64,000 nt of DNA, taken from positions 11,535,703-11,599,702 of the forward strand of contig NC_049993.1 in NCBI RefSeq assembly GCF_000003815.2. Direction: 5' to 3'. Shown here piece after piece: positions 1 to 64,000 of the stretch. Below the pieces are notes generated by a model. It had not been told where the DNA came from. It was given only the letters and a program-made list of their open reading frames with translations, and did no database searches. Source of the stretch: Branchiostoma floridae (Eukaryota > Chordata > Leptocardii > Amphioxiformes > Branchiostomatidae). The translations under genes and the position numbers were made by a program. Each line of letters begins with the position of its first letter. Position 1 is the stretch's first letter.

Positions 1-799
1 CTGGTTTTCTATTGGGTAAAACCCTCTCGTGTGCATGAGCACCAGGTTCCCATTCCTATCAAACCCTGCAGACCCAGAGGACCCATGAAACATGACACCT
101 GTGTGGTACATGGCCCTGTGAGCATTCTCACGTGGGACGTTAGGGTTGCCAAAAAGAACATGGATGATGTACTTCTCGTCCAACCCAGAGATGGGACAGA
201 AATCAATCTTCTTCCTCCCCCCACCCGGATGGCCCACGACAACCACCATGCCATCCTTCTCTATGTTATCAGAGACAAACTGCCCCAAGGGGATGATGTC
301 GCTGATGCTGTTGTCTCCTTCTTGAGGGACAACCTCTAGTATGGCATAATCTAAGTCCCTGTCACGTGAAATGGGCTGTTTGGGAGCAATATGACACACC
401 ACGGGCTGGTGTTCAGACAACACAAATACGGCACGGTAGTTCCTGGGGTCAGCGGACCTTTCGTCAGGTTGTTTGGATGCCTCCTGCATCATCTCATAGA
501 TGTGATTATTGGTTAGAATTATCTTCCGACCGACTAAGAATCCTGAACCTGAGCCGGTCGGCCATTCTACCTTACACACTGACCGTTTTCTCTCGTGAAT
601 GAGATCGTCCGCTGCCGAGTCCAGGCTGTAGTTGACTTTGCTGGAGAAGTGCTCGGCTCTGATGAGTGACTGGATACGTGTGATCCTCTCCTCTTCATCG
701 TCTTCAGAATACGGGACGAGGTTGAACTGTGGGCCCAGCAACTGGGTCGCCAATTGCTGAAGTCGAGTCAATTCAGTAGGCAGGCGTTCTGAGAATGAC
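1..799 (-). CDS. FAM111-like trypsin-fold serine protease, catalytic-domain exon (partial)
   Basis: A single open exon runs from a splice acceptor (AG at 801-800, minus strand) to the window edge and encodes about 266 residues. The catalytic triad is visible: His in a TNNHI context near exon residue 99, downstream of a GSGFLVG strand; Asp in DLDYAILEV near residue 150; and Ser in HGSSGSAGFD near residue 240, followed by LVLMHTRGFY. This order, and the HGSSGS motif followed by an MHT-x-GF segment, match the C-terminal protease domain of vertebrate FAM111A/B, nuclear proteases linked to DNA replication and protein-DNA crosslink removal. The N-terminal acidic stretch (YSEDDEEER) is a linker. No frame breaks are seen. 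Upstream exons, which would lie above 800, were not found, and the C-terminus lies outside the window. A general trypsin-like peptidase is the alternative. Family call fairly sure; orthology inferred. Confidence 0.8.
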
Positions 800-1004
800 C
801 TGGGCATTGAAAAGAAGGTTATTAGAATTTTTAGGCCTACTTGGAGCTGAAATAAACAAGAAGTAGGTAAAGTTTAATTTGATCAGCTAGCATAGAACAA
901 GCAAGTAAATTATGATTTTTTACGTAGTTTTGCCGTCCTTCTTAATCATGTACTGAATGCAATAAAAACATGTTAATAGACCTTTAAATATGGTCCCAAG
1001 CGAA

Positions 1005-1076
1005 CTCGTCTGTTTGTGTGTTTGTCTGTGTGTGTGTGTGCGCGCGCGTTGATGTGTGTGTGTGTGAGAGAGAGAG
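1005..1076. repeat. TG/CG/AG microsatellite
   Basis: A compound simple repeat: (TG)n, then (CG)n, a second (TG)n tract, then (AG)n. It lies upstream of the protease exon and is not coding. Confidence 0.9.
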
Positions 1077-1679
1077 GGGTAAGTAAAGTAGTTGATGGAC
1101 ATGGCCTGCTGGTTATTTTTTGCATTTTGCCGCCTTAGCGGCAAAATGCTCTGAGACCAGAATAGTGGCCCGTTTTTAATGGGGGTATAACAAAATCAAA
1201 AAAGAAAGAAAACTAGACAAGAGAGACAAGACGTTTTTTCACTGTTGAATAGTGGCCGTTGTGATGGAGTGATGTTGAGATGAACGGACCTGTTCAAAAT
1301 CTGCAATGCATTTGTATACAACTTAAAAGCTCTGTCGTAAGTCATTGTCTGTGGTCCGTAATGGGGCCTAATATTTGATTAGATTAAATGAATGAAGTAT
1401 GATATTCCTAAGATTGATGCAGCATATAATCAAATTATTGCTCTTACATTTTAACGTTGTATTACCAATTCATAAAGATGAAATGTTTTCCAAATAAATC
1501 GTGTATATATATATAACAGTTACATATAACCTATCCCAGATTCCTTTGCGACTTAGTTAATATTCATTAGTAGGGTTTCCATGCAGTCGCAACGCACATG
1601 CGTGCGGCGGTGGTGTTTTCCGTGCGTGTAGCGATTTTCGATTGATCGCCGTGTAAAATTGAGAAAGGCCTAGAACTTC

Positions 1680-1860
1680 AAACTTACCAGAATTGTAGTA
1701 TGTAGTATGGAGGCACTGGCAATGTAAAAATTTTAAGCAGGGGATAAAAGATTGTTGAGATATGGCCTTCGGGAAAATGCCTCGCGAGACGGGAAAGTCA
1801 CTTCCGCGTTTACGTGTTCGAGCGCTCTGCGGGCATGGCGTTGCGTCAGCCTGATTTGCA
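1680..1860 (+). repeat. Dispersed repeat, copy 1 of pair with 3825-4010
   Basis: This stretch shares long blocks with 3825-4010: an AACTTACCAGA start, then CAATGTAAAAAT, GCAGGGG, a GTGACTTCCG-like block and GTCAGCCTGATTTGCA. The order and spacing are the same, so they are diverged direct copies of one element. The short open frames here on both strands (61 codons) are not supported as genes. Family not recognised. Confidence 0.55.
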
Positions 1861-2899
1861 TCTCAGCCTTATTTGGAAGCAACCCATATATGGTAGGATT
1901 GGATAGACAAGAAAACAAGCTACAATTTGGTACGTGAAACTTTCTTGTACCGCAATTTTAAGGTGGTTTACCTCCAGTTTGCAAATTTAGATGGCATTTT
2001 TCACCATTGATGTCTTATTTTTTCAAAAAGTTGCATCCATGTGTGTAACAAGCGGTTTCTAAGCTTTAAAATGATGTATAACATGTGTAGGTTTGTTGTG
2101 AGTTAGCGATGTGAATGTTCAACATGTGCGACTCGCTCCGTGTGGTGTGCCGAGTCCGGGCCGTGAGTTACGGCCGTAGGACCCTGCATGTTAGGCGGGT
2201 CCATAATTATCAAAATATTTTCGTTTCCATGTAAATAATTAGCGTATTGATATTCATTAAATTGTATACAGATAGCCTTTATAAGTGTAGATACATTGTA
2301 TGTTCGGACACGTTTGTTTCAGGTTTGAGACGCAAAACTTTTGTTTTCTTTGTCACCAACTTCATGAAAGGAAACATCATTTGTAAATGTGTCCAACGTG
2401 AGCATATTTACGTTGAGATGATCACTGAAGTTCAATTTTTACCTTGTAAGATCCAAAAAATCAATAACATAGCAAGTTGTGTTTGTTGTTGAATGTGATA
2501 TCAAGGGCATAGAGGTTTTTGCTGATATTTCCAATGTTAAAAGTTTTCAGATTTGCAAGATGCTGCATTGGGAATAGCACCTGGAACATCATAGAAGAAA
2601 TTGAGATGGCACAGAGGGAGAATTACAATGTATCAACCATTCAAAGCTGTGCAGCTTAGAAGAGGAGCTACCAAGTCTTTTCAAACATATGTTGTAATGT
2701 CAAAGAATTATCAATTGTTCAATAAACTTGAATAAACCAGTTACAAAGTCAGGTGGTCATGGTTCATAGGTAATATCTTTATATACTTTTGGTCATCAGA
2801 TGTCGTAAAAGTAGTATTTCCTGGTGAAATGTGATAGTTTTGATGGCAAATTTAGAATTAGCATGTGCCAAAACCCTTTAGTAGTAAGGTATGCTGATA

Positions 2900-3300
2900 T
2901 TCAATGCTTATGGTCAGACTGTGAAAGGGAATAACTCAAGAAGGGGTTGACGGATCATCATGATTATTGGTATGTAGATAGATTAAGTGATGCTTCATGT
3001 AATTAGATATTAATTATGCAAATCAGAAGCTAATTTGCATAATTGATGTGGAAATTATCTAAACTATTTCTATTCTGTTATATTAAACATGTGATACTTG
3101 TCACTGAGATAGAGAAGAATGTTGATAGGTAATTTTTTATGTGGACTTATATAAGTGACAGGTGCCGATGACCTTTGACCTTTTGAGATATGTTACAAAT
3201 TAGTATTTTTGATTACACATAATCTCGTAACCATGTCTCTAGAATGTCTGCAATAAACTGTGTTAAGAGAATCTACTACATATTTCCAATATCTGAAATA
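2900..3300 (-). repeat. Dispersed octamer-pair repeat, minus orientation
   Basis: A reversed, diverged copy of the repeat family found at 12730-13540 and 56745-58780. It holds the phrase GACGGATCATCATGATTATTGG and the inverted ATGCAAAT / ATTTGCAT pair near 3010-3045. Between this and the neighbouring repeats I see no gene. Confidence 0.5.
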
Positions 3301-3824
3301 TCTTAGTTATAGGATGAACAGTTTATTGATTATCGCTCTTCAAAAAGGGGTCATCTGGAAATAATTGGCCACTTTTCCAGCTGTGCCATGCTGAAAAAAC
3401 TTAATTTTCAGCAGGTTGACCTCACCTGTAGTGAAAGAAAAAGGCAAATAAACACCTTATCTTTACTTGATTGCTACAAAATACTACTTGGACTGTGCAG
3501 AAAAGAACTTTTGAGTGGCACAATGTTTTTACTTTCTTAATTATTGCTAATTAGAAATGCGATTTTCACACCTGGCGCCACACCTGCGGACACCGCCCAG
3601 CAACTTTAAAGGGCCATATCTCTGGAACGGAAGGTCCGATTTTTGTTCTGTATTTTCATAAATCAACACCCTCTATTAGGGAACACAAATGTTCTGATTC
3701 CCCTGGGTACAAAACAATTTCGACTGGAAACCCTATCATTAGAAGGATTTCCAGTGCGAAAAAGGAAATTGCCACGATTTTTCATTGATCGCCCTAGTAT
3801 TATCGAAAAAGAACTGGACCTTCT

Positions 3825-4010
3825 AACTTACCAGATTTGTATACATGTATGTACTATGGAGACCGTGACAATGTAAAAATGTTAAAGCAGGGGTAAACGA
3901 TTGCTGAGATATCATTTTCTGAAAAGTGCGCTATGATGCAGAGAAGTGACTTCCGGGTTCCGGGGTCACTACACAAATACCTCTGACGTCAGCCTGATTT
4001 GCAGAGCTAC
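3825..4010 (+). repeat. Dispersed repeat, copy 2 of pair with 1680-1860
   Basis: Second copy of the element described at 1680-1860, with the same block order at moderate divergence. It is followed by AT-rich DNA without a gene. Confidence 0.55.
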
Positions 4011-4164
4011 GGTCCGGGATCGAGTCCAGGGGAGGGTGATTTTAAATTGTTCTTGTTTCCTTTTTACATCCATTTAATATAAACAATAGTTTCAGCACAT
4101 TCCAATGACTAGAAAAAAACCGTGTACACACGCAAACCTTGGCAAAATGCCAGCTTTTTTAAAG

Positions 4165-5335
4165 CACTTGTTTTGCTTGGAATATGTCCACGTTGTGCTC
4201 CCATGTATTAATCCTAAATTTTTAAGTCAATCCATTGACCCGAAGTGACATAAATCAAAGTTTTCGATTCTCGATGGTCTTTTTAGCGAACGCCAACGTA
4301 TAATAAAGGTACATTGTACAATTGAAATTTTCTACGTCATAACTAAATGTTATAAAACATTTCCTTTCTGTACTCAGAAGAGGAGCCCGCTCGTGCCATG
4401 TTCCAACATTTTATTAGGCTATTAATAGCATGTGGTCACATTTTTCTGCACACAAATAATGCAATTAATATTGTTTATGTGTCAACTTCTTCCAATACTT
4501 TAAAAATATTTAGGAAGTGAAACGAAATACATTTTTGTATTTGAAATAAGTTTGTACACACTGTAACAGATACTCATCTAATCAAATCCTCATTGTAACA
4601 ATGTTTCTGTGATAAATAAAGATAAGAAAAGTCCAGTTTGGTGAAGAGTTATTATTATAATGTAAATAGTATTGTTAATAATAAATAGCTATGTTTTTCT
4701 AGTATTGGTAACCTGCCCCTAGTCAGGTTTATAACACTAATGTGTCTGAGCCTTTTGTACATTAATTGGGCACTGAGGTGAATCAATATCCATATTTGCA
4801 CTAAGTTCCTCAAACCTGGGTAATAATAGCACAGAAAAAAGGACCACAATGTAAATATCAGTCAGATGATAGCACTATGAAATGAAAATCTTGTTCAGAA
4901 TTCACTCTAAAATGGTTGTATGATTAGCTATGCTACAACAGTCCCTCCCGCGATACTTATAGAACAGTCCCGCAAGGAGGTCACATGACTAGTGCCCGCC
5001 ATTTTGAATTTAATGTATGGTAGTATCGCCGCCGTACATTTTGACCAAAAACAGGGACTTAAAATGCTTGTAAAGCACGGAAACTCCGTACACATCAATG
5101 GGACACTATCTTGAACATGTTTGTGGCGGTAGGTTTAGGTGTCGTTGTGCGACGGCCGATATTTTTGTGGATATAGTGGGCATTCGCTAAAAAGACATTT
5201 TGCTGGGCGTTCGCTAAAAAGACCATCGAGAATCAAAAACTTTGATTTATGTCACTTCGGGTCAATGGATTGACTTGAAACTCAGGATTAATACATGGGA
5301 GCACAACGTGGACATATTCCAAGCAAAAAAAATGA
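4165..5335. mobile_element. Inverted-repeat element, about 1.15 kb
   Basis: About 125-150 bp at 4165-4300 (TTGCTTGGAATATGTCCACG through to a GGTCTTTTTAGCGAACGC block) recurs in reverse complement at 5190-5335, with about 890 bp between. The phrase CATTCGCTAAAAAGAC occurs again near 5380. This fits a non-autonomous DNA transposon or a nested pair of insertions. No transposase frame is seen between the arms. Exact ends and target duplication were not resolved. Confidence 0.55.
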
Positions 5336-5584
5336 GATTCGTGCAGCGCGGACTTCTCTAGAGTGGGCGTTTGTGGGCATTCGCTAAAAAGACCATGCGT
5401 TCCGGCGCCCAGCATTTTTGGAAACAAATTATGAACCAAGAGAGGCGGTGTTTTGCCTCCGGGGTTTGGTTGGAGACCCCCTGCGCGCTCTGCCTGCGGC
5501 GCAAGGAACCTTGGGACCAGTGCAAGGCCACTCACTCTCGGGTGCAACCCCCTGGGATTCCGCCCGGGGGCGCAATCCCACCCA

Positions 5585-6330
5585 GATTACTTACTGTATT
5601 GCATACCCAGTAAACCGCCTCATGGAGTAAAACACTGGGTTTGTGCTAAACAGTACAAGCGGCATATCCGGACAGATTTATTTGATCCACGCACACCGGG
5701 ATGGGAGCCTTCTCTTTTTGATAAGTGTGGTGGGTACTCTAGGTTAATCTCCAAGCAGATCCCACAATGGCATAAGATAGTACTAAACTGGCCAAGGAGT
5801 GTAGTCAGCCAAGAGGTGTACATTTGCCATGTAGCCAAATACACTCCTCGGCCGGCTTCACTCCTCTGGCAGCTTTTGATACTATCTTATGCTACCGTAG
5901 GATCTGCTTGGAGATAAACTCGAGGTGTCGCTGTCCCCAAACAAGGAACCTCCACTGTTTAACGTCCGGCTATCCGAGGGACGGCCCTAGCCGAAGATAG
6001 ATACTAGAAGCTCGATACTCATTTTCACCTGATTGAAGTGAGGAAAGTCGTGTAAAGTGCCTTTTCCAAAGGTACAACGTCAACGGGTAATGTCAGAAGA
6101 GTCGAACCCAGGGCCACTACTGCTCTGGGCCAAACACCCTTCCAGTACGCCACTGACGGCAGTAGTGCGGGGGCGAGGGGGTCACAGGGAGCAACGAGGA
6201 AGTAGTGAGGTGTGTTTTGTGTGGAGGTGTTTTTGTGACCCTGACCTTCTCGTGAGATACCTGATATGTACCTATACAATAACCTGTTCTAAGCTTTTGT
6301 GGTTTCTTTGCCAATGTGGCCGTTTGTGGT
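5585..6330 (+). repeat. Composite dispersed repeat, copy 1
   Basis: Blocks in order: GATTACTTACT-TATTGCATACCCAGTAAACCGCC; GCGGCATATCC-GACAGAT; a TATCCGAGGGACG block followed by TTTTCACCTGA; a tRNA-B-box-like GTCGAACCCAG; then a GTGACCCTGACCTTC block and a TACAATAACCTGTTC block. The same series occurs at 11084-11600. The open frame of about 150 codons across 5453-5917 lies on this repeat and is not considered a gene. Confidence 0.65.
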
Positions 6331-7699
6331 TGGAAAATTTCTTTATATCACTGGTAAGGCAATGAATATGTTTACGACGCTTGGCCACCCGCAAGGCAAT
6401 GATTTGAATGTTGAAGTTTTTATAACAACAAGTGCTACATGATGAAATCAAACGCCACCAGTAGACATGGTCACCCGGTCAGCCGGCAATGTCATCGACC
6501 TCGTCGTATTCCTTGCACTAACATTCAAGTGATGCCCCGACGCCACAAGCCAAGCTCTTTATTGCTAGCGCTGGACCGTACGTTCGCATGTGGCGTGTTC
6601 CCCGGTGAAGTCACAGCAAATACGGCGGCTATTGCGTTAAAACATGCATTTTGAAAGGCCATATCTATAGGCTTATTTGCCGGTCATCAAAGATAGACAC
6701 AAGTCAAATATATTATGCTATATCTTTTATTTTCTCAACGTTCTTTTGCCCAACACTTGTCACGTTTCTTGAACACTTTAATTCAAACATTAAAGCCCCA
6801 ACGAATTCTATAGAATAGTATAGCTGATACCTGCAGCGTACTCGTGGATGAAATAGGTAAAGGCTTCACGTGCATAAATGTAGCATGTTGTGATAAACCC
6901 TCGTCTTCACTGAAGTTATCTGATTGCCAAATTTTAGCGTTGCAGTGTCAGTTTACAATCTATAGAAATGTCTCTGTAGTCAGAAACATGGAAGTAGCAA
7001 ACTGGACATCACTTTCGCCCCCAAACAACAGATACTTTAGAAGCATGTTGTTTTGAACGTTGGGTATGAAAGGCTGTATATGAAAGACTTCACCGCCACC
7101 ACCCATCTCTCAACTGGAAGAGACTGAGCTGGACCGCTACTCACGGAATGGACGGATTTGAGATATTCTCTAGATCTGGGTAGGATTTGTACGACGCGAC
7201 TTAAGGAAGGTTGTCCAAAATTTGTACCCGACCTCCGGCTACGTATTTAAGAGTTTTGCACAATAGTTATTGTATGTACGACTTTAATGAGCAGTGCAGC
7301 TTTACAGCGGTCTTTGGGGGCAAAGCAGAAGCAGGGGAGGCAGATTTTCTCCAGGAGGGAAGAGGAACGACTGAAGCGAGGTAGTTTTATTTCCGGGAGT
7401 GAATGGGGCTACAAAAACATGGAAGACAGACAGGTATGTGGGGATTAGGAGGGGGCGTTATTATGCCCATGACCTTCAGGGTGAAATACGTGACAGGCAC
7501 CCTGTGAAAAAAGTGTATCTGGTTTCTACTTTTTAGCCGTTTGTTACAGTAGACATTTTTCTTTGTACCGTTGGTTAGGCCATGCATATGTTTATGGCAT
7601 TTGGTTACCGTTGGCATGGTAATGATACCCACGCTTCTCCACACTCCATAACGTACATGTACAAGCTAGTATCGCGACGGTGGTGGGCAGAGTTGACGC

Positions 7700-7776
7700 G
7701 CGCTCTACCGACTTGAAACGACATATCTTTTATACCTGTTTTCCTACCACATCGGAAACCTCATTTCAAATCGAAA
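7700..7776 (+). promoter_or_regulatory. Ninjurin 5' flank / 5' UTR
   Basis: The 75 bases before the ninjurin ATG carry a GACGCGCGCTC CpG cluster just upstream and a CTTTTATACC stretch near 7727. The start context is AAAATGT. The true transcription start cannot be fixed from sequence. Confidence 0.3.
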
Positions 7777-8287
7777 ATGTCTAAAGATTATAACGCTAAC
7801 AGCTACGCCAGCCTGAAGTCCGCGATCGAGAGCATGGTGGACATCAGCCTGGTGATCAGTTACATCCCCCAGTTATTGGCGATCACCCGGTCACCGGGCG
7901 GCGTGGACACAGGCGAGGAGATTGCAAGGTACGCAGAGTCGTGTCAATCGATGTGATTTAGTTTCAACGTCCTCATTATTTGGTGTAATATCTTAACATT
8001 GAGATAGTTTATGTGTTTTATATGACAGGCGACTTTTGACCATACGTATGTCCTTTTTTTCTTTTCTTTTCAGGGTGGTGCTTATTTCCATCTGCATGCT
8101 GTTCCAGACGGTTCTGCTGTGTATATTCGTCTATCAGGGTTTCCAGCCCAAGATCCAAAGCGACACCACCCGGGGGCCCCAGGTTCCCAAGGAAAGCTTC
8201 ATCTCGAATTATGTTGCCGCCGTCCTGGCCCTTCTGGTGATGATACTCAACGCCGCCATCGCTGCTGTTGGAGGAAACCAGGCTTGA
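7777..8287 (+). CDS. NINJ: Ninjurin (plasma-membrane rupture / adhesion protein)
   Basis: Two exons: 7777-7928 (donor AAG|GTACGC) and 8074-8287 (acceptor after a long pyrimidine tract ending TTTTCAG), phase 2, stop TGA at 8285-8287, giving 121 residues. The N-terminal half has the family signature SYASLKSAIESMVDISLVIS, which aligns with vertebrate NINJ1 (YASKKSAAESMLDIALLM); this is the amphipathic-helix region needed for oligomerisation. Two hydrophobic helices follow, about residues 52-75 (VVLISICMLFQTVLLCIFV) and 94-117 (NYVAAVLALLVMILNAAIAA). Length and two-helix topology fit ninjurins (about 140-150 aa in vertebrates, with a shorter N-terminus here). Vertebrate NINJ1 polymerises in the plasma membrane during lytic cell death. 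Whether this is closer to NINJ1 or NINJ2 cannot be decided. Confidence 0.93.
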
Positions 8288-8620
8288 TTGCGCGGGGCTA
8301 CCATTGGAAAGGGAACCTTTATAGCAACTGAGTTCAATCTGGTCTCTAGTGTTTGTGCCAAATGCATCCAGGCGCTTTTGTCACGAAATGCAGACTGTAC
8401 ACGGGTGTAAAAAGGTTCCTTCCTTGTGTGTTGTTGTTAGAATTGATTGTTTTTCGTGTGTCCCTACAAACTAAAAATTATATCTTGTGAGTTTTAGTCT
8501 TTTGCGCACTGGTCGGGTGTGAAAAATTCTTATTTGTAGTTTTACTGGAGTTACCTGTGTGCCAGATCTGCTCTTTTATAATCTGTGTGAAAATTTCAAC
8601 ATTAGGATATGTTTTCACTG
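8288..8620 (+). other. Ninjurin 3' UTR, also present as diverged copies downstream
   Basis: Non-coding sequence after the ninjurin stop. The part from about 8358 to 8600 (CCAAATGCATC, GACTGTACA, TTGTGTGTTGTTG, GTGTGAAAATTTCA in that order) recurs at about 11960-12180, and its second half recurs at 9208-9390 beside the gap. Confidence 0.5.
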
Positions 8621-8824
8621 CAGTTAATGGTCGGTTTGCTTGTTTGTTTGTTCGTTTGTTAAAAGGTAAACCACATTTAAGCGTGACACACTAGTTTTGT
8701 ACCGTATTCGTAATACCCCCCTCACATTAGTGCGCGATTCCATCGGACTACGACTCTGCCAGCTCTAATTTACAATCACCCATGACCCTGATTGCGACAA
8801 AAAAAATGAAAATTTCCCCCCTTC

Positions 8825-9207
8825 NNNNNNNNNNNNNNNNNNNNNNNNNNNNNNNNNNNNNNNNNNNNNNNNNNNNNNNNNNNNNNNNNNNNNNNNNNNN
8901 NNNNNNNNNNNNNNNNNNNNNNNNNNNNNNNNNNNNNNNNNNNNNNNNNNNNNNNNNNNNNNNNNNNNNNNNNNNNNNNNNNNNNNNNNNNNNNNNNNNN
9001 NNNNNNNNNNNNNNNNNNNNNNNNNNNNNNNNNNNNNNNNNNNNNNNNNNNNNNNNNNNNNNNNNNNNNNNNNNNNNNNNNNNNNNNNNNNNNNNNNNNN
9101 NNNNNNNNNNNNNNNNNNNNNNNNNNNNNNNNNNNNNNNNNNNNNNNNNNNNNNNNNNNNNNNNNNNNNNNNNNNNNNNNNNNNNNNNNNNNNNNNNNNN
9201 NNNNNNN
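8825..9207. other. Assembly gap (383 N)
   Basis: 383 undetermined bases. The sequence right after the gap is a diverged copy of the ninjurin 3' region, so the gap could hide further duplicated sequence. Open frames spanning the N run are artefacts. Confidence 1.
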
Positions 9208-9390
9208 CAATTTTGTGTGTTGTTGCTTGGAACTTAATGTACGTTTATGGGAACGAAGTGAAAATATATCTCGTGATTTTTTTAAACTTCATTCGTCCTG
9301 TGTAAGATGTTGTGGTATTTGTAGTCTTACTTGCAAAGTTCCCTGTGTGCAAGATCTTCTCTTGCCTTACGTGTGTGAAAACGTAAAAAT
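9208..9390 (+). repeat. Decayed copy of ninjurin 3' region
   Basis: TTGTGTGTTGTTG at the start, then CCTGTGTGCAAGATCT and TGTGTGAAAACG, match in order the ninjurin 3' UTR at 8425-8600. Upstream sequence is lost in the gap. No coding remnant is visible. Confidence 0.4.
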
Positions 9391-9779
9391 CTGGAGGATA
9401 TATTGTGATTGTAGTTGTTGGTCCGTTTATGAAGAGTAAAAAAAGGATCAATATCATATTTTCTGGACAGGCGATACTTGACGTGTGGTGACACTTTATG
9501 AAAGAGCTGAAGGAAGAATTCTCCAAAAGAATTCATTACTATTCATTTACTTTACGTGGTCCATTCTGAAATACAAGTGCGTGCTGCAATCATGTAATTT
9601 TACCCCTCTCCCCCCAAAAAGTTTTTTCATATATTTACACTCTACATATACCTGCGCATGCAATTTGTTAGTGGGTTACACACCCTGACTGCTGTTAGTC
9701 TATTATGTGAGTATTGGAGCATTAGTTAGTTAGTTAGTTCGTCCCATAGCCTTTTAATCAGCCGTAGGCTGATTAATCA

Positions 9780-10236
9780 GCCTTAGGGGCAGCGCGACAA
9801 CTGTCATGCTGACTCAACAGGCTTTTAGTCCCCTGGCGGCGCCTATCTCCTCTCCGGGGCATGGTGAATGATGTAAATCACCGTTTGGCTGATACGACAC
9901 GAAGGTTCGCCAGGCCTCCGCCCAGGTGATTTGTAGTGAATCACCAACTCCAGACAGAAGGGTTTGCTCCATCCACACCGCACCATCGCACGTGTGGGGG
10001 TTCTTTAACGTGCATAGGGTGTGACTCTCCCCATACACGGGACCTCCATTTAACGTCCTATCCGAGGGACGGTCCCTAGCCGAAACTAGGTACTCATTTT
10101 CACCTGAGTAAAGTGGGGAAAGTCGTGTTAAGTGCCTTTCCCAAGGGCACAAGATCGGTGGCACGACAGCTGGATTTGAACCCGCAACCTCTCGGTGCAG
10201 ATCCGGACGTGCTGCCACTGCGCCACGCGGTCCCAC
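9780..10236 (-). mobile_element. tRNA-derived SINE, minus orientation
   Basis: Read on the minus strand, the element begins near 10234 with GGGACCGCGTGGCGCAGTGG, a tRNA-like 5' end with an A box (TGGCGCAGTGG, 10214-10224). GGTTCAAATCC, a B box, is at 10182-10172. A tRNA-unrelated body follows with the blocks CACTTTACTCAGG, CCGTCCCTCGGATAGG and CACACGTGCGATGG, and ends near 9780. It is a pol III-type retroposon; the open frame of 165 codons on this strand lies on it and is not a gene. Confidence 0.7.
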
Positions 10237-10289
10237 GTGGAGCATGGTGCATGTATAAGTGTTATTCACAAACTGTTCAATACAATACA

Positions 10290-10700
10290 ATACAAACATA
10301 CCAAAAATCATGACGATCCGTCAACACGTTGTAGAGTTATTCTCATCCAAAGTTTGAAAGGAAACCGGCGCCTGCAGTTCCAAAAAAGCCGCTGGGGGGC
10401 CCAAACTCACAGCACTTACTCTCTGCCTCGAGGGCTATCTACCACTCAAAAATCATGATCACAGCATGTCCAGAACACGAGATATCAAAAATTGAGGTTC
10501 TGCTGCAGTACCTTAGCAAGCCGCTAGGGGGCCCATTATCGAACTTGACCTTCGTTTTCCCGACCCCTACCCACCTACCAAATATTATCGGGATCCATCC
10601 AAGACTTCTTGAGTTATGCTGTTAACAGACAGACAGACACACAGACACACAGACTCACAAGCCCAAAACATAACCTTAGCCATTCTGGCAAAGGTAATAA
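10290..10700 (+). repeat. Dispersed repeat with CAGA/CACA tail, copy 1
   Basis: Starts near CAAAAATCATGACGATCCG and runs through GAAAGGAAACCGGCGCCTGC, AAGCCGCT-GGGGGCCC, CTTGACCTTCGTTTTCCCGA and GAGTTATGCTGTTAACAGAC, ending in a CAGACAGACACACAGAC tract and CCATTCTGGCAAAGGTAA. It is nearly identical to 58380-58780 and more distantly related to 13137-13545. Non-coding. Confidence 0.8.
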
Positions 10701-11083
10701 GAGTAAAATACGAGGAATAAGCGGCGTAGGCGGTTAAACGCTTTGTTCAAATACCGTTAATCTGTGGGCGTGGAACGCGTAGCCTTAATACCTTACAATC
10801 AAGAAGTTTTAAACGTGAAACCACCAATCAACAATCAATTCTACAGAATAGAGCGCATGGCTGGCAAGTTTTTCGTGCGTATGGTTTCTGGTGTTACTGT
10901 AACAGTGTTTCTACCATGGGCGATGTAGAAAAGTAACAGGATATAGAGCCATCTTTGATTGAAACCAACACATGTACAGTTTTGTATAACTTGTACGTCT
11001 TTGTCGTAGATGGCACATCACTTTGAGGAGATTTGCAGCGGGGCGAAGAAGGGCCACGACAGGGAAAAAGCAGTTTTTTTGTT

Positions 11084-11600
11084 AGATTACTTACTTGTAT
11101 TGCATACCCAGTAAACCGCCTCTTGGAGTAATAAACCGGGTTTGTATTGAACAGCACAAGCGGCATATCCTGACAGATCTATTTTCAACAAGTACGGTGG
11201 GTTATTTAGCGTTCTAGAGGCGTGGCTCTCCTCAAACACGGGACCTCCATTTAACGTCCTATCCGAGGGACGTCCCTAATTGCAAATAGGTACTTATTTT
11301 AACCTGAGTGAAGTGAGGAAAGCCGTGTACAGTGCATGCCTTATTTTAAATTTAACAAGGAAGTAAGTTAAGGAGGAATGTTGGAGGTTCGAACCCAGGT
11401 CCTCTAGGATCCTCTAGGCAAAACACCCCACGCCGACAATACTATTGCGGGGGCGAGAAGAGTCACAGGGAGCGACGAGGAAGTAGTTAGGTGTGTTTTT
11501 GTGTAGAGGTGTTTTTGTGACCCTGACCTTCCCGTGAGATACATGATATGCACCTAATACAATAACCTGTTCAAAGTTTTTGTGGTTTCTTTTTCAGTGT
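11084..11600 (+). repeat. Composite dispersed repeat, copy 2
   Basis: Shares with 5585-6330 the ordered blocks GATTACTTACTT, GCATACCCAGTAAACCGCC, AGCGGCATATCCTGACAGAT, ATCCGAGGGACG, GTTCGAACCCAGG, GTGACCCTGACCTTC and ACAATAACCTGTTC. It is shorter and diverged. Confidence 0.65.
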
Positions 11601-11959
11601 ATCCGTAAAGAAACGGTAATCGGAGTAAGACACAATTCAAAGACATTTTGGTATCCCTACATTTTCAACATTTCTTTGTCATAATGATCTTTGAATTAGA
11701 TCATCTGTACAATTTCGGTTAGCCGTAATTTCTAAAATAACCTGAAGGCATAGAGAAATAGACAATATGTCATCTAAATGGCACTTAAGTGACAGTTTAC
11801 ACACTTTGACTAATGTTTAGTCTGGTATATCTTTAATGGTGTATGGTAAATTTTATTGTCAAGTGTTAGATACATCAGACAAAAAATGTAACGATAGCAT
11901 GAGTGCAAAATGACTGTGTACCAAAAAACCCCACAAGAGTTTAGAAGGAGATTAAACAC

Positions 11960-12180
11960 CAATTGCATCTTCATGCTTTTGCTATGGAATACTAACTGTA
12001 CAAGGATGTGAGGGTCATATTTTGTGTGTTGTTGTATGAAAATTGAAAATACTGTCTTTTCTATTGCACTGGTCCAGTGTATACAAAATTATTTGTTGTT
12101 TTACTTGAGTCACATGACTGTGTACAAGATTTTTTTATCATGTGTGTATGTGTGTGAAAATTTCAGTATCTGGAGCCTTT
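11960..12180 (+). repeat. Decayed copy of ninjurin 3' region
   Basis: The ordered matches CCAATTGCATC, AACTGTACA, TTTGTGTGTTGTTG, CACTGGTC, ACTTGAGTCAC and GTGTGTGAAAATTTCA follow the ninjurin 3' UTR from about 8358 to 8600. This suggests a segmental copy or a shared repeat inside that UTR. No ninjurin coding remnant is seen upstream. Confidence 0.4.
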
Positions 12181-12472
12181 GCCCAAGAAAAGACTAGATG
12201 TAATATGTTAATAAATAATCATTGACAACCATCAGTGGTGTCATCTAAATTTATTAGATACCACTGCAGGGAGCAATCTGACAATCAAAACTACAGGAGT
12301 CAAGTCTCCATCATTATTTTTTATTTGTTTCACGCCCAAATATAACAGCAACATTACTTCTGTTGATTGTCAACATCCGTATCGCCATTTGTATGATCTT
12401 TATGGAATTCATCTTTGTATACTCTCCTCGTCTTACATCCTCAAATTCACTACACACAGCTTTGGAGATGTG

Positions 12473-13466
12473 TCATCTGTCTGTTCCATTCTGTACTTGT
12501 TGTAGTGCCTCCTCCATGGTTAGAACTGGGCGGCGATGTTCCTGGATAAACTGGGAGGAAACAATTATACATTTGTGTGACACCATCCTTCACAAACTCT
12601 CATACAGTCATGTCACACATCAAGGGGTATGTCTAAGAAAGCAACATCTCAGAAACTTCATAGTCCTTTTGGCCTAGTTTCAATGCCACAGAGCAACCTG
12701 GTACAGGATATTATAGGGTATGACCTATTTACTTTTCCCAAAGCAGACTAAAAACAAGAGTTCGGAGACCTCATATCTCCATGAAATAGCTGATTATGTA
12801 AATGAATTCGTTATTTGCATAATCTATGCTTAGTTATGTACACCTGTAAATAACCTACGCTGGTCACTATGTTGATTGTTCAATCATTTACCACATCGAT
12901 GAATTATGGCACTTTTGCACTAATTATGCAAATTAAGGACTTATTTGCATAATTGGTATCTGATAATGTTCCACCTGCCACAAACTACATATAAATTGCA
13001 TGAATTTGAGTTCTATAAAGGAAACACTGCAAATACAGATTTTCCTAATTAAGTATGCAAATTAAGTGTCAGTTTGCATAATTTGCACCCCATGATGTGC
13101 ATCTCTGTCTAAGCTACCTACATACCAAATATCATGTAAATTTGTTGTTCCCTTCTTCAGTTATTTACCTTAGAAGATTTTGACAAAAATGCCCCTGCAG
13201 TTCCAAAGCAACCTGCTAGGGGGACCAAATATGTACCACACATCCCTCAGGTCACAAGCTATTTGCCATCAAAAAATCAAGACCATAGCACATCCTGTTC
13301 AAAAGATCCAAAAAATGAATTTCTGCTGCAGTACCAAGGTCACATACCATGTGGCCCCAAATTGACCTTGACCTTTGTCTTCCCAACACCTACCCACAAA
13401 CCAAATATCATCGTAATCCAGCCAGAGGTTCTTGAGTTATGCTCACTACAAAAATCCGGACACACA

Positions 13467-13517
<51 letters not shown>

Positions 13518-16500
13518 ACCCAAAACTATATCTCCATTTTTCATGGAGATAATAATGAGCTGCACAATAGCATCATAAGTAAAATTGACAGCCCACCTGA
13601 TTCAGCATAGAAAAAGAGGAATAAGGGTAAAATCAATACAATAATTCTAAAAAATTTCTAGTGCAAATTATCCTAAATGTAAAGTTCATGAGGTGGACAG
13701 TCATGTCCTACTGAAAGTTAACATACTAGTAGTTAGGACAGAAGATACCACTCCAGAACAGGGGTGTTAGAGATGAACCCAGCCCTACCTGTAGTGTGTC
13801 CTGTAGAGTGGTGTAACTGTGGTCAGCCTGCAGGGAGTTGACATAGAACTGGTGCAGTCTGCGGGTGTTGGTGACAAACTGCTGCGTGAGCTGCAGCTGC
13901 TGCCGCAACAAGTCATTCAGCGCCAGCACACTGGGACTGTAGCTGGTCATGGCTGGGACAGGAGAAACAGTACATAGTCAGGACAGCACACTGGGACTGT
14001 AGCTAGTCATGGCTGGGACAGGAGTAATAGTACATAGTCAGGACAGCACACTGGGACTGTAGCTGGTCATGGCTGGGACAGGAGGAACAGTACATAGTCA
14101 GGACTGCACACTGGGACTGTAGCTGGTCATGGCTGGGACAGGAGTAATAGTACATAGTCAGGACAGCACACTGGGACTGTAGCTGGTCATGGCTGGGTCA
14201 GGAGGAACAGTACACAGTCAGGACAGCACACTGGGACTGTAGCTGGTCATGGCTGGGGACAGGAGTAATAGTACATAGTCAGGACAGCACACTGGGACTG
14301 TAGCTGGTCATGGCTGGGTCAGGAGGAACAGTACACAGGACAGCACACTGGGACTGTAGCTGGTCATGGCTGGGACAGGAGTAATAGTACATAGTCAGGA
14401 CAGCACACTGGGACTGTAGCTGGTCATGGCTGGGTCAGGAGGAACAGTACACAGTCAGGACAGCACACTGGGACTGTAGCTGGTCATGGCTGGGACAGGA
14501 GAAACAGCACACAATCAGGACAGTTCTAGTACTTCACTAGCCTGGATACCATACCCCAACCTCAAAATTTATCTTTCGTGTTGGGGTCTGGCAGGATGGC
14601 TGTAGAAAGGTTCTCGAAGGCCCTTGATCAGAGGGAGGAGAACCTAGGATTGATGACCACTCACACCACAGGTAGCCAGCTACAACACACCACAGTTGGT
14701 CAGCAGGCTATCACAGTAGCGAATCAGGTACTAGTACTTAGTGGTCACTGTTATGGATTCAAAAAGTACAGTTGGGGGTGTTTAACCAATCATGGCAGGG
14801 GTGTAAGTACCTCCTGCTGATCCTGTGCTATTCTATTGGCGGAGTTTTTTGCCCACTTTAAGGGGCAAAATTGAGAAGAGTTCCTATCCCATCCGGCCAG
14901 ACCCCTGCACGATAGATACTTGAGATCGGGCTGGGGTTTGGTAACCCGGTGAGGCTAGTACTTCACAGGCAGGGACATTTTTCTTCTGACACTAATGTCA
15001 TATTCACTTGCACAGACAATGTACTCTCCAAGCAGAGGTTTGGCTCCGGCTGTTCTTTGACATTTTTATCAGGCTTTCTCTTTTGTACAGTTGCCTCGCG
15101 AGACATGAAGAAAACAGTACAAAATAGAAAGCCTGATAAAACGCCTAAAATAATGTCAAAAAACAGCTGGAGCCAAACCTCTGCTTGGATAGTACAGACA
15201 ATGTCTATTTCTGTTGTGTAAAAAAAAGATGATTAATCTACATGATCAACACACACAGTACACAGTCAGGGTTTTTCTAGTGTCTTAAAGTTTTGTGAAA
15301 ACTGTCTTTTTTTTTTACTTTCCTGCAGTGAAGAAAAGACATTTCTGTAAGAAAGCAGTCATTGAACTCGTGTGCTGAAAATTTCTTTTGCCAAAAAAAA
15401 AGGCTTGCTGCCCAAAAGATTTGAAGTACAAAAATGTAGACTGTTTTGTCAACAAAGTTAAATATTTTCTTACCTTCTAGTGCATCAGGGTTGACAACAT
15501 GTGTGGCTACTGGTGTGGGATCAGTGTACCCAGCACCATAGTGTGGGCCCAGGGCTGCATATCCAGACTCTGGGGAGATTGGGAGAATAGGCAACAACAA
15601 TATAACATACACCATTGGAGACCTGTCATGTTTTCTGCTTACAGAACACCATTGGTATTACAAATTGCTCAAACGTTTACTCCCTAATGTTTCTCAGTAA
15701 TAAGGAACTACATTTACAAAAGGTATCAGTTTTAAAAATATTTCTCAAATGTAAGCTTCATTAAAGTATCTTTCCCTGTCTTATTTTGAACAAATGTATA
15801 AATATGAGAGATACAAAGTAAGATTCAAAGGTGTAAGAACGATATGGAGAAGACTGTTAACAACCCCAGCACCCATACCTGCTGTCCACTGGTGCACCAG
15901 TCCTAACTGGTCCTCTACTGATGTTTGAACACCCACATCTGAAGCCTTGACAGCTTTTCTTGGAGGGGTCCGACTTCTGGTATGGCTTGTCTGACTGTCA
16001 GACACAGTGCTATCTGTTAGTGTTTTACTTCTGGTGGACTCACTGTAGGAATCTTCACTCTCTGTCTTCCTGGATCCTTTACCTCTTCTACTTCTGTCAC
16101 TCCTTGAGACATCTGTGTAAGACTTGCTTGGTGTTTCAGTGACTGTCTGTTCAGAGAATGTCTTTGATGACTCTGTCCCACTGCCCTCTTCAAAGGTCTC
16201 TGAATATGTGTCATCGGCGAGCACCTTAGCCTCATGTTTGCTCCCCATTCTCTCTGATATGGATTCTGTTGGCACTTCAGTATCAAAGTCATCCTCGTAG
16301 CTGTCTGCACCTTTGTTTTGTTCCTGTTTTTCTGAAGTCAACATGAGCAGCTCGTCCACAGTGTGTAAACCTTGAAGTTTTGGCCGGCTTTGCGAGCTCT
16401 CTGATTTGTCGCTTTTGTCTGATACGCTGTGTCCTAGTAGTTCATCCACTGTGTGAAGATTTAGGCGTGGGCCAATGTTCTCTGAGATTGATTCTGTGAC

Positions 16501-19500
16501 TGTCTCCTCAGTAAAGCTCTCCTTGCTTACAGCTGACTTAACTGAGTTGTCATCTTCTAACAGTTCATCAACAGTGTGCAATTTTTGTTCTTTAAGCCTT
16601 GTGCCAGATTCAGCTCTTTGGTTTTCCGACAGTTTCGATTTTTTAGCAGTCAGTGGCTTTGGTTTTGGTGTGATGTCTACAGCTGGAGCTAAGTCATCAA
16701 GACTCATAATGTGTACGGTTGGACCTGATACATTTACAAAACACAACAAAACAAGAAGATTCAATAAAAATGTCAATAAAAATCTAATACCTATGTACAG
16801 TGTAAGAATAAATTGCTGAGAACAAAACACTTCAATGATCAAGTCCCACATATTCTGACAGAATAAAAAGGTACTTGACTGTATCAATAATTGATTTGAC
16901 ACACCCCATTGACTCAGAGGTAATGGCAATGGCATTGCACACATCTTCATTAAACATAGAACAAATTTGACCTATCTGATACCATAGAATCTACCTATTC
17001 ATAACAACAGATATATTTTAATGGTCTCAAATCTGAAATCCTAAATACTGTGATCAAAATAATGTTCTTCCATCTTGCAACAATGTATGTACATTTCCCT
17101 AAAGAGTCTGTCTGTTTAAGCCAATTTTCCATATCTTGATATTTCTTACCAGCAGCAGACAGACTGTCCTCTGCTATACTCTCTGCCAGGCTGGCCTCCT
17201 CTGGGACATCGCTGGGCAGGAAGTCATCCAGAGACTTGGGTTCTGACACCTGTAGGGCAGCAAGACATCATGTAACATTATGTTAATGTTAGAACTTTGA
17301 CTTTACAGCATGTAGTCACTACAATGAATGGTGATGACATGGTGGTAGAAACATCCCCTTTTTAATGAATGTTAGACTACATAAATGATAGGACTCTCAA
17401 TCTGTTCTTATTTTACTTCAGTTATGAACTCTTCATCTTACCTACAGGTGAAACACCTGTTTTCTACTTAGTTTTCGCATACAAAATTAACACTAGCTAG
17501 ATTAGTTAATGTGGGCAACAATATTGTGACCTGGGATGATTATACATGTGTAGTAGTAAAGGTTAGGATACAACACTGACTGAACTACTCCTGTGGGATA
17601 AGTCTTGACTGATGGAGGCTGGAGGTGACTCTTGGGCTTTCTGCAGTTTGTGCACATACTGCTGGATGTCCTCGTCGTCACTGTCAAAATGCATCTTGGA
17701 AGTGAACTGGAATGTTCCTGGATATGGTGAGAGACAGAAGAAAATAAATGAGCGACTAAAACCTTCAACAGACGGGGGTCGAAAAGTTGCAAAATTCTGA
17801 TAAAGGGGACACAGTAAATTAACTACAATCATCTTCACCCTACTCCAAGTTTGAGTACAAAAAAATCTAGCAAATCACATGTAAGCTTTTCAGGCTGAAA
17901 AAAAAAAGAATGATAATTCAACATACCCCCTCTGTCTAATATGTCATTGTCTGCCGTTTTCCCTGGTTTCTTTTTCAAGAACCTGTTTTCCCCAGCAGTG
18001 TCCTGTCCTTGTGGTGAAGCTGCAGTATTTCTACTTTTCTTAAGAAAGCGTGAGCTGCCCTTCCCAGCTTCAGGATCTGGGCCATCTGGCTCCAAGGAGT
18101 CTTTTGTCAGTAAAGACTCTTCGGTTGTCTTCTTGAGGTCCTTCCCAGTTGACGACAGTTTGGGAGGCTTTTCCAGAAACTTCTTCAAGTCTTGTTCACT
18201 GTCAAGGTCAGAGCTGAGACTAAGCGCCATCTCAAGGTCAGAGTCGTCAATCTGAACCTTGGGTTGTCGCTGCATGATTCTCTCCTTCAGTTCCGCAGCT
18301 TTGGTGTGACAGGATGAACAGAATTAAGATATTAAGATCATTTCAAACATATCCATAAGACTATGGTACAAATGTATTACTTCTTCCTATAGTTGTGAGG
18401 AATGATAACAGGTAGAAGGGTATGGCTGGTGTGTCAAAAATCATTTTGCTTGTATTATTTAGTAATAAAGAATGCACATGTACCTAGGAGGTTTTATTAA
18501 TACAATGTGCGTTTGAACTTAATTGATAGCACTATTACTAGTATACAGAATGGCTTATCAATTGACAAATATTCCCCAATCAATAGAGATTTATTTATAT
18601 ATTTATTCGTTTGGCAGGAGCACATACAACCAACGCACCAATGTTGCCCCACTAGCCAGTAGCTATCCTCAAGGGATAACATTTATCTAGGAATGAATAA
18701 AACTTAAGACATAATTCCCTCACATCCCCATCCAAGGAAAGCGATATCATGACACACCTCTTGAGAGGGCTGACCCCCTACTTGCTGCTCCATCTCTACT
18801 CTGTAGCGATGACGTCTGGATACCAGCTGACCCCTGACCCACATTCTTCAGGGGGGACTCTTTCGTGCCCTCATTCTTTTTTGGCTTCTTCTTGAGAAAG
18901 CGACTGGCGTCTCCAGTAATGTTGGTCTTGACGTCTCCTTCATTGTCAGACTTGGACTGGTCGCTGAGGTCACTACTGGCCTGGGTAAGGTCAAATGTCT
19001 TCTTCTGTGTAGTTTTCTTGTTCAGGCTGCTTAGGTAGGCCTGTGTGGTAAGGTTTGGGCATGGGATGTTAAAAGCCTAGCAGTTGTTAAAGCAGACATC
19101 ACATTGTTCACAAACAGGAAAAGTATTGTAACCCAATCCAACAGGAGTGAAACTCCTACCAAAAGAAGAATTCTCTACTCTCTTTTGAAATCTTTTTTTA
19201 AAAATCCACCTAAATAATCACATTTTTCTATCAAAATAATTCAGATAACTGAAGGATCCTAACTTCTTTGTGCTAGGCACAAAAAAGTACAGATGAATTC
19301 AAAAGCTAAAAGCTTATTTACAATTAAAGTGGTGGACACTTTATGGTATCTGGCAGTGAATGATAAGCAAATGAAAACTTTTGAGTGTTTGGATCTTCCA
19401 AAATTTTTTATCAAATTTAGATAACGTTATATAATGTCTTTTTTTGTAATTCCTGGCAATAGCAAATGCAACCCTTTCATACATCCCTCCAAAGTTGTCA

Positions 19501-20128
19501 GTGGACTATTCCTTCCCATGACTCTTGTGTTGCCATGGTGACATGAAGCCATATCCGCCATCTACTTGAGCACCATCATCACAATAGACCAATCACAATG
19601 CTCCACAACAGCACATCAAGTAGAACTTGTGGCTGACTTTCACTATAGCTAAATAAACGTCAGCTGCACAAAGCCTGTGATGTTAATTGTAAAGTCAACA
19701 AACGGCTGAGTGAATAGGGAGCGAACCTGAATCTAAACCGGTTTATTGGTGACTATAATTTACAGACAAATCTGCAGCTATCCTTTTCTGTTAGATTTAG
19801 ATACTAGGCGACAGTTTGGGGTCAAGTTTTTACCTTATTGGCTACGCATCATGTTCTTTTACAATTATTAAGTACATGTACTGTCATTTGGTGTTAACGA
19901 AGTGTACACTGAAAAGAGAGGGCACAAACGCACGCCAAGCTCCTGATCACTGGACGCCTCGGACGGGGCAGAGTCTTGTTCATCGTACTGAAAACTGGCT
20001 CTCGCTGCCGCACCGCCGCCCGAGCGAACCAAACTGCTGGCGGCGGGAGGAGGCTTCTCTCCCCGCAGCTGAGCCCGTGCGCGCTCTAGCACGGACGACG
20101 TGCCCACTCCTGGACGTCTCTGAAACAT
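12473..20128 (-). CDS. C19orf44 homologue (DUF4614-type protein), nine coding exons
   Basis: Coding exons in transcript order: 20128-19934, 19040-18758, 18298-17927, 17717-about 17581, 17249-17150, 16724-15879, 15569-15474, 13952-13789, 12550-12473. All phases agree and the total is about 756 residues (human C19orf44 is about 657). The C-terminal third aligns clearly with human: MSLDDLAPAV; VGVQTS...HQWT; ALGPHYGAGYTDPTPVATHV; SYSPSVLALNDLLRQQLQLT; HRRPVLTMEEAL. The rest is acidic, Ser-rich and probably disordered, with three RFLKK motifs (exons 2-3) and three LHTVDELL repeats (exon 6). The last exon has only 25 codons and a stop (TGA at 12475-12473). The fourth donor is uncertain: GTCAGT at 17580 is preferred and GTATCC at 17571 is possible. 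The start is the first ATG (20128-20126). Function is unknown in any animal; it is divergent from calreticulin. Confidence 0.88.
12730..13545 (+). repeat. Dispersed octamer-pair repeat plus CA-tailed repeat, diverged copy
   Basis: Contains ATTATGCAAATTAAGG...ATTTGCATAATTGG and GCAAATTAAGTG...TTTGCATAATTTG inverted octamer pairs (12900-13085). A diverged form of the 10290-10700 repeat follows (GCCCCTGCAGTTCCAA, CTTGACCTTTGTCTTCCC, GAGTTATGCTCACTAC) and ends in a (CA)n microsatellite at about 13461-13517. It lies in the last intron of the C19orf44 homologue. Confidence 0.65.
13931..14524 (-). repeat. About 60-bp minisatellite built from an exon-intron border
   Basis: About ten head-to-tail copies of a 55-61 bp unit, the first of which overlaps the start of C19orf44-homologue exon 8 (13952-13789). 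On the minus strand each unit has a pyrimidine tract, CCCAG, then CCATGACCAGCTACAGTCCC, so each copy repeats the exon's splice acceptor and its first ten or so codons. Downstream of the duplicated codons the copies read TCC-TGA in the gene's frame, so use of a decoy acceptor would truncate the protein. Copies differ by a few bases (GAGTAATAG versus GAGGAACAG types alternate), as expected of higher-order expansion. Confidence 0.92.
14538..14956. mobile_element. MITE-like element with 10-bp target duplication
   Basis: The direct repeat AGTACTTCAC flanks the element (14528-14537 and 14957-14966). Inside, imperfect terminal inverted repeats read TAGCCTGGATACCATACCCC at the left and AGCCTCACCGGGTTACCAAA in reverse complement at the right. 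Length is about 419 bp with no transposase. A 10-bp duplication suits a Mutator-like origin. It lies in an intron of the C19orf44 homologue. Confidence 0.6.
15023..15193. mobile_element. Hairpin MITE with 11-bp target duplication
   Basis: An almost complete inverted repeat: arms of about 70-80 bp start ACTCTCCAAGCAGAGGTTTG on the left and ACTATCCAAGCAGAGGTTTG in reverse complement on the right, meeting around a short loop near 15095-15110 (GCCTCGCGAGA). The direct repeat ACAGACAATGT flanks it exactly (15012-15022, 15194-15204). It is a fold-back, non-autonomous DNA transposon, probably Mutator-like from the duplication length. The 90-codon open frame over it is not a gene. Confidence 0.75.
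19589..19607 (+). promoter_or_regulatory. Near-consensus ER stress response element
   Basis: CCAAT, nine bases, then CCACA, one base off the ERSE consensus CCAAT-N9-CCACG. It lies in intron 1 of the C19orf44 homologue, about 0.87 kb upstream of the calreticulin start. It may be chance. Confidence 0.3.
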
Positions 20129-20474
20129 CGTCACCAAAAATCAGCTTCCAGTTTGTCTGTTTTCTAAACGTTTTCAAATTTGTAAACAAACAAGCGTCGC
20201 AAAACTTCAACGGCAGCCATTTTGAATACCCCGTCATGCATTTGGGCTGGTTGGCGAGAAGTTAATATTAACCTACTCATGAATATTGATTAGTAGAAAG
20301 CGTGGTGCGTTCTGATTGGTCGAGCCTGAGACACACCCCAGTTGACCAATCACAGACAGCCATCTGTTCGTGCGGTCACATGGTACCAGCCATCACTTAC
20401 CAAGTGTGCGATTTCCGCATTCTGAGACCATTTAGCACATTCTAAGGTCGGTTTACCTGGCTATCTCAGAGAAA
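20129..20474. promoter_or_regulatory. Bidirectional promoter, C19orf44 homologue / calreticulin
   Basis: 346 bp separate the two divergent start codons. The region has no clear TATA box. It holds CCAAT boxes in both orientations (ATTGG at 20315-20319, CCAAT at 20346-20350) and the ER stress response element listed separately. The two 5' UTRs must share this space, so a common core promoter is inferred. Confidence 0.75.
20301..20319 (-). promoter_or_regulatory. Perfect ER stress response element (ERSE)
   Basis: The plus strand reads CGTGG, nine bases (TGCGTTCTG), ATTGG, which on the minus strand is exactly CCAAT-N9-CCACG. This is the NF-Y plus ATF6/XBP1 site found in vertebrate ER chaperone promoters including calreticulin. 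It sits 156 bp before the calreticulin ATG. A second, degenerate CCAAT-N9-CCATC lies at 20346-20364. Confidence 0.75.
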
Positions 20475-23400
20475 ATGAAGGTTTTGGTGCTTTTCGCTAC
20501 ATTCCTCAGCCTCTCGTTGGCAGAAGCGACTGTCTACGTGGATGAACGGTTTTCGGACGGTAAGATTTGGGCGATCTCGGCTGGGTGCCGGGGGGAGGGG
20601 TGGTAGGGGGAGGGTGGCGGATATGTGTAGCATTTTGTACCAAAACCTCGTGTACCTTTTTATATCGTACAGTTACTAATGTTCAATTCACAGAAGATAG
20701 CAGTCACATGTTAATCTGGAGTGCTGTGATCAAAATTTTCGTAATATACGGGTAAATACAAATTAGAATGTAACATGTTAACGTTACAGGTAAATTTGCA
20801 TCAGATTCAAAACCTGATCAGTTATATGGCAAGCCCTTTAATTCGAGCCAGAGTCACAGTTTTATGTACAAGATCACGTTTTCTAAGAAATTCTCAAGTG
20901 CTTTTTTTCTCAACTACTGATAGCTAAAGCCTTGTGCAAATTTCCAACATGATCTGCTCAGTGTTTGGAAGAAATCCTCAGTTTGCAATTGGTTATCAGT
21001 TTTGCGATCATTGATTGGTTCTGGGATTTGTAATGGTAACAGAGCAGAGTGTGTGTTTTAGAATTACTCTCAAGACTCTTATAAGACCTGTACAAAAAGG
21101 AGGGTCAAATTCCAGAGGCTTGACCTGAACTACTCAGTACTCAGTGGAAAATTTGTCTGCTTGGGCAGAGCACTTCCTTTTATATGCAAATTACTTTCCC
21201 AATCCTCTATAAGCCTATGCATTGTTCTCAAAATCTGCATAATTTGTTATCGCTATAATATTGCGAATTGTTGATAGATTAATTTGTGATATAATAAGTA
21301 AAGAAGCCATAGAACATCTGTGGTAGCAAAACTATAGTACTTCTACACGTATAGAACTAGCCTCGGATATAAAGTATTTGCTAAAATGTTGAGGAGTAAG
21401 AGCTTGTGAAAATGGAACAGTGCAAAACTGCAATGGCAGGTGTTGCTGTGATAGCTTTCCCATGGGAATAACTGGCTTCTGCATGTTTAATTTTGTGAAA
21501 TAACAGATGTCAGCTTCTGTGTTGACTTACAAATTTAAGTTTTGTTTGGTTAATGTTATCAGGTATTAATAAAGTTAATTGGTTACTGGGACAAACTGAA
21601 AAAGGTGGGCGTGTCAGCGGAAACATGTTTCACTACAAAGTAGAATATTGAATGGTATACTGTAAATGCAGAAATGTTCGCGGTGGATTAATTTTCGCGG
21701 TTTTTGCGGCGGCCGCTTCACCGCAAATTTAAAACCACCGCGAACATTTTTCCATAACAGTAAGAGATTACAGTGCATGGCGCTACCGCGAAATTAAAAC
21801 CACCGCAAAAAGTCCATTTTCCCGCTACCGCGAAATTAACTCCCCGCGAACTTAAATACATTTACAGTAATCATTTATGCAATTCAACTATGCTTTTATT
21901 AATTCATAAACAGAATGTTTGAAGATCAATTCTTCAGAATGTTACTTAGGTTGAGTTTATGAAAAGTAACTAGTCTATAAGTCACATGTTGAATTTCAAA
22001 ACTCAAATCAGTATTGATAGCTAGTGTCATATGCTGAAAATTACATTGAAAATAACATGAAGATCAGTCAAAGCCATTGACTCATTTAAAAAAAAATTCT
22101 TGTAGAGATGTTCTTTTGTAGTAAATATTGTTGCTGGTGCTCAATCGATCACTCATCATGCTTGTGTTGTCTTGATTTAATAACATAACGGCATAATTGA
22201 TCTGACCTGCCCCCACCCACTTCATGAATGGATATGTCCTTGTTATTATCACTTCATCAATCCAACATGTAGGTTATAACCTTGTCTTCATGTGACATCA
22301 ACTCACAAACCAGGACAGTCTATTGTGTTAGCAACCAATTATTTCAAACTTTAGAAGGACAGTGAAGTTATTAGTGAAAATTAGTGACGGCTAAGCCTGA
22401 AGTTTTGGAAAATGAATTGTTAAGTACCACATTTGTTGTAGATATACTCACATAATTCCCTGTGGACCATACCAAGAGGTTTGCAATAGTATAGTCGCAA
22501 AATTCATACATGACAAGAAGTATACAATACATTTTGTAAATGACTTCTTAAACCAACAATTAATTGCAGAGAGAGGCAAAAGAACCGAAGCTTTCTCGTC
22601 ATTGGATAGGATATATTTTGCTAAGCTTTGTTGTAGAATTCATTTCCTTAGAGGTTCATTTATTAGTATACTGAAGTTACTTCAGGTTGTTTGTTGTCCG
22701 CCCTGTTACAGAGGCATGGAAGGACAGATGGGTAGAGTCTAAGGCAAAGGGATCTGATGCTGGACCCTGGAAATGGTCTGCTGGCAAGTTCTACGGTGAT
22801 GCAGACCTGGACAAAGGTATGGACAAACATCCTCAGACTGGACATAGTGTGGATGAAATGAACTATGTACAAATGTATATTTGAAGCTATCTGCAATAAT
22901 GATTGTTGTTTTTGGCAATGCCTGATGGGTGGAGCCCGTTACAAGTTTCCTTCATTTTCTATTGGTATGTTGTTAATTTTTTTTATACTGGGTTCAGAGC
23001 AGGGCTATCCCCAGGACCCATCCTTCTGTCCAAAAATCAGAGCTTCATGACCCCCGAAACACAATGAAGATGTATTCTTAAAAGCTTATAACAACAGATT
23101 TAACAACAAAAATCAACAATATTGGCTCTCAAACAATGAGTGCAATGGAAAGAAACTCAAAGTAGGACAAAGCCCTGAGCCAGAGACAAAATGTGGCACA
23201 GTAAGAAGTAAAATACATGTAGATTTGTTGCTGAGCTGGTTTTGATTTTATCCTTGTCAGGTATCCAGACTGGACAGGATGCGAGATTCTACCACCTGAC
23301 CCACAAGATGGAGGAGTCCTTCAGCAACGAGGGGAAAACGTTAGTCCTCCAGTTCACGGTCAAGCACGAGCAGAAGATCGACTGTGGCGGCGGCTACATC

Positions 23401-26400
23401 AAGCTGCTGCCTTCAGACTTCGACCAGAAGAAGTTTGATGGAGACTCTAAATACCACATCATGTTCGGTAAGCCTGTTGTTTTCAGTTCTATACAACAGA
23501 TTCAGTCATCCAGAAATCATTTTATCTGATTTTACTATTTCTAACAGCAGTTTCATTGCACCTTGTTATCAGCAATTATGTCCTTTTGGCTTGTAGTCAT
23601 AAATTGGCTGAAATTTGATACAAATATTGTTTGATAATATGATAATAGATTACTTTGGTAATAGCTTAGAATGAATTTTCTTGACAGCAGTTTCAAGCTT
23701 TTTATTAGGCTGGAATGAAATTTTATCTTTTAGTAATAGTATGTTGTAATGTGAATGTTATGTTAAGTGTATGATTTCCTTGTGCCATATATGTTGTGCA
23801 ATGTAAGTGCAAGTGCAATGCAGACTCACCACTAGTTTTACGTAGTGTTCCTCATGAACTTGTGTCTGTCATTCTTATTCAGCTTTTGCTCTCTGCACCC
23901 TTGGCGACATCTCTGCCTCTCTTCTAACTAAGTCATGTGGTAGCCACACAGTAGCTTGTGATGTCTTTTGGTGTACTAAACAAGTCGGTCTTGCTTAGAA
24001 CCATTTCTCATGAGATGTAGCTTGGCAAAGCTTCACTGATTACTACTATTACATTGAGGTATGCATCAGAAAAAGTAGTGGTCACAAATGTGATGATATG
24101 TATTCAAGACTCAAACAAGAGGATAGTATGGCATTTTTTTTTGTATATGTTTCTGTACTGTCAAGATGGGAATTTTTAAGCAGAATTTTTCAGGGATTAA
24201 GGCTTGTAGTGATGCTTTTTAGCAGAATTTTTCTGGGAAGAAATTGTTCAATTCTTCTTACATTCACATAAAGTTACTGCTCTCTATTCCTTGAAGAAGG
24301 GCAGTTTCAGAACTCAACCCAGCTATTGGGTCATTCAATCCCATCTGTGACACTGTCACTGGAGAAAACACATACTGTACTTCCAACCCAGCTGTCTTCC
24401 ACCTCTAAACTCTGTCTGTCCACACCTATCCAGGACCTGACATCTGTGGATATGATAAAAAGAAGGTCCACGTAATTTTCAACTACAAGGGCAGCAACGT
24501 TCTCATTAACAAGGACATTAAGTGCAAGGTGAGGCTGCAATGCACACACGTGGGCACAAGGGGGCAGCCCATGACTGTTGCTGTTAGTGTTAGAGAACCA
24601 TTTGACGATTCTGAAAAAAATCATGTTGGCTCATTTAACGTTCAAAATGTACAAAAACGCAAAATTGTTCTCTACACCAACAGGTTGTGGTTGCTACTCT
24701 ACCCCCTTTACACCCCCATTTTTGTTTGTTGATGAACTGAATTCCCCCTGCAGGCCCCGACATCTGTGGTCCTGGTACAAAGAAAGTTCATGTCATCTTC
24801 AACTATAAGGATAAGAATCACCTCATCAACAAGGACATAAGATGCAAGGTTTGTATGTCCTGTTAGGACTCCATGGAGGATCCGTTCAAAGACCATACAA
24901 AAACACCTAATAGAGTATATACTGTCCAAAACTTCTTACAGTTTACTAAACTTGTGCAGTTGCTGGGGTAACTTTTGTATTGAGCATCTTTGAATCTCTC
25001 CAAATATTAAAGGAAAGTTTAACTTGAAACTTCAACAAAGGTCACTGTGATTTGCAGCGTAGAATTTATAGACTGTAAATAAATATAAACATCTTACCAT
25101 AGCAAATTTTGGTAACATTACGTTTGCAGAGTAGAATCTACAGACTGAAAGTTTGGTGAGAGTTGCTCCTGCTATACTGACATTACTCTGAGTTGGAATC
25201 ACAACAATGAACACTAGACATCCAGATGTGCAAAATGACAAGAGGGAAACCTTGGCATGCTTTCCCTAAACATTATGCCTATCTCTCCACAGGACGATGA
25301 GTTCACACATCTGTACACACTGATCGTGAAGCCCGACCAGACGTACGAGGTCAGGATCGACAACAAGAAGGTCGAGAGCGGCAGCCTGGAGGACGACTGG
25401 AACTTCCTCCCCGCCAAGAAGATCAAGGACCCCGACGCCAAGAAGCCTGACGACTGGGACGAGAAGGAGTACATCGATGATCCTGAGGACGCCAAGCCTG
25501 AGGTACGGGAGATTTGGGGATGTTCATAAAAACATGACATTTACATGTATTACTGCTTTATGATTGGACTGTTTTAACTGTGCACTCAAAACACAGTGAA
25601 AACCTTTCAGATCCTACCACAAAATGAAATCCCCGTGAATACAAATGAATTTACAGGTCAGCACATCCTCTCCTGCATTAAAAGGGATGTCCACGCTATC
25701 TACATATAGAGCTTTGGGTGGGCACATTGGATGCATGATTCTAAGTCATTATCAACAGACCAATGGTAATAAATCATATAGCTAGAAATGTTACACTACT
25801 CCAGTCACATATCAGTCACGGTTTCTTTTCCAGAGTAAGAAAAGGCACTTATGTGACACTAGAGTACAGCACTTAGCTTTGTCACATAGTAGAGTTGAAT
25901 ACTCATCAATATTTGGTAGGTTTTTAGCACCATGTTGGATAGTGTCCAACCATTTTCCCGATCTGTTTCTCTGTGTAGGACTGGGACAAGCCCGAGCACA
26001 TCCCCGACCCTGATGCCACCAAGCCTGAGGACTGGGATGATGAAATGGACGGTGAATGGGAGCCTCCCATGATCGATAACCCTGAGTACAAGGTGGGTGG
26101 CATTCTCAAACTTTCCTATGGATACAGACACCTTCTGTGCAACATATAGTTTCATAGATACTGAAAAATGTTAAGAAAAATACTCTGTGGTTGGCACAAG
26201 TGCAGTCACTGAAAAAAAGCAGACTTTGTGATGAGCTCATGTTGTTAAGTATTTAGTCCACACTCATAGAATTTTGATAGAAGCATACACAGAAACAGTA
26301 CTCTTTTGTCATAAGTGTGCTAGATATGCTCCATTTTGAAGCAAGGGGAGTATTGAGAAGGTCTTATTACTGAAAGAAAGACGGTTGAACAAGAATTTCA

Positions 26401-28064
26401 ATACAGGAGAATTAAGGAAAAAGATAAAGGTAGACTGCCCTCACTAGTTTTGTTACTGCCCCAAGTTTTGCGAACAGAATGCTCACGTCCCAGGAAGTAT
26501 ATATTAGTCTGACCAGACTGAATTTCCCCTCCACAGGGTGAGTGGAAGCCCAAACAGATCAAGAACCCCGGGTATGATGGGAAATGGATCCACCCCGAGA
26601 TTGACAACCCAGAATACACAGCAGACTCACTCATCTACAGATACGAGGACATCGGCGCGGTCGGCTTCGACTTGTGGCAGGTATGTCGTGTTGTAGTGAA
26701 ACATGCGAACAGCAGAGCTTCAGACACCAGCGACTTTTTTTGTACACAAAGGGCTGAAAAAGTGTTGACTGGTGTTGAGGCAGTTCTGTAACTTCTGGTT
26801 ATAGTTTGGGATGATATATTGCAGGTTTTTTTACTTGAAAAGTTGAATAGGAAGCAGGCTGAATAAAAATTCTGACTCGAAGCTATGTGACTCCATTGCC
26901 CACCTAAAAAAGGCTAGGGTCGGCTGGCTTTTAAATGGTCCTTTGGTAAACAGGAAACACAACANNNNNNNNNNNNNNNNNNNNNNNNNNNNNNNNNNNN
27001 NNNNNNNNNNNNNNNNNNNNNNNNNNNNNNNNNNNNNNNNNNNNNNNNNNNNNNNNNNNNNNNNTTGAAGTTTTCCTCCTCCATTCTAGGTGAAAGCAGG
27101 CACACATTTTTGACAACATCCTGGTCACAGACGATGTAGACCAAGCAGAAGAGGCGGCCAAGGAATTGTGGGAAAAAACAAAAGATGGAGAGAAGAAAAT
27201 GAAGGATCAGCAGGATGAGGAGGAGAGGCAGAAAAGAGAGGAGGAGGAAAAGGCCAGGAAAGATGGTGAGTTTTCACATTATGGTTCTCTTTTACCTGTC
27301 ATGGTGTCAGAAATATGCCAGACACAAAGCTTAAATGTAGTCATTGGAATCTATCTGCAACAGTGCCACCTGACAGAAGTGGTAAGCACTGCACAGCTTT
27401 CTGGTCTGCTGCATTAGCCATAGAATTTTCTCCTTCAGTTGCTTTTGATATTGTGTTACCTTGTAGGTAGCTGAGGAAAAGGACATTATTTGATCCCATG
27501 CCAAGTCATCCCTGTGCTGCCAGCAGTCTTTTTGAAGAGAGGCGTAGAGCCAGTGACCCTTTTATTTGTATCAGTGACACGTTGTATGAAGCATAAAACA
27601 AGCTAATACACTTTTCGAGATGACTAGGGATAACCTGATGTGTTTGGTCGAAGACTCCATCTGTAGCAAAGCCACATTGTACTGCTGCTAGCTGCCTGAA
27701 AAAGCCTCATGCTCAAATGAGGATGACTTTTTGTTACCTTTTTTTAATGAGCTCCTGTAGTAGTAGTAATTAGTTTATTCATTGATAAAACATGAATCAG
27801 ATCGGCCTTGCAGTAAAAACTGATTTACAATCAACTTCTACAGTAAAACCAATGCAACAAGTTATCATTACAATATGTACAGATAATGTTTACTTGTTAA
27901 TAACTGCTGTGTTTGTGTCCACAGAAGAAGATGAAGAAGAAGAAGAGGAGGAGGAAGATGAGGAAGAGGAGGAAGATGAGGAGGAGGCTGAGGAGGGAGA
28001 TGCTGAGGAGGAGGAAGAGGAGGAAGATGCATCAGATTCCACAGCTGAAAAGGACGAGTTGTAA
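20475..28064 (+). CDS. CALR: Calreticulin, ER lectin chaperone, with alternative exon 4
   Basis: Coding exons: 20475-20559, 22712-22816, 23261-23467, then either 24434-24528 or 24754-24848, then 25293-25502, 25979-26092, 26537-26680, 27090-27265, 27925-28064; about 424 residues (human 417). Order along the protein: signal peptide (1 to about 17, cut near LAEA); N-domain with [17 protein letters not shown] and KYHIMFGPDIC, which carry the glycan-binding Tyr, Lys, Tyr, Met and Asp and the disulfide cysteines; P-domain with three DPDA-KPEDWD repeats and three GEW-P-NPEY repeats; an acidic calcium-storing tail; and a C-terminal KDEL retrieval signal before TAA. Exon 8 as assembled has one extra base near 27100-27107, 40 bases after the gap, giving an in-frame stop; this is probably a gap-edge error. 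Calreticulin binds monoglucosylated glycans and buffers calcium in the ER lumen. Identity certain. Confidence 0.97.
21660..21867. mobile_element. 208-bp MITE with CTGTAAATGC ends, copy 1
   Basis: Begins CTGTAAATGCAGAAATGTTC and ends CATTTACAG, both next to TA, as expected for a Tc1/mariner-type TA target duplication. The inside is a set of CGCGGTGG / CCACCGCGAA inverted motifs. A second copy of almost the same length is at 50347-50553. In calreticulin intron 1. Confidence 0.75.
24434..24528 (+). CDS. CALR: Calreticulin alternative exon 4a (divergent copy)
   Basis: 95 nt, acceptor CTATCCAG, donor AAG|GTGAGG, entering in phase 1 and leaving in phase 0. It encodes [20 protein letters not shown] and then [11 protein letters not shown]. 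The glycan-binding Asp and both Cys are kept, but the Gly-Pro-Gly-Thr turn of other calreticulins is replaced by Gly-Tyr-Asp-Lys. It is mutually exclusive with 24754-24848 by frame. Confidence 0.88.
24754..24848 (+). CDS. CALR: Calreticulin alternative exon 4b (canonical copy)
   Basis: 95 nt, acceptor CCCCCTGCAG, donor AAG|GTTTGT, same phases as 4a, 225 bp downstream of it. It encodes [20 protein letters not shown] and then [11 protein letters not shown], closer to human ([16 protein letters not shown]). Joining 4a to 4b shifts the frame and gives a TAA near the end of 4b. Skipping both gives GGA-CGA-TGA at the start of exon 5. Confidence 0.88.
26965..27064. other. Assembly gap (100 N) in calreticulin intron 7
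   Basis: A conventional 100-N gap 25 bases upstream of exon 8. Its nearness explains why the exon 8 frameshift is suspected to be an assembly error. Confidence 1.
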
Positions 28065-29345
28065 ATTATATAGAAAACATAGTAGTAGAAATCTAGTCGT
28101 TAAAAACCATGAATCAATTGTCTTGTCTACACCCGGTAGAATATGTGTTCAACTTGTCCGTATGTAAATTCTGAACTCTGCTATTCGTTAAGAGAATGAT
28201 GTACCAAACTTGTTGGTATATATCTGAAGACTTGTATCTTTCCAATTGTTGTGCAAGCCTAATGTTCACCCCCTCCCTGTAGGATGGTTCAGTCTTTCTT
28301 GTACTGGTAACGGGATGTACCATTTCAGATTAGGAGTGGCAAGGTGCCACTTAGAGGGGAACATGTTTCATGAGATGTAAAGTGTTTGATGATACCAGAG
28401 CTTGCACACGAGCACAGGGACGTTTGGATTATTTGATTTTTAAGCATGGATATGTCTGCTGCCAAATGTGTGGAATTCATTTTTGTTCTACCAGTGTTTA
28501 TCCATCACTTCTTGATTTTATTTCCCCATTGCTCCCCCATGTTTTTGTAAAAAGTAGAACATGACACTAAGTTTTTTTGGCTTTTGTAAGTCCATTCTAC
28601 GTAAAATATCCCTTTTGACTGCTGCTTAAAATGTTAACATCTTTCCATGGAGTCTGATATGTAGCTGTCACATTTCTAACACATGTACAGGGCACATGTG
28701 GCTGTATGAAAAAAAAAAAGCAAAAAATGTTCCATTCTGCTGACCAACTTCCGTGTCATGATTGTGATATTGATACATTTGTTTAGACACTGTTAGACTT
28801 TAGGTGAAGGGAAATAGTGATGTATGTCAGCAGGAATTCAGGCCAATTTTCAAACCCATGGCAGCTACTTGGGAGCTGTGATCGATATTGCTCTGCTGAC
28901 ATTGTCATCCATGCTGTACCCAGTGATAGTTGTATGTATCTGTCCTGGTCTGGGTAGTTTCTGTGACTTTGCTGACACTGTTTTCAATGGCAAAGTCTGA
29001 ATTGTCTTATGTATTTGAAATCTGGAAACTTTCAGTCTGTATGTTCAACAACATAGGCACTTTTTGTAGTGACATTTAACACTGCATAAGGTGGGATTGA
29101 TGGTATGAACAATTGATGTTACCATGGGAAAATCCAGCTATACATTTTTTCTTCAGACAAGCCCCCTTTTGTCATGTTCTCAGAGAGCTAAGAACCCCAA
29201 ATCACGGCCATGCTAAACAGAAGGAAATCCAGCTTTTTATTTGTATTCTGGGGGTTCTCTTAGCCTCAGTGCTTACGAGGGTTTAAACACAAACTGGTGT
29301 AAGAGAAAATTTGTTCTTTTCACAATAAATAAAAAAATTAAAAAA
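28065..29345 (+). other. Calreticulin 3' UTR and poly(A) signal
   Basis: About 1.28 kb without a reading frame follows the KDEL stop. It ends at AATAAA (29324-29329) and an A-rich run. There is no other gene before 29900. Confidence 0.7.
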
Positions 29346-29914
29346 AGGTAACAAGTGTGTAAGTGTCTTTTCATTGCGTGTCCTTTCCTTTCATTGCATT
29401 GCATTGCATTATTATAGTTGGATCCTCAGCACTGGACATCCCCTGTCAACATTTGAAACCGAGTGCAGAGAAATGAGTGCTGTGGTTGCAAAATCTGACG
29501 TATCGAAACCATTCATTACGAGCTTCAGTTACGTAATATAATGTCGCATAGATAATATTAGAAGTAAGTACAGAATACCTGTTACTTGTCTTACTATGTG
29601 GGATCAACATGGCATATCAGGACAATTTTACGTAAAGTTATATGATGCCAAAAAAATCATGGTCACAGTATTCAAGATTAATTTTATCCAGGATCCAGGT
29701 ATTTAGAAAGATTGTAAACTGCTTCTTTCAAACAATGTTATCTATAATGTGGCATTCCCTACTTTTCTCTGCGTGTCAAAGGCGCCCCTCAGTGGATTAG
29801 AGAAGAACGACACTAGAGTAATACTGCAAATACGATTTTACATTGATTATTTAAGAGCGACCCCTAGCAGTCAATGAAATAAATGCTGCAGATTGAGCAG
29901 TTTGTAATGATAGC

Positions 29915-30540
29915 CACACATTGATTGGTCAATTTATTCAAGTCGACCAATTAGCATGCTACATTATATGACATGCAGTAAAACATCAATAGAATTATCG
30001 GAATGTACATTCGTTCGACCAATCAGTGTCAATATCACACTCAGACCGCACAACACAGTTTTTTTCTGCGGTAAAAAGTAGTGCAACCGAGACTTTCAGC
30101 CTATTCACTTTATTGTTGTATAATTACCCGCTATCTGTACACCATTTGCAAGTAGGTCAACCTCCTTGACCATTTATTTGTAAACACTTGAACGTGAAAG
30201 CCAGCGCGCGTGCAGCGAGGCTCGAACTTTACTGTGGGCGGTATAAATAAGTCGACCATAGTAGCTGCACATTGATTGGTCAATTGATTATAATTGACCA
30301 ATCAGCATATAACATTTATCGATGTTCAGTGGCATCAATAGAATTATCTGAATGTACATTCGTACGACCTATCAGCGTCAATATCACCTTCAGACCGCAC
30401 AACACAGTTTTTTTCCGCGGTTAAAAAATAGTGCGACCGAAATCTTCAACCTGCTCACAATTTGTACACCATTTGTTAACACTTTAACGTGAGAGCCATC
30501 GAGGTTCAAACCGAACTGTTTGGCGGTATAAAGAGTCGGT
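29915..30540 (+). repeat. Tandemly duplicated CCAAT/TATA-containing module (period about 351 bp)
   Basis: ATTGATTGGTCAA starts copy 1 at 29920 and copy 2 at 30271. Both copies then carry CATCAATAGAATTATC, GAATGTACATTCGT, GACCGCACAACACAGTTTTT and a GGCGGTATAAA box (30238-30248 and about 30522-30532). Each copy has several CCAAT boxes in both orientations. No reading frame is recognised downstream. Confidence 0.7.
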
Positions 30541-31079
30541 TTTTAGCTTATTTTCAGAGTGTCACAGTATTAATTGATGGGACTTCCAGTAGTATGGCTG
30601 TATTTATTGTTGTAATACTATTGGCCACTAGTCGGCGCTTTTGATCCATTTAGTTTATCGGCGCATTTCCCGTCTTGTCTACGAAACCATCATACATGTA
30701 GCTATTTATGTGAGCTACTAACATGCCAGAAAATTACGGACAAAGTCAGTCAAAACAGGATCAAACTGGTCACTCCGGAAGATATGCAGCTGTGTTACAA
30801 TTCTCCAAACAGTGGATCACAATTCCGATTATAATTAAATGATACCCAACAGGCCATGTTTGAATTACAGAAACTCAAATAAGCTTGTGCAGAGTGTAAT
30901 GGAACTTTAACAGGGATGATTATTTCTGTGAAAAGGGAAATGACCAAAATAACTGAAGATAAAAGCTATACAGGCCAGTGATAAACAATAAATCCTCTAT
31001 CATTGTTCTTTCATTAGCAGGAAGGTTGCATAGTTGACCCTATGTCAGATTTGTTTGTATAAGTATAAGACATGTAACG

Positions 31080-33800
31080 TTAGAAGGAAGGCCGGGGGTA
31101 GTCTGTGCCCGAAAACGTGCCCCGTCCGGGACGCCTTCTTGGAAGATCGTGGCGTTTGGAACCGCCGCACGACGGGTACTACAACCTCTTCTCTTGCCTT
31201 TCTAAAATAGATTAAAATTCCCAAAGGCGAATTCCACAAACATGTACGTAAACACAACGTTATTAGCTTAATACATTGTGGATATGGATATGGGCACAAG
31301 TATAAAGTCAAGTAAATTGCGAGAGTTGTCATAGTAAATCGGATAATGTCTCCAAGCAGATATTTGGGTGAAAGCTCGTAATGTTTTCTAAGTGACGCCC
31401 AGACTTCTCTGAGAGTCCCTTACCCCATATAAGCAAATGAACAGTTGAGTGAAAGGCCAAAGGCGCTATGGGAGAATGGTTGACATCCAAATATATCCTT
31501 AACATACTTATTTCGTACAAGATATGATGTGTACATGAATATAGGTGGCGCTTCAACAGGCTGCCATTGTGTTACATGGGCTCCTCGCGCGGCGCCTAAA
31601 ATCGATCCTTCCTATGTGAACTAGTGCCCTAAAGGTCATTCTAGATCTTTGCGAAGATGTCTTGGCCTATTTGAGAAGGTTTTCACAGGCTTTAAGCATA
31701 GATTATCGTAGATTTTAACATTCTAAACCCGGGACTTCATACCCTATGAGAGCCCAAGCTGCAGTACCGCTCCTGGTCGCGTCCTGAAAAGTGGCTTAAA
31801 CGACCGCCAAATTGCCAAATTTCACTCTTTTCGGGAATGGGGAAATCATGAAAGGCTCACAAAGGGGTTTGGATTTTGAAACTTTTTTAAAAGCAACCAC
31901 TTCAAATTAAGGCTGGCAGTAGTTAAGACGGTTCGCAAACTGGATCCTAGAGTAGAAGGAATCTTCTCCTAAAATAATACAAACTGCTTCCTGACGAAGG
32001 AACAAAGATAACTGATTTAGTGTTTGTTATACACCATGCTGTGTACCAAGTGTTTTTGATAGCCTTTGTGACCTTTCTAGTCGTTTTTTTTTATTGAAAG
32101 GATGTAAGCCACGAAATCAAGTAAGAGTGATCTCTTGTGCTACTGAATTTACAAATATGAAGGCGGAATAATTTATAAGTGATTTGAAAATACAAATGTA
32201 CAAATGACGAGAACGCAAAAAGTTGACAAGATAAAGGAGAGTATCTGTTTATTTCTTCACATGCGTTGCTACACTAGTACTGTTTTTCAAGCACGAGTGA
32301 TGTAATTTACGCTGATTAAAAGGCTTGTTATCATTATCATAATTTATCTATCTGATCTTGTGGTTCTGCTTATAGATGTTATGTGTCATCAAATAGCAAT
32401 AGATGTATTTCATGCTAGATATATTCATATGTGTGTTGGTGTGTTGGTGTAATTATGTGCAATTGATTTGCTAGTTGCTTGTTGTTTGTTCGGATTGTGT
32501 AATAAACCACAAGTAAAAGCTTTTGAGTTTTCTTTATGAATGAAGCATGAACCCCCACTATGTATTTAGCGTCTTATAACAGTTTTTAATACAATGTTTT
32601 GTGTTATTTGCCTAGTTAGATAGTTGTACTGTGTATGACTAGTTCAGCATCTAACTGTAGAGCATGCCGGACCCTTGTCCCTAATACCAAGGAACTAACG
32701 TCCTTGCTAATACATTGGAAACTCTCGACATATGACGATGACAACAGCAAATTGTATGTTGCTGAACATAACGTGAAGAAAGTTTAGACGTCGTTTGACT
32801 AAAATGTCAACAACATACTGTAATGAATACTGGCAGTGGTAGCCAAATGGACAATTTACAGGACATGCACTCGACGCTGGTGCCATTTCTGACCTAATAT
32901 CCCGTGGTTTTCTTGGTGAACTGCTTGAGATATTGCAATTTGTAATCTCAAATGCTTAAATGTTGGAAGAAGAAGCCAAATAAGCCACAAAAATTCAAAC
33001 CCCTTTGCGAGCCTTTCACCATTTCCCCATTCCTGAAAAGAGGGAAATTTGGCAATTTGGCGGTCGTCTTAGCCACTTTTCAGGAAGCGGCCGGGAGCGG
33101 TACTGCAGCTTGGGCTCTTATAGGGTTTGTACTCCTAACTTGTAAGATGCCTAAACACACTAGAGATTTGTGTGAAACTGGTGAAAACTCTCCCCAATAG
33201 TTCAGACATCTTTGTACATATCTAGAGTGAACTTTAAGACACCAGTTGACATAAAAAGTGTCGATTTTAGGCACCGCGTGAGGAGCCCATGTAACACCAT
33301 GTCTGCCCGTCGAAGCGCCACCTACATTCATGTATACATCATATATCGTATGTTTTAACTGGGTTAATAATTGTTAGACAACATCAGACTTTTCTTAGCA
33401 ACTTTGGCCTTTTACTCAACTGTTTATCTGCTTATATGGGGAGAGGGGACTGTCCGAGAAGCCTTTCGTCACTAAGAAACCTTACGATCTTTCACCCAAC
33501 ATCTGCTTGGAGAATTTATCCGACTTGCTTTGACAACTTTGGCCTTTTTCTTGACTTTTTATTTGTGCTCATATGCATATACACAATGAACCTGTTAATT
33601 TGATAACGTTGTTTCCGTGTTTACGTATTTGTAATACATACACCTTTCCGACTGTGCATCTAGACTCTAAATTAAGAAAGGCAAGAGAAAGGGTTGTAGT
33701 GCCCGTCGTGAGGCGGTTCCAAACGCAACGACTTCCAAGAAAGTCGTCCCGGACGGGGCACGTTTTCAGGCACACACTCCCCCCGACCTTCCTCCTACCT
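31080..33800. mobile_element. Fold-back element with arms of about 0.8 kb
   Basis: Blocks at 31081-31200 (AACGTGCCCCGTCCGGGACG, TGGAACCGCC, CTTCTCTTGCCTTTCT), 31340-31480 and 31740-31880 recur in reverse complement and in mirrored order at 33670-33790, 33410-33530 and 32985-33130. The arms are diverged (roughly 80-85% by eye) and enclose a unique centre of about 1.1 kb (31900-32960) without a coding frame. The short open frames on the arms are mirror images of one another, not genes. Confidence 0.75.
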
Positions 33801-33929
33801 GAACACACCTGAACTCTCCTTTGTCATGGTCGTTTCTTTGGTAAACAGTACAAGTTTTATGGTCCTGGTAGTTTACTATATTTACCTGTACAGCACGGCT
33901 GTGATTATTACATAATAAATCAGATCAAC

Positions 33930-36400
33930 ATTGGAACAGTATATAAATGAGCCACCTTTGTAGTCGAGTTTTAGTTGGTCACATTAAGGTTAAGAAGGAT
34001 ATACATAACCTCCTTGGTCACATTATCTAAAACAAAGTAGACCGACACATTTACCATGGCGTTCAGGACATCATTGTGTCCGTGCAAATACGAACATTCA
34101 CTCTTAGACTAGTTTGACGATTAGACGTAATATACTGGTATTTTGTCCTTTGTTTTGTATTTACCAGTTTTTATCAGTCATTTCGACAAGGTCTGGTAGT
34201 TAATTAAGAATATCCGTAAACACGTACCAGGATGGAATATTCTGACCTAGAATGAAAATTGTTGTTGTGTGAGAGATAAGTTGGTTTTCTGTCACACCCA
34301 TGCGTCATAAGTATGCCGGCAAACGCCAGAATTCACCTTTACACTGGAAAACAAGGTAAGAAGATGAATAATCTGAATCCTGTGTAATGTAAACAATTTG
34401 AGAAAGGATTAGCTACAAATGCGGCAATCGATAGATCAGATAGTCAAAGATAGTCAAAGTGTATTGCACAACGATTGCATCAGGTACAGTGTATGGCAAA
34501 TAACGCGTGCTTGTATTACTAGCAACTTCATGTACAAACTACTCACACTAGTGATGGCTTCATGTAGACGCATGTACAGTTATAGGAACATAAGTTACAA
34601 AAAAGATTAAACGTTTAGCCATAACGTTCCATGCTACCGGTCTATTAGACTTATCAAAGTTTGTATCAACGGACACATAGCTAAAAGGTAGATTTACCGT
34701 ATACGTATTGAGTGAGGCTATGAAACATATATACAGTCGTGCACGTGTGTAACGTTATACACATGCCTAACATTGCACAAACGATTTACAAAAACACTAT
34801 CTATAAAAAGATCTTGAACAAAGCCGTCATAGTTTGACGGTTTTGAAGGGCTCCAGGGCAAGTCTTGCGGAAACACAGGCTCTCAGCAACAAGAAAATAC
34901 TGTTAGCACAGGCTCATGAAGTTAGGGAATATCATTGTTTGAAGACTGTCCTTTTCATCAATATTTTATGAAATATATGGCTGAATAAGAAAATCAGGAT
35001 TTAAAAGCATAGCAACCAACAGCCTGTTCAATACTTGGCGTCATAATAGAATTTTGCCAGAGGAACAATTTCAGCCTGGCCGTATGTTAGCCTTGTGAGT
35101 GCTCTATCTTTAGATCATTTCATTTGTAAAACCTGCATAATTTATCACATATCCATGCGCCATCATCCCATAAAGACACCATAGTCATTGATTGTGAATG
35201 CTCCTTGTTGGGAAAGTTTAGCTAAAGAAATTTTCATTCAAAAACCTTCTATGAAATAATCTTGCTTTGTAAAATGGATGACTTCTGGTACAAAATTTCT
35301 TTAATAGAAGTTTCCGAAAACTAACTCGCGTGTCCTTGCCGTGGCGATAAAAGGTCTTTAACAAAACAAAACGTCCCAAATTGTTGTACTCGGTTTCTCT
35401 TACTTTAAAGTGCTGATTGTTTTCTGTTATTACAACTCATGGTACTTGTCCAAGTTTCGTGACTACGAATTGAAAACAACAGATTTGTGGGCCAAGCTCT
35501 TAAAAGGATCAACAACAATCAAGTTTAAAAGACGGATATCTTTCTCCGAAATGGGTTATAAACCGTAAACATTGTTGTTTCTACCCCATATATCTTTTTC
35601 TGCGTGTTGACTGTTATATGTTTGTTAGTACGTGAGAAAAATGCATGTGGGTTGGGACTTAGAAATCTATCTTCTTACTGCAAATTTGTATCTTCCACAC
35701 TGGCATGTCTACATACTTTATTAGGTAACTCTGCCTGTACTGTGTGGTTTTCGTAGAATGTCCCGGTCTATCTCGTGTTGGCATAGACGATGGTTCGGTC
35801 CGTCGACTCCACTAAACGAGTTGGTCTTATAACTTAAAAAGGTAAGGGTAAACAAAAGCTCTCGGCGTATTTCGTAGCGGGTCACTTCTTGCCCTATAAT
35901 GTGGGCCGCACCTGTAAGCTCAGGGGCTCTTATGTGGTCTTTCTAAATTCAGAACACTTAAATTACTGTTCGTTATCTACGGTACTCCTATCAGCTAACG
36001 GAAAACAATGATCAGATAGCTATTTCTGTTACGCCACTTTACATCTGACAAAAATTGTTACTAACATACCATCAAGAATAACATTGTGATTCGAAACGAC
36101 CGAATACCCTAAGAGAGCCCATTCATTCAAAGTCAGTGGCATATTTAAGCGTGATTCAGAATGAATAGCCAGTTGAGTGCCCGCATGTTTAAAGAGTGTA
36201 GTACTAGAGCTTACTAAACACACTTCTTCTTCCACGCCCACAGGACGTCTCTTACCTCAGAAAGAACCAGCCGATCCACCATCCACAGTCTTCCGAAACA
36301 CGTGGGGAAAGTACGTTTCTTCGTACCTGGCGGGGTTGAAATACAGGTGTTTTTCTTGGATATTTCGAGTTGACCAGGGTGGAATCTTTTGTGTGACCAT
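33930..36400 (+). other. Possible weak transcription unit; otherwise empty
   Basis: A TATA-like TATATAAATG is near 33940. An AAG|GTAAGA donor-like site is at 34355. A segment at 36244-36346 has a CCCACAG acceptor, an ACAG|GTG donor and two open frames with reasonable codon use (one reads RLLPQKEPADPPSTVF). These could be parts of one small gene, but no family is recognised and the intervals are ordinary intergenic DNA. Confidence 0.18.
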
Positions 36401-38050
36401 GATATTCATTCCCGTACAGTTTGCAGTCAAACTTTCAAATTCCTTTCTTTTATTAGACGGTATGTTTTTGTAGCATGTTGGCGTACATGTATTAGTCTCT
36501 ACCAGACTCTGGCCTACGTATAGTAATGGCCAAGTTAGGAATAAAAATCTAGTAGGAGGCCTAGGAGTGAACTAACCGGCCGACGATAGTTGGCCAATTG
36601 GATAGACTGAAATCCCATGGCAAATTATTTGTCCAAATTTGACCAAATTCTTCTCTTTTCCATCCAGCTGACACGTCTGCTTGGAAACTATACATGCATG
36701 CCTGCATATGTGTGGATGGAAAATCGTATCTTCCAGTACATGTCTCTTTCGACACTAAGTTGTGATTTGTATTTCTTCATAAAGCTTGTCAACCCTTGAA
36801 ACTACCTTGAATTTCTAAGAATTGAGAACAGATGCTGCGGTGTTTATATTGTGTTTGCAGCGGGAACGGCAAGTTTGTCACACTTGTTGTAAGCAGGTAT
36901 GTGTGCGATGTAAGAACTGCACCTGTAACAATGGTCCCTGTGTGGGGTTGTGCCATCGTTTGTTTTTACACCGGAACTTCTCCTCGAAAATCGCATAGAA
37001 ACAGCCTACTTGGAACCTTATTATTAGAAAATGACTACCTTCCTAAAATCCAGCTAGCTTTCAATATTGTTTCTGTTCATAATCATGCACGAAAAATGGA
37101 CGATGAAGTTATGAACCGTTTTCTGAGGTTTGTAAACCTCAGGTATTAAACAAAACAAAAGGCAAAAGGCGTGAACTTGCAGATACTAAATTTAATAGTA
37201 GTATGTCTCACGGGGATTTGGCAAAGTGCTCGTAGACAGTATTAAACTGCAGATGAGCAAGCCCTTTTTCACAGGCCAGATGTTGAACACCTATAAATAC
37301 ATTTTAGATCAACAAATGACGACTGAAAAGGCTTTGCTCGTCTTCTGTCGTGCTTGGTCAGATTCTGCGGTCTAGTAATGCTTTGCAACTTCTCTTTTAT
37401 TTATTTCTCCAATTCAACCAAAAGACGTAATTGACAGCCTTATGACGCACCAAGAAGGTTAAAGCGTAAACTTAAGTAAATTTAAGTCTTCATTAATATT
37501 TCTAAATTAAACTTAAATATTTGAAAAGAAAGAATCACTAAATTTTAGCATCGTCGTAGTGCTGCACTGATGCTAGGGATGCTCCAACATTAACCATGTG
37601 TTGGGGGAGGGTTAGGTGCTCCATCCCCGGACTATAGTGGAACTGTCCCTACCTGAATCCCTCGCCATGGTTGAGGGAGATGCTTATCCCGTAGCATTAC
37701 GTTCTGGTCGTGTGAGCGCACACAAGCTCGCACATAGCCGGCATTCAAACAATACACTCGTCGTAAGATTGTCGTTGGATTTTCAGTGACAAAACAGATC
37801 GTTCATGTGAATCTTCGGCAACTTTTGTCCTCCACAAAAGAAAGAAAAAGAGTTTGCACGGCTTATTCACGATTGCCCAAAAATGCTTTCGACTCTACTA
37901 GTCTCTAGCCTTAGTCGTACGACGATGATGTGACCGGGCCCTCACTGGGTTTTCCATAGGTTCCTTTCCGCTCTATGTATTTAGAAAAAAATCCGAAACG
38001 CATAGAAAATCCCGTTGTCCAAACAGTCTAAATATCTCCGTAAATAAGAT
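36400..38050. other. Intergenic stretch, no supported gene
   Basis: AT-rich sequence with short open frames of low plausibility, the longest 105 codons at 36832-37149. Around 37570-37720 there is an imperfect inverted arrangement (GATGCTAGGGATGCTCC against GGAGATGCTTATCCCGTAGC). I see nothing else. Confidence 0.5.
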
Positions 38051-38057
38051 GCGTCTA

Positions 38058-38235
38058 GCCAATGACACTATTTAGGGATATATAAATAACGCCCTTGGTT
38101 TAGCATCATTCGTTTTCTATGAGGTCATTGTTTCACCTGTATTTGTTGAAACGTTACGGTCCGGTGGATTTCCCCGAATAGGTTCTCGTTAAAGCCACCA
38201 ATATCTCACCACCCCACAGGATTGATCTTTTCTCG
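38058..38235 (+). promoter_or_regulatory. TATA promoter and non-coding first exon for the gene at 39611
   Basis: CCAAT at 38060-38064, TATATAAATA at 38079-38088, and an initiator-like TCATTCG about 30 bases later predict a start near 38107. The exon would end at 38235 in CTCG|GTAAGTGA, a consensus donor. The matching acceptor is GGCCTTTTACAG at 39592. A 20-codon upstream frame begins at ATG 38119. The join is inference. Confidence 0.5.
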
Positions 38236-39610
38236 GTAAGTGAAAACAAACAAATGTCGTCTTCCTGTGCCTTACATGTGAAAACAAGTGTGGCAGACAA
38301 AGGTGGTCTTCGACAGGGGGAGTCGCATTGTTCAGAAGTCAGCTGACCGCATTTAAAAATTAATACCTCGTCGGACAGTAGTCAAACCGGTTGTGTGGCT
38401 ATAGACTACAGACACAGTACAGGTAGTCTGGTCACGATAGTCTGTTCTTAGTGTTGTTGTTTGCGCTTTATACAAGTGGGCACAGCACTGACACGGTAAA
38501 GATCGGACTGGAGGCTGCACCCAATATTTGCAGACACAGTAAGTTGCGACGCATTTCCTTTCATTTAAGCGCACATGGTTTTGCCGTGCATGCATGAAAT
38601 ACTACATTATGTATTGTCAGGGACATTATACATAGAATACATGATATAGGAGTAACTAGACCGTGTTATTCAGCCTTGCTGGTGTTGAAGTTTGTAGAGT
38701 TTTTTCCTAGTTGAACACCGCCCATTGAGAGGTATAGACAGACTCCTTAACATGAAACTGGTTTAAGACGGGTAAGTACCCAGCTTAAGGACCCTCCCAA
38801 ACTATGCTTGTAAACAATAGATGCAACGTTATGACCTGTTGCAATGGGCCCAGGTGTTTTCTGGATATAATATAATGGTACAGTAGTCTGATGGTGTAAC
38901 ACTAAAACCACAGAATATCTGTTCTATTTGGGGACATGTTGTGAAACTGAACACCAGAATTTGTGCTGGATGAGATCATCATATGTTTTACAGGGTAATA
39001 GTTTAATGGGCCCTGGTCACGAGTTTTGTCCACTCGTTCCCAGTGTCTTGGTGTTATCAATAGTACAAATGATAATGTCTGTGGTAGTACATACATGTAA
39101 TCATATTTTCTCACGACACCCTCCACCACATTTTGTGTCTCCAGTACCTCCCATGTGTCAGGTAGAGAAGAGAAAAACATTTTATGTTGGTGTGTGACTA
39201 CAAGCTGTGTAGGTGATAAACTATCATGGCCAGTTGTGGGACCATCCATAATGTACTAGCATGTTGTAGTGGAGTAGTTTTTTTTAAAGGACTCATGGTC
39301 AAATTTTAGGGTTCTTGCATGTCCTTTTCCATAATTTGAAGGAAAGCGATCTTTTTCTCCCAAAATTCCTTGGGTGTTCCCATATTTCATAACAGGGTGG
39401 GAAAATTTGCACAAAGGCAATGCCTTCCTGAATTTTATATGCTGAATTTAGCTTAATACACAAACAGTTCTCCTGAATGTAGTGTAAAGTATTGTCGGTA
39501 TTGGCCCCTATATGTAGCCCCCGTTAAGACACTACCAGGCTGTGTGCAAGTCTCCTATTTCTGTCTAACTTTCTGTGTTTGGCCTTTTACAGGAATACTG
39601 ACAGAACAAC

Positions 39611-40597
39611 ATGGTACTCAGTTTCAGGATGCAGACAGCGCTGTTCCAGGCTGTCCCCTTCCCCCCTGTGGTCCTCTGGCTGGTGGTCAGCACGCTTCTG
39701 GTCGGCATCATCATATCTGTCCGCCGTCGGAGGTCTTCAAGAGCCCAGAGCCCGCGTGCAAAGACGGAGTGTTGTAACGGTACATCAGCGAAGAAGATTC
39801 AAACGGATTCCTACCACTCTGTAGAACTGTTAGGGACAAGTGCTGACTTGAGACTGACAATCAGCAAGGAGACCATCGATGTGCAGTGTGACTGTCACTG
39901 TTGTAACACTGATTTTCAGGACTTGGTAAAAGTGACATGCGCAGACAAACCGTTGGAAATTGTTCCGTTAGGTATGCGGTGTTATAAAGAACTCTTATGC
40001 ACATTGATCTTCATGTTGCTTTACGAAGTAGCATTCCATGTATTCTGGAGAGAGGACGTGCTTGTAGGAATTGCAGCCATCAAGTTTGTGCAGTTCATGA
40101 CAATTGTGTTAGGTGTCCTCTTCGCACACGTCTCCTTGGTGCAAACAGAAGATGGGCTAACACGCTTGGAGCTGGGATTGAGAGTCATCATACAGAACAA
40201 GCTTGTCTGTTTAATGAGTTATGTGGCTCTCGAAAGTATCCTACTGTACGGACGGGTTGCTGAGGTGATTGTCGAGGTCTCAGAAGATACCCTTTGTGGC
40301 ATCGTAGTTATTTATGTATGCATATACTCATCGACAATTGGCGTGATACAAAATATATGTTTACAACCTCTCTTCAAGTTCACGATCGCCACACAGATAC
40401 CCATCATTGTCATCTTAACAAACCTGATCATCTCCGCTCTGTTAAATACCTTCTTTCTCATCATGGCATGTTTGTGGTTGATGCTGTCTGTTACTCTGTT
40501 TGTTGCTGAGATTATTTCAGCCTTCAGACACATAGACCACCTCCACAAGTCTGTAGTACAGAAGGAATCGCTAGATGGCGTTATTATAAAGGTGTGA
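39611..40597 (+). CDS. Unrecognised multi-pass membrane protein (328 aa)
   Basis: An uninterrupted frame in one exon that starts 19 bases after a splice acceptor (39591-39592). The N-terminus has a hydrophobic helix at about residues 17-40 (VVLWLVVSTLLVGIIISV) followed by a basic RRRRSSRAQSPRAK stretch, so that end is probably cytosolic after the helix. A Cys-rich patch follows (CDCHCCNTD, about 94-102). Then come about six more hydrophobic segments at roughly 118-137, 141-165, 195-215, 222-245, 255-278 and 282-305, and a charged tail ending in KESLDGVIIKV. About seven membrane passes are suggested. I do not recognise a family; no rhodopsin-type DRY or NPxxY motif is seen. Polyadenylation signals are at 41275-41280 and 41294-41299. 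Confidence 0.72.
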   Translation: MVLSFRMQTALFQAVPFPPVVLWLVVSTLLVGIIISVRRRRSSRAQSPRAKTECCNGTSAKKIQTDSYHSVELLGTSADLRLTISKETIDVQCDCHCCNTDFQDLVKVTCADKPLEIVPLGMRCYKELLCTLIFMLLYEVAFHVFWREDVLVGIAAIKFVQFMTIVLGVLFAHVSLVQTEDGLTRLELGLRVIIQNKLVCLMSYVALESILLYGRVAEVIVEVSEDTLCGIVVIYVCIYSSTIGVIQNICLQPLFKFTIATQIPIIVILTNLIISALLNTFFLIMACLWLMLSVTLFVAEIISAFRHIDHLHKSVVQKESLDGVIIKV

Positions 40598-42428
40598 CTT
40601 GAACAAAGCTGCTTTACAACTGCATGGATTTTCAGAGCATAAACATTCCACGCCCATTGGTGAGTTTTACAGGAGTCTTTATCTTGAAAGTGCTGTCAGA
40701 TTATGGACAGATGGCTACACAGAAACGTAAGTTTTTTATGACCAGAGGTAAAAAACTTGAGCTCTCAACCGGACTGTTTTGTTGTGGAACAGGCACCATT
40801 TTTATATCACCCCATTAAATAGCACTGAGAACTCAAGAGGAAATGCAAATCATTACTTTTCACACTTTCTCTTGGTGTCTCCAGAAACAATCAGCGACAC
40901 CACTGGCTCAGGATACATAACACCATTGTGTCACACATTTTTTCTTAACAGTGCAATACTAGTATGTGAAATTGTTGTGGTACACATATCTATCAACATT
41001 TGCTTTACCCGACATCACTGATTGTACAATCCATTTCTGATATTACTTTGTTTTACATTTTATTGTCAATGTACTTTTCAAAGGTTAATTCACAAGAAAG
41101 TTTTTACTATTGCTGCTAATGCTTTTGCTTTTCTGACTGAGAGAACAATTGAATGTTTATATGAATTCAAAGCATTATTTTGATTGTAAATAGCTTATAA
41201 TTATCAGCCTATGGACTGTGTAGACATTTTCAAATTTAATTTTGAATTCATGTAGTACAAAATGATAGGATAGCAATAAATATATATACTTGGAATAAAA
41301 TTGAACTTTTCATGTCTTCCTTGTAGCCCACATGTAACTTTACATAGTAAGATAGTTATTGAACATTTGAAGTCTTAATTAGTCGGATATTTGAGTAAAA
41401 CGAAGACACAGAAAAACAGCAGGCACCAACGATAGTTCATGTCATCTTAGGACAAAAATTCAATAGATGTAAGGATATTCTTCCTGGTCATTCTTACAAT
41501 TATCAGTCTTAGAAACATATCTATCACCCCTAAAAACATAAGTGGATCAGTCCTTTTCTGTATAGAGAATGTGATAACTGGATCACAAAATTCTGTCGTG
41601 GGGGTAGGGGAAAATATCAGTGGTAATTTTTTGGACATAGATAAACATACTTCAACAAAAAAAGGCCATGGATACTTGACTTTTGAAGTTACATACTGAA
41701 AGAACAGTAACCATGCAAACTGTGTACAATATAGTAACTGTAGAAAAAACTCAGTTTCCATCTGGAATAAACGGTTTTCAGTAAAAAGCTGCACCAAATG
41801 TGTGGCAAACCATTTGTGCGAACAAGTCAAAATTTCATATTCAAACCACGGCTAACAGACTACAAGCTACAGAAATCTTACCACAAAAACAAGACTGAAG
41901 TGGAAAAAAGCCAGAACCATACACAGAATGCCAGTTTCAAACCTGTGCCAAATGAGTATAGTAAATACAACTGATGAGGTTCTGAGTAGAAACACCACAT
42001 TTTGTTCAACACATTCTAACTTGACATAGAAAGCTTTTGTACAACGCATAAACCATTGTTTGCCTTGTATGTAAAACTATACATGCTAATGATTTTCAAA
42101 AGATGAGTCTATTGCACTTGCACTAAGTAATTGTGTTTTTTTTCTAGATAACTTAAAACAGGTACTTAAAACGTGATGGCACATATAATACAGTTGTATG
42201 TCCTAAACACAATATCATGTTTACATAGTTTCCCCATAGGGGAATTTTTCTGATAGATGGGGACTATAAAAAGCTGTGTTCGAGATTCTTTTCTAACGAT
42301 CAGTGGAAGGAGACAATGGAAGCAGTTCGTTGCTGGCAGTTTGTTTCTTGTGTTTTTGTTTTGTTGTTGTTGTTGACTGTGTACCTTGATAGGGCAGACA
42401 GGGCCTGTGCTCTTCTCGCAGTGTGGAG

Positions 42429-42511
42429 TTGTCTTCACTTTTCCCGGGTGGTGAGGATCTCTTGGGGCGTTGTCTTCACTTTTCCTGGAGAAAGAGGGTC
42501 TCTTGGGACTT
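42429..42511 (-). repeat. 41-bp tandem duplication at the FAF1 stop codon
   Basis: GTTGTCTTCACTTTTCC starts two adjacent 41-bp units, at 42429 and 42470. The second contains the last codons of FAF1 (LFLQEK and stop), and the first repeats them in the 3' UTR. Confidence 0.7.
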
Positions 42512-45500
42512 CATACCCAGCTGTTGGAGTGTCTGTGTGGTGTTCAGTGATGTCAGCTAGGGAGGGGGGAGGGGGGAAGGGAGAGAAGACAAAATCATTA
42601 TCAACAATGGTAGATCTTCTGTTTGGTACTTTGCTTAACCATTTACAAAATATCGCCAGAAAAGAATAGGTGTCCTTCTCAGTGTGAGTGGTTTAAAATA
42701 TACAGTCCCATGGCCTCACCTGAGGCAATTACTGTCGTATTGAGCTCACCTGAGTGGCACCGAATGGCAGCCACTCCAGACTTGCGATTTAGCCCCGCCT
42801 ATTGTAACCTCCTCACAATTCAGCCCCTGGCTGCGGGGAGGGAGTAGTCGGCCCACCCAATAACAATAACTTACATCTCGTTTTGGCCATGATGACAGCA
42901 GCTTGTACTCCTTGGAAGGGAACCCCTTGGAGTGGACGTAGTTCAGCAGGATCTCCAGCCTGGTGGATGCCAGGAACCTTCTCTGTAACATCTCTCCGTC
43001 CGGAAGCCTCACCCGGAGGTTGATGAGTTCTGTGCAGTCCTCAGGGGGTTCGTCAGGGAGGGTGTCTTCTAGCGATGCTCTCAAGGCCTGTGTAGGTTTC
43101 ACATTACGCATCAATTATCAGATAACAAAAAAAGAAGTAATATACATGTATTACATGTGGTTACATGGCTAAACTACAGATACATGTAGCATATGGGAAA
43201 ATGATTACCCAGTATTACTGGGAAAAATCTATTAGTTTACAAGACAGCAGAGGCTGCAAACTTACCATTGCACTGCCCTCTCTCTCTAACTCCCCGCTTG
43301 AACCATTGTTGCATTTAGATGAAATTTTTCAGTGCAGCAGATATAAAACCAGGTAGATAAATATCAAAGAAGGTTTGACTTGAGAATGTCCCACTGACCT
43401 CTCTCTCCTCCTTGGCTTCCCGAGCTTCCCTCTGTGCCCTCTCCTGCTCCTCTTTCTCCTCCTGTTCTTTCCGCCTCTTCTCCTCCTCCTGGTACAGATG
43501 GGGAAACAGATGGGTTTGAAAAAAGCGATATCAATCCAGTAAACTCACCGAACAGCCACTCTTACTGTGGTATGACCAGTGATAAGGACGAGGGCAAATA
43601 CTAACAAACAAAATGCTACAAGGAAATAAGAGTACTGGTAAATCAAATATTACATCATTATTTCTTTTTGAAAAATGTCTTCAACAAGAATAGCTTCTTT
43701 AGAAATTGATAGAGGAATGTAGTGAATGATAAAACTCAAACCAGCACAAAATCATTGCACTGTCATCTCATTATCAATCGAAATGATACTTTCTATGAAG
43801 AATGCTGTAAATACTTGAATGTTCTCTAATGAAAATGGCACTTGTTGCTGTGAAACATTAGATAAAATCACACCACACAACAATACACAAACGTGTCTGG
43901 AATATAATAGTGCTCTAACTTGTACAAGTCACCCATAGCTTACAGTATTCACAACAGTTTGACTTTCACAACAACATTGCACAAGACCTTGTACCTTAGC
44001 TCTATCAGCTGCCAGTGAAACCTGATATGCCTCATCCTGTTCTCTCTTCATCCTTTCTCGTTCTTCTCTCTCTGCCTGAGGGAACGAATGACACTTTCTC
44101 GCAAAAACAGACGAGCCAAACAAATGACCAGTTGTACATATCTAAATCAATGTTCTGCTAATGGCTAATAGAAAGGGCTTTGTTCATTTCTAACTTATCG
44201 GTGTATGTACCAAACATGAGATATGAAAAAACAGCACAACAATATCTGCATTGCAGTCAAGAGAAAAATACAACATTATACGTAAAATAACCTATTAACA
44301 CTTATAATGTGCTTTTACATCCACTGTGAAAGGGAATAAGAACAGAAAGCCTATCACATACTTCTTCCTGCATCTCCACCCTCTGGTTTTCTGTGAACAC
44401 GTCGGTAGCGTTGATCAACGTGCTCATGAGCTCATCTACTGTGTTGTTACCTGTGGACGGAAATCAGAGGAGCTTCACATACACAAAGCATCTGGATTAA
44501 TATACAGATACCAAACCCATAATGAATGATAACTACCGTACGGTTTGTGCAATTGTGGGCATATTGACTTTTACCATTTATAATAGAACAAACTGCCATA
44601 ACATTGCCTTTTTCCTCTTACTATTTAAAAAAAAAACACTTGTAAAAGTTGGATCATATCAACGTCATTGGTAGTTTTTTTTAAGTTTGGACATGCTCAC
44701 TTGAAAAATCTGACTTCCTTTTATTGTTAGGAAGGGCTCTTTACATCTGTTTCCACATTCAACTCAGGTGAAAACAAGAACCTTCAGTTCATGAGCCTTC
44801 AGTTAGGGATGTTTTCTACGATGGGACATAAACCAAAGGTTCCATGTTATGTTGTAAGAAGGAGGCAACACATCAAGCACCATACAGATCTCACCACACT
44901 TAACGGATCAAACCTCACCGAGCTTATACTTTCTGTAGTTACCTGGTGTGTTACATGGCTACACCTAAGGGCTTAGGTCCTAATTGGAAAAAGGGGCCCT
45001 GCAGGACAGTTCACGGGCTGTTTTGGGGCACTGTTGGGCATGACCCCTACGTGACCCTGTGAAACACGTTGCAGCTCCAAGGGTATCGGTCATCAGGTTG
45101 AATTAAAATGAACCTGGGACCCGGTAACAAATGACCATGACCTTGGGAACACTGAGGGGTACCACGTGTCCAGTTGTCCACCAGACTGGCACTACATCCA
45201 TGATGGGCACAGGTGCAAAGTTAAGGTTTACAAACAACCAACAACAAACAAACAACATGAAGTGTCTCACCATGCACCACCTTGAGGACCTCGCTGGCCC
45301 CTCGGTTCCTCATGACCAGCATCAGCAGCGGGTACTCGTCAGCCTTGTAGTTCCGTACTGTCTGCGCAGCCAAACTGCCGTACTGACGAGAGATGTGGCC
45401 TACAAACCTGACAAAACAAATGGAACATGTCACACGAATATGTTATCTACTGTAAATTTTAAAATATTTTAATTTTACACTGACCTCCCTGGCTCAAAAT

Positions 45501-48500
45501 CATAACATTAATATGCCTCTTCATTGTATTAATACTCACAGTGTCACACACACACACACACACTCCCTATACGGTTTAGTGTCTGTTGTTCCCCGTCTTA
45601 CGAGGGTTGGACGTACAACAGAATTATTTCAACTGTGATTTTGAAACACAGCAAAAACATCCTTTCCCCTGTTATCATTGTAGTTTGAATTCCTTATGAA
45701 AATTGATTTTATAGTATCTCAACACATTGTTATTAGGAGAAGGGGCGGCAGCCGCTGTATGAAGTTCCCTATCTAGATCTAAGGCAATAATTTTCTTAGT
45801 CTTTCTTAACATTTTTGTATAAGGAAAAGTCAATATCCACATTTAAAAGAAATCATAGGGATCCTCATGCTAAGTTACTCTGGCTGAGATAACAACAGTT
45901 AAACTGTCCTTGTATGTGAGGTGCCTACCTTGCTTTGTTACTATCAAAAGTCATGTCCCAGGCAAATATCAGGTAGTGTTGGGACATGTAGGACACGATG
46001 CTCTCCCTACAGAGCACCTGGGAACAGAAGATGTTACTCTGTACACTCTGGTCATGGTGCAGGTACAGGGCTAACAGCTTTCTCTGGAGAGGGAACAAAA
46101 AAAGATATCAGTGATAGTTTCATCAGGCTCTGTAAATAACTTGATAACAAAACTCTTTCTATACAACCAATGGATTATTACCTGGTAGATAACTTAGAGC
46201 TGTTCATTGTTTACGTTATGGCATAGAAGGCTTACGAATACATATTGATTCTAAGGCACTACTGCTTGTACTTGTAGTACATCAAAAATTCAACCTGTAA
46301 TACAAATATCAACACATAGGTGGCACTGCTGTACAGGTGGCACAGTTAGTCCTTGAGTGACAACAGCTACCTTTAGACTGGGTGAGACTGTACTATACTT
46401 ACATCCCTGGCAGGTTTCTGGAAGGCCTCTTTCATGGCATCTTCAAGGGAGCCTATGTAAAACATTGGGTGGCATTCGCCATACCTGAGGGAGGGGACAC
46501 AACAAATGCAAGCTTGCTTAACAACAAAATGAAGACAAATGAGTCAAGAATTCCCAAAAAAACTGAAACTGGAAAGAGGTAAAGTGGTCGTGAATTTTTT
46601 ACCACTGCCACTGGCTGAGCAAAATATTTAGGACATTTTTAGAATTAACGTACAGACTTCTTAACTTTCGAGAACTAGAGATGACAAAAAAGTGCTGGTC
46701 ATTTGCATCTCTGACCTTCATAGACGTGTTGGTAGTTTGCATTTCCCCCACCATCTTAGTGCATTTTCTCCCATTTTCACATTTCCTACAATCTTTACAG
46801 GTAAGGACTTAAAGTGGGTAAGTTACTAAGTTGGAAGTCTTTACCTTTCTGTAAACTCAGTGGTGAAGTGGACTGATGCATTGTACTCATCATCACAGTT
46901 GTCAGGAACTGTAGAACATAGGATAAATAATGACATAAGTGTGTGTATGTTGTAAGCTGTATTGTGTACATATGATTGGTACATATAAGTCAGTATACTA
47001 TGAAACTTCTATGTACATGTAAGTGATGATATAAATATACCAGTACAGAAAGTTCAATTCTTGCATCATAATGATGTCCCTAAGACCGAGAAATTATCAT
47101 CCATATTTGCCAATATTCTGCAAATGCATGTAACTTCATTCACAGATATTGGTGGTAATGTTACAGTGGCACTACATCTTTCATGGTTATAGACAGTGTT
47201 CAAGCCTATGAAGATTATCTTCAAAGATTTCTTGTGTTTTTGTGTTCAGGCTATTGTACTCACTAAGGGGCTGCGGTTTTCTTGTAACCACGTCAGTAAA
47301 ACTCAAGTCGTTGTCATCTACAGTAAAAGAGTCGCTGGCGTCCTCAAAGTCTTCTGTGCTGGACCCGCTGGCATGGCGCTGTCGCCTCTCTTCTTCTACC
47401 TGAAGAATGAAAATATGGTAAATTATAGAATAAGCTGTAAAGTCTATACATACACATACCGCAAAGAGGACTTTTTGGTTACTAAGTATTTGGGAACAAA
47501 TGTTAAAAAAACAAACATTGGCTTTATTTCACCAAATTTGGCCTTCAAAATACAGGAAATGGTGTTTCAGAGGGTAATGATCACACCAGCATCGCTTACC
47601 ACATGGCTTTGCTACACTAAGATGCCCCTACACTGTGAAAAATCCTGTGTTGTACCTACCCATGTACTGAACCTGACAGGTATGTGTTGTACCTACCCCT
47701 GTACTGAACCTGACAGGTATGTGTTGTACCTACCCCTGTGCTGAACCTGACAGGTATGTGTTGTACCAACCCCTGTACTGAACCTGACAGGTATGTGTTG
47801 TACCTACCCCTGTACTGAACCTGATAGGTATGTGTTGTACCTACCCCTGTACTGAACCTGACAGGTATGTGTTGTACCTACCCCTGTGCTGAACCTGACA
47901 GGTATGTGTTGTACCTACCCCTGTGCTGAACCTGACAGGTATGTGTTGTACCTACCCCTGTGCTGAACCTGACAGGTATGTGTTGTACCTACCCCTGTGC
48001 TGAACCTGACAGGTATGTGTTGTACCTACCCCTGTACTGAACCTGACAGGTATGTGTTGTACCTACCCCTGTGCTGAACCTGACAGGTATGTGTTGTACC
48101 TACCCCTGTGCTGAACCTGACAGGTATGTGTTGTACCTACCCCTGTACTGAACCTGACAGGTATGTGTTGTATCTACCCCTGTGCTGAACCTGACAGGTA
48201 TGTGTTGTACCAACCCCTGTACTGAACCTGACAGGTATGTGTTGTACCTACCCCTGTACTGAACCTGACAGGTATGTGTTGTACCTACCCCTGTACTGAA
48301 CCTGACAGGTATGTGTTGTACCTACACCTCCAGGTTCATGCTGACGGGTGTGTGATCTCACTAACCGTCAATGTCATCTGCAGGGGGAGGGGGGTAACGA
48401 CACCATAGTACTTAACCTGGAGTGGTTATCACGTGTCAGCTAATGAGCGACTTGTGCACAGGATATTGTGTACCTATTGCTCAATGAATGCGGTGGAAAA

Positions 48501-51500
48501 TAAAGTACATTTTGATCATTCAGTGAACTCGCTATGAGTATGAGGTTGAAAGAAACAGATTACCCAAACAGTCACTACACTTTCACTGAGCTTTTACAAT
48601 CTAGGACATCATCAAAGGACTAATTTTGTAAATGACTTATATCACAAAACTGACCCATTTTGCAGAATGTGGGACAGTTCATTAACCACAACTGCCATCA
48701 AAGAAGAAGTGAAACCCAATAATAGATGCACCTTACAGTTGATTAGACATTAGACATTAGTGTTATGTATTCGTTTGCCTTCGGGCATGATTTGGCAAAT
48801 AACTATCATTTCTGTTATTGTCACATGTGATGTCATTATTCCCCCAACTGCTATTTTGTAGCTGATGCTGAAGCTATGAACAATTATTCATAATCATAAG
48901 ATAATCCAAAACCATAACAGTGACAAACTGTCTTATTTACAGGATATAGGCAGTTTGCATTTAGATGTATTTTCTAGATAAGTTTGAGTCAAAATATGGT
49001 CCATTCCCCATGGCTTTCTGATGTTTCCTAGAGACAACAAGACTTTGAACCATAGTACTCAGACAAACAGGTACCTAAATGATTAGTACCTAGCTACTGA
49101 CTAGACCAGGTGTTATGTTTTAGCTAATGTAACTTACATTATAAGCCCCTCTTCTGCTAAGGAACAGTGAAGCTATTTCTACTACATGTATATGAAACAT
49201 ATGGAGGGGTGTGTGCATATCAACCTTCTTAAATTATACTTAAATTTGTCCAAAAAGATGGTCATTCCAGCAGTCAATGACTTTGCTTTTTCTATCCCCT
49301 GATATGTTTACTATAACTGTGTGTCCAGCTGTATTTCAAATCTCCTGTTGCCATGACAACAGAGACCAGGCCGTGTAATTCCTTTTCTCCGGAGGTTTGG
49401 CTTGTATATCCCAACACCTGGGAATTGTGCCAGAAAGGCAGTAACCTGTGTTATTATAACACCTGTGGTGTAGAAATGACATCTATTAACCAATCTTCTG
49501 TTTGTGTTGTTTCTTTGTGTTTCTTGTACTTTTTCTATAATTGTGAGCTCAAGTGGTGTTTTATCAGCTTAAAACCTTTGGAAAATGATGCTCAAATGCT
49601 TTGGGAAATGGATTGAAATCTTACTGTATCATTAATGAGCCCTAGGAAAAAAATGTAATGTACTGTAAGATGTATCAATAGAGTTTTGGCCAGCCTATAA
49701 AAACTACAAGAAAAAAAATACCTACCTACCAACCCTATTTTTTCCAGGAAACACAACATTTTTTCCTAGGCTTGTGCAACTAGTGGATCATGAGTACCTA
49801 GAACATTAATTTTTTTTGTACAAGAAACTTAAGGTTCATAAGAGTGGTGAAACTTACATCATCGTCTTTAGCGTCCTGTGGCCATCCCTTCCATATCTGG
49901 TTGCGTACAGGGATATCTGTTAAACTGTACACGTCACATTTCACCTGTGGGCATAAAAAAGAATGCTTGGACTGAGACATTCAACTCATTCCAATCACAG
50001 AATGCAAGAAATATAGATACTGCAATAGAACACATGGCTGGAAGGAACAAACATCTTGGGGTCATGGTAGAATATATGTTATGATTAATATTTATAAAAC
50101 TTAAGTGTAGATTTGATAGGCTTGCTTGTTCAATGCTAGTCACAGATATTACAGTTTATCCAAGCAATAGATAGGTTTGCTTCAAGGCTGACAGCACACA
50201 TTTCAAAGGGAAGGACATGGGTTTGTCAGTGCATGTTAGAAGGTGGTTAAGAAATACACACTAACATAGCATTGCAATGCTGCTGCAAATGCAGAAAACC
50301 AATAGTGTGACTGGTGTCCAGTGTTTGTGACATATCATTTTGTATACTGTAAATGCAGAAACTGTCGCGGTGGTTTAATGTTGGCGGTTTCGTGACGGCT
50401 GCTTCACCGCGAATCAACAACCACCGCAAACATTTTTCCATGGCAATAAGAGACTACAGTGCACGGTGCTACTGTGAAGTTAAGACAAAGGCGAAAAGTC
50501 CATTTTCCAGCAAACGCGAAATTAAATCTCAGCGAACTTAAAAGCATTTACAGTATTTCCCAAACAGGATTTTGGCAAGAAGTAAAATCTGCCTGGAACC
50601 TTGGTTAATAATACTCTTGTTGAAAATATTTGTATGTAATTCATATTTTCATGAGTTTCATTATATAACATAAGTACACAATGTTTGATGATGTTATTAC
50701 AGGGAACATCAAATGTGATGATGTTATAGCACAGAAAGTGATGACTTCACAGCACAGAAAGTGATGACATCACTGCTGCACCACCTTGCATTACCTCACC
50801 TCTCGTATTGTTCTGGAGCCAGGGAAGCTGAGGGGGTAGCTAATGTCCCTGTCCCGATCCCGCACGTTTAGTTTGAAGTCCATTCCTAACTTTGTCAGCA
50901 CGTCACTGCAAGAACACATGCCAAACCACTTCATGCAAAACAACTCATGTCACAGCCAAGCACATGTCAAACAATGCCTGCCCATGCACTAGTTTTGTTA
51001 GTAGGGCCACACTGACACAATTTTATGGATGACATCCTCTGGAGACTCCAAAACTATGGCGCGAGGGCGAAAAAAGAAAAATCCAACAAAAAAGTGATAA
51101 ACACAGGACTAATCANNNNNNNNNNNNNNNNNNNNNNNNNNNNNNNNNNNNNNNNNNNNNNNNNNNNNNNNNNNNNNNNNNNNNNNNNNNNNNNNNNNNN
51201 NNNNNNNNNNNNNNNAGGCTTGGTTTGTGTTATGTTCACCTCCAGTAAGACAATTGTCACCATTTCAATTAAGCATATGTTTTAAAGACAGAACAAGGAT
51301 GCTATGGCCCCATGCCCTGAAAATGTGCCACCTTACCTAGCTGGAAGGTAGATACTCTCGCAAGTATAACATTCTGACTGACCAGGGATGCTATTGGGTG
51401 ACATGTGGCCCCATTTTTTTGAGAACAGTTATAAATCAATGCGCACGGGGATGTCATCCATAAAATTAAGTCGGTGTGGACTAAGTCTCTCCCTAGCATC

Positions 51501-54500
51501 ACACTGCATTCCTCATCACAGTGAGTTGCCCCCCCCCCCCCCCCCATTGTTACCTGATGAATGGTACGGCTGCCAGGGAAGTGAAGGTTGTACTCAATTC
51601 CCTTGTCTACATCTACCACATTTAGTACGAACTCTAGGAGCATCCTTTCTAGAGCAATGCTGTAAGAAGGGTACATGTCACAAGTAGTGATACAAGAGAG
51701 ACGCAAACAACTGTATGGTGGGTGAATAAAAAAAAGTAAAACTCTTGGAAACCTGAATAAATGATTAAGTACAGAGCTGCTTACAAAAAGTCAAATTCCT
51801 GAACCTGTATAAATGCCCAGAGTTTAATGTTTAATGTTCCTGAAGTTTATGGCTACTAATAACAAGCAAGAATATATTGTTTTAAAGTTTTTTGAGTTAT
51901 GCTGAAACCAGTTTTCTAACAGCTACTTCAAAGCCATTAAATACATTACCTCCTGGCATGCCTTCTAACCTGTTATCACTCAAAATAGGTAAGAATCTGA
52001 TGAAGTGAATATATCACATCATGCACTGAAACAGCAATGGGCACTCCTCAAGTACCTTTCTCCATCCACTTCTTGTGAGCCTGAGGCCACTGGAAGGTCA
52101 GGGGTCAACAGAAAGAGCCGGTTCTCTCTGGGAAGATTCAGTGTTGACAGGACAGCCTAGGGCAACAGAAGAAGTAGCACTTTCAATATTGTACGCAATT
52201 TTAGATACCTGAGCACATAAGAATATATTATGGACACACACTTGGATAAAAGTGCTCCTACTTTTCTTGTATGCAATTCTAGAAGCCCCCTTCTCTGATA
52301 TGGTTTCTCCCAGCCTGTACGACAGTGAAAACTATCTCCCAGAATTAACCTCAGTGGATAATAAGACCAATCTAATTAGACTCCTCCCTGTCTGCAGTAA
52401 TTGTGACTTAGCCTTTTGGAGCAGCTGATATTTGGAGTGCTAACTGGCCTCTCAACAACTACTTACCTCAAATAAATCTAGCAAGGATGGGAGATTGAAT
52501 TACCAGCAGACACAAAGAGCCTCTTTGTCTTTGCAAACTGAACAAGCTGTGAGATAGACAGTTTAACAAAGCCGAGATGTGGTCTACTGGAGTTAGTGAC
52601 TGTTTGGGCTGGGAAGAGGTTTTAAACTGCCAATGGACTAAATAATTAGGAGATTTGTCTACAAGCAACAAATTTGTCTGACTGTAAAAGGGTGTATCAA
52701 CACTGTTTAAGCACTACAGAGTCACTGCAATACCGACAAGATCAGGGATACTAAATATAGACTGGTACCTAGCAGGGCTGGACTAGTTTTCTAAAATTCT
52801 CTTGTCTTATCAGGCAAGTACATAAAAAATTTACTTGCCTGAACCAAATTTTCACTTGCCTAAAATCTAAATGACTTTTTCTATGCATTTTCACATCCAG
52901 CAATGGAATTCTTTAAACATTGTTTATTTTTCTGCATTGACAAATGTTTGAAGCCATAACTGAAAAGTTACAAGTACATGTATATCAAAATCTCACTTAT
53001 GGCAAAATCTTACTTGCCGGATGGGGCAAGTGGGGTAGGACATTCACTTGCCCAGGACAATCGAGCTAGTGGACTTGTCCAACTCTGCCTAGCCTGGTAT
53101 CCAAGCCTATTATTTAAAAGGCTATTAGAGATTTGGCAGATATGATAGGTCTACTACTGGGCTAACTGGTACCAGGTTATATAGCTATGCTAAAGAGAGT
53201 CTATTGCAGAAACAATGTATTTATTTCTGTCCGCCAAACCGTACTCACATCGTCAGGTTCCTCCTGGCTAAACCCTCGCAGGTGCTGCTTGTCTGTGGGA
53301 ATCCCCAGCTCCGCTTGTAAAACCTCCTTAATGTTACCTGTGGGGTGATGCAGACAGAAGGGTGTGTCAGAACAACTGTCTACTGATTCATAAATAGGGT
53401 CATCAGGCTGGTAGATCAATTGAACAAAGTCTTTTTTGTTACCCAACCTTCTTTAATTCTTCAGTAAATGTTTCAACGACCATCTGTTGTCTTCATCAGT
53501 ACAAAATGAAACACGTTTGGGCCTGCTTCCTTGCTGCTACGTCACAAAGCTGCAAGGATCCCTTTATCCCTAACATTCTAATGTCAAGTAATTAACATGC
53601 ATTGGCATAATACCGGTAGTAAGACTTATACCGGTAGATTAAATATACTGGAACTTAAAGAGATCTACACATGCAACAATAGTTATTTCTGAGCTGTGCA
53701 CACTTCAGACATCTAGGTGTCCAATACATCATTTACAAAGCATCGATAACAGTGCATTCGAAGACAACAAGGCCAAAAGTTTTCAGTATCTTTTTCAGGG
53801 TAGGCAGCTCGTCGTGGGACAAACACACTGTCACATTCATTGCCAAATTTATAGATGAGCCATAGATCATAATTACACATGCTCACGGCACAAGACGAAC
53901 ATGATTCAACAACAATCTTGAATTTCTGTTGGTGACCTACAACTCATGTAAAAGTGTGAAGAACCGTTGCATAATAGCCCGGATCTACGACTGAATGGGC
54001 AAAATTGAACGTACGCAGCCATTTTCCCGCCATTTTTATATCTACGCTAGCAGTGAAGTGTTACGTCATAGCGTTTGTGACGGACAGGAGTTAAATGAAA
54101 AATCTTGACAGTATACATCCGTTTTCTCATGACATTTTGTATGCTCATGCAGGTTTATGTTTTATGCATTTACTGACAGAAAAGGAAGGAACATCAGAGG
54201 ATGTATAAATGTACATAGCGGCAGTTAATTGTGCCGTGTTTCTTCCTACCGGTATTTTTTACCCCCTCCCAACCACGCGCCCGTTCGTCGTGTAATTCCG
54301 CGGCGTGTTACAATTACAATATTACGCTTTTAGCAGGACAAGAGTGGCAGAAAAGTTACACAGAAGAAGTGGCAAGGGTAACCTATAACAGCAACATGTA
54401 ACTGGAGAAAATGATGCGTTGACAATTTGTCAAATCAGTATGGCTAGAGAAATTGTCGTAAACGTACCGGTATTATGATAATAGATGTTACATCAAAACT

Positions 54501-57500
54501 CACAATACAATAGGTTAATTTCGGATTGCACTGACTCTGTCTTGTTCATATAGCACTGATAGCATTTGTTTCAGTTTGTACTGAAGATGGCAGAAGGTCA
54601 CTGAAACGTGTCTTGTGTAATGAAGAAGACATTGTTCAACTGTCTACAGATGGACATTTCAACTGTAAACGGTAGGACTACAGTGTCATTCCTGTCAAGG
54701 ACTTTTGGTCCTGATGCCTGAAGCTATGAGGAAAACAAATGAAGTACCTCAGACCTTGACATGATGCTTGTACTGTAATACTAATAGACCCAAGGCCATA
54801 CATGTATCGCTACTCTAAGTGTCAATGTGATAGATTTTCTTTCTCTGAGTCTGACACAGCTGTGTTTACATGTTAGCTTGTCCTTAATAAATATCCTCTC
54901 TAACACTCAAATGCCAAAGTAGTTTTTTAAAATCTAAATTCTCAGATTTTTTATAGATTTTTCTTGAATTTCTGCATTAAAAATTGTCCTTTAATACATA
55001 TTATATTAAGTAATGTACCATTTATCAAGATACTTCTGTTAATTTGGTAAAATAATGTTCTTATTCCACAATTCTTTTTCCCTGCATAATGATTGTCGTG
55101 GCAAAAGTATGTGAAAAAACATTAAAACAAAAACAGCAAGAGATGAATACATCTCTGCACATTTCAATCATAAAGGTTTCTTTGTATTCATCACAAATGT
55201 ACATGTATATTGACATGACTGTTACAGAAATACCACTAGCAGCTTGCTGCCTGTCATATAAACTAATTATAAAGAAAACTCAATTATTCCTTGGAATATT
55301 CTCTTGTCTGGAGCGAACCCTTGTTTGAACCTTGACCTGGAGTACTTCCAAGTGATTACAAGATCAGTTCCTACAAGTCAAACGTCTCTCATTCTTAGTT
55401 TGTCCCGCTAAAAGTGTCAGCGCTAGCCTGGGGGGGTTTCACACGCTGTGCAATGACGTCACGCTACGAGGACAAAGCATAATCACTGGTGGGAGCCCAT
55501 AAGCTTGGACAGACAATACCACTTCTCAATGACTACCTTTGATGTGCTAGACGCCTTTTATGTGGAAGCACAGTGTATAAGAGTTTCTCAAAGAATAAGT
55601 CAACTGGAAAGTAAACATGGCTTTCTCAAATTATCATGCGGTTTCTTTGAAATAGTTTGTGACCATCTTCAACAAGTTTGTGAAAATGTTACGTGAAACG
55701 TTAGTTCATGTTACACCCACTACAAGCTTTAAATACCTGCACCTGAATAAAGATCCTAAAACTAACTTCATGCTGCTTGATCCTATTATGCTGACTTTGA
55801 AACAAAATCAAAGGACTTTGGACTTGAGTATGTCATCATAGCCAATTCTATCTACATGTACCATCTGCGCTATGAGCGATTGTTTACATCCGAGGTATTT
55901 GACGACTGGTAGGCAAAAAGACCTTCATCTTATTTCTACCATCTGATTTTTCAGATGACACATCTCTAATACAAGAAGCCTAGCACATGAAACTGTTGTG
56001 TAGGTCTGTCTTCTGTTGCCGTATGGCACGTTTCTTGAGTCAAATTTCCTGCCCAGTGTATTACTATGCCCATGCCCACCATTGCACTGGGAGAAGATGC
56101 TCCATGTTTTCTGGGGCACAAAGAAGCTGCACTCCACTATAGAATGTTCAGACAGGTGTTTGGGGAATGCTGTGTCTATTCAAATACCTTCTTTATACCT
56201 TTGCCCACGATTTTTGTCAGGCAAACTTGACAGATTAGTTTCAAATTTTGTCCATCACATACAGCAAAATCTGTTGATTGACAGAAAACGGGCACTGGCT
56301 AGAGCATTGGGAAGAACAGCAAATGTTGTACCATTAATGGAGATCTAAAACAATCAAACAAAGATCAGGGAAAATCATCTCGATAAAATCATCAGATGAT
56401 CTTCTACCGCCAACCTACCTACAGTACTGGTATCGTCTAGCATGACGTCCACCGTTCTTTCCCTGTACTCCACCTTGAACTCTAACATCCGAGGAGTGGG
56501 CCGCATCATCGGGCCCGCCATTACTGGTTCCCATGGCGACCCTAACGTGGACGTCCCCGCCATTGCTTGTAGTTGTTGTCCAACTACTGATAAGTCAGGA
56601 CTGGAAAATACATAAAAGACTAGAGTTCCACGAACACATACCTTTGCCAAATAATTTGTTATGTAGAATGATGTCTGTAGACAAATGCGTTACTCATTTC
56701 ATTTTCTTTATAATTAAATGCTTGGAGTTGGTTTATAAAATTTCGGCATTTATTATGCAAATTAGATACCAATTTACAATTAATTGATATCAAATTGTAT
56801 CAAGCATTACTTAAGCTATCAGCATACCAAAAATCATGATGATCCTTTGATCCATTCTTGACTTATTCTCTTTCAAAGTCTTTAAATACACCTCTTACTC
56901 TCTTCCCTCTTTCTCAGTTACATATGTGACAACTTTGATGAAAGTACTATAATGGAATGCAGTGGATTTATGAACTTTTCCTAATCAATTATGCAAATTA
57001 GCTGTTAACTTGCATAATAAGTATCACATTATATAAGTCTTCATTTAGGCTATCTACATGCCGAAAATCATGACGATCCGTCAACACGTTAATATTTTCT
57101 CATTAATTATGCAAATGAGAGCATCATTTGCATGATAAATATGTATTGACATTTCTCTCTTTCTCAGCTACATATGTGACAAGTTTTAAAGCCCTATCAT
57201 GGAATGTAGTGAATTTATAAAATATCCTCATTAATTATGCAAATTAGCTGTTGATTTGCATAATTGTTATCTGATTATGTAGGTCTTCACTTACGCTACC
57301 TACATACAAAAAAACATGATGATCCGTCAACATGTTCATATTTTCTCATTAATTATGCAAATGAGGTTACCATTTGCATAATTGATATCTGTCGACATTT
57401 CTCTCCTTCCCAGCTACATATGTGACAAGTTTGAAAGTCCTATCATGGAATGAAGTGGATTTATAATTTTTCCTCATTAATTATGCAAATTAGCTGCTGA

Positions 57501-60500
57501 TTTGCATAATTAGTATACCATTATGTAAGTCATCACTCATTCTATCTACATACCAAAAATCATGACGATCCGTCAACACGTTGTAGAGTTATTCTCATCC
57601 AAAGTTTGAAAGGAAACCGGCGCCTGCAGTTCAAGCATTACTTAAGCTATCAGCATACCAAAAATCATGATGATCCTTTGATCCATTCTTGACTTATTCT
57701 CTTTCAAAGTCTTTAAATACACCTCTTACTCTCTTCCCTCTTTCTCAGTTACATATGTGACAACTTTGATGAAAGAACTATAATGGAATGCAGTGGATTT
57801 ATGAACTTTTCCTCATCAATTATGCAAATTAGCTGTTAATTTGCATAATAAGTATCACATTATATAAGTCTTCACTTAGGCTATCTACATGCCAAAAATC
57901 ATGACGATCCGTCAACACGTTCACATTTTCTCATTAATTATGCAAATGAGAGCATCATTTGCATGATAAATATGTATTGACATTTCTCTCTTTCTCAGCT
58001 ACATATGTGACAAGTTTTAAAGTCCTATCATGGAACGTAGTGAATTTATAAAATATCCTCATTAATTATGCAAATTAGCTGGTGATTTGCATAATTGGTA
58101 TCTCATTATGTTTGTCTTCACTTACGCTACCTACATACCAAAAAACATGATGATCCGTCAACATCTTCATATTTTCTCATTAATTATGCAAATGAGGCCA
58201 TCATTTGCATAATTGATATCTAGCGACATTTCTCTCCTTCCCAGCTACATATGTGACAAGTTTGAAAGTCCTATCATGGAATGCAGTGGATTTATAAATT
58301 TTCCTCATTAATTATGCAAATTAGCTGTTGATTTGCATAATTAGTATACCATTATGTAAGTCATCACTCATTCTATCTACATACCAAAAATCATGACGAT
58401 CCGTCAACACGTTGTAGAGTTACTCTCGTCCAAAGTTTGAAAGGAAACCGGCGCCTGCAGTTCCAAAAAAGCCGCTAGGGGGCCCAAACTCACAGCACTT
58501 ACTCTCTGCCTTGAGGGCTATCTACCACTCAAAAATCATGATCACAGCATGTCCAGAACAGGAGATATCAAAAATTGAGGTTCTGCTGCAGTACCTTAGC
58601 AAGCCGCTAGGGGGCCCATTATCGAACTTGACCTTCGTTTTCCCGACCCCTACCCACCTACCAAATATTATCGGGATCCATCCAAGACTTCTTGAGTTAT
58701 GCTGTTAACAGACACACAGACACACACACAGACAGACTCACAAGCCCAAAACATAACCTTAGCCATTCTGGCAAAGGTAAAAAAATACCAAGTTTAAGTC
58801 TGAGACAGGATATATTGCTTCTAGTACACTGTATTACTCAAGTCTAAAGTTGAGGCATATTCGTTGTACGATTTTAATGCCATAGAATTTTAAAGGGACA
58901 GAACCAGCCACTGTCACATGGATCTGAGACAACCTCTTCTGTAAAAAGGTGAATTTTGCAGGACACATACACATGTATTACTATCCCAAGAATGCCCTCA
59001 GTTTGCAATCGTACAATGAACATAGGAAGAACTTTATTGCTCGACATTTGTACATGGTACAATGTATGGCAACGACTGTTACACAAAGTACAAAATAGGT
59101 GTATAATATGGACCTTATGCTACTATGCCAAAAACCAGCTTATGGAAATACATTTGTATAGCATTATTCATAACAAGCTGATCATTACTACATGAGAGTA
59201 TAGACTTTAATATGAGATTTTAAAAAAGAAACATATGTATATGTTTTCCTTCTCCTGCTGATAGAGTAAAGATGATGGAGGAAAAGGTAGCTTTCCTATT
59301 ACAACTTCCCAAATCTTGTGATTACCAGCCTAAACTTCTAACCTTCTTACAATTCTTCACAGAAACACAGCTTTATATTAAAACATTGTACACATGAAAG
59401 TTGGAGTTTCAAAACATGTGTATTGATGGAGATGGTGACATTACATATTACAAGTGTGATTTGTGTTACATGTCTCTTACCTTTCTACTAGTGGAGGGGG
59501 GACCTCAGGAACACTGGGTGCCTGTTGCATGGGTTCTTCTGGGAGGACTCCATTAATAGCAGCCTGGTATAGAAAATAATGTTTGTATCTAAGCATCAAA
59601 GTTTCAAACTACCATCTACTTTTTTTGTTTCTAAAGTTCACAGTTTCTGATTCATTACAAATGTTGTACGATGTAGATCTACTGTAGAAGCCATTTAATT
59701 GCACTTCCCATTTGCCGGCGTATTTCGTGCAATTATCCGGATGGTGCAATAATGCGAAGTTATCCAGCTGGACCGCACTGGTTTGGGATTCCGTACAATT
59801 AACAGAAGTGTGCGGTTATCCGTTGTGCAATTAGCTGGGTTCTACTGTATTACACAATACGTCGATGAAGGTTAGACATCCAGGTAAAAAGATATGCCAA
59901 AAAGCAGTTACTCAAGCAACTGGATGTGATTTTGGAAACGGAAATATTACTGTATTACACAATATTTTTATTATTACACAATTTCTTGCTGATTGGGTTT
60001 ATCAGTCGAGCAGGCTGATAGGAGCGGAACACCGCTTTCCCCCCTAATGCGTGCTAACGTGCATAAGCCTTATGTACGTAGGAGGGGAAAGCGGTGTTGT
60101 AAGTGTGTATTTCGAGCACTGATGTACTACAATGCTGCTGCAAAAAAGACAACAAGTCTACATGTCTTGCTGAATAAGAACAAACCCCAACATTTCAGCA
60201 ATCTTGTCTCTTCTTCTGATAGTGGCACTCAGTAAATTCATAACTTGACATTTTATTTGCCAACATCAAGATACATATTGGAAAGAGCATTTTTTGTGCG
60301 GAGGTGTCGTAGACAATAATGTCTGCTTTTATGATTTGAACTTCCACTCTTCATCACCATGGTTCAGTACAGGGTGACAAAAAGACAGGAGGCTCTGTTC
60401 CGGCTTCCGCGTATTCTTCCGACCTCGCCCGACTGCATCCGCTCATACCAACGCAACAAACACGATTTTCCGGAGAATTTCGCAGTACGCTACCAGAAAT

Positions 60501-61292
60501 TTTTGCCAAATCAATGACTTAAACCGCAAAGTGCGGTATCTTACATATCTACAGGAATTCCCATCATAAGCGACTTATCACCACTGTACGCTTTCCTGGT
60601 AGAATATCCTAAGGGAATTTCACACAGACGCTATGGAAGGTGATGTAATACCGTTGACTTCCACTGGCATGGCGCCATATTCCGCACGGAATAAAACCCT
60701 GCTGTAACCGTGGGAACATCCTTTTGACAATACCACAATTTCCTGTTATGGCAACTTGATCAAGTATAAAATTAAACCGGACAAAAGGCTGTTATTGTCT
60801 ATGGAAATAGTTTTCGATAAAAAGAAGAAAAAAAGGAAAGAAAATGAAACAATTTGACGTGTGCAAATAGCTGTACATAGGAGGAATGTACCCCACCCTT
60901 GCCTACTTCCTCCTCACGACTTAGAGAACCGAAAACAAGACGACGCATTACCAAATAAGGTTTGCGGTGGAGACTAACCGGCGCGACAACCATATCGAAT
61001 TTGACCAAACGGGACTCGCCTGGTGATAAACAACTTTTGAGAAGAACAGAAATAAGCCTGTTCCGCTTCTGCTGCCTATGGCCTGATGCAGTTCATTTCA
61101 AGACTTTTTGAACCTTTGAATATCATACAAAGTCATGTAAATGAATACATCATGTAAACATTAAACATAAGTGATGAAGAATTGAAACTAGCAAAGTCTT
61201 TACTAGAAATCGTTCATACTTACCACAAGATTCCAGTCATTCTGTTCCAATAATGTGATGGCTTCATCTATGTTCTCTATACCTGTACAAGC
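42476..61292 (-). CDS. FAF1: FAF1, FAS-associated factor 1 (UBA-UBL-UBL-UAS-UBX p97 adaptor); first exon not found
   Basis: Coding exons in transcript order: 61292-61224 and 59563-59481 (UBA: ACTGIENIDEAITLLEQNDW, NLV/AAINGV); 56600-56419, 53337-53249 and 52156-52056 (first ubiquitin-like domain: MLEFKVEYRERTVDVMLDD, LFLLTPDLP); alternative 51659-51554 or 50905-50800; 49944-49858 (second ubiquitin-like domain: YSLTDIPVRNQIWKGWP); 47399-47264, 46908-46845, 46484-46403, 46083-45929 and 45407-45271 (linker with EDFEDASDSF, then UAS: LLALYLHHDQSV, CRESIVSYMSQ); 44450-44362, 44075-43995 and 43488-43399 (coiled coil: REQDEAYQVSLAADRAK); 43087-42875 and 42556-42476 (UBX, ending SQETLFLQEK). Phases agree throughout. 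About 614 residues are seen (human 650). The first exon probably lies beyond 64000. One short exon between 49858 and 47399 may be missing. Human FAF1 links ubiquitinated clients and Hsp70 to p97/VCP. Confidence 0.95.
47645..48327. repeat. 37-bp minisatellite in a FAF1 intron, about 18 copies
   Basis: The unit reads TGTGTTGTACCTACCCCTG then TACTGAACCTGACAGGTA on the plus strand, with few variants (GTGCTG/GTACTG, CCAACC/CCTACC). It starts about 250 bp into the intron below exon 47399-47264. The 182-codon open frame that enters the array is a by-product. Confidence 0.95.
48366..48377 (-). CDS. FAF1: Possible 12-nt FAF1 microexon (tentative)
   Basis: On the minus strand a run of about 12 pyrimidines and TGCAG precedes ATGACATTGACG, followed by a GTTAGT donor. 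It would insert Met-Thr-Leu-Thr in phase 0 between the DDD end of exon 49944-49858 and the VEEERR start of exon 47399-47264. Human FAF1 has LTV at the corresponding join. It could be chance. Confidence 0.25.
50347..50553. mobile_element. 207-bp MITE with CTGTAAATGC ends, copy 2
   Basis: Same family as 21660-21867: starts CTGTAAATGCAGAAACTGTC and ends GCATTTACAG, with TA on both sides and internal CGCGGTGG / CCACCGC motifs. In a FAF1 intron. Confidence 0.75.
50800..50905 (-). CDS. FAF1: FAF1 alternative exon A (second ubiquitin-like domain)
   Basis: 106 nt, acceptor TTCTTGCAG, donor GAG|GTGAGG, entering in phase 2 and leaving in phase 0. It encodes DVLTKLGMDFKLNVRDRDRD then ISYPLSFPGSRTIRE. 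It begins TGA when read in phase 0, so splicing from exon B into A stops at once. Confidence 0.9.
50997..51490. mobile_element. Inverted-repeat element around an assembly gap, between the two FAF1 alternative exons
   Basis: Left arm about 50997-51042 (AATTTTATGGATGACATCC, preceded by GGCCACACTGAC); right arm about 51448-51490 matches it in reverse complement (TTAATTTTATGGATGACATC, preceded by GTCCACACCGAC). The middle holds 100 N (51116-51215). Probably a short DNA transposon; ends not resolved. Confidence 0.5.
51554..51659 (-). CDS. FAF1: FAF1 alternative exon B (second ubiquitin-like domain)
   Basis: 106 nt, acceptor TTCTTACAG, donor CAG|GTAACA, the same phases as exon A. It encodes IALERMLLEFVLNVVDVDKG then IEYNLHFPGSRTIHQ, somewhat closer than A to human (REYNLNFSGSSTIQE). 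A run of 17 G follows the donor at intron positions 9-25. Confidence 0.9.
52771..53091. mobile_element. MITE-like element with TTACTTGCC-type subrepeats
   Basis: The ends look like inverted copies (TAGCAGGGCTGGACTAG at the left; TAGGCAGAGTTGGACAAG in reverse complement at the right). The interior repeats ACTTGCC several times. It lies in a FAF1 intron. Target duplication was not seen. Confidence 0.4.
56801..58461 (+). repeat. 831-bp direct tandem duplication of an octamer-pair repeat
   Basis: CAAGCATTACTTAAGCTATC begins copy 1 at 56801 and copy 2 at 57632; the two 831-bp units are nearly identical. Each unit contains five sub-blocks with an ATGCAAAT motif followed about 10 bases later by ATTTGCAT, spaced about 120 bp apart. 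It runs directly into the CA-tailed repeat at 58462. In a FAF1 intron. Confidence 0.9.
58380..58780 (+). repeat. Dispersed repeat with CAGA/CACA tail, copy 3
   Basis: Nearly identical to 10290-10700 from AAATCATGACGATCCG through AAGCCGCTAGGGGGCCC to CCATTCTGGCAAAGGTAA, so it was recently active or recently copied. Confidence 0.85.
59680..59849. mobile_element. 170-bp MITE with TACTGTAGAA / TTCTACTGTA ends
   Basis: Left end TACTGTAGAAGCCATTTAAT and right end, in reverse complement, TACAGTAGAACCCAGCTAAT, both followed by TGCAC. The interior has further GTGCAATTA / TGCAATAA motifs. No coding capacity; in a FAF1 intron. Confidence 0.65.
60359..60517 (+). CDS. Candidate 52-codon small open frame
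   Basis: ATG in a strong context (TCACCATGG), 52 codons, stop TGA at 60515-60517. The product is basic (MVQYRVTKRQEALFRLPRIL at the start) without a signal or membrane helix. It lies in a CpG-richer patch inside the FAF1 second-intron region, antisense to FAF1. It resembles nothing I know, and chance or an old repeat is quite possible. Confidence 0.2.
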   Translation: MVQYRVTKRQEALFRLPRILPTSPDCIRSYQRNKHDFPENFAVRYQKFLPNQ

Positions 61293-61299
61293 CTGGAAG

Positions 61300-64000
61300 T
61301 GAAGTATAGATTGTAAATACATAGTCATTAAGAATACTAAATAATTACATAAGGTAATCAGTATATTGTTTAAAAATTAACAAGTATGAAGTTGAATTCA
61401 TCCCCTTGTAACTCAGTGCAAGAGTTAACAGTTGGTAACAACTTATACAATGTACTAGACAGGGCTCAAAATACTTCCGTTTCTTCATCACTCTAAAGTT
61501 GATACCTGCATTCAAGTTTACCCGTACTTCACATTTTCCTTGCTTTTCAGTAATCTCAGAACAATGTTTTGACAATGTTTTTAGTGCTACCATTTTAACA
61601 TTCTCTGCAATTCAAGGACGATGAACAATAAAATTGCATAGACAACTTCTTGGAAAATACTGAAGGAGAAAGTACCAGTTCTGTGAATTGATGTAAGTTT
61701 GTGGGACATTATTTTGAGCTAGGATTAGTAGGAAGGTATAGCGTGTTATCAATATATTTGTGGCTGACACAACAGTAGTACTACAATGCAAGACAAAGCA
61801 CATTTTGCAGTAAGACCACTGCAAATATTTCATGATCTATAGTATGTCATTCAATGCCTCTGTTCAATGTTATGTAAAGGATGGTACTTTTCCTTTTCAG
61901 GAAATCTTGTATCCTGCAGTACATATTCCTTAATCCACCACTGAACCCAAACCATGGCCACGCACTATACAACACCTACTTAAGGATTAAGTCTCATAAG
62001 ACTTTCTCCCCAATGTCAAAGACACATCAGAGACCACACAAAGAATCAAAGGGAATGTTGTCATGTATCAGGTATGCCAATTGCTGGAAAATGAGCATAA
62101 TCACCAGCTTAGGTTTGGACCAAAATAACATCATGCACAACAACATTTCATAAACAGCTTCTGTAGAATCAGGATGATCGTTTCTCTCTCTTTCAGACTT
62201 TGACAATCCTTTCACTAAGCTAATCCAAAAAGGACATTTATTAAGTTGCTGTGGTCACATGACAAATCACACACAATGCATTCCATGATGATCATCCCTT
62301 AAACGGCCAACAGTTTGAAGAAAAGCAGCTTTCGAAGAAGCTTAGTTTGAACAAATACTTTTCACATAACTCTGATTAGGATATACATGTAACAACATTG
62401 TCAAGTACTTTCAAGTTGTAGAAAATTTTTGTCATTAGCGTTACTGATGCCATTGAAGATATGTAACAGTATCGATAACTTTATCATCTTCTTGATAGAT
62501 GCTTAAGATGTGCAAATAAGGAATTCCACATGGTTCTACTATTGCCTCGGCCAATTGTGTGGAAAGTAGCATTGAATTGAATATCCGTTAATCCCGGGTA
62601 AGGGATGTAATGGACAAAACCTACAAATACACATAGTTGGAATTGTGGAGTTGGTGGGAATGTGTGTCATGTCCTGTGTGTACGTTAGATGTCAGGACAT
62701 CGGAATGTCTCCCCTGTTGCTGTAACAGTGGCAGGAATCTGAGAGGTTATCAGGCTATAGGGATTTGGACATGTCGTGCTGTCATACCAACTAATGACTC
62801 ATTCAAGTCTACATCTGCATTACACACTGTGTGAGCATGGAATTTTTATGTACTATTTGGGAAGTTTGCAAGAGAAATCTGCTGTGCTTATCATCAGTGA
62901 TAAACCTTTTTTTTTTTTCAAAGTCTCTATGCAGTATGCAATTAATTTTCTAATCAGAGAGATGTTAATTCACTCAGTTAAAGGTTACCGAAGTGAGTCT
63001 ATTTGGGTATCTGCCACTAAACGCTTTTGGTAGGTCAATGACATATAGTAATTGGCACATTCCATTTCCATTTGAAATGTCTCTTTCATGTCTTTTAAGT
63101 CTTTCAAGTTTCAACAGTCTAAGTGCAACTTAAGGGAACGTATGACACTGACACTTCTAATAAATGTATGTTTCATAGGAGTTTCATTGTGTTGTGATTT
63201 TAAGGCATGCTTTGCTTGAAACAGCTATCAGATTGACTTCAATGAGATAATGTGATTATCATACTTTTTCGATGAAGTAATGAATCTACAAATGATTGAA
63301 GAAGGTGTATACAAAACCGATCCCAACATCGAAAGATCTAGTAATTAATTTCTAAGAGATTTCAAACAAAATGCCGGTTTGTCACCTCAGAAAATATGTA
63401 GATCACTGAGCACACAAACGATTAATCATCGTTATGTAATCAGCTGTTTTCTCCAACCCTCGAACAACATATCTTTTATCTTAGCTCTGTGAACTTTCTT
63501 TAAGATTGCCTCCACGATTCCTTTTAGTAAGCCCAATTCAGATATTATGCAATAATCATACTTCTCCGGTATATCTTATATTATACATGATGGGAAAGTT
63601 AAGTTGTTAGACGACCGACCGATCGCACATGCAAATTTTTTGTCTGGGACGAAAGACTAGAAAGGGGTATTTTCGAACGCTTCCCACGGACTACACTACT
63701 GTTTAGTAATGCCAGAACCGTCTTTGGACATCACGAATAAAACAAATGGCTACCAGATCGTTCAGTATTCAGACAAGACAGACATGGGTCTTTTAAACGT
63801 CATACATGCATGTTGTCTGCGGACTGAGACTGAATGACAAAGACATGGCTCCCAGTGCCTTCTTCTTCAACCAAGAAAAACCACGTCATCGCCAAAAATC
63901 CTGAGGCAATGAGTTCATATCATGAGCGTGGATCGATTTCTTATTTTGTTGACAGCCGATGACGTGAAAATGGTACCAACATGACACTGTTTTTGCTTCA
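61300..64000. other. Upstream FAF1 intron / flank, no supported feature
   Basis: I searched for the FAF1 first exon (homologue of the REMILADFQ segment) on the minus strand and did not find it. Open frames here are short and lack splice support. A T-rich run is at about 62910-62920. Nothing else can be supported. Confidence 0.5.

Follow-up and report, generated by a model that had tools for sequence, protein, structure and literature searches.

Two tandem, frame-locked versions of a lectin-domain exon in a calreticulin gene of Branchiostoma floridae

The tandem exons Ab and 3 of the vertebrate splicing factor U2AF1 have an equal length of 67 nt, which breaks the reading frame, and encode segments with seven residue differences. 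Transcripts that contain both exons or neither of them run into stop codons and undergo decay (PMC5224494). Of the two, expression is higher for the exon whose splice signals are less favorable (PMC5224494). In OGDH, which encodes a calcium-linked protein, the tandem exons 4a and 4b are included one at a time, and exclusivity depends on branch points 25–41 nt from the 4a donor (PMC7969005). Exons IIIb and IIIc of Fgfr are mutually exclusive and exchange a segment of a folded domain; an Esrp-linked alternative splicing event of Fgfr is present in amphioxus too (PMC5703972).

The window analyzed in this report is a stretch of 64,000 nucleotides of the Branchiostoma floridae genome, and all coordinates refer to it. 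A calreticulin-type gene occupies positions 20475–28064 of the plus strand. Its product starts with a signal peptide, continues with the globular lectin domain and the P-domain, and terminates in an acidic tail whose last residues are KDEL. With exons 1–7 joined, the profile PF00262 scores 271.1 bits for the form containing exon 4a and 272.9 bits for the form containing exon 4b. The gene is whole, apart from one interruption of the reading frame in exon 8, which adjoins a gap of 100 N. Its exons and the intron separating the two versions of exon 4 are as follows:

20475..20559, plus strand: exon 1; start codon and signal peptide, GT donor, following codon split with exon 2
22712..22816, plus strand: exon 2; GT-AG borders, frame runs on
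23261..23467, plus strand: exon 3; GQDAR segment, aligned to solved calreticulin chains
24434..24528, plus strand: exon 4a; 95 nt, open, GT-AG, further from human than 4b
24529..24753, plus strand: intron between 4a and 4b; 225 nt, the shortest intron of the gene
24754..24848, plus strand: exon 4b; 95 nt, open, GT-AG, nearer to human than 4a
25293..25502, plus strand: exon 5; joins either copy and carries the TGA read when both are skipped
25979..26092, plus strand: exon 6; P-domain
26537..26680, plus strand: exon 7; P-domain, then return to the globular domain
27090..27265, plus strand: exon 8; frame break close to its start by three-frame reading
27925..28064, plus strand: exon 9; acidic tail, KDEL and stop

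The coordinates given for the exon pair in the initial annotation are exact to the base, including the end of exon 3 at 23467 and the start of exon 5 at 25293. Exon 3 also encodes the residues that match Cys105, Tyr109, Lys111, Tyr128 and Met131. The frame break of exon 8 is confined to 27090–27112, and the gap spans 26965–27064. The break is explained either by an erroneous base bordering the gap or by use of an acceptor AG at 27098–27099, which keeps the frame and removes the VKAGT segment.

The presence of two neighboring 95-nt coding exons, as described initially, was verified in length, phase and open reading frames. Both copies have AG in front and GT behind. Identity between them amounts to 70 of 95 bases and 25 of 32 residues; exon 3 contributes to the codon of the first glycine in either 32-residue segment. 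The two peptides are recognized as similar by tblastn within the window (E values of 1.5e-12 and 7.7e-13). The segment aligns without gaps with the human and mouse calreticulin chains (3pos, 3o0v), and the residues matching human Asp135, Cys137 and Cys163 are found in 4a as well as in 4b, as had been proposed. Equal length (or a length difference divisible by three), matching frame and borders, and peptide similarity are among the features by which mutually exclusive exon pairs are recognized in PMC5740500, and these are observed for 4a and 4b.

Exon 4b had been regarded as the canonical version. This holds insofar as 4b retains 30 of 32 human residues compared to 27 of 32 in 4a. Exon 4a thereby matches human as well as constitutive exon 5 does (34 of the 40 codons compared) and better than exon 3 (45 of 69). 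However, 4b departs from the human sequence at residues 152 (Gly to Asp) and 155 (Val to His), and at both of these 4a has the human residue. Exon 4a differs from human at residues 139, 140, 141, 153 and 162 (Tyr139, Asp140, Lys141, Ser153 and Lys162).

Inclusion of a single copy preserves the reading frame. If both copies are skipped, a TGA is encountered at codon 135 in exon 5, and if both are included, a TAA is encountered at codon 193 inside 4b; both stop codons are those predicted in the initial annotation. In the transcript lacking both copies, four exon junctions are located more than 200 nt downstream of the TGA. In the transcript with both copies, five junctions follow the TAA, four of them at distances above 200 nt. 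Transcripts with neither or both copies would, according to the common rule on downstream junctions, be subject to nonsense-mediated decay, and productive splicing would insert one copy at a time. Exons 4a and 4b are considered very likely to be a mutually exclusive pair, judging from their sequence and frame.

Mutually exclusive splicing can be enforced by steric hindrance if donor and branch point are separated by less than ~50 nt (PMC7969005, PMC5740500). The 225-nt intron between the copies does not display such an arrangement. Its best ten branch-point-like motifs are at least 77 nt away from the 4a donor, as scored with an approximate matrix. The last AG ahead of the 4b acceptor is located at 24682, which suggests that the 4a donor and the branch point are separated by ~150 nt or more. 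Incompatibility of U2- and U12-type splice sites is not indicated either, none of the three donors concerned (introns 3, 4a and 4b) being U12-like. Nine short inverted repeats are present in this single species, one of which (24726–24740 with 24818–24832) spans the 4b acceptor. The two RNA folds calculated, again for one species, show no energy excess over shuffled sequences (z of 0.77 and 0.36). No clear mechanism that would bar joint inclusion is apparent in the DNA. This counts against exclusivity, and so does the statement that many highly similar neighboring exons are not spliced exclusively (PMC5740500). Exclusivity would instead be achieved by the frame lock together with decay, with regulation by trans-acting proteins. 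Among the nine donors scored with an approximate matrix, that of 4a ranks highest and that of 4b (gtttgt) lowest. This ranking does not imply that the 4a form prevails, because in U2AF1 the exon with the poorer signals is the commoner one.

The seven residue differences between 4a and 4b (human precursor numbering, 4a residue first) are Tyr/Pro at 139, Asp/Gly at 140, Lys/Thr at 141, Gly/Asp at 152, Ser/Lys at 153, Val/His at 155 and Lys/Arg at 162. They fall into the turn 139–141 past Cys137, the segment 152–155 around Asn154, and residue 162. At every one of the seven positions one of the copies is identical to human, 4b at five and 4a at two (152 and 155). As modeled by cryo-EM, calreticulin in the peptide-loading complex contacts the glycan through Lys94, Asn137, Tyr111, Met114, Ile130, Asp118, Asp300, Tyr92, Trp302, His128 and the Cys88-Cys120 disulfide (mature numbering, PMC9365787). 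Five of these contacts are encoded by exon 4, i.e. Asp118, Cys120, His128, Ile130 and Asn137, corresponding to residues 135, 137, 145, 147 and 154 of the precursor. All five are identical in 4a and 4b. The earlier suggestion of a different glycan preference is weakened by this identity, as far as the contacts named in PMC9365787 are concerned.

A calreticulin-calreticulin contact that recurs in crystals and was termed a 'molecular zipper' is described for the human crystal structure (PMC3057994). It pairs Asp71 with Arg162, Arg73 with Glu167 and Val50 with Pro139, and connects Lys142 and Asp165 to the SQDAR segment (PMC3057994). Two of these positions, 139 and 162, are switched between the amphioxus copies; Lys142, Asp165 and Glu167 are retained and the SQDAR segment reads GQDAR. 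The exchange of Arg162 for Lys leaves the charge unchanged. Human Val50, the partner of Pro139, seems not to be conserved in exon 2. The zipper is a crystal contact with an unproven role in cells and may not matter there. These three points weigh against a functional meaning of the switched zipper positions.

Because residues 139 and 162 belong to this published contact, the favored interpretation of the switch, offered tentatively, is that it tunes self-association or the contact to clients or partners, whereas glycan binding would be affected slightly, if at all. Such a slight effect is possible through residues 152, 153 and 155. Of the two consequences suggested initially, a different glycan or a different client preference, the latter is the better half.

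An effect of the switch on sugar binding itself is rather doubtful. It could arise from a shift of Asn154 by its neighbors 152, 153 and 155 or from the edge of Cys137 by way of the turn 139–141. Asn154 contacts the terminal glucose in mouse calreticulin (PMC5094443), as does the equivalent mature Asn137 in the peptide-loading complex (PMC9365787), and the copies differ on either side of it. The turn comes after Cys137, and the disulfide formed by Cys137 is in contact with mannose (PMC7687155). The contact residues named are nevertheless unchanged throughout the exon, and each copy has the human residue in a part of the region concerned (4a at 152 and 155, 4b at 139–141 and 153).

If the surface is exchanged and the sugar pocket spared, an old regulated switch may allow one chordate gene to produce two calreticulins that differ in the surface for calreticulin-calreticulin and client contacts, perhaps an ER chaperone and a bacteria-binding form. 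This wider reading is speculative. According to PMC6359024 and PMC12292289, which cite the original work, recombinant calreticulin of B. japonicum binds bacteria and serves phagocytosis. Isoforms are not mentioned in the passages of these two papers on B. japonicum calreticulin. If the reading is true, the gene is a natural experiment on calreticulin self-association and on glycan-independent binding of clients. One gene could then yield two forms of a chaperone that is usually constant. With two versions of a lectin-domain exon maintained by selection, it would become possible to test, within one gene and one animal, which residues outside the sugar pocket contribute to client choice, self-association or microbe binding.

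The whole of these observations is likely explained by an old duplication of exon 4, followed by splicing of one copy at a time with decay of the other products, in which the sugar contacts are kept and the surface is switched. In an alternative explanation the exon pair controls the level of calreticulin: one copy makes the protein, the other one acts as a decoy, and joint inclusion leads to decay. Several features are compatible with it. The transcripts with both or neither copy have early stop codons ahead of several junctions, the length of the intron separating the copies would permit splicing of both into one transcript, and the opposite ranks of the 4a and 4b donors (by the approximate matrix) could give mixed inclusion. 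Conservation of residues is, however, not required of a decoy, whereas 4a has 27 of 32 residues in common with human, retains the listed sugar contacts and has accumulated mostly synonymous changes. Control of the level is thus an unlikely function of the pair.

The divergence of the two copies is strongly biased towards synonymous sites. The proportion of changed sites is 0.84 for synonymous (pS) and 0.128 for nonsynonymous positions (pN), corresponding to 15 of 17.8 and 10 of 78.2 sites, respectively (Fisher p = 1.4e-8, rounded counts). The 25 base differences are distributed as 2, 7 and 16 over codon positions 1, 2 and 3. A chance likeness of two exons is ruled out by this contrast. The introns beside the copies (200 bases on each side) do not align better than shuffled sequences; the alignment score was reached by 58 of 200 shuffles before the copies and by 21 of 200 after them. 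Compared to human exon 4, pS is 0.69 for 4a and 0.60 for 4b, using a human CALR DNA sequence that was verified only via its translation. Since synonymous sites are saturated, a date of the duplication cannot be obtained. Saturation, the low pN and the lack of alignment between the introns together point to an old duplication with retention of both copies. Comparison of the copies hence shows an ancient tandem duplication of exon 4, both products of which were, by all signs in the sequence, retained as coding exons. The initial description of two frame-locked coding exons, of which one keeps the frame and none or both give an early stop, is borne out, with constraint on both copies evident from pS and pN.

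Evolution without selection was simulated for eight different distances, and 20,000 runs were made for each of them. A run was counted if the exon stayed open with at least 25 base changes and at most seven residue changes. No run at any of the eight distances gave this result. An unselected relic across the whole divergence is ruled out by this simulation. Selection at the protein level is accordingly indicated for 4a and 4b through most of the time since duplication. The outcome differs for a short unselected branch of 0.15–0.2 changes per site, where 21% and 6% of the runs remained open with at most seven residue changes. These short-distance runs leave room for a recent relaxation of constraint on 4a alone. 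Five derived changes in 4a and two in 4b are numbers too small to discriminate.

It is accordingly improbable that one of the copies (4a being the likeliest candidate) has become a relic, either unspliced or spliced at noise level. The turn of 4a is altered where the human and mouse chains agree with 4b, and the short-branch simulations would accommodate a relic of recent origin. On the other hand, synonymous change is saturated, residue changes are few, splice sites are intact and stop codons are absent, and the model without selection fails in every run over the whole divergence.

A search with the 4b peptide of the genome, which comprises 513.4 Mb in 431 contigs, found two places only, 4a and 4b themselves (both of the two candidates scored). 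The 731-base region that comprises the pair matches itself alone at full length. Six other matches are short and stem from an interspersed repeat, a fragment of which is present in the intron that follows 4b. The repeat fragment is located at 24919–24994 and has six short matches in the genome with 78–90% identity. No third copy or remnant of the exon was detected above chance in the window (next best E value of 0.093) or in the genome search. A second gene of the calreticulin family, elsewhere in the genome and calnexin-like by our reading, has one match to the exon 4 segment. A duplicate of the exon was not found in this gene either, as tblastn of its 9.9-kb region gives a single match. Its exon border is probably different, with similarity ending after GVETK. 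A mis-assembled haplotype had been named as one finding that would speak against the pair, and the genome searches returned no allelic contig. An assembly artefact that places two haplotypes or two genes side by side is highly improbable: the gap at 26965–27064 and the adjoining frame break do reveal imperfect assembly nearby, but the exon occurs at two adjacent places only, the 731-base region is unique at full length, and 25 differences in 95 bases with unalignable introns are too much for alleles.

Upstream of the calreticulin gene, two exons on the minus strand at 13792–13959 and 15475–15570 encode a DUF4614 domain (PF15391, above cut-off). Further upstream of these exons with respect to their strand, an open start (MFQRRPGVG) is present at 20128, ~350 bases from the calreticulin start codon in head-to-head orientation. 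The exons and this start are inferred to form one gene. The human gene C19orf44, which carries the DUF4614 domain, adjoins CALR3, the human testis gene calreticulin-2. In view of this adjacency, the DUF4614 gene and calreticulin could represent an ancient pair of divergently oriented genes.

Elsewhere in the window, an open reading frame at 42746–43114 of the minus strand contains a UBX domain (Pfam, 45.2 bits) and presumably resembles FAF2-type proteins. A single open frame of 331 residues at 39602–40597 of the plus strand has many hydrophobic stretches and no Pfam match at an E value of 0.05. Tandem arrays are located at 13924–14523 (60 bp, 10 copies), and 47646–48329 (37 bp, 18.5 copies). 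A 246-bp unit forms two further arrays, apart from each other and with 2.7 copies each, at 56903–57582 and 57734–58410.

Calreticulin is an ER chaperone of high conservation. To our knowledge, calreticulin isoforms of vertebrates and plants all originate from separate genes, and the vertebrate CALR genes have one version of the exon 4 segment. A second, testis calreticulin gene of human has been named calreticulin-2 (PMC10902585). The initial annotation knew of no calreticulin with switchable exons, and the matches listed in the open-access literature contain no report of one. As far as that literature shows, calreticulin is thus a new member among genes with mutually exclusive pairs; RefSeq may list both forms.

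The architecture itself is of a known kind. As in Fgfr (PMC5703972), a segment of a folded domain is exchanged, and Fgfr is a receptor tyrosine kinase whose gene is unrelated to calreticulin. OGDH shares with calreticulin the tandem arrangement, the inclusion of one copy at a time and the link to calcium (PMC7969005). It differs in the position of the branch points, which are close to the 4a donor in OGDH, whereas the best branch-point-like motifs are at least 77 nt away in amphioxus calreticulin by the approximate motif matrix. U2AF1 is the closest precedent and agrees in nearly every respect (PMC5224494). Exons Ab and 3, like 4a and 4b, are frame-breaking tandem exons of equal length (67 nt compared to 95 nt), differ in seven residues and yield stop codons if both or neither are included. 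The isoforms and regulators of U2AF1, a splicing factor of vertebrates, have been established by experiment, whereas 4a and 4b belong to a lectin chaperone of the ER and are known from sequence alone. With 4a and 4b, frame-locked exon pairs extend to an ER lectin.
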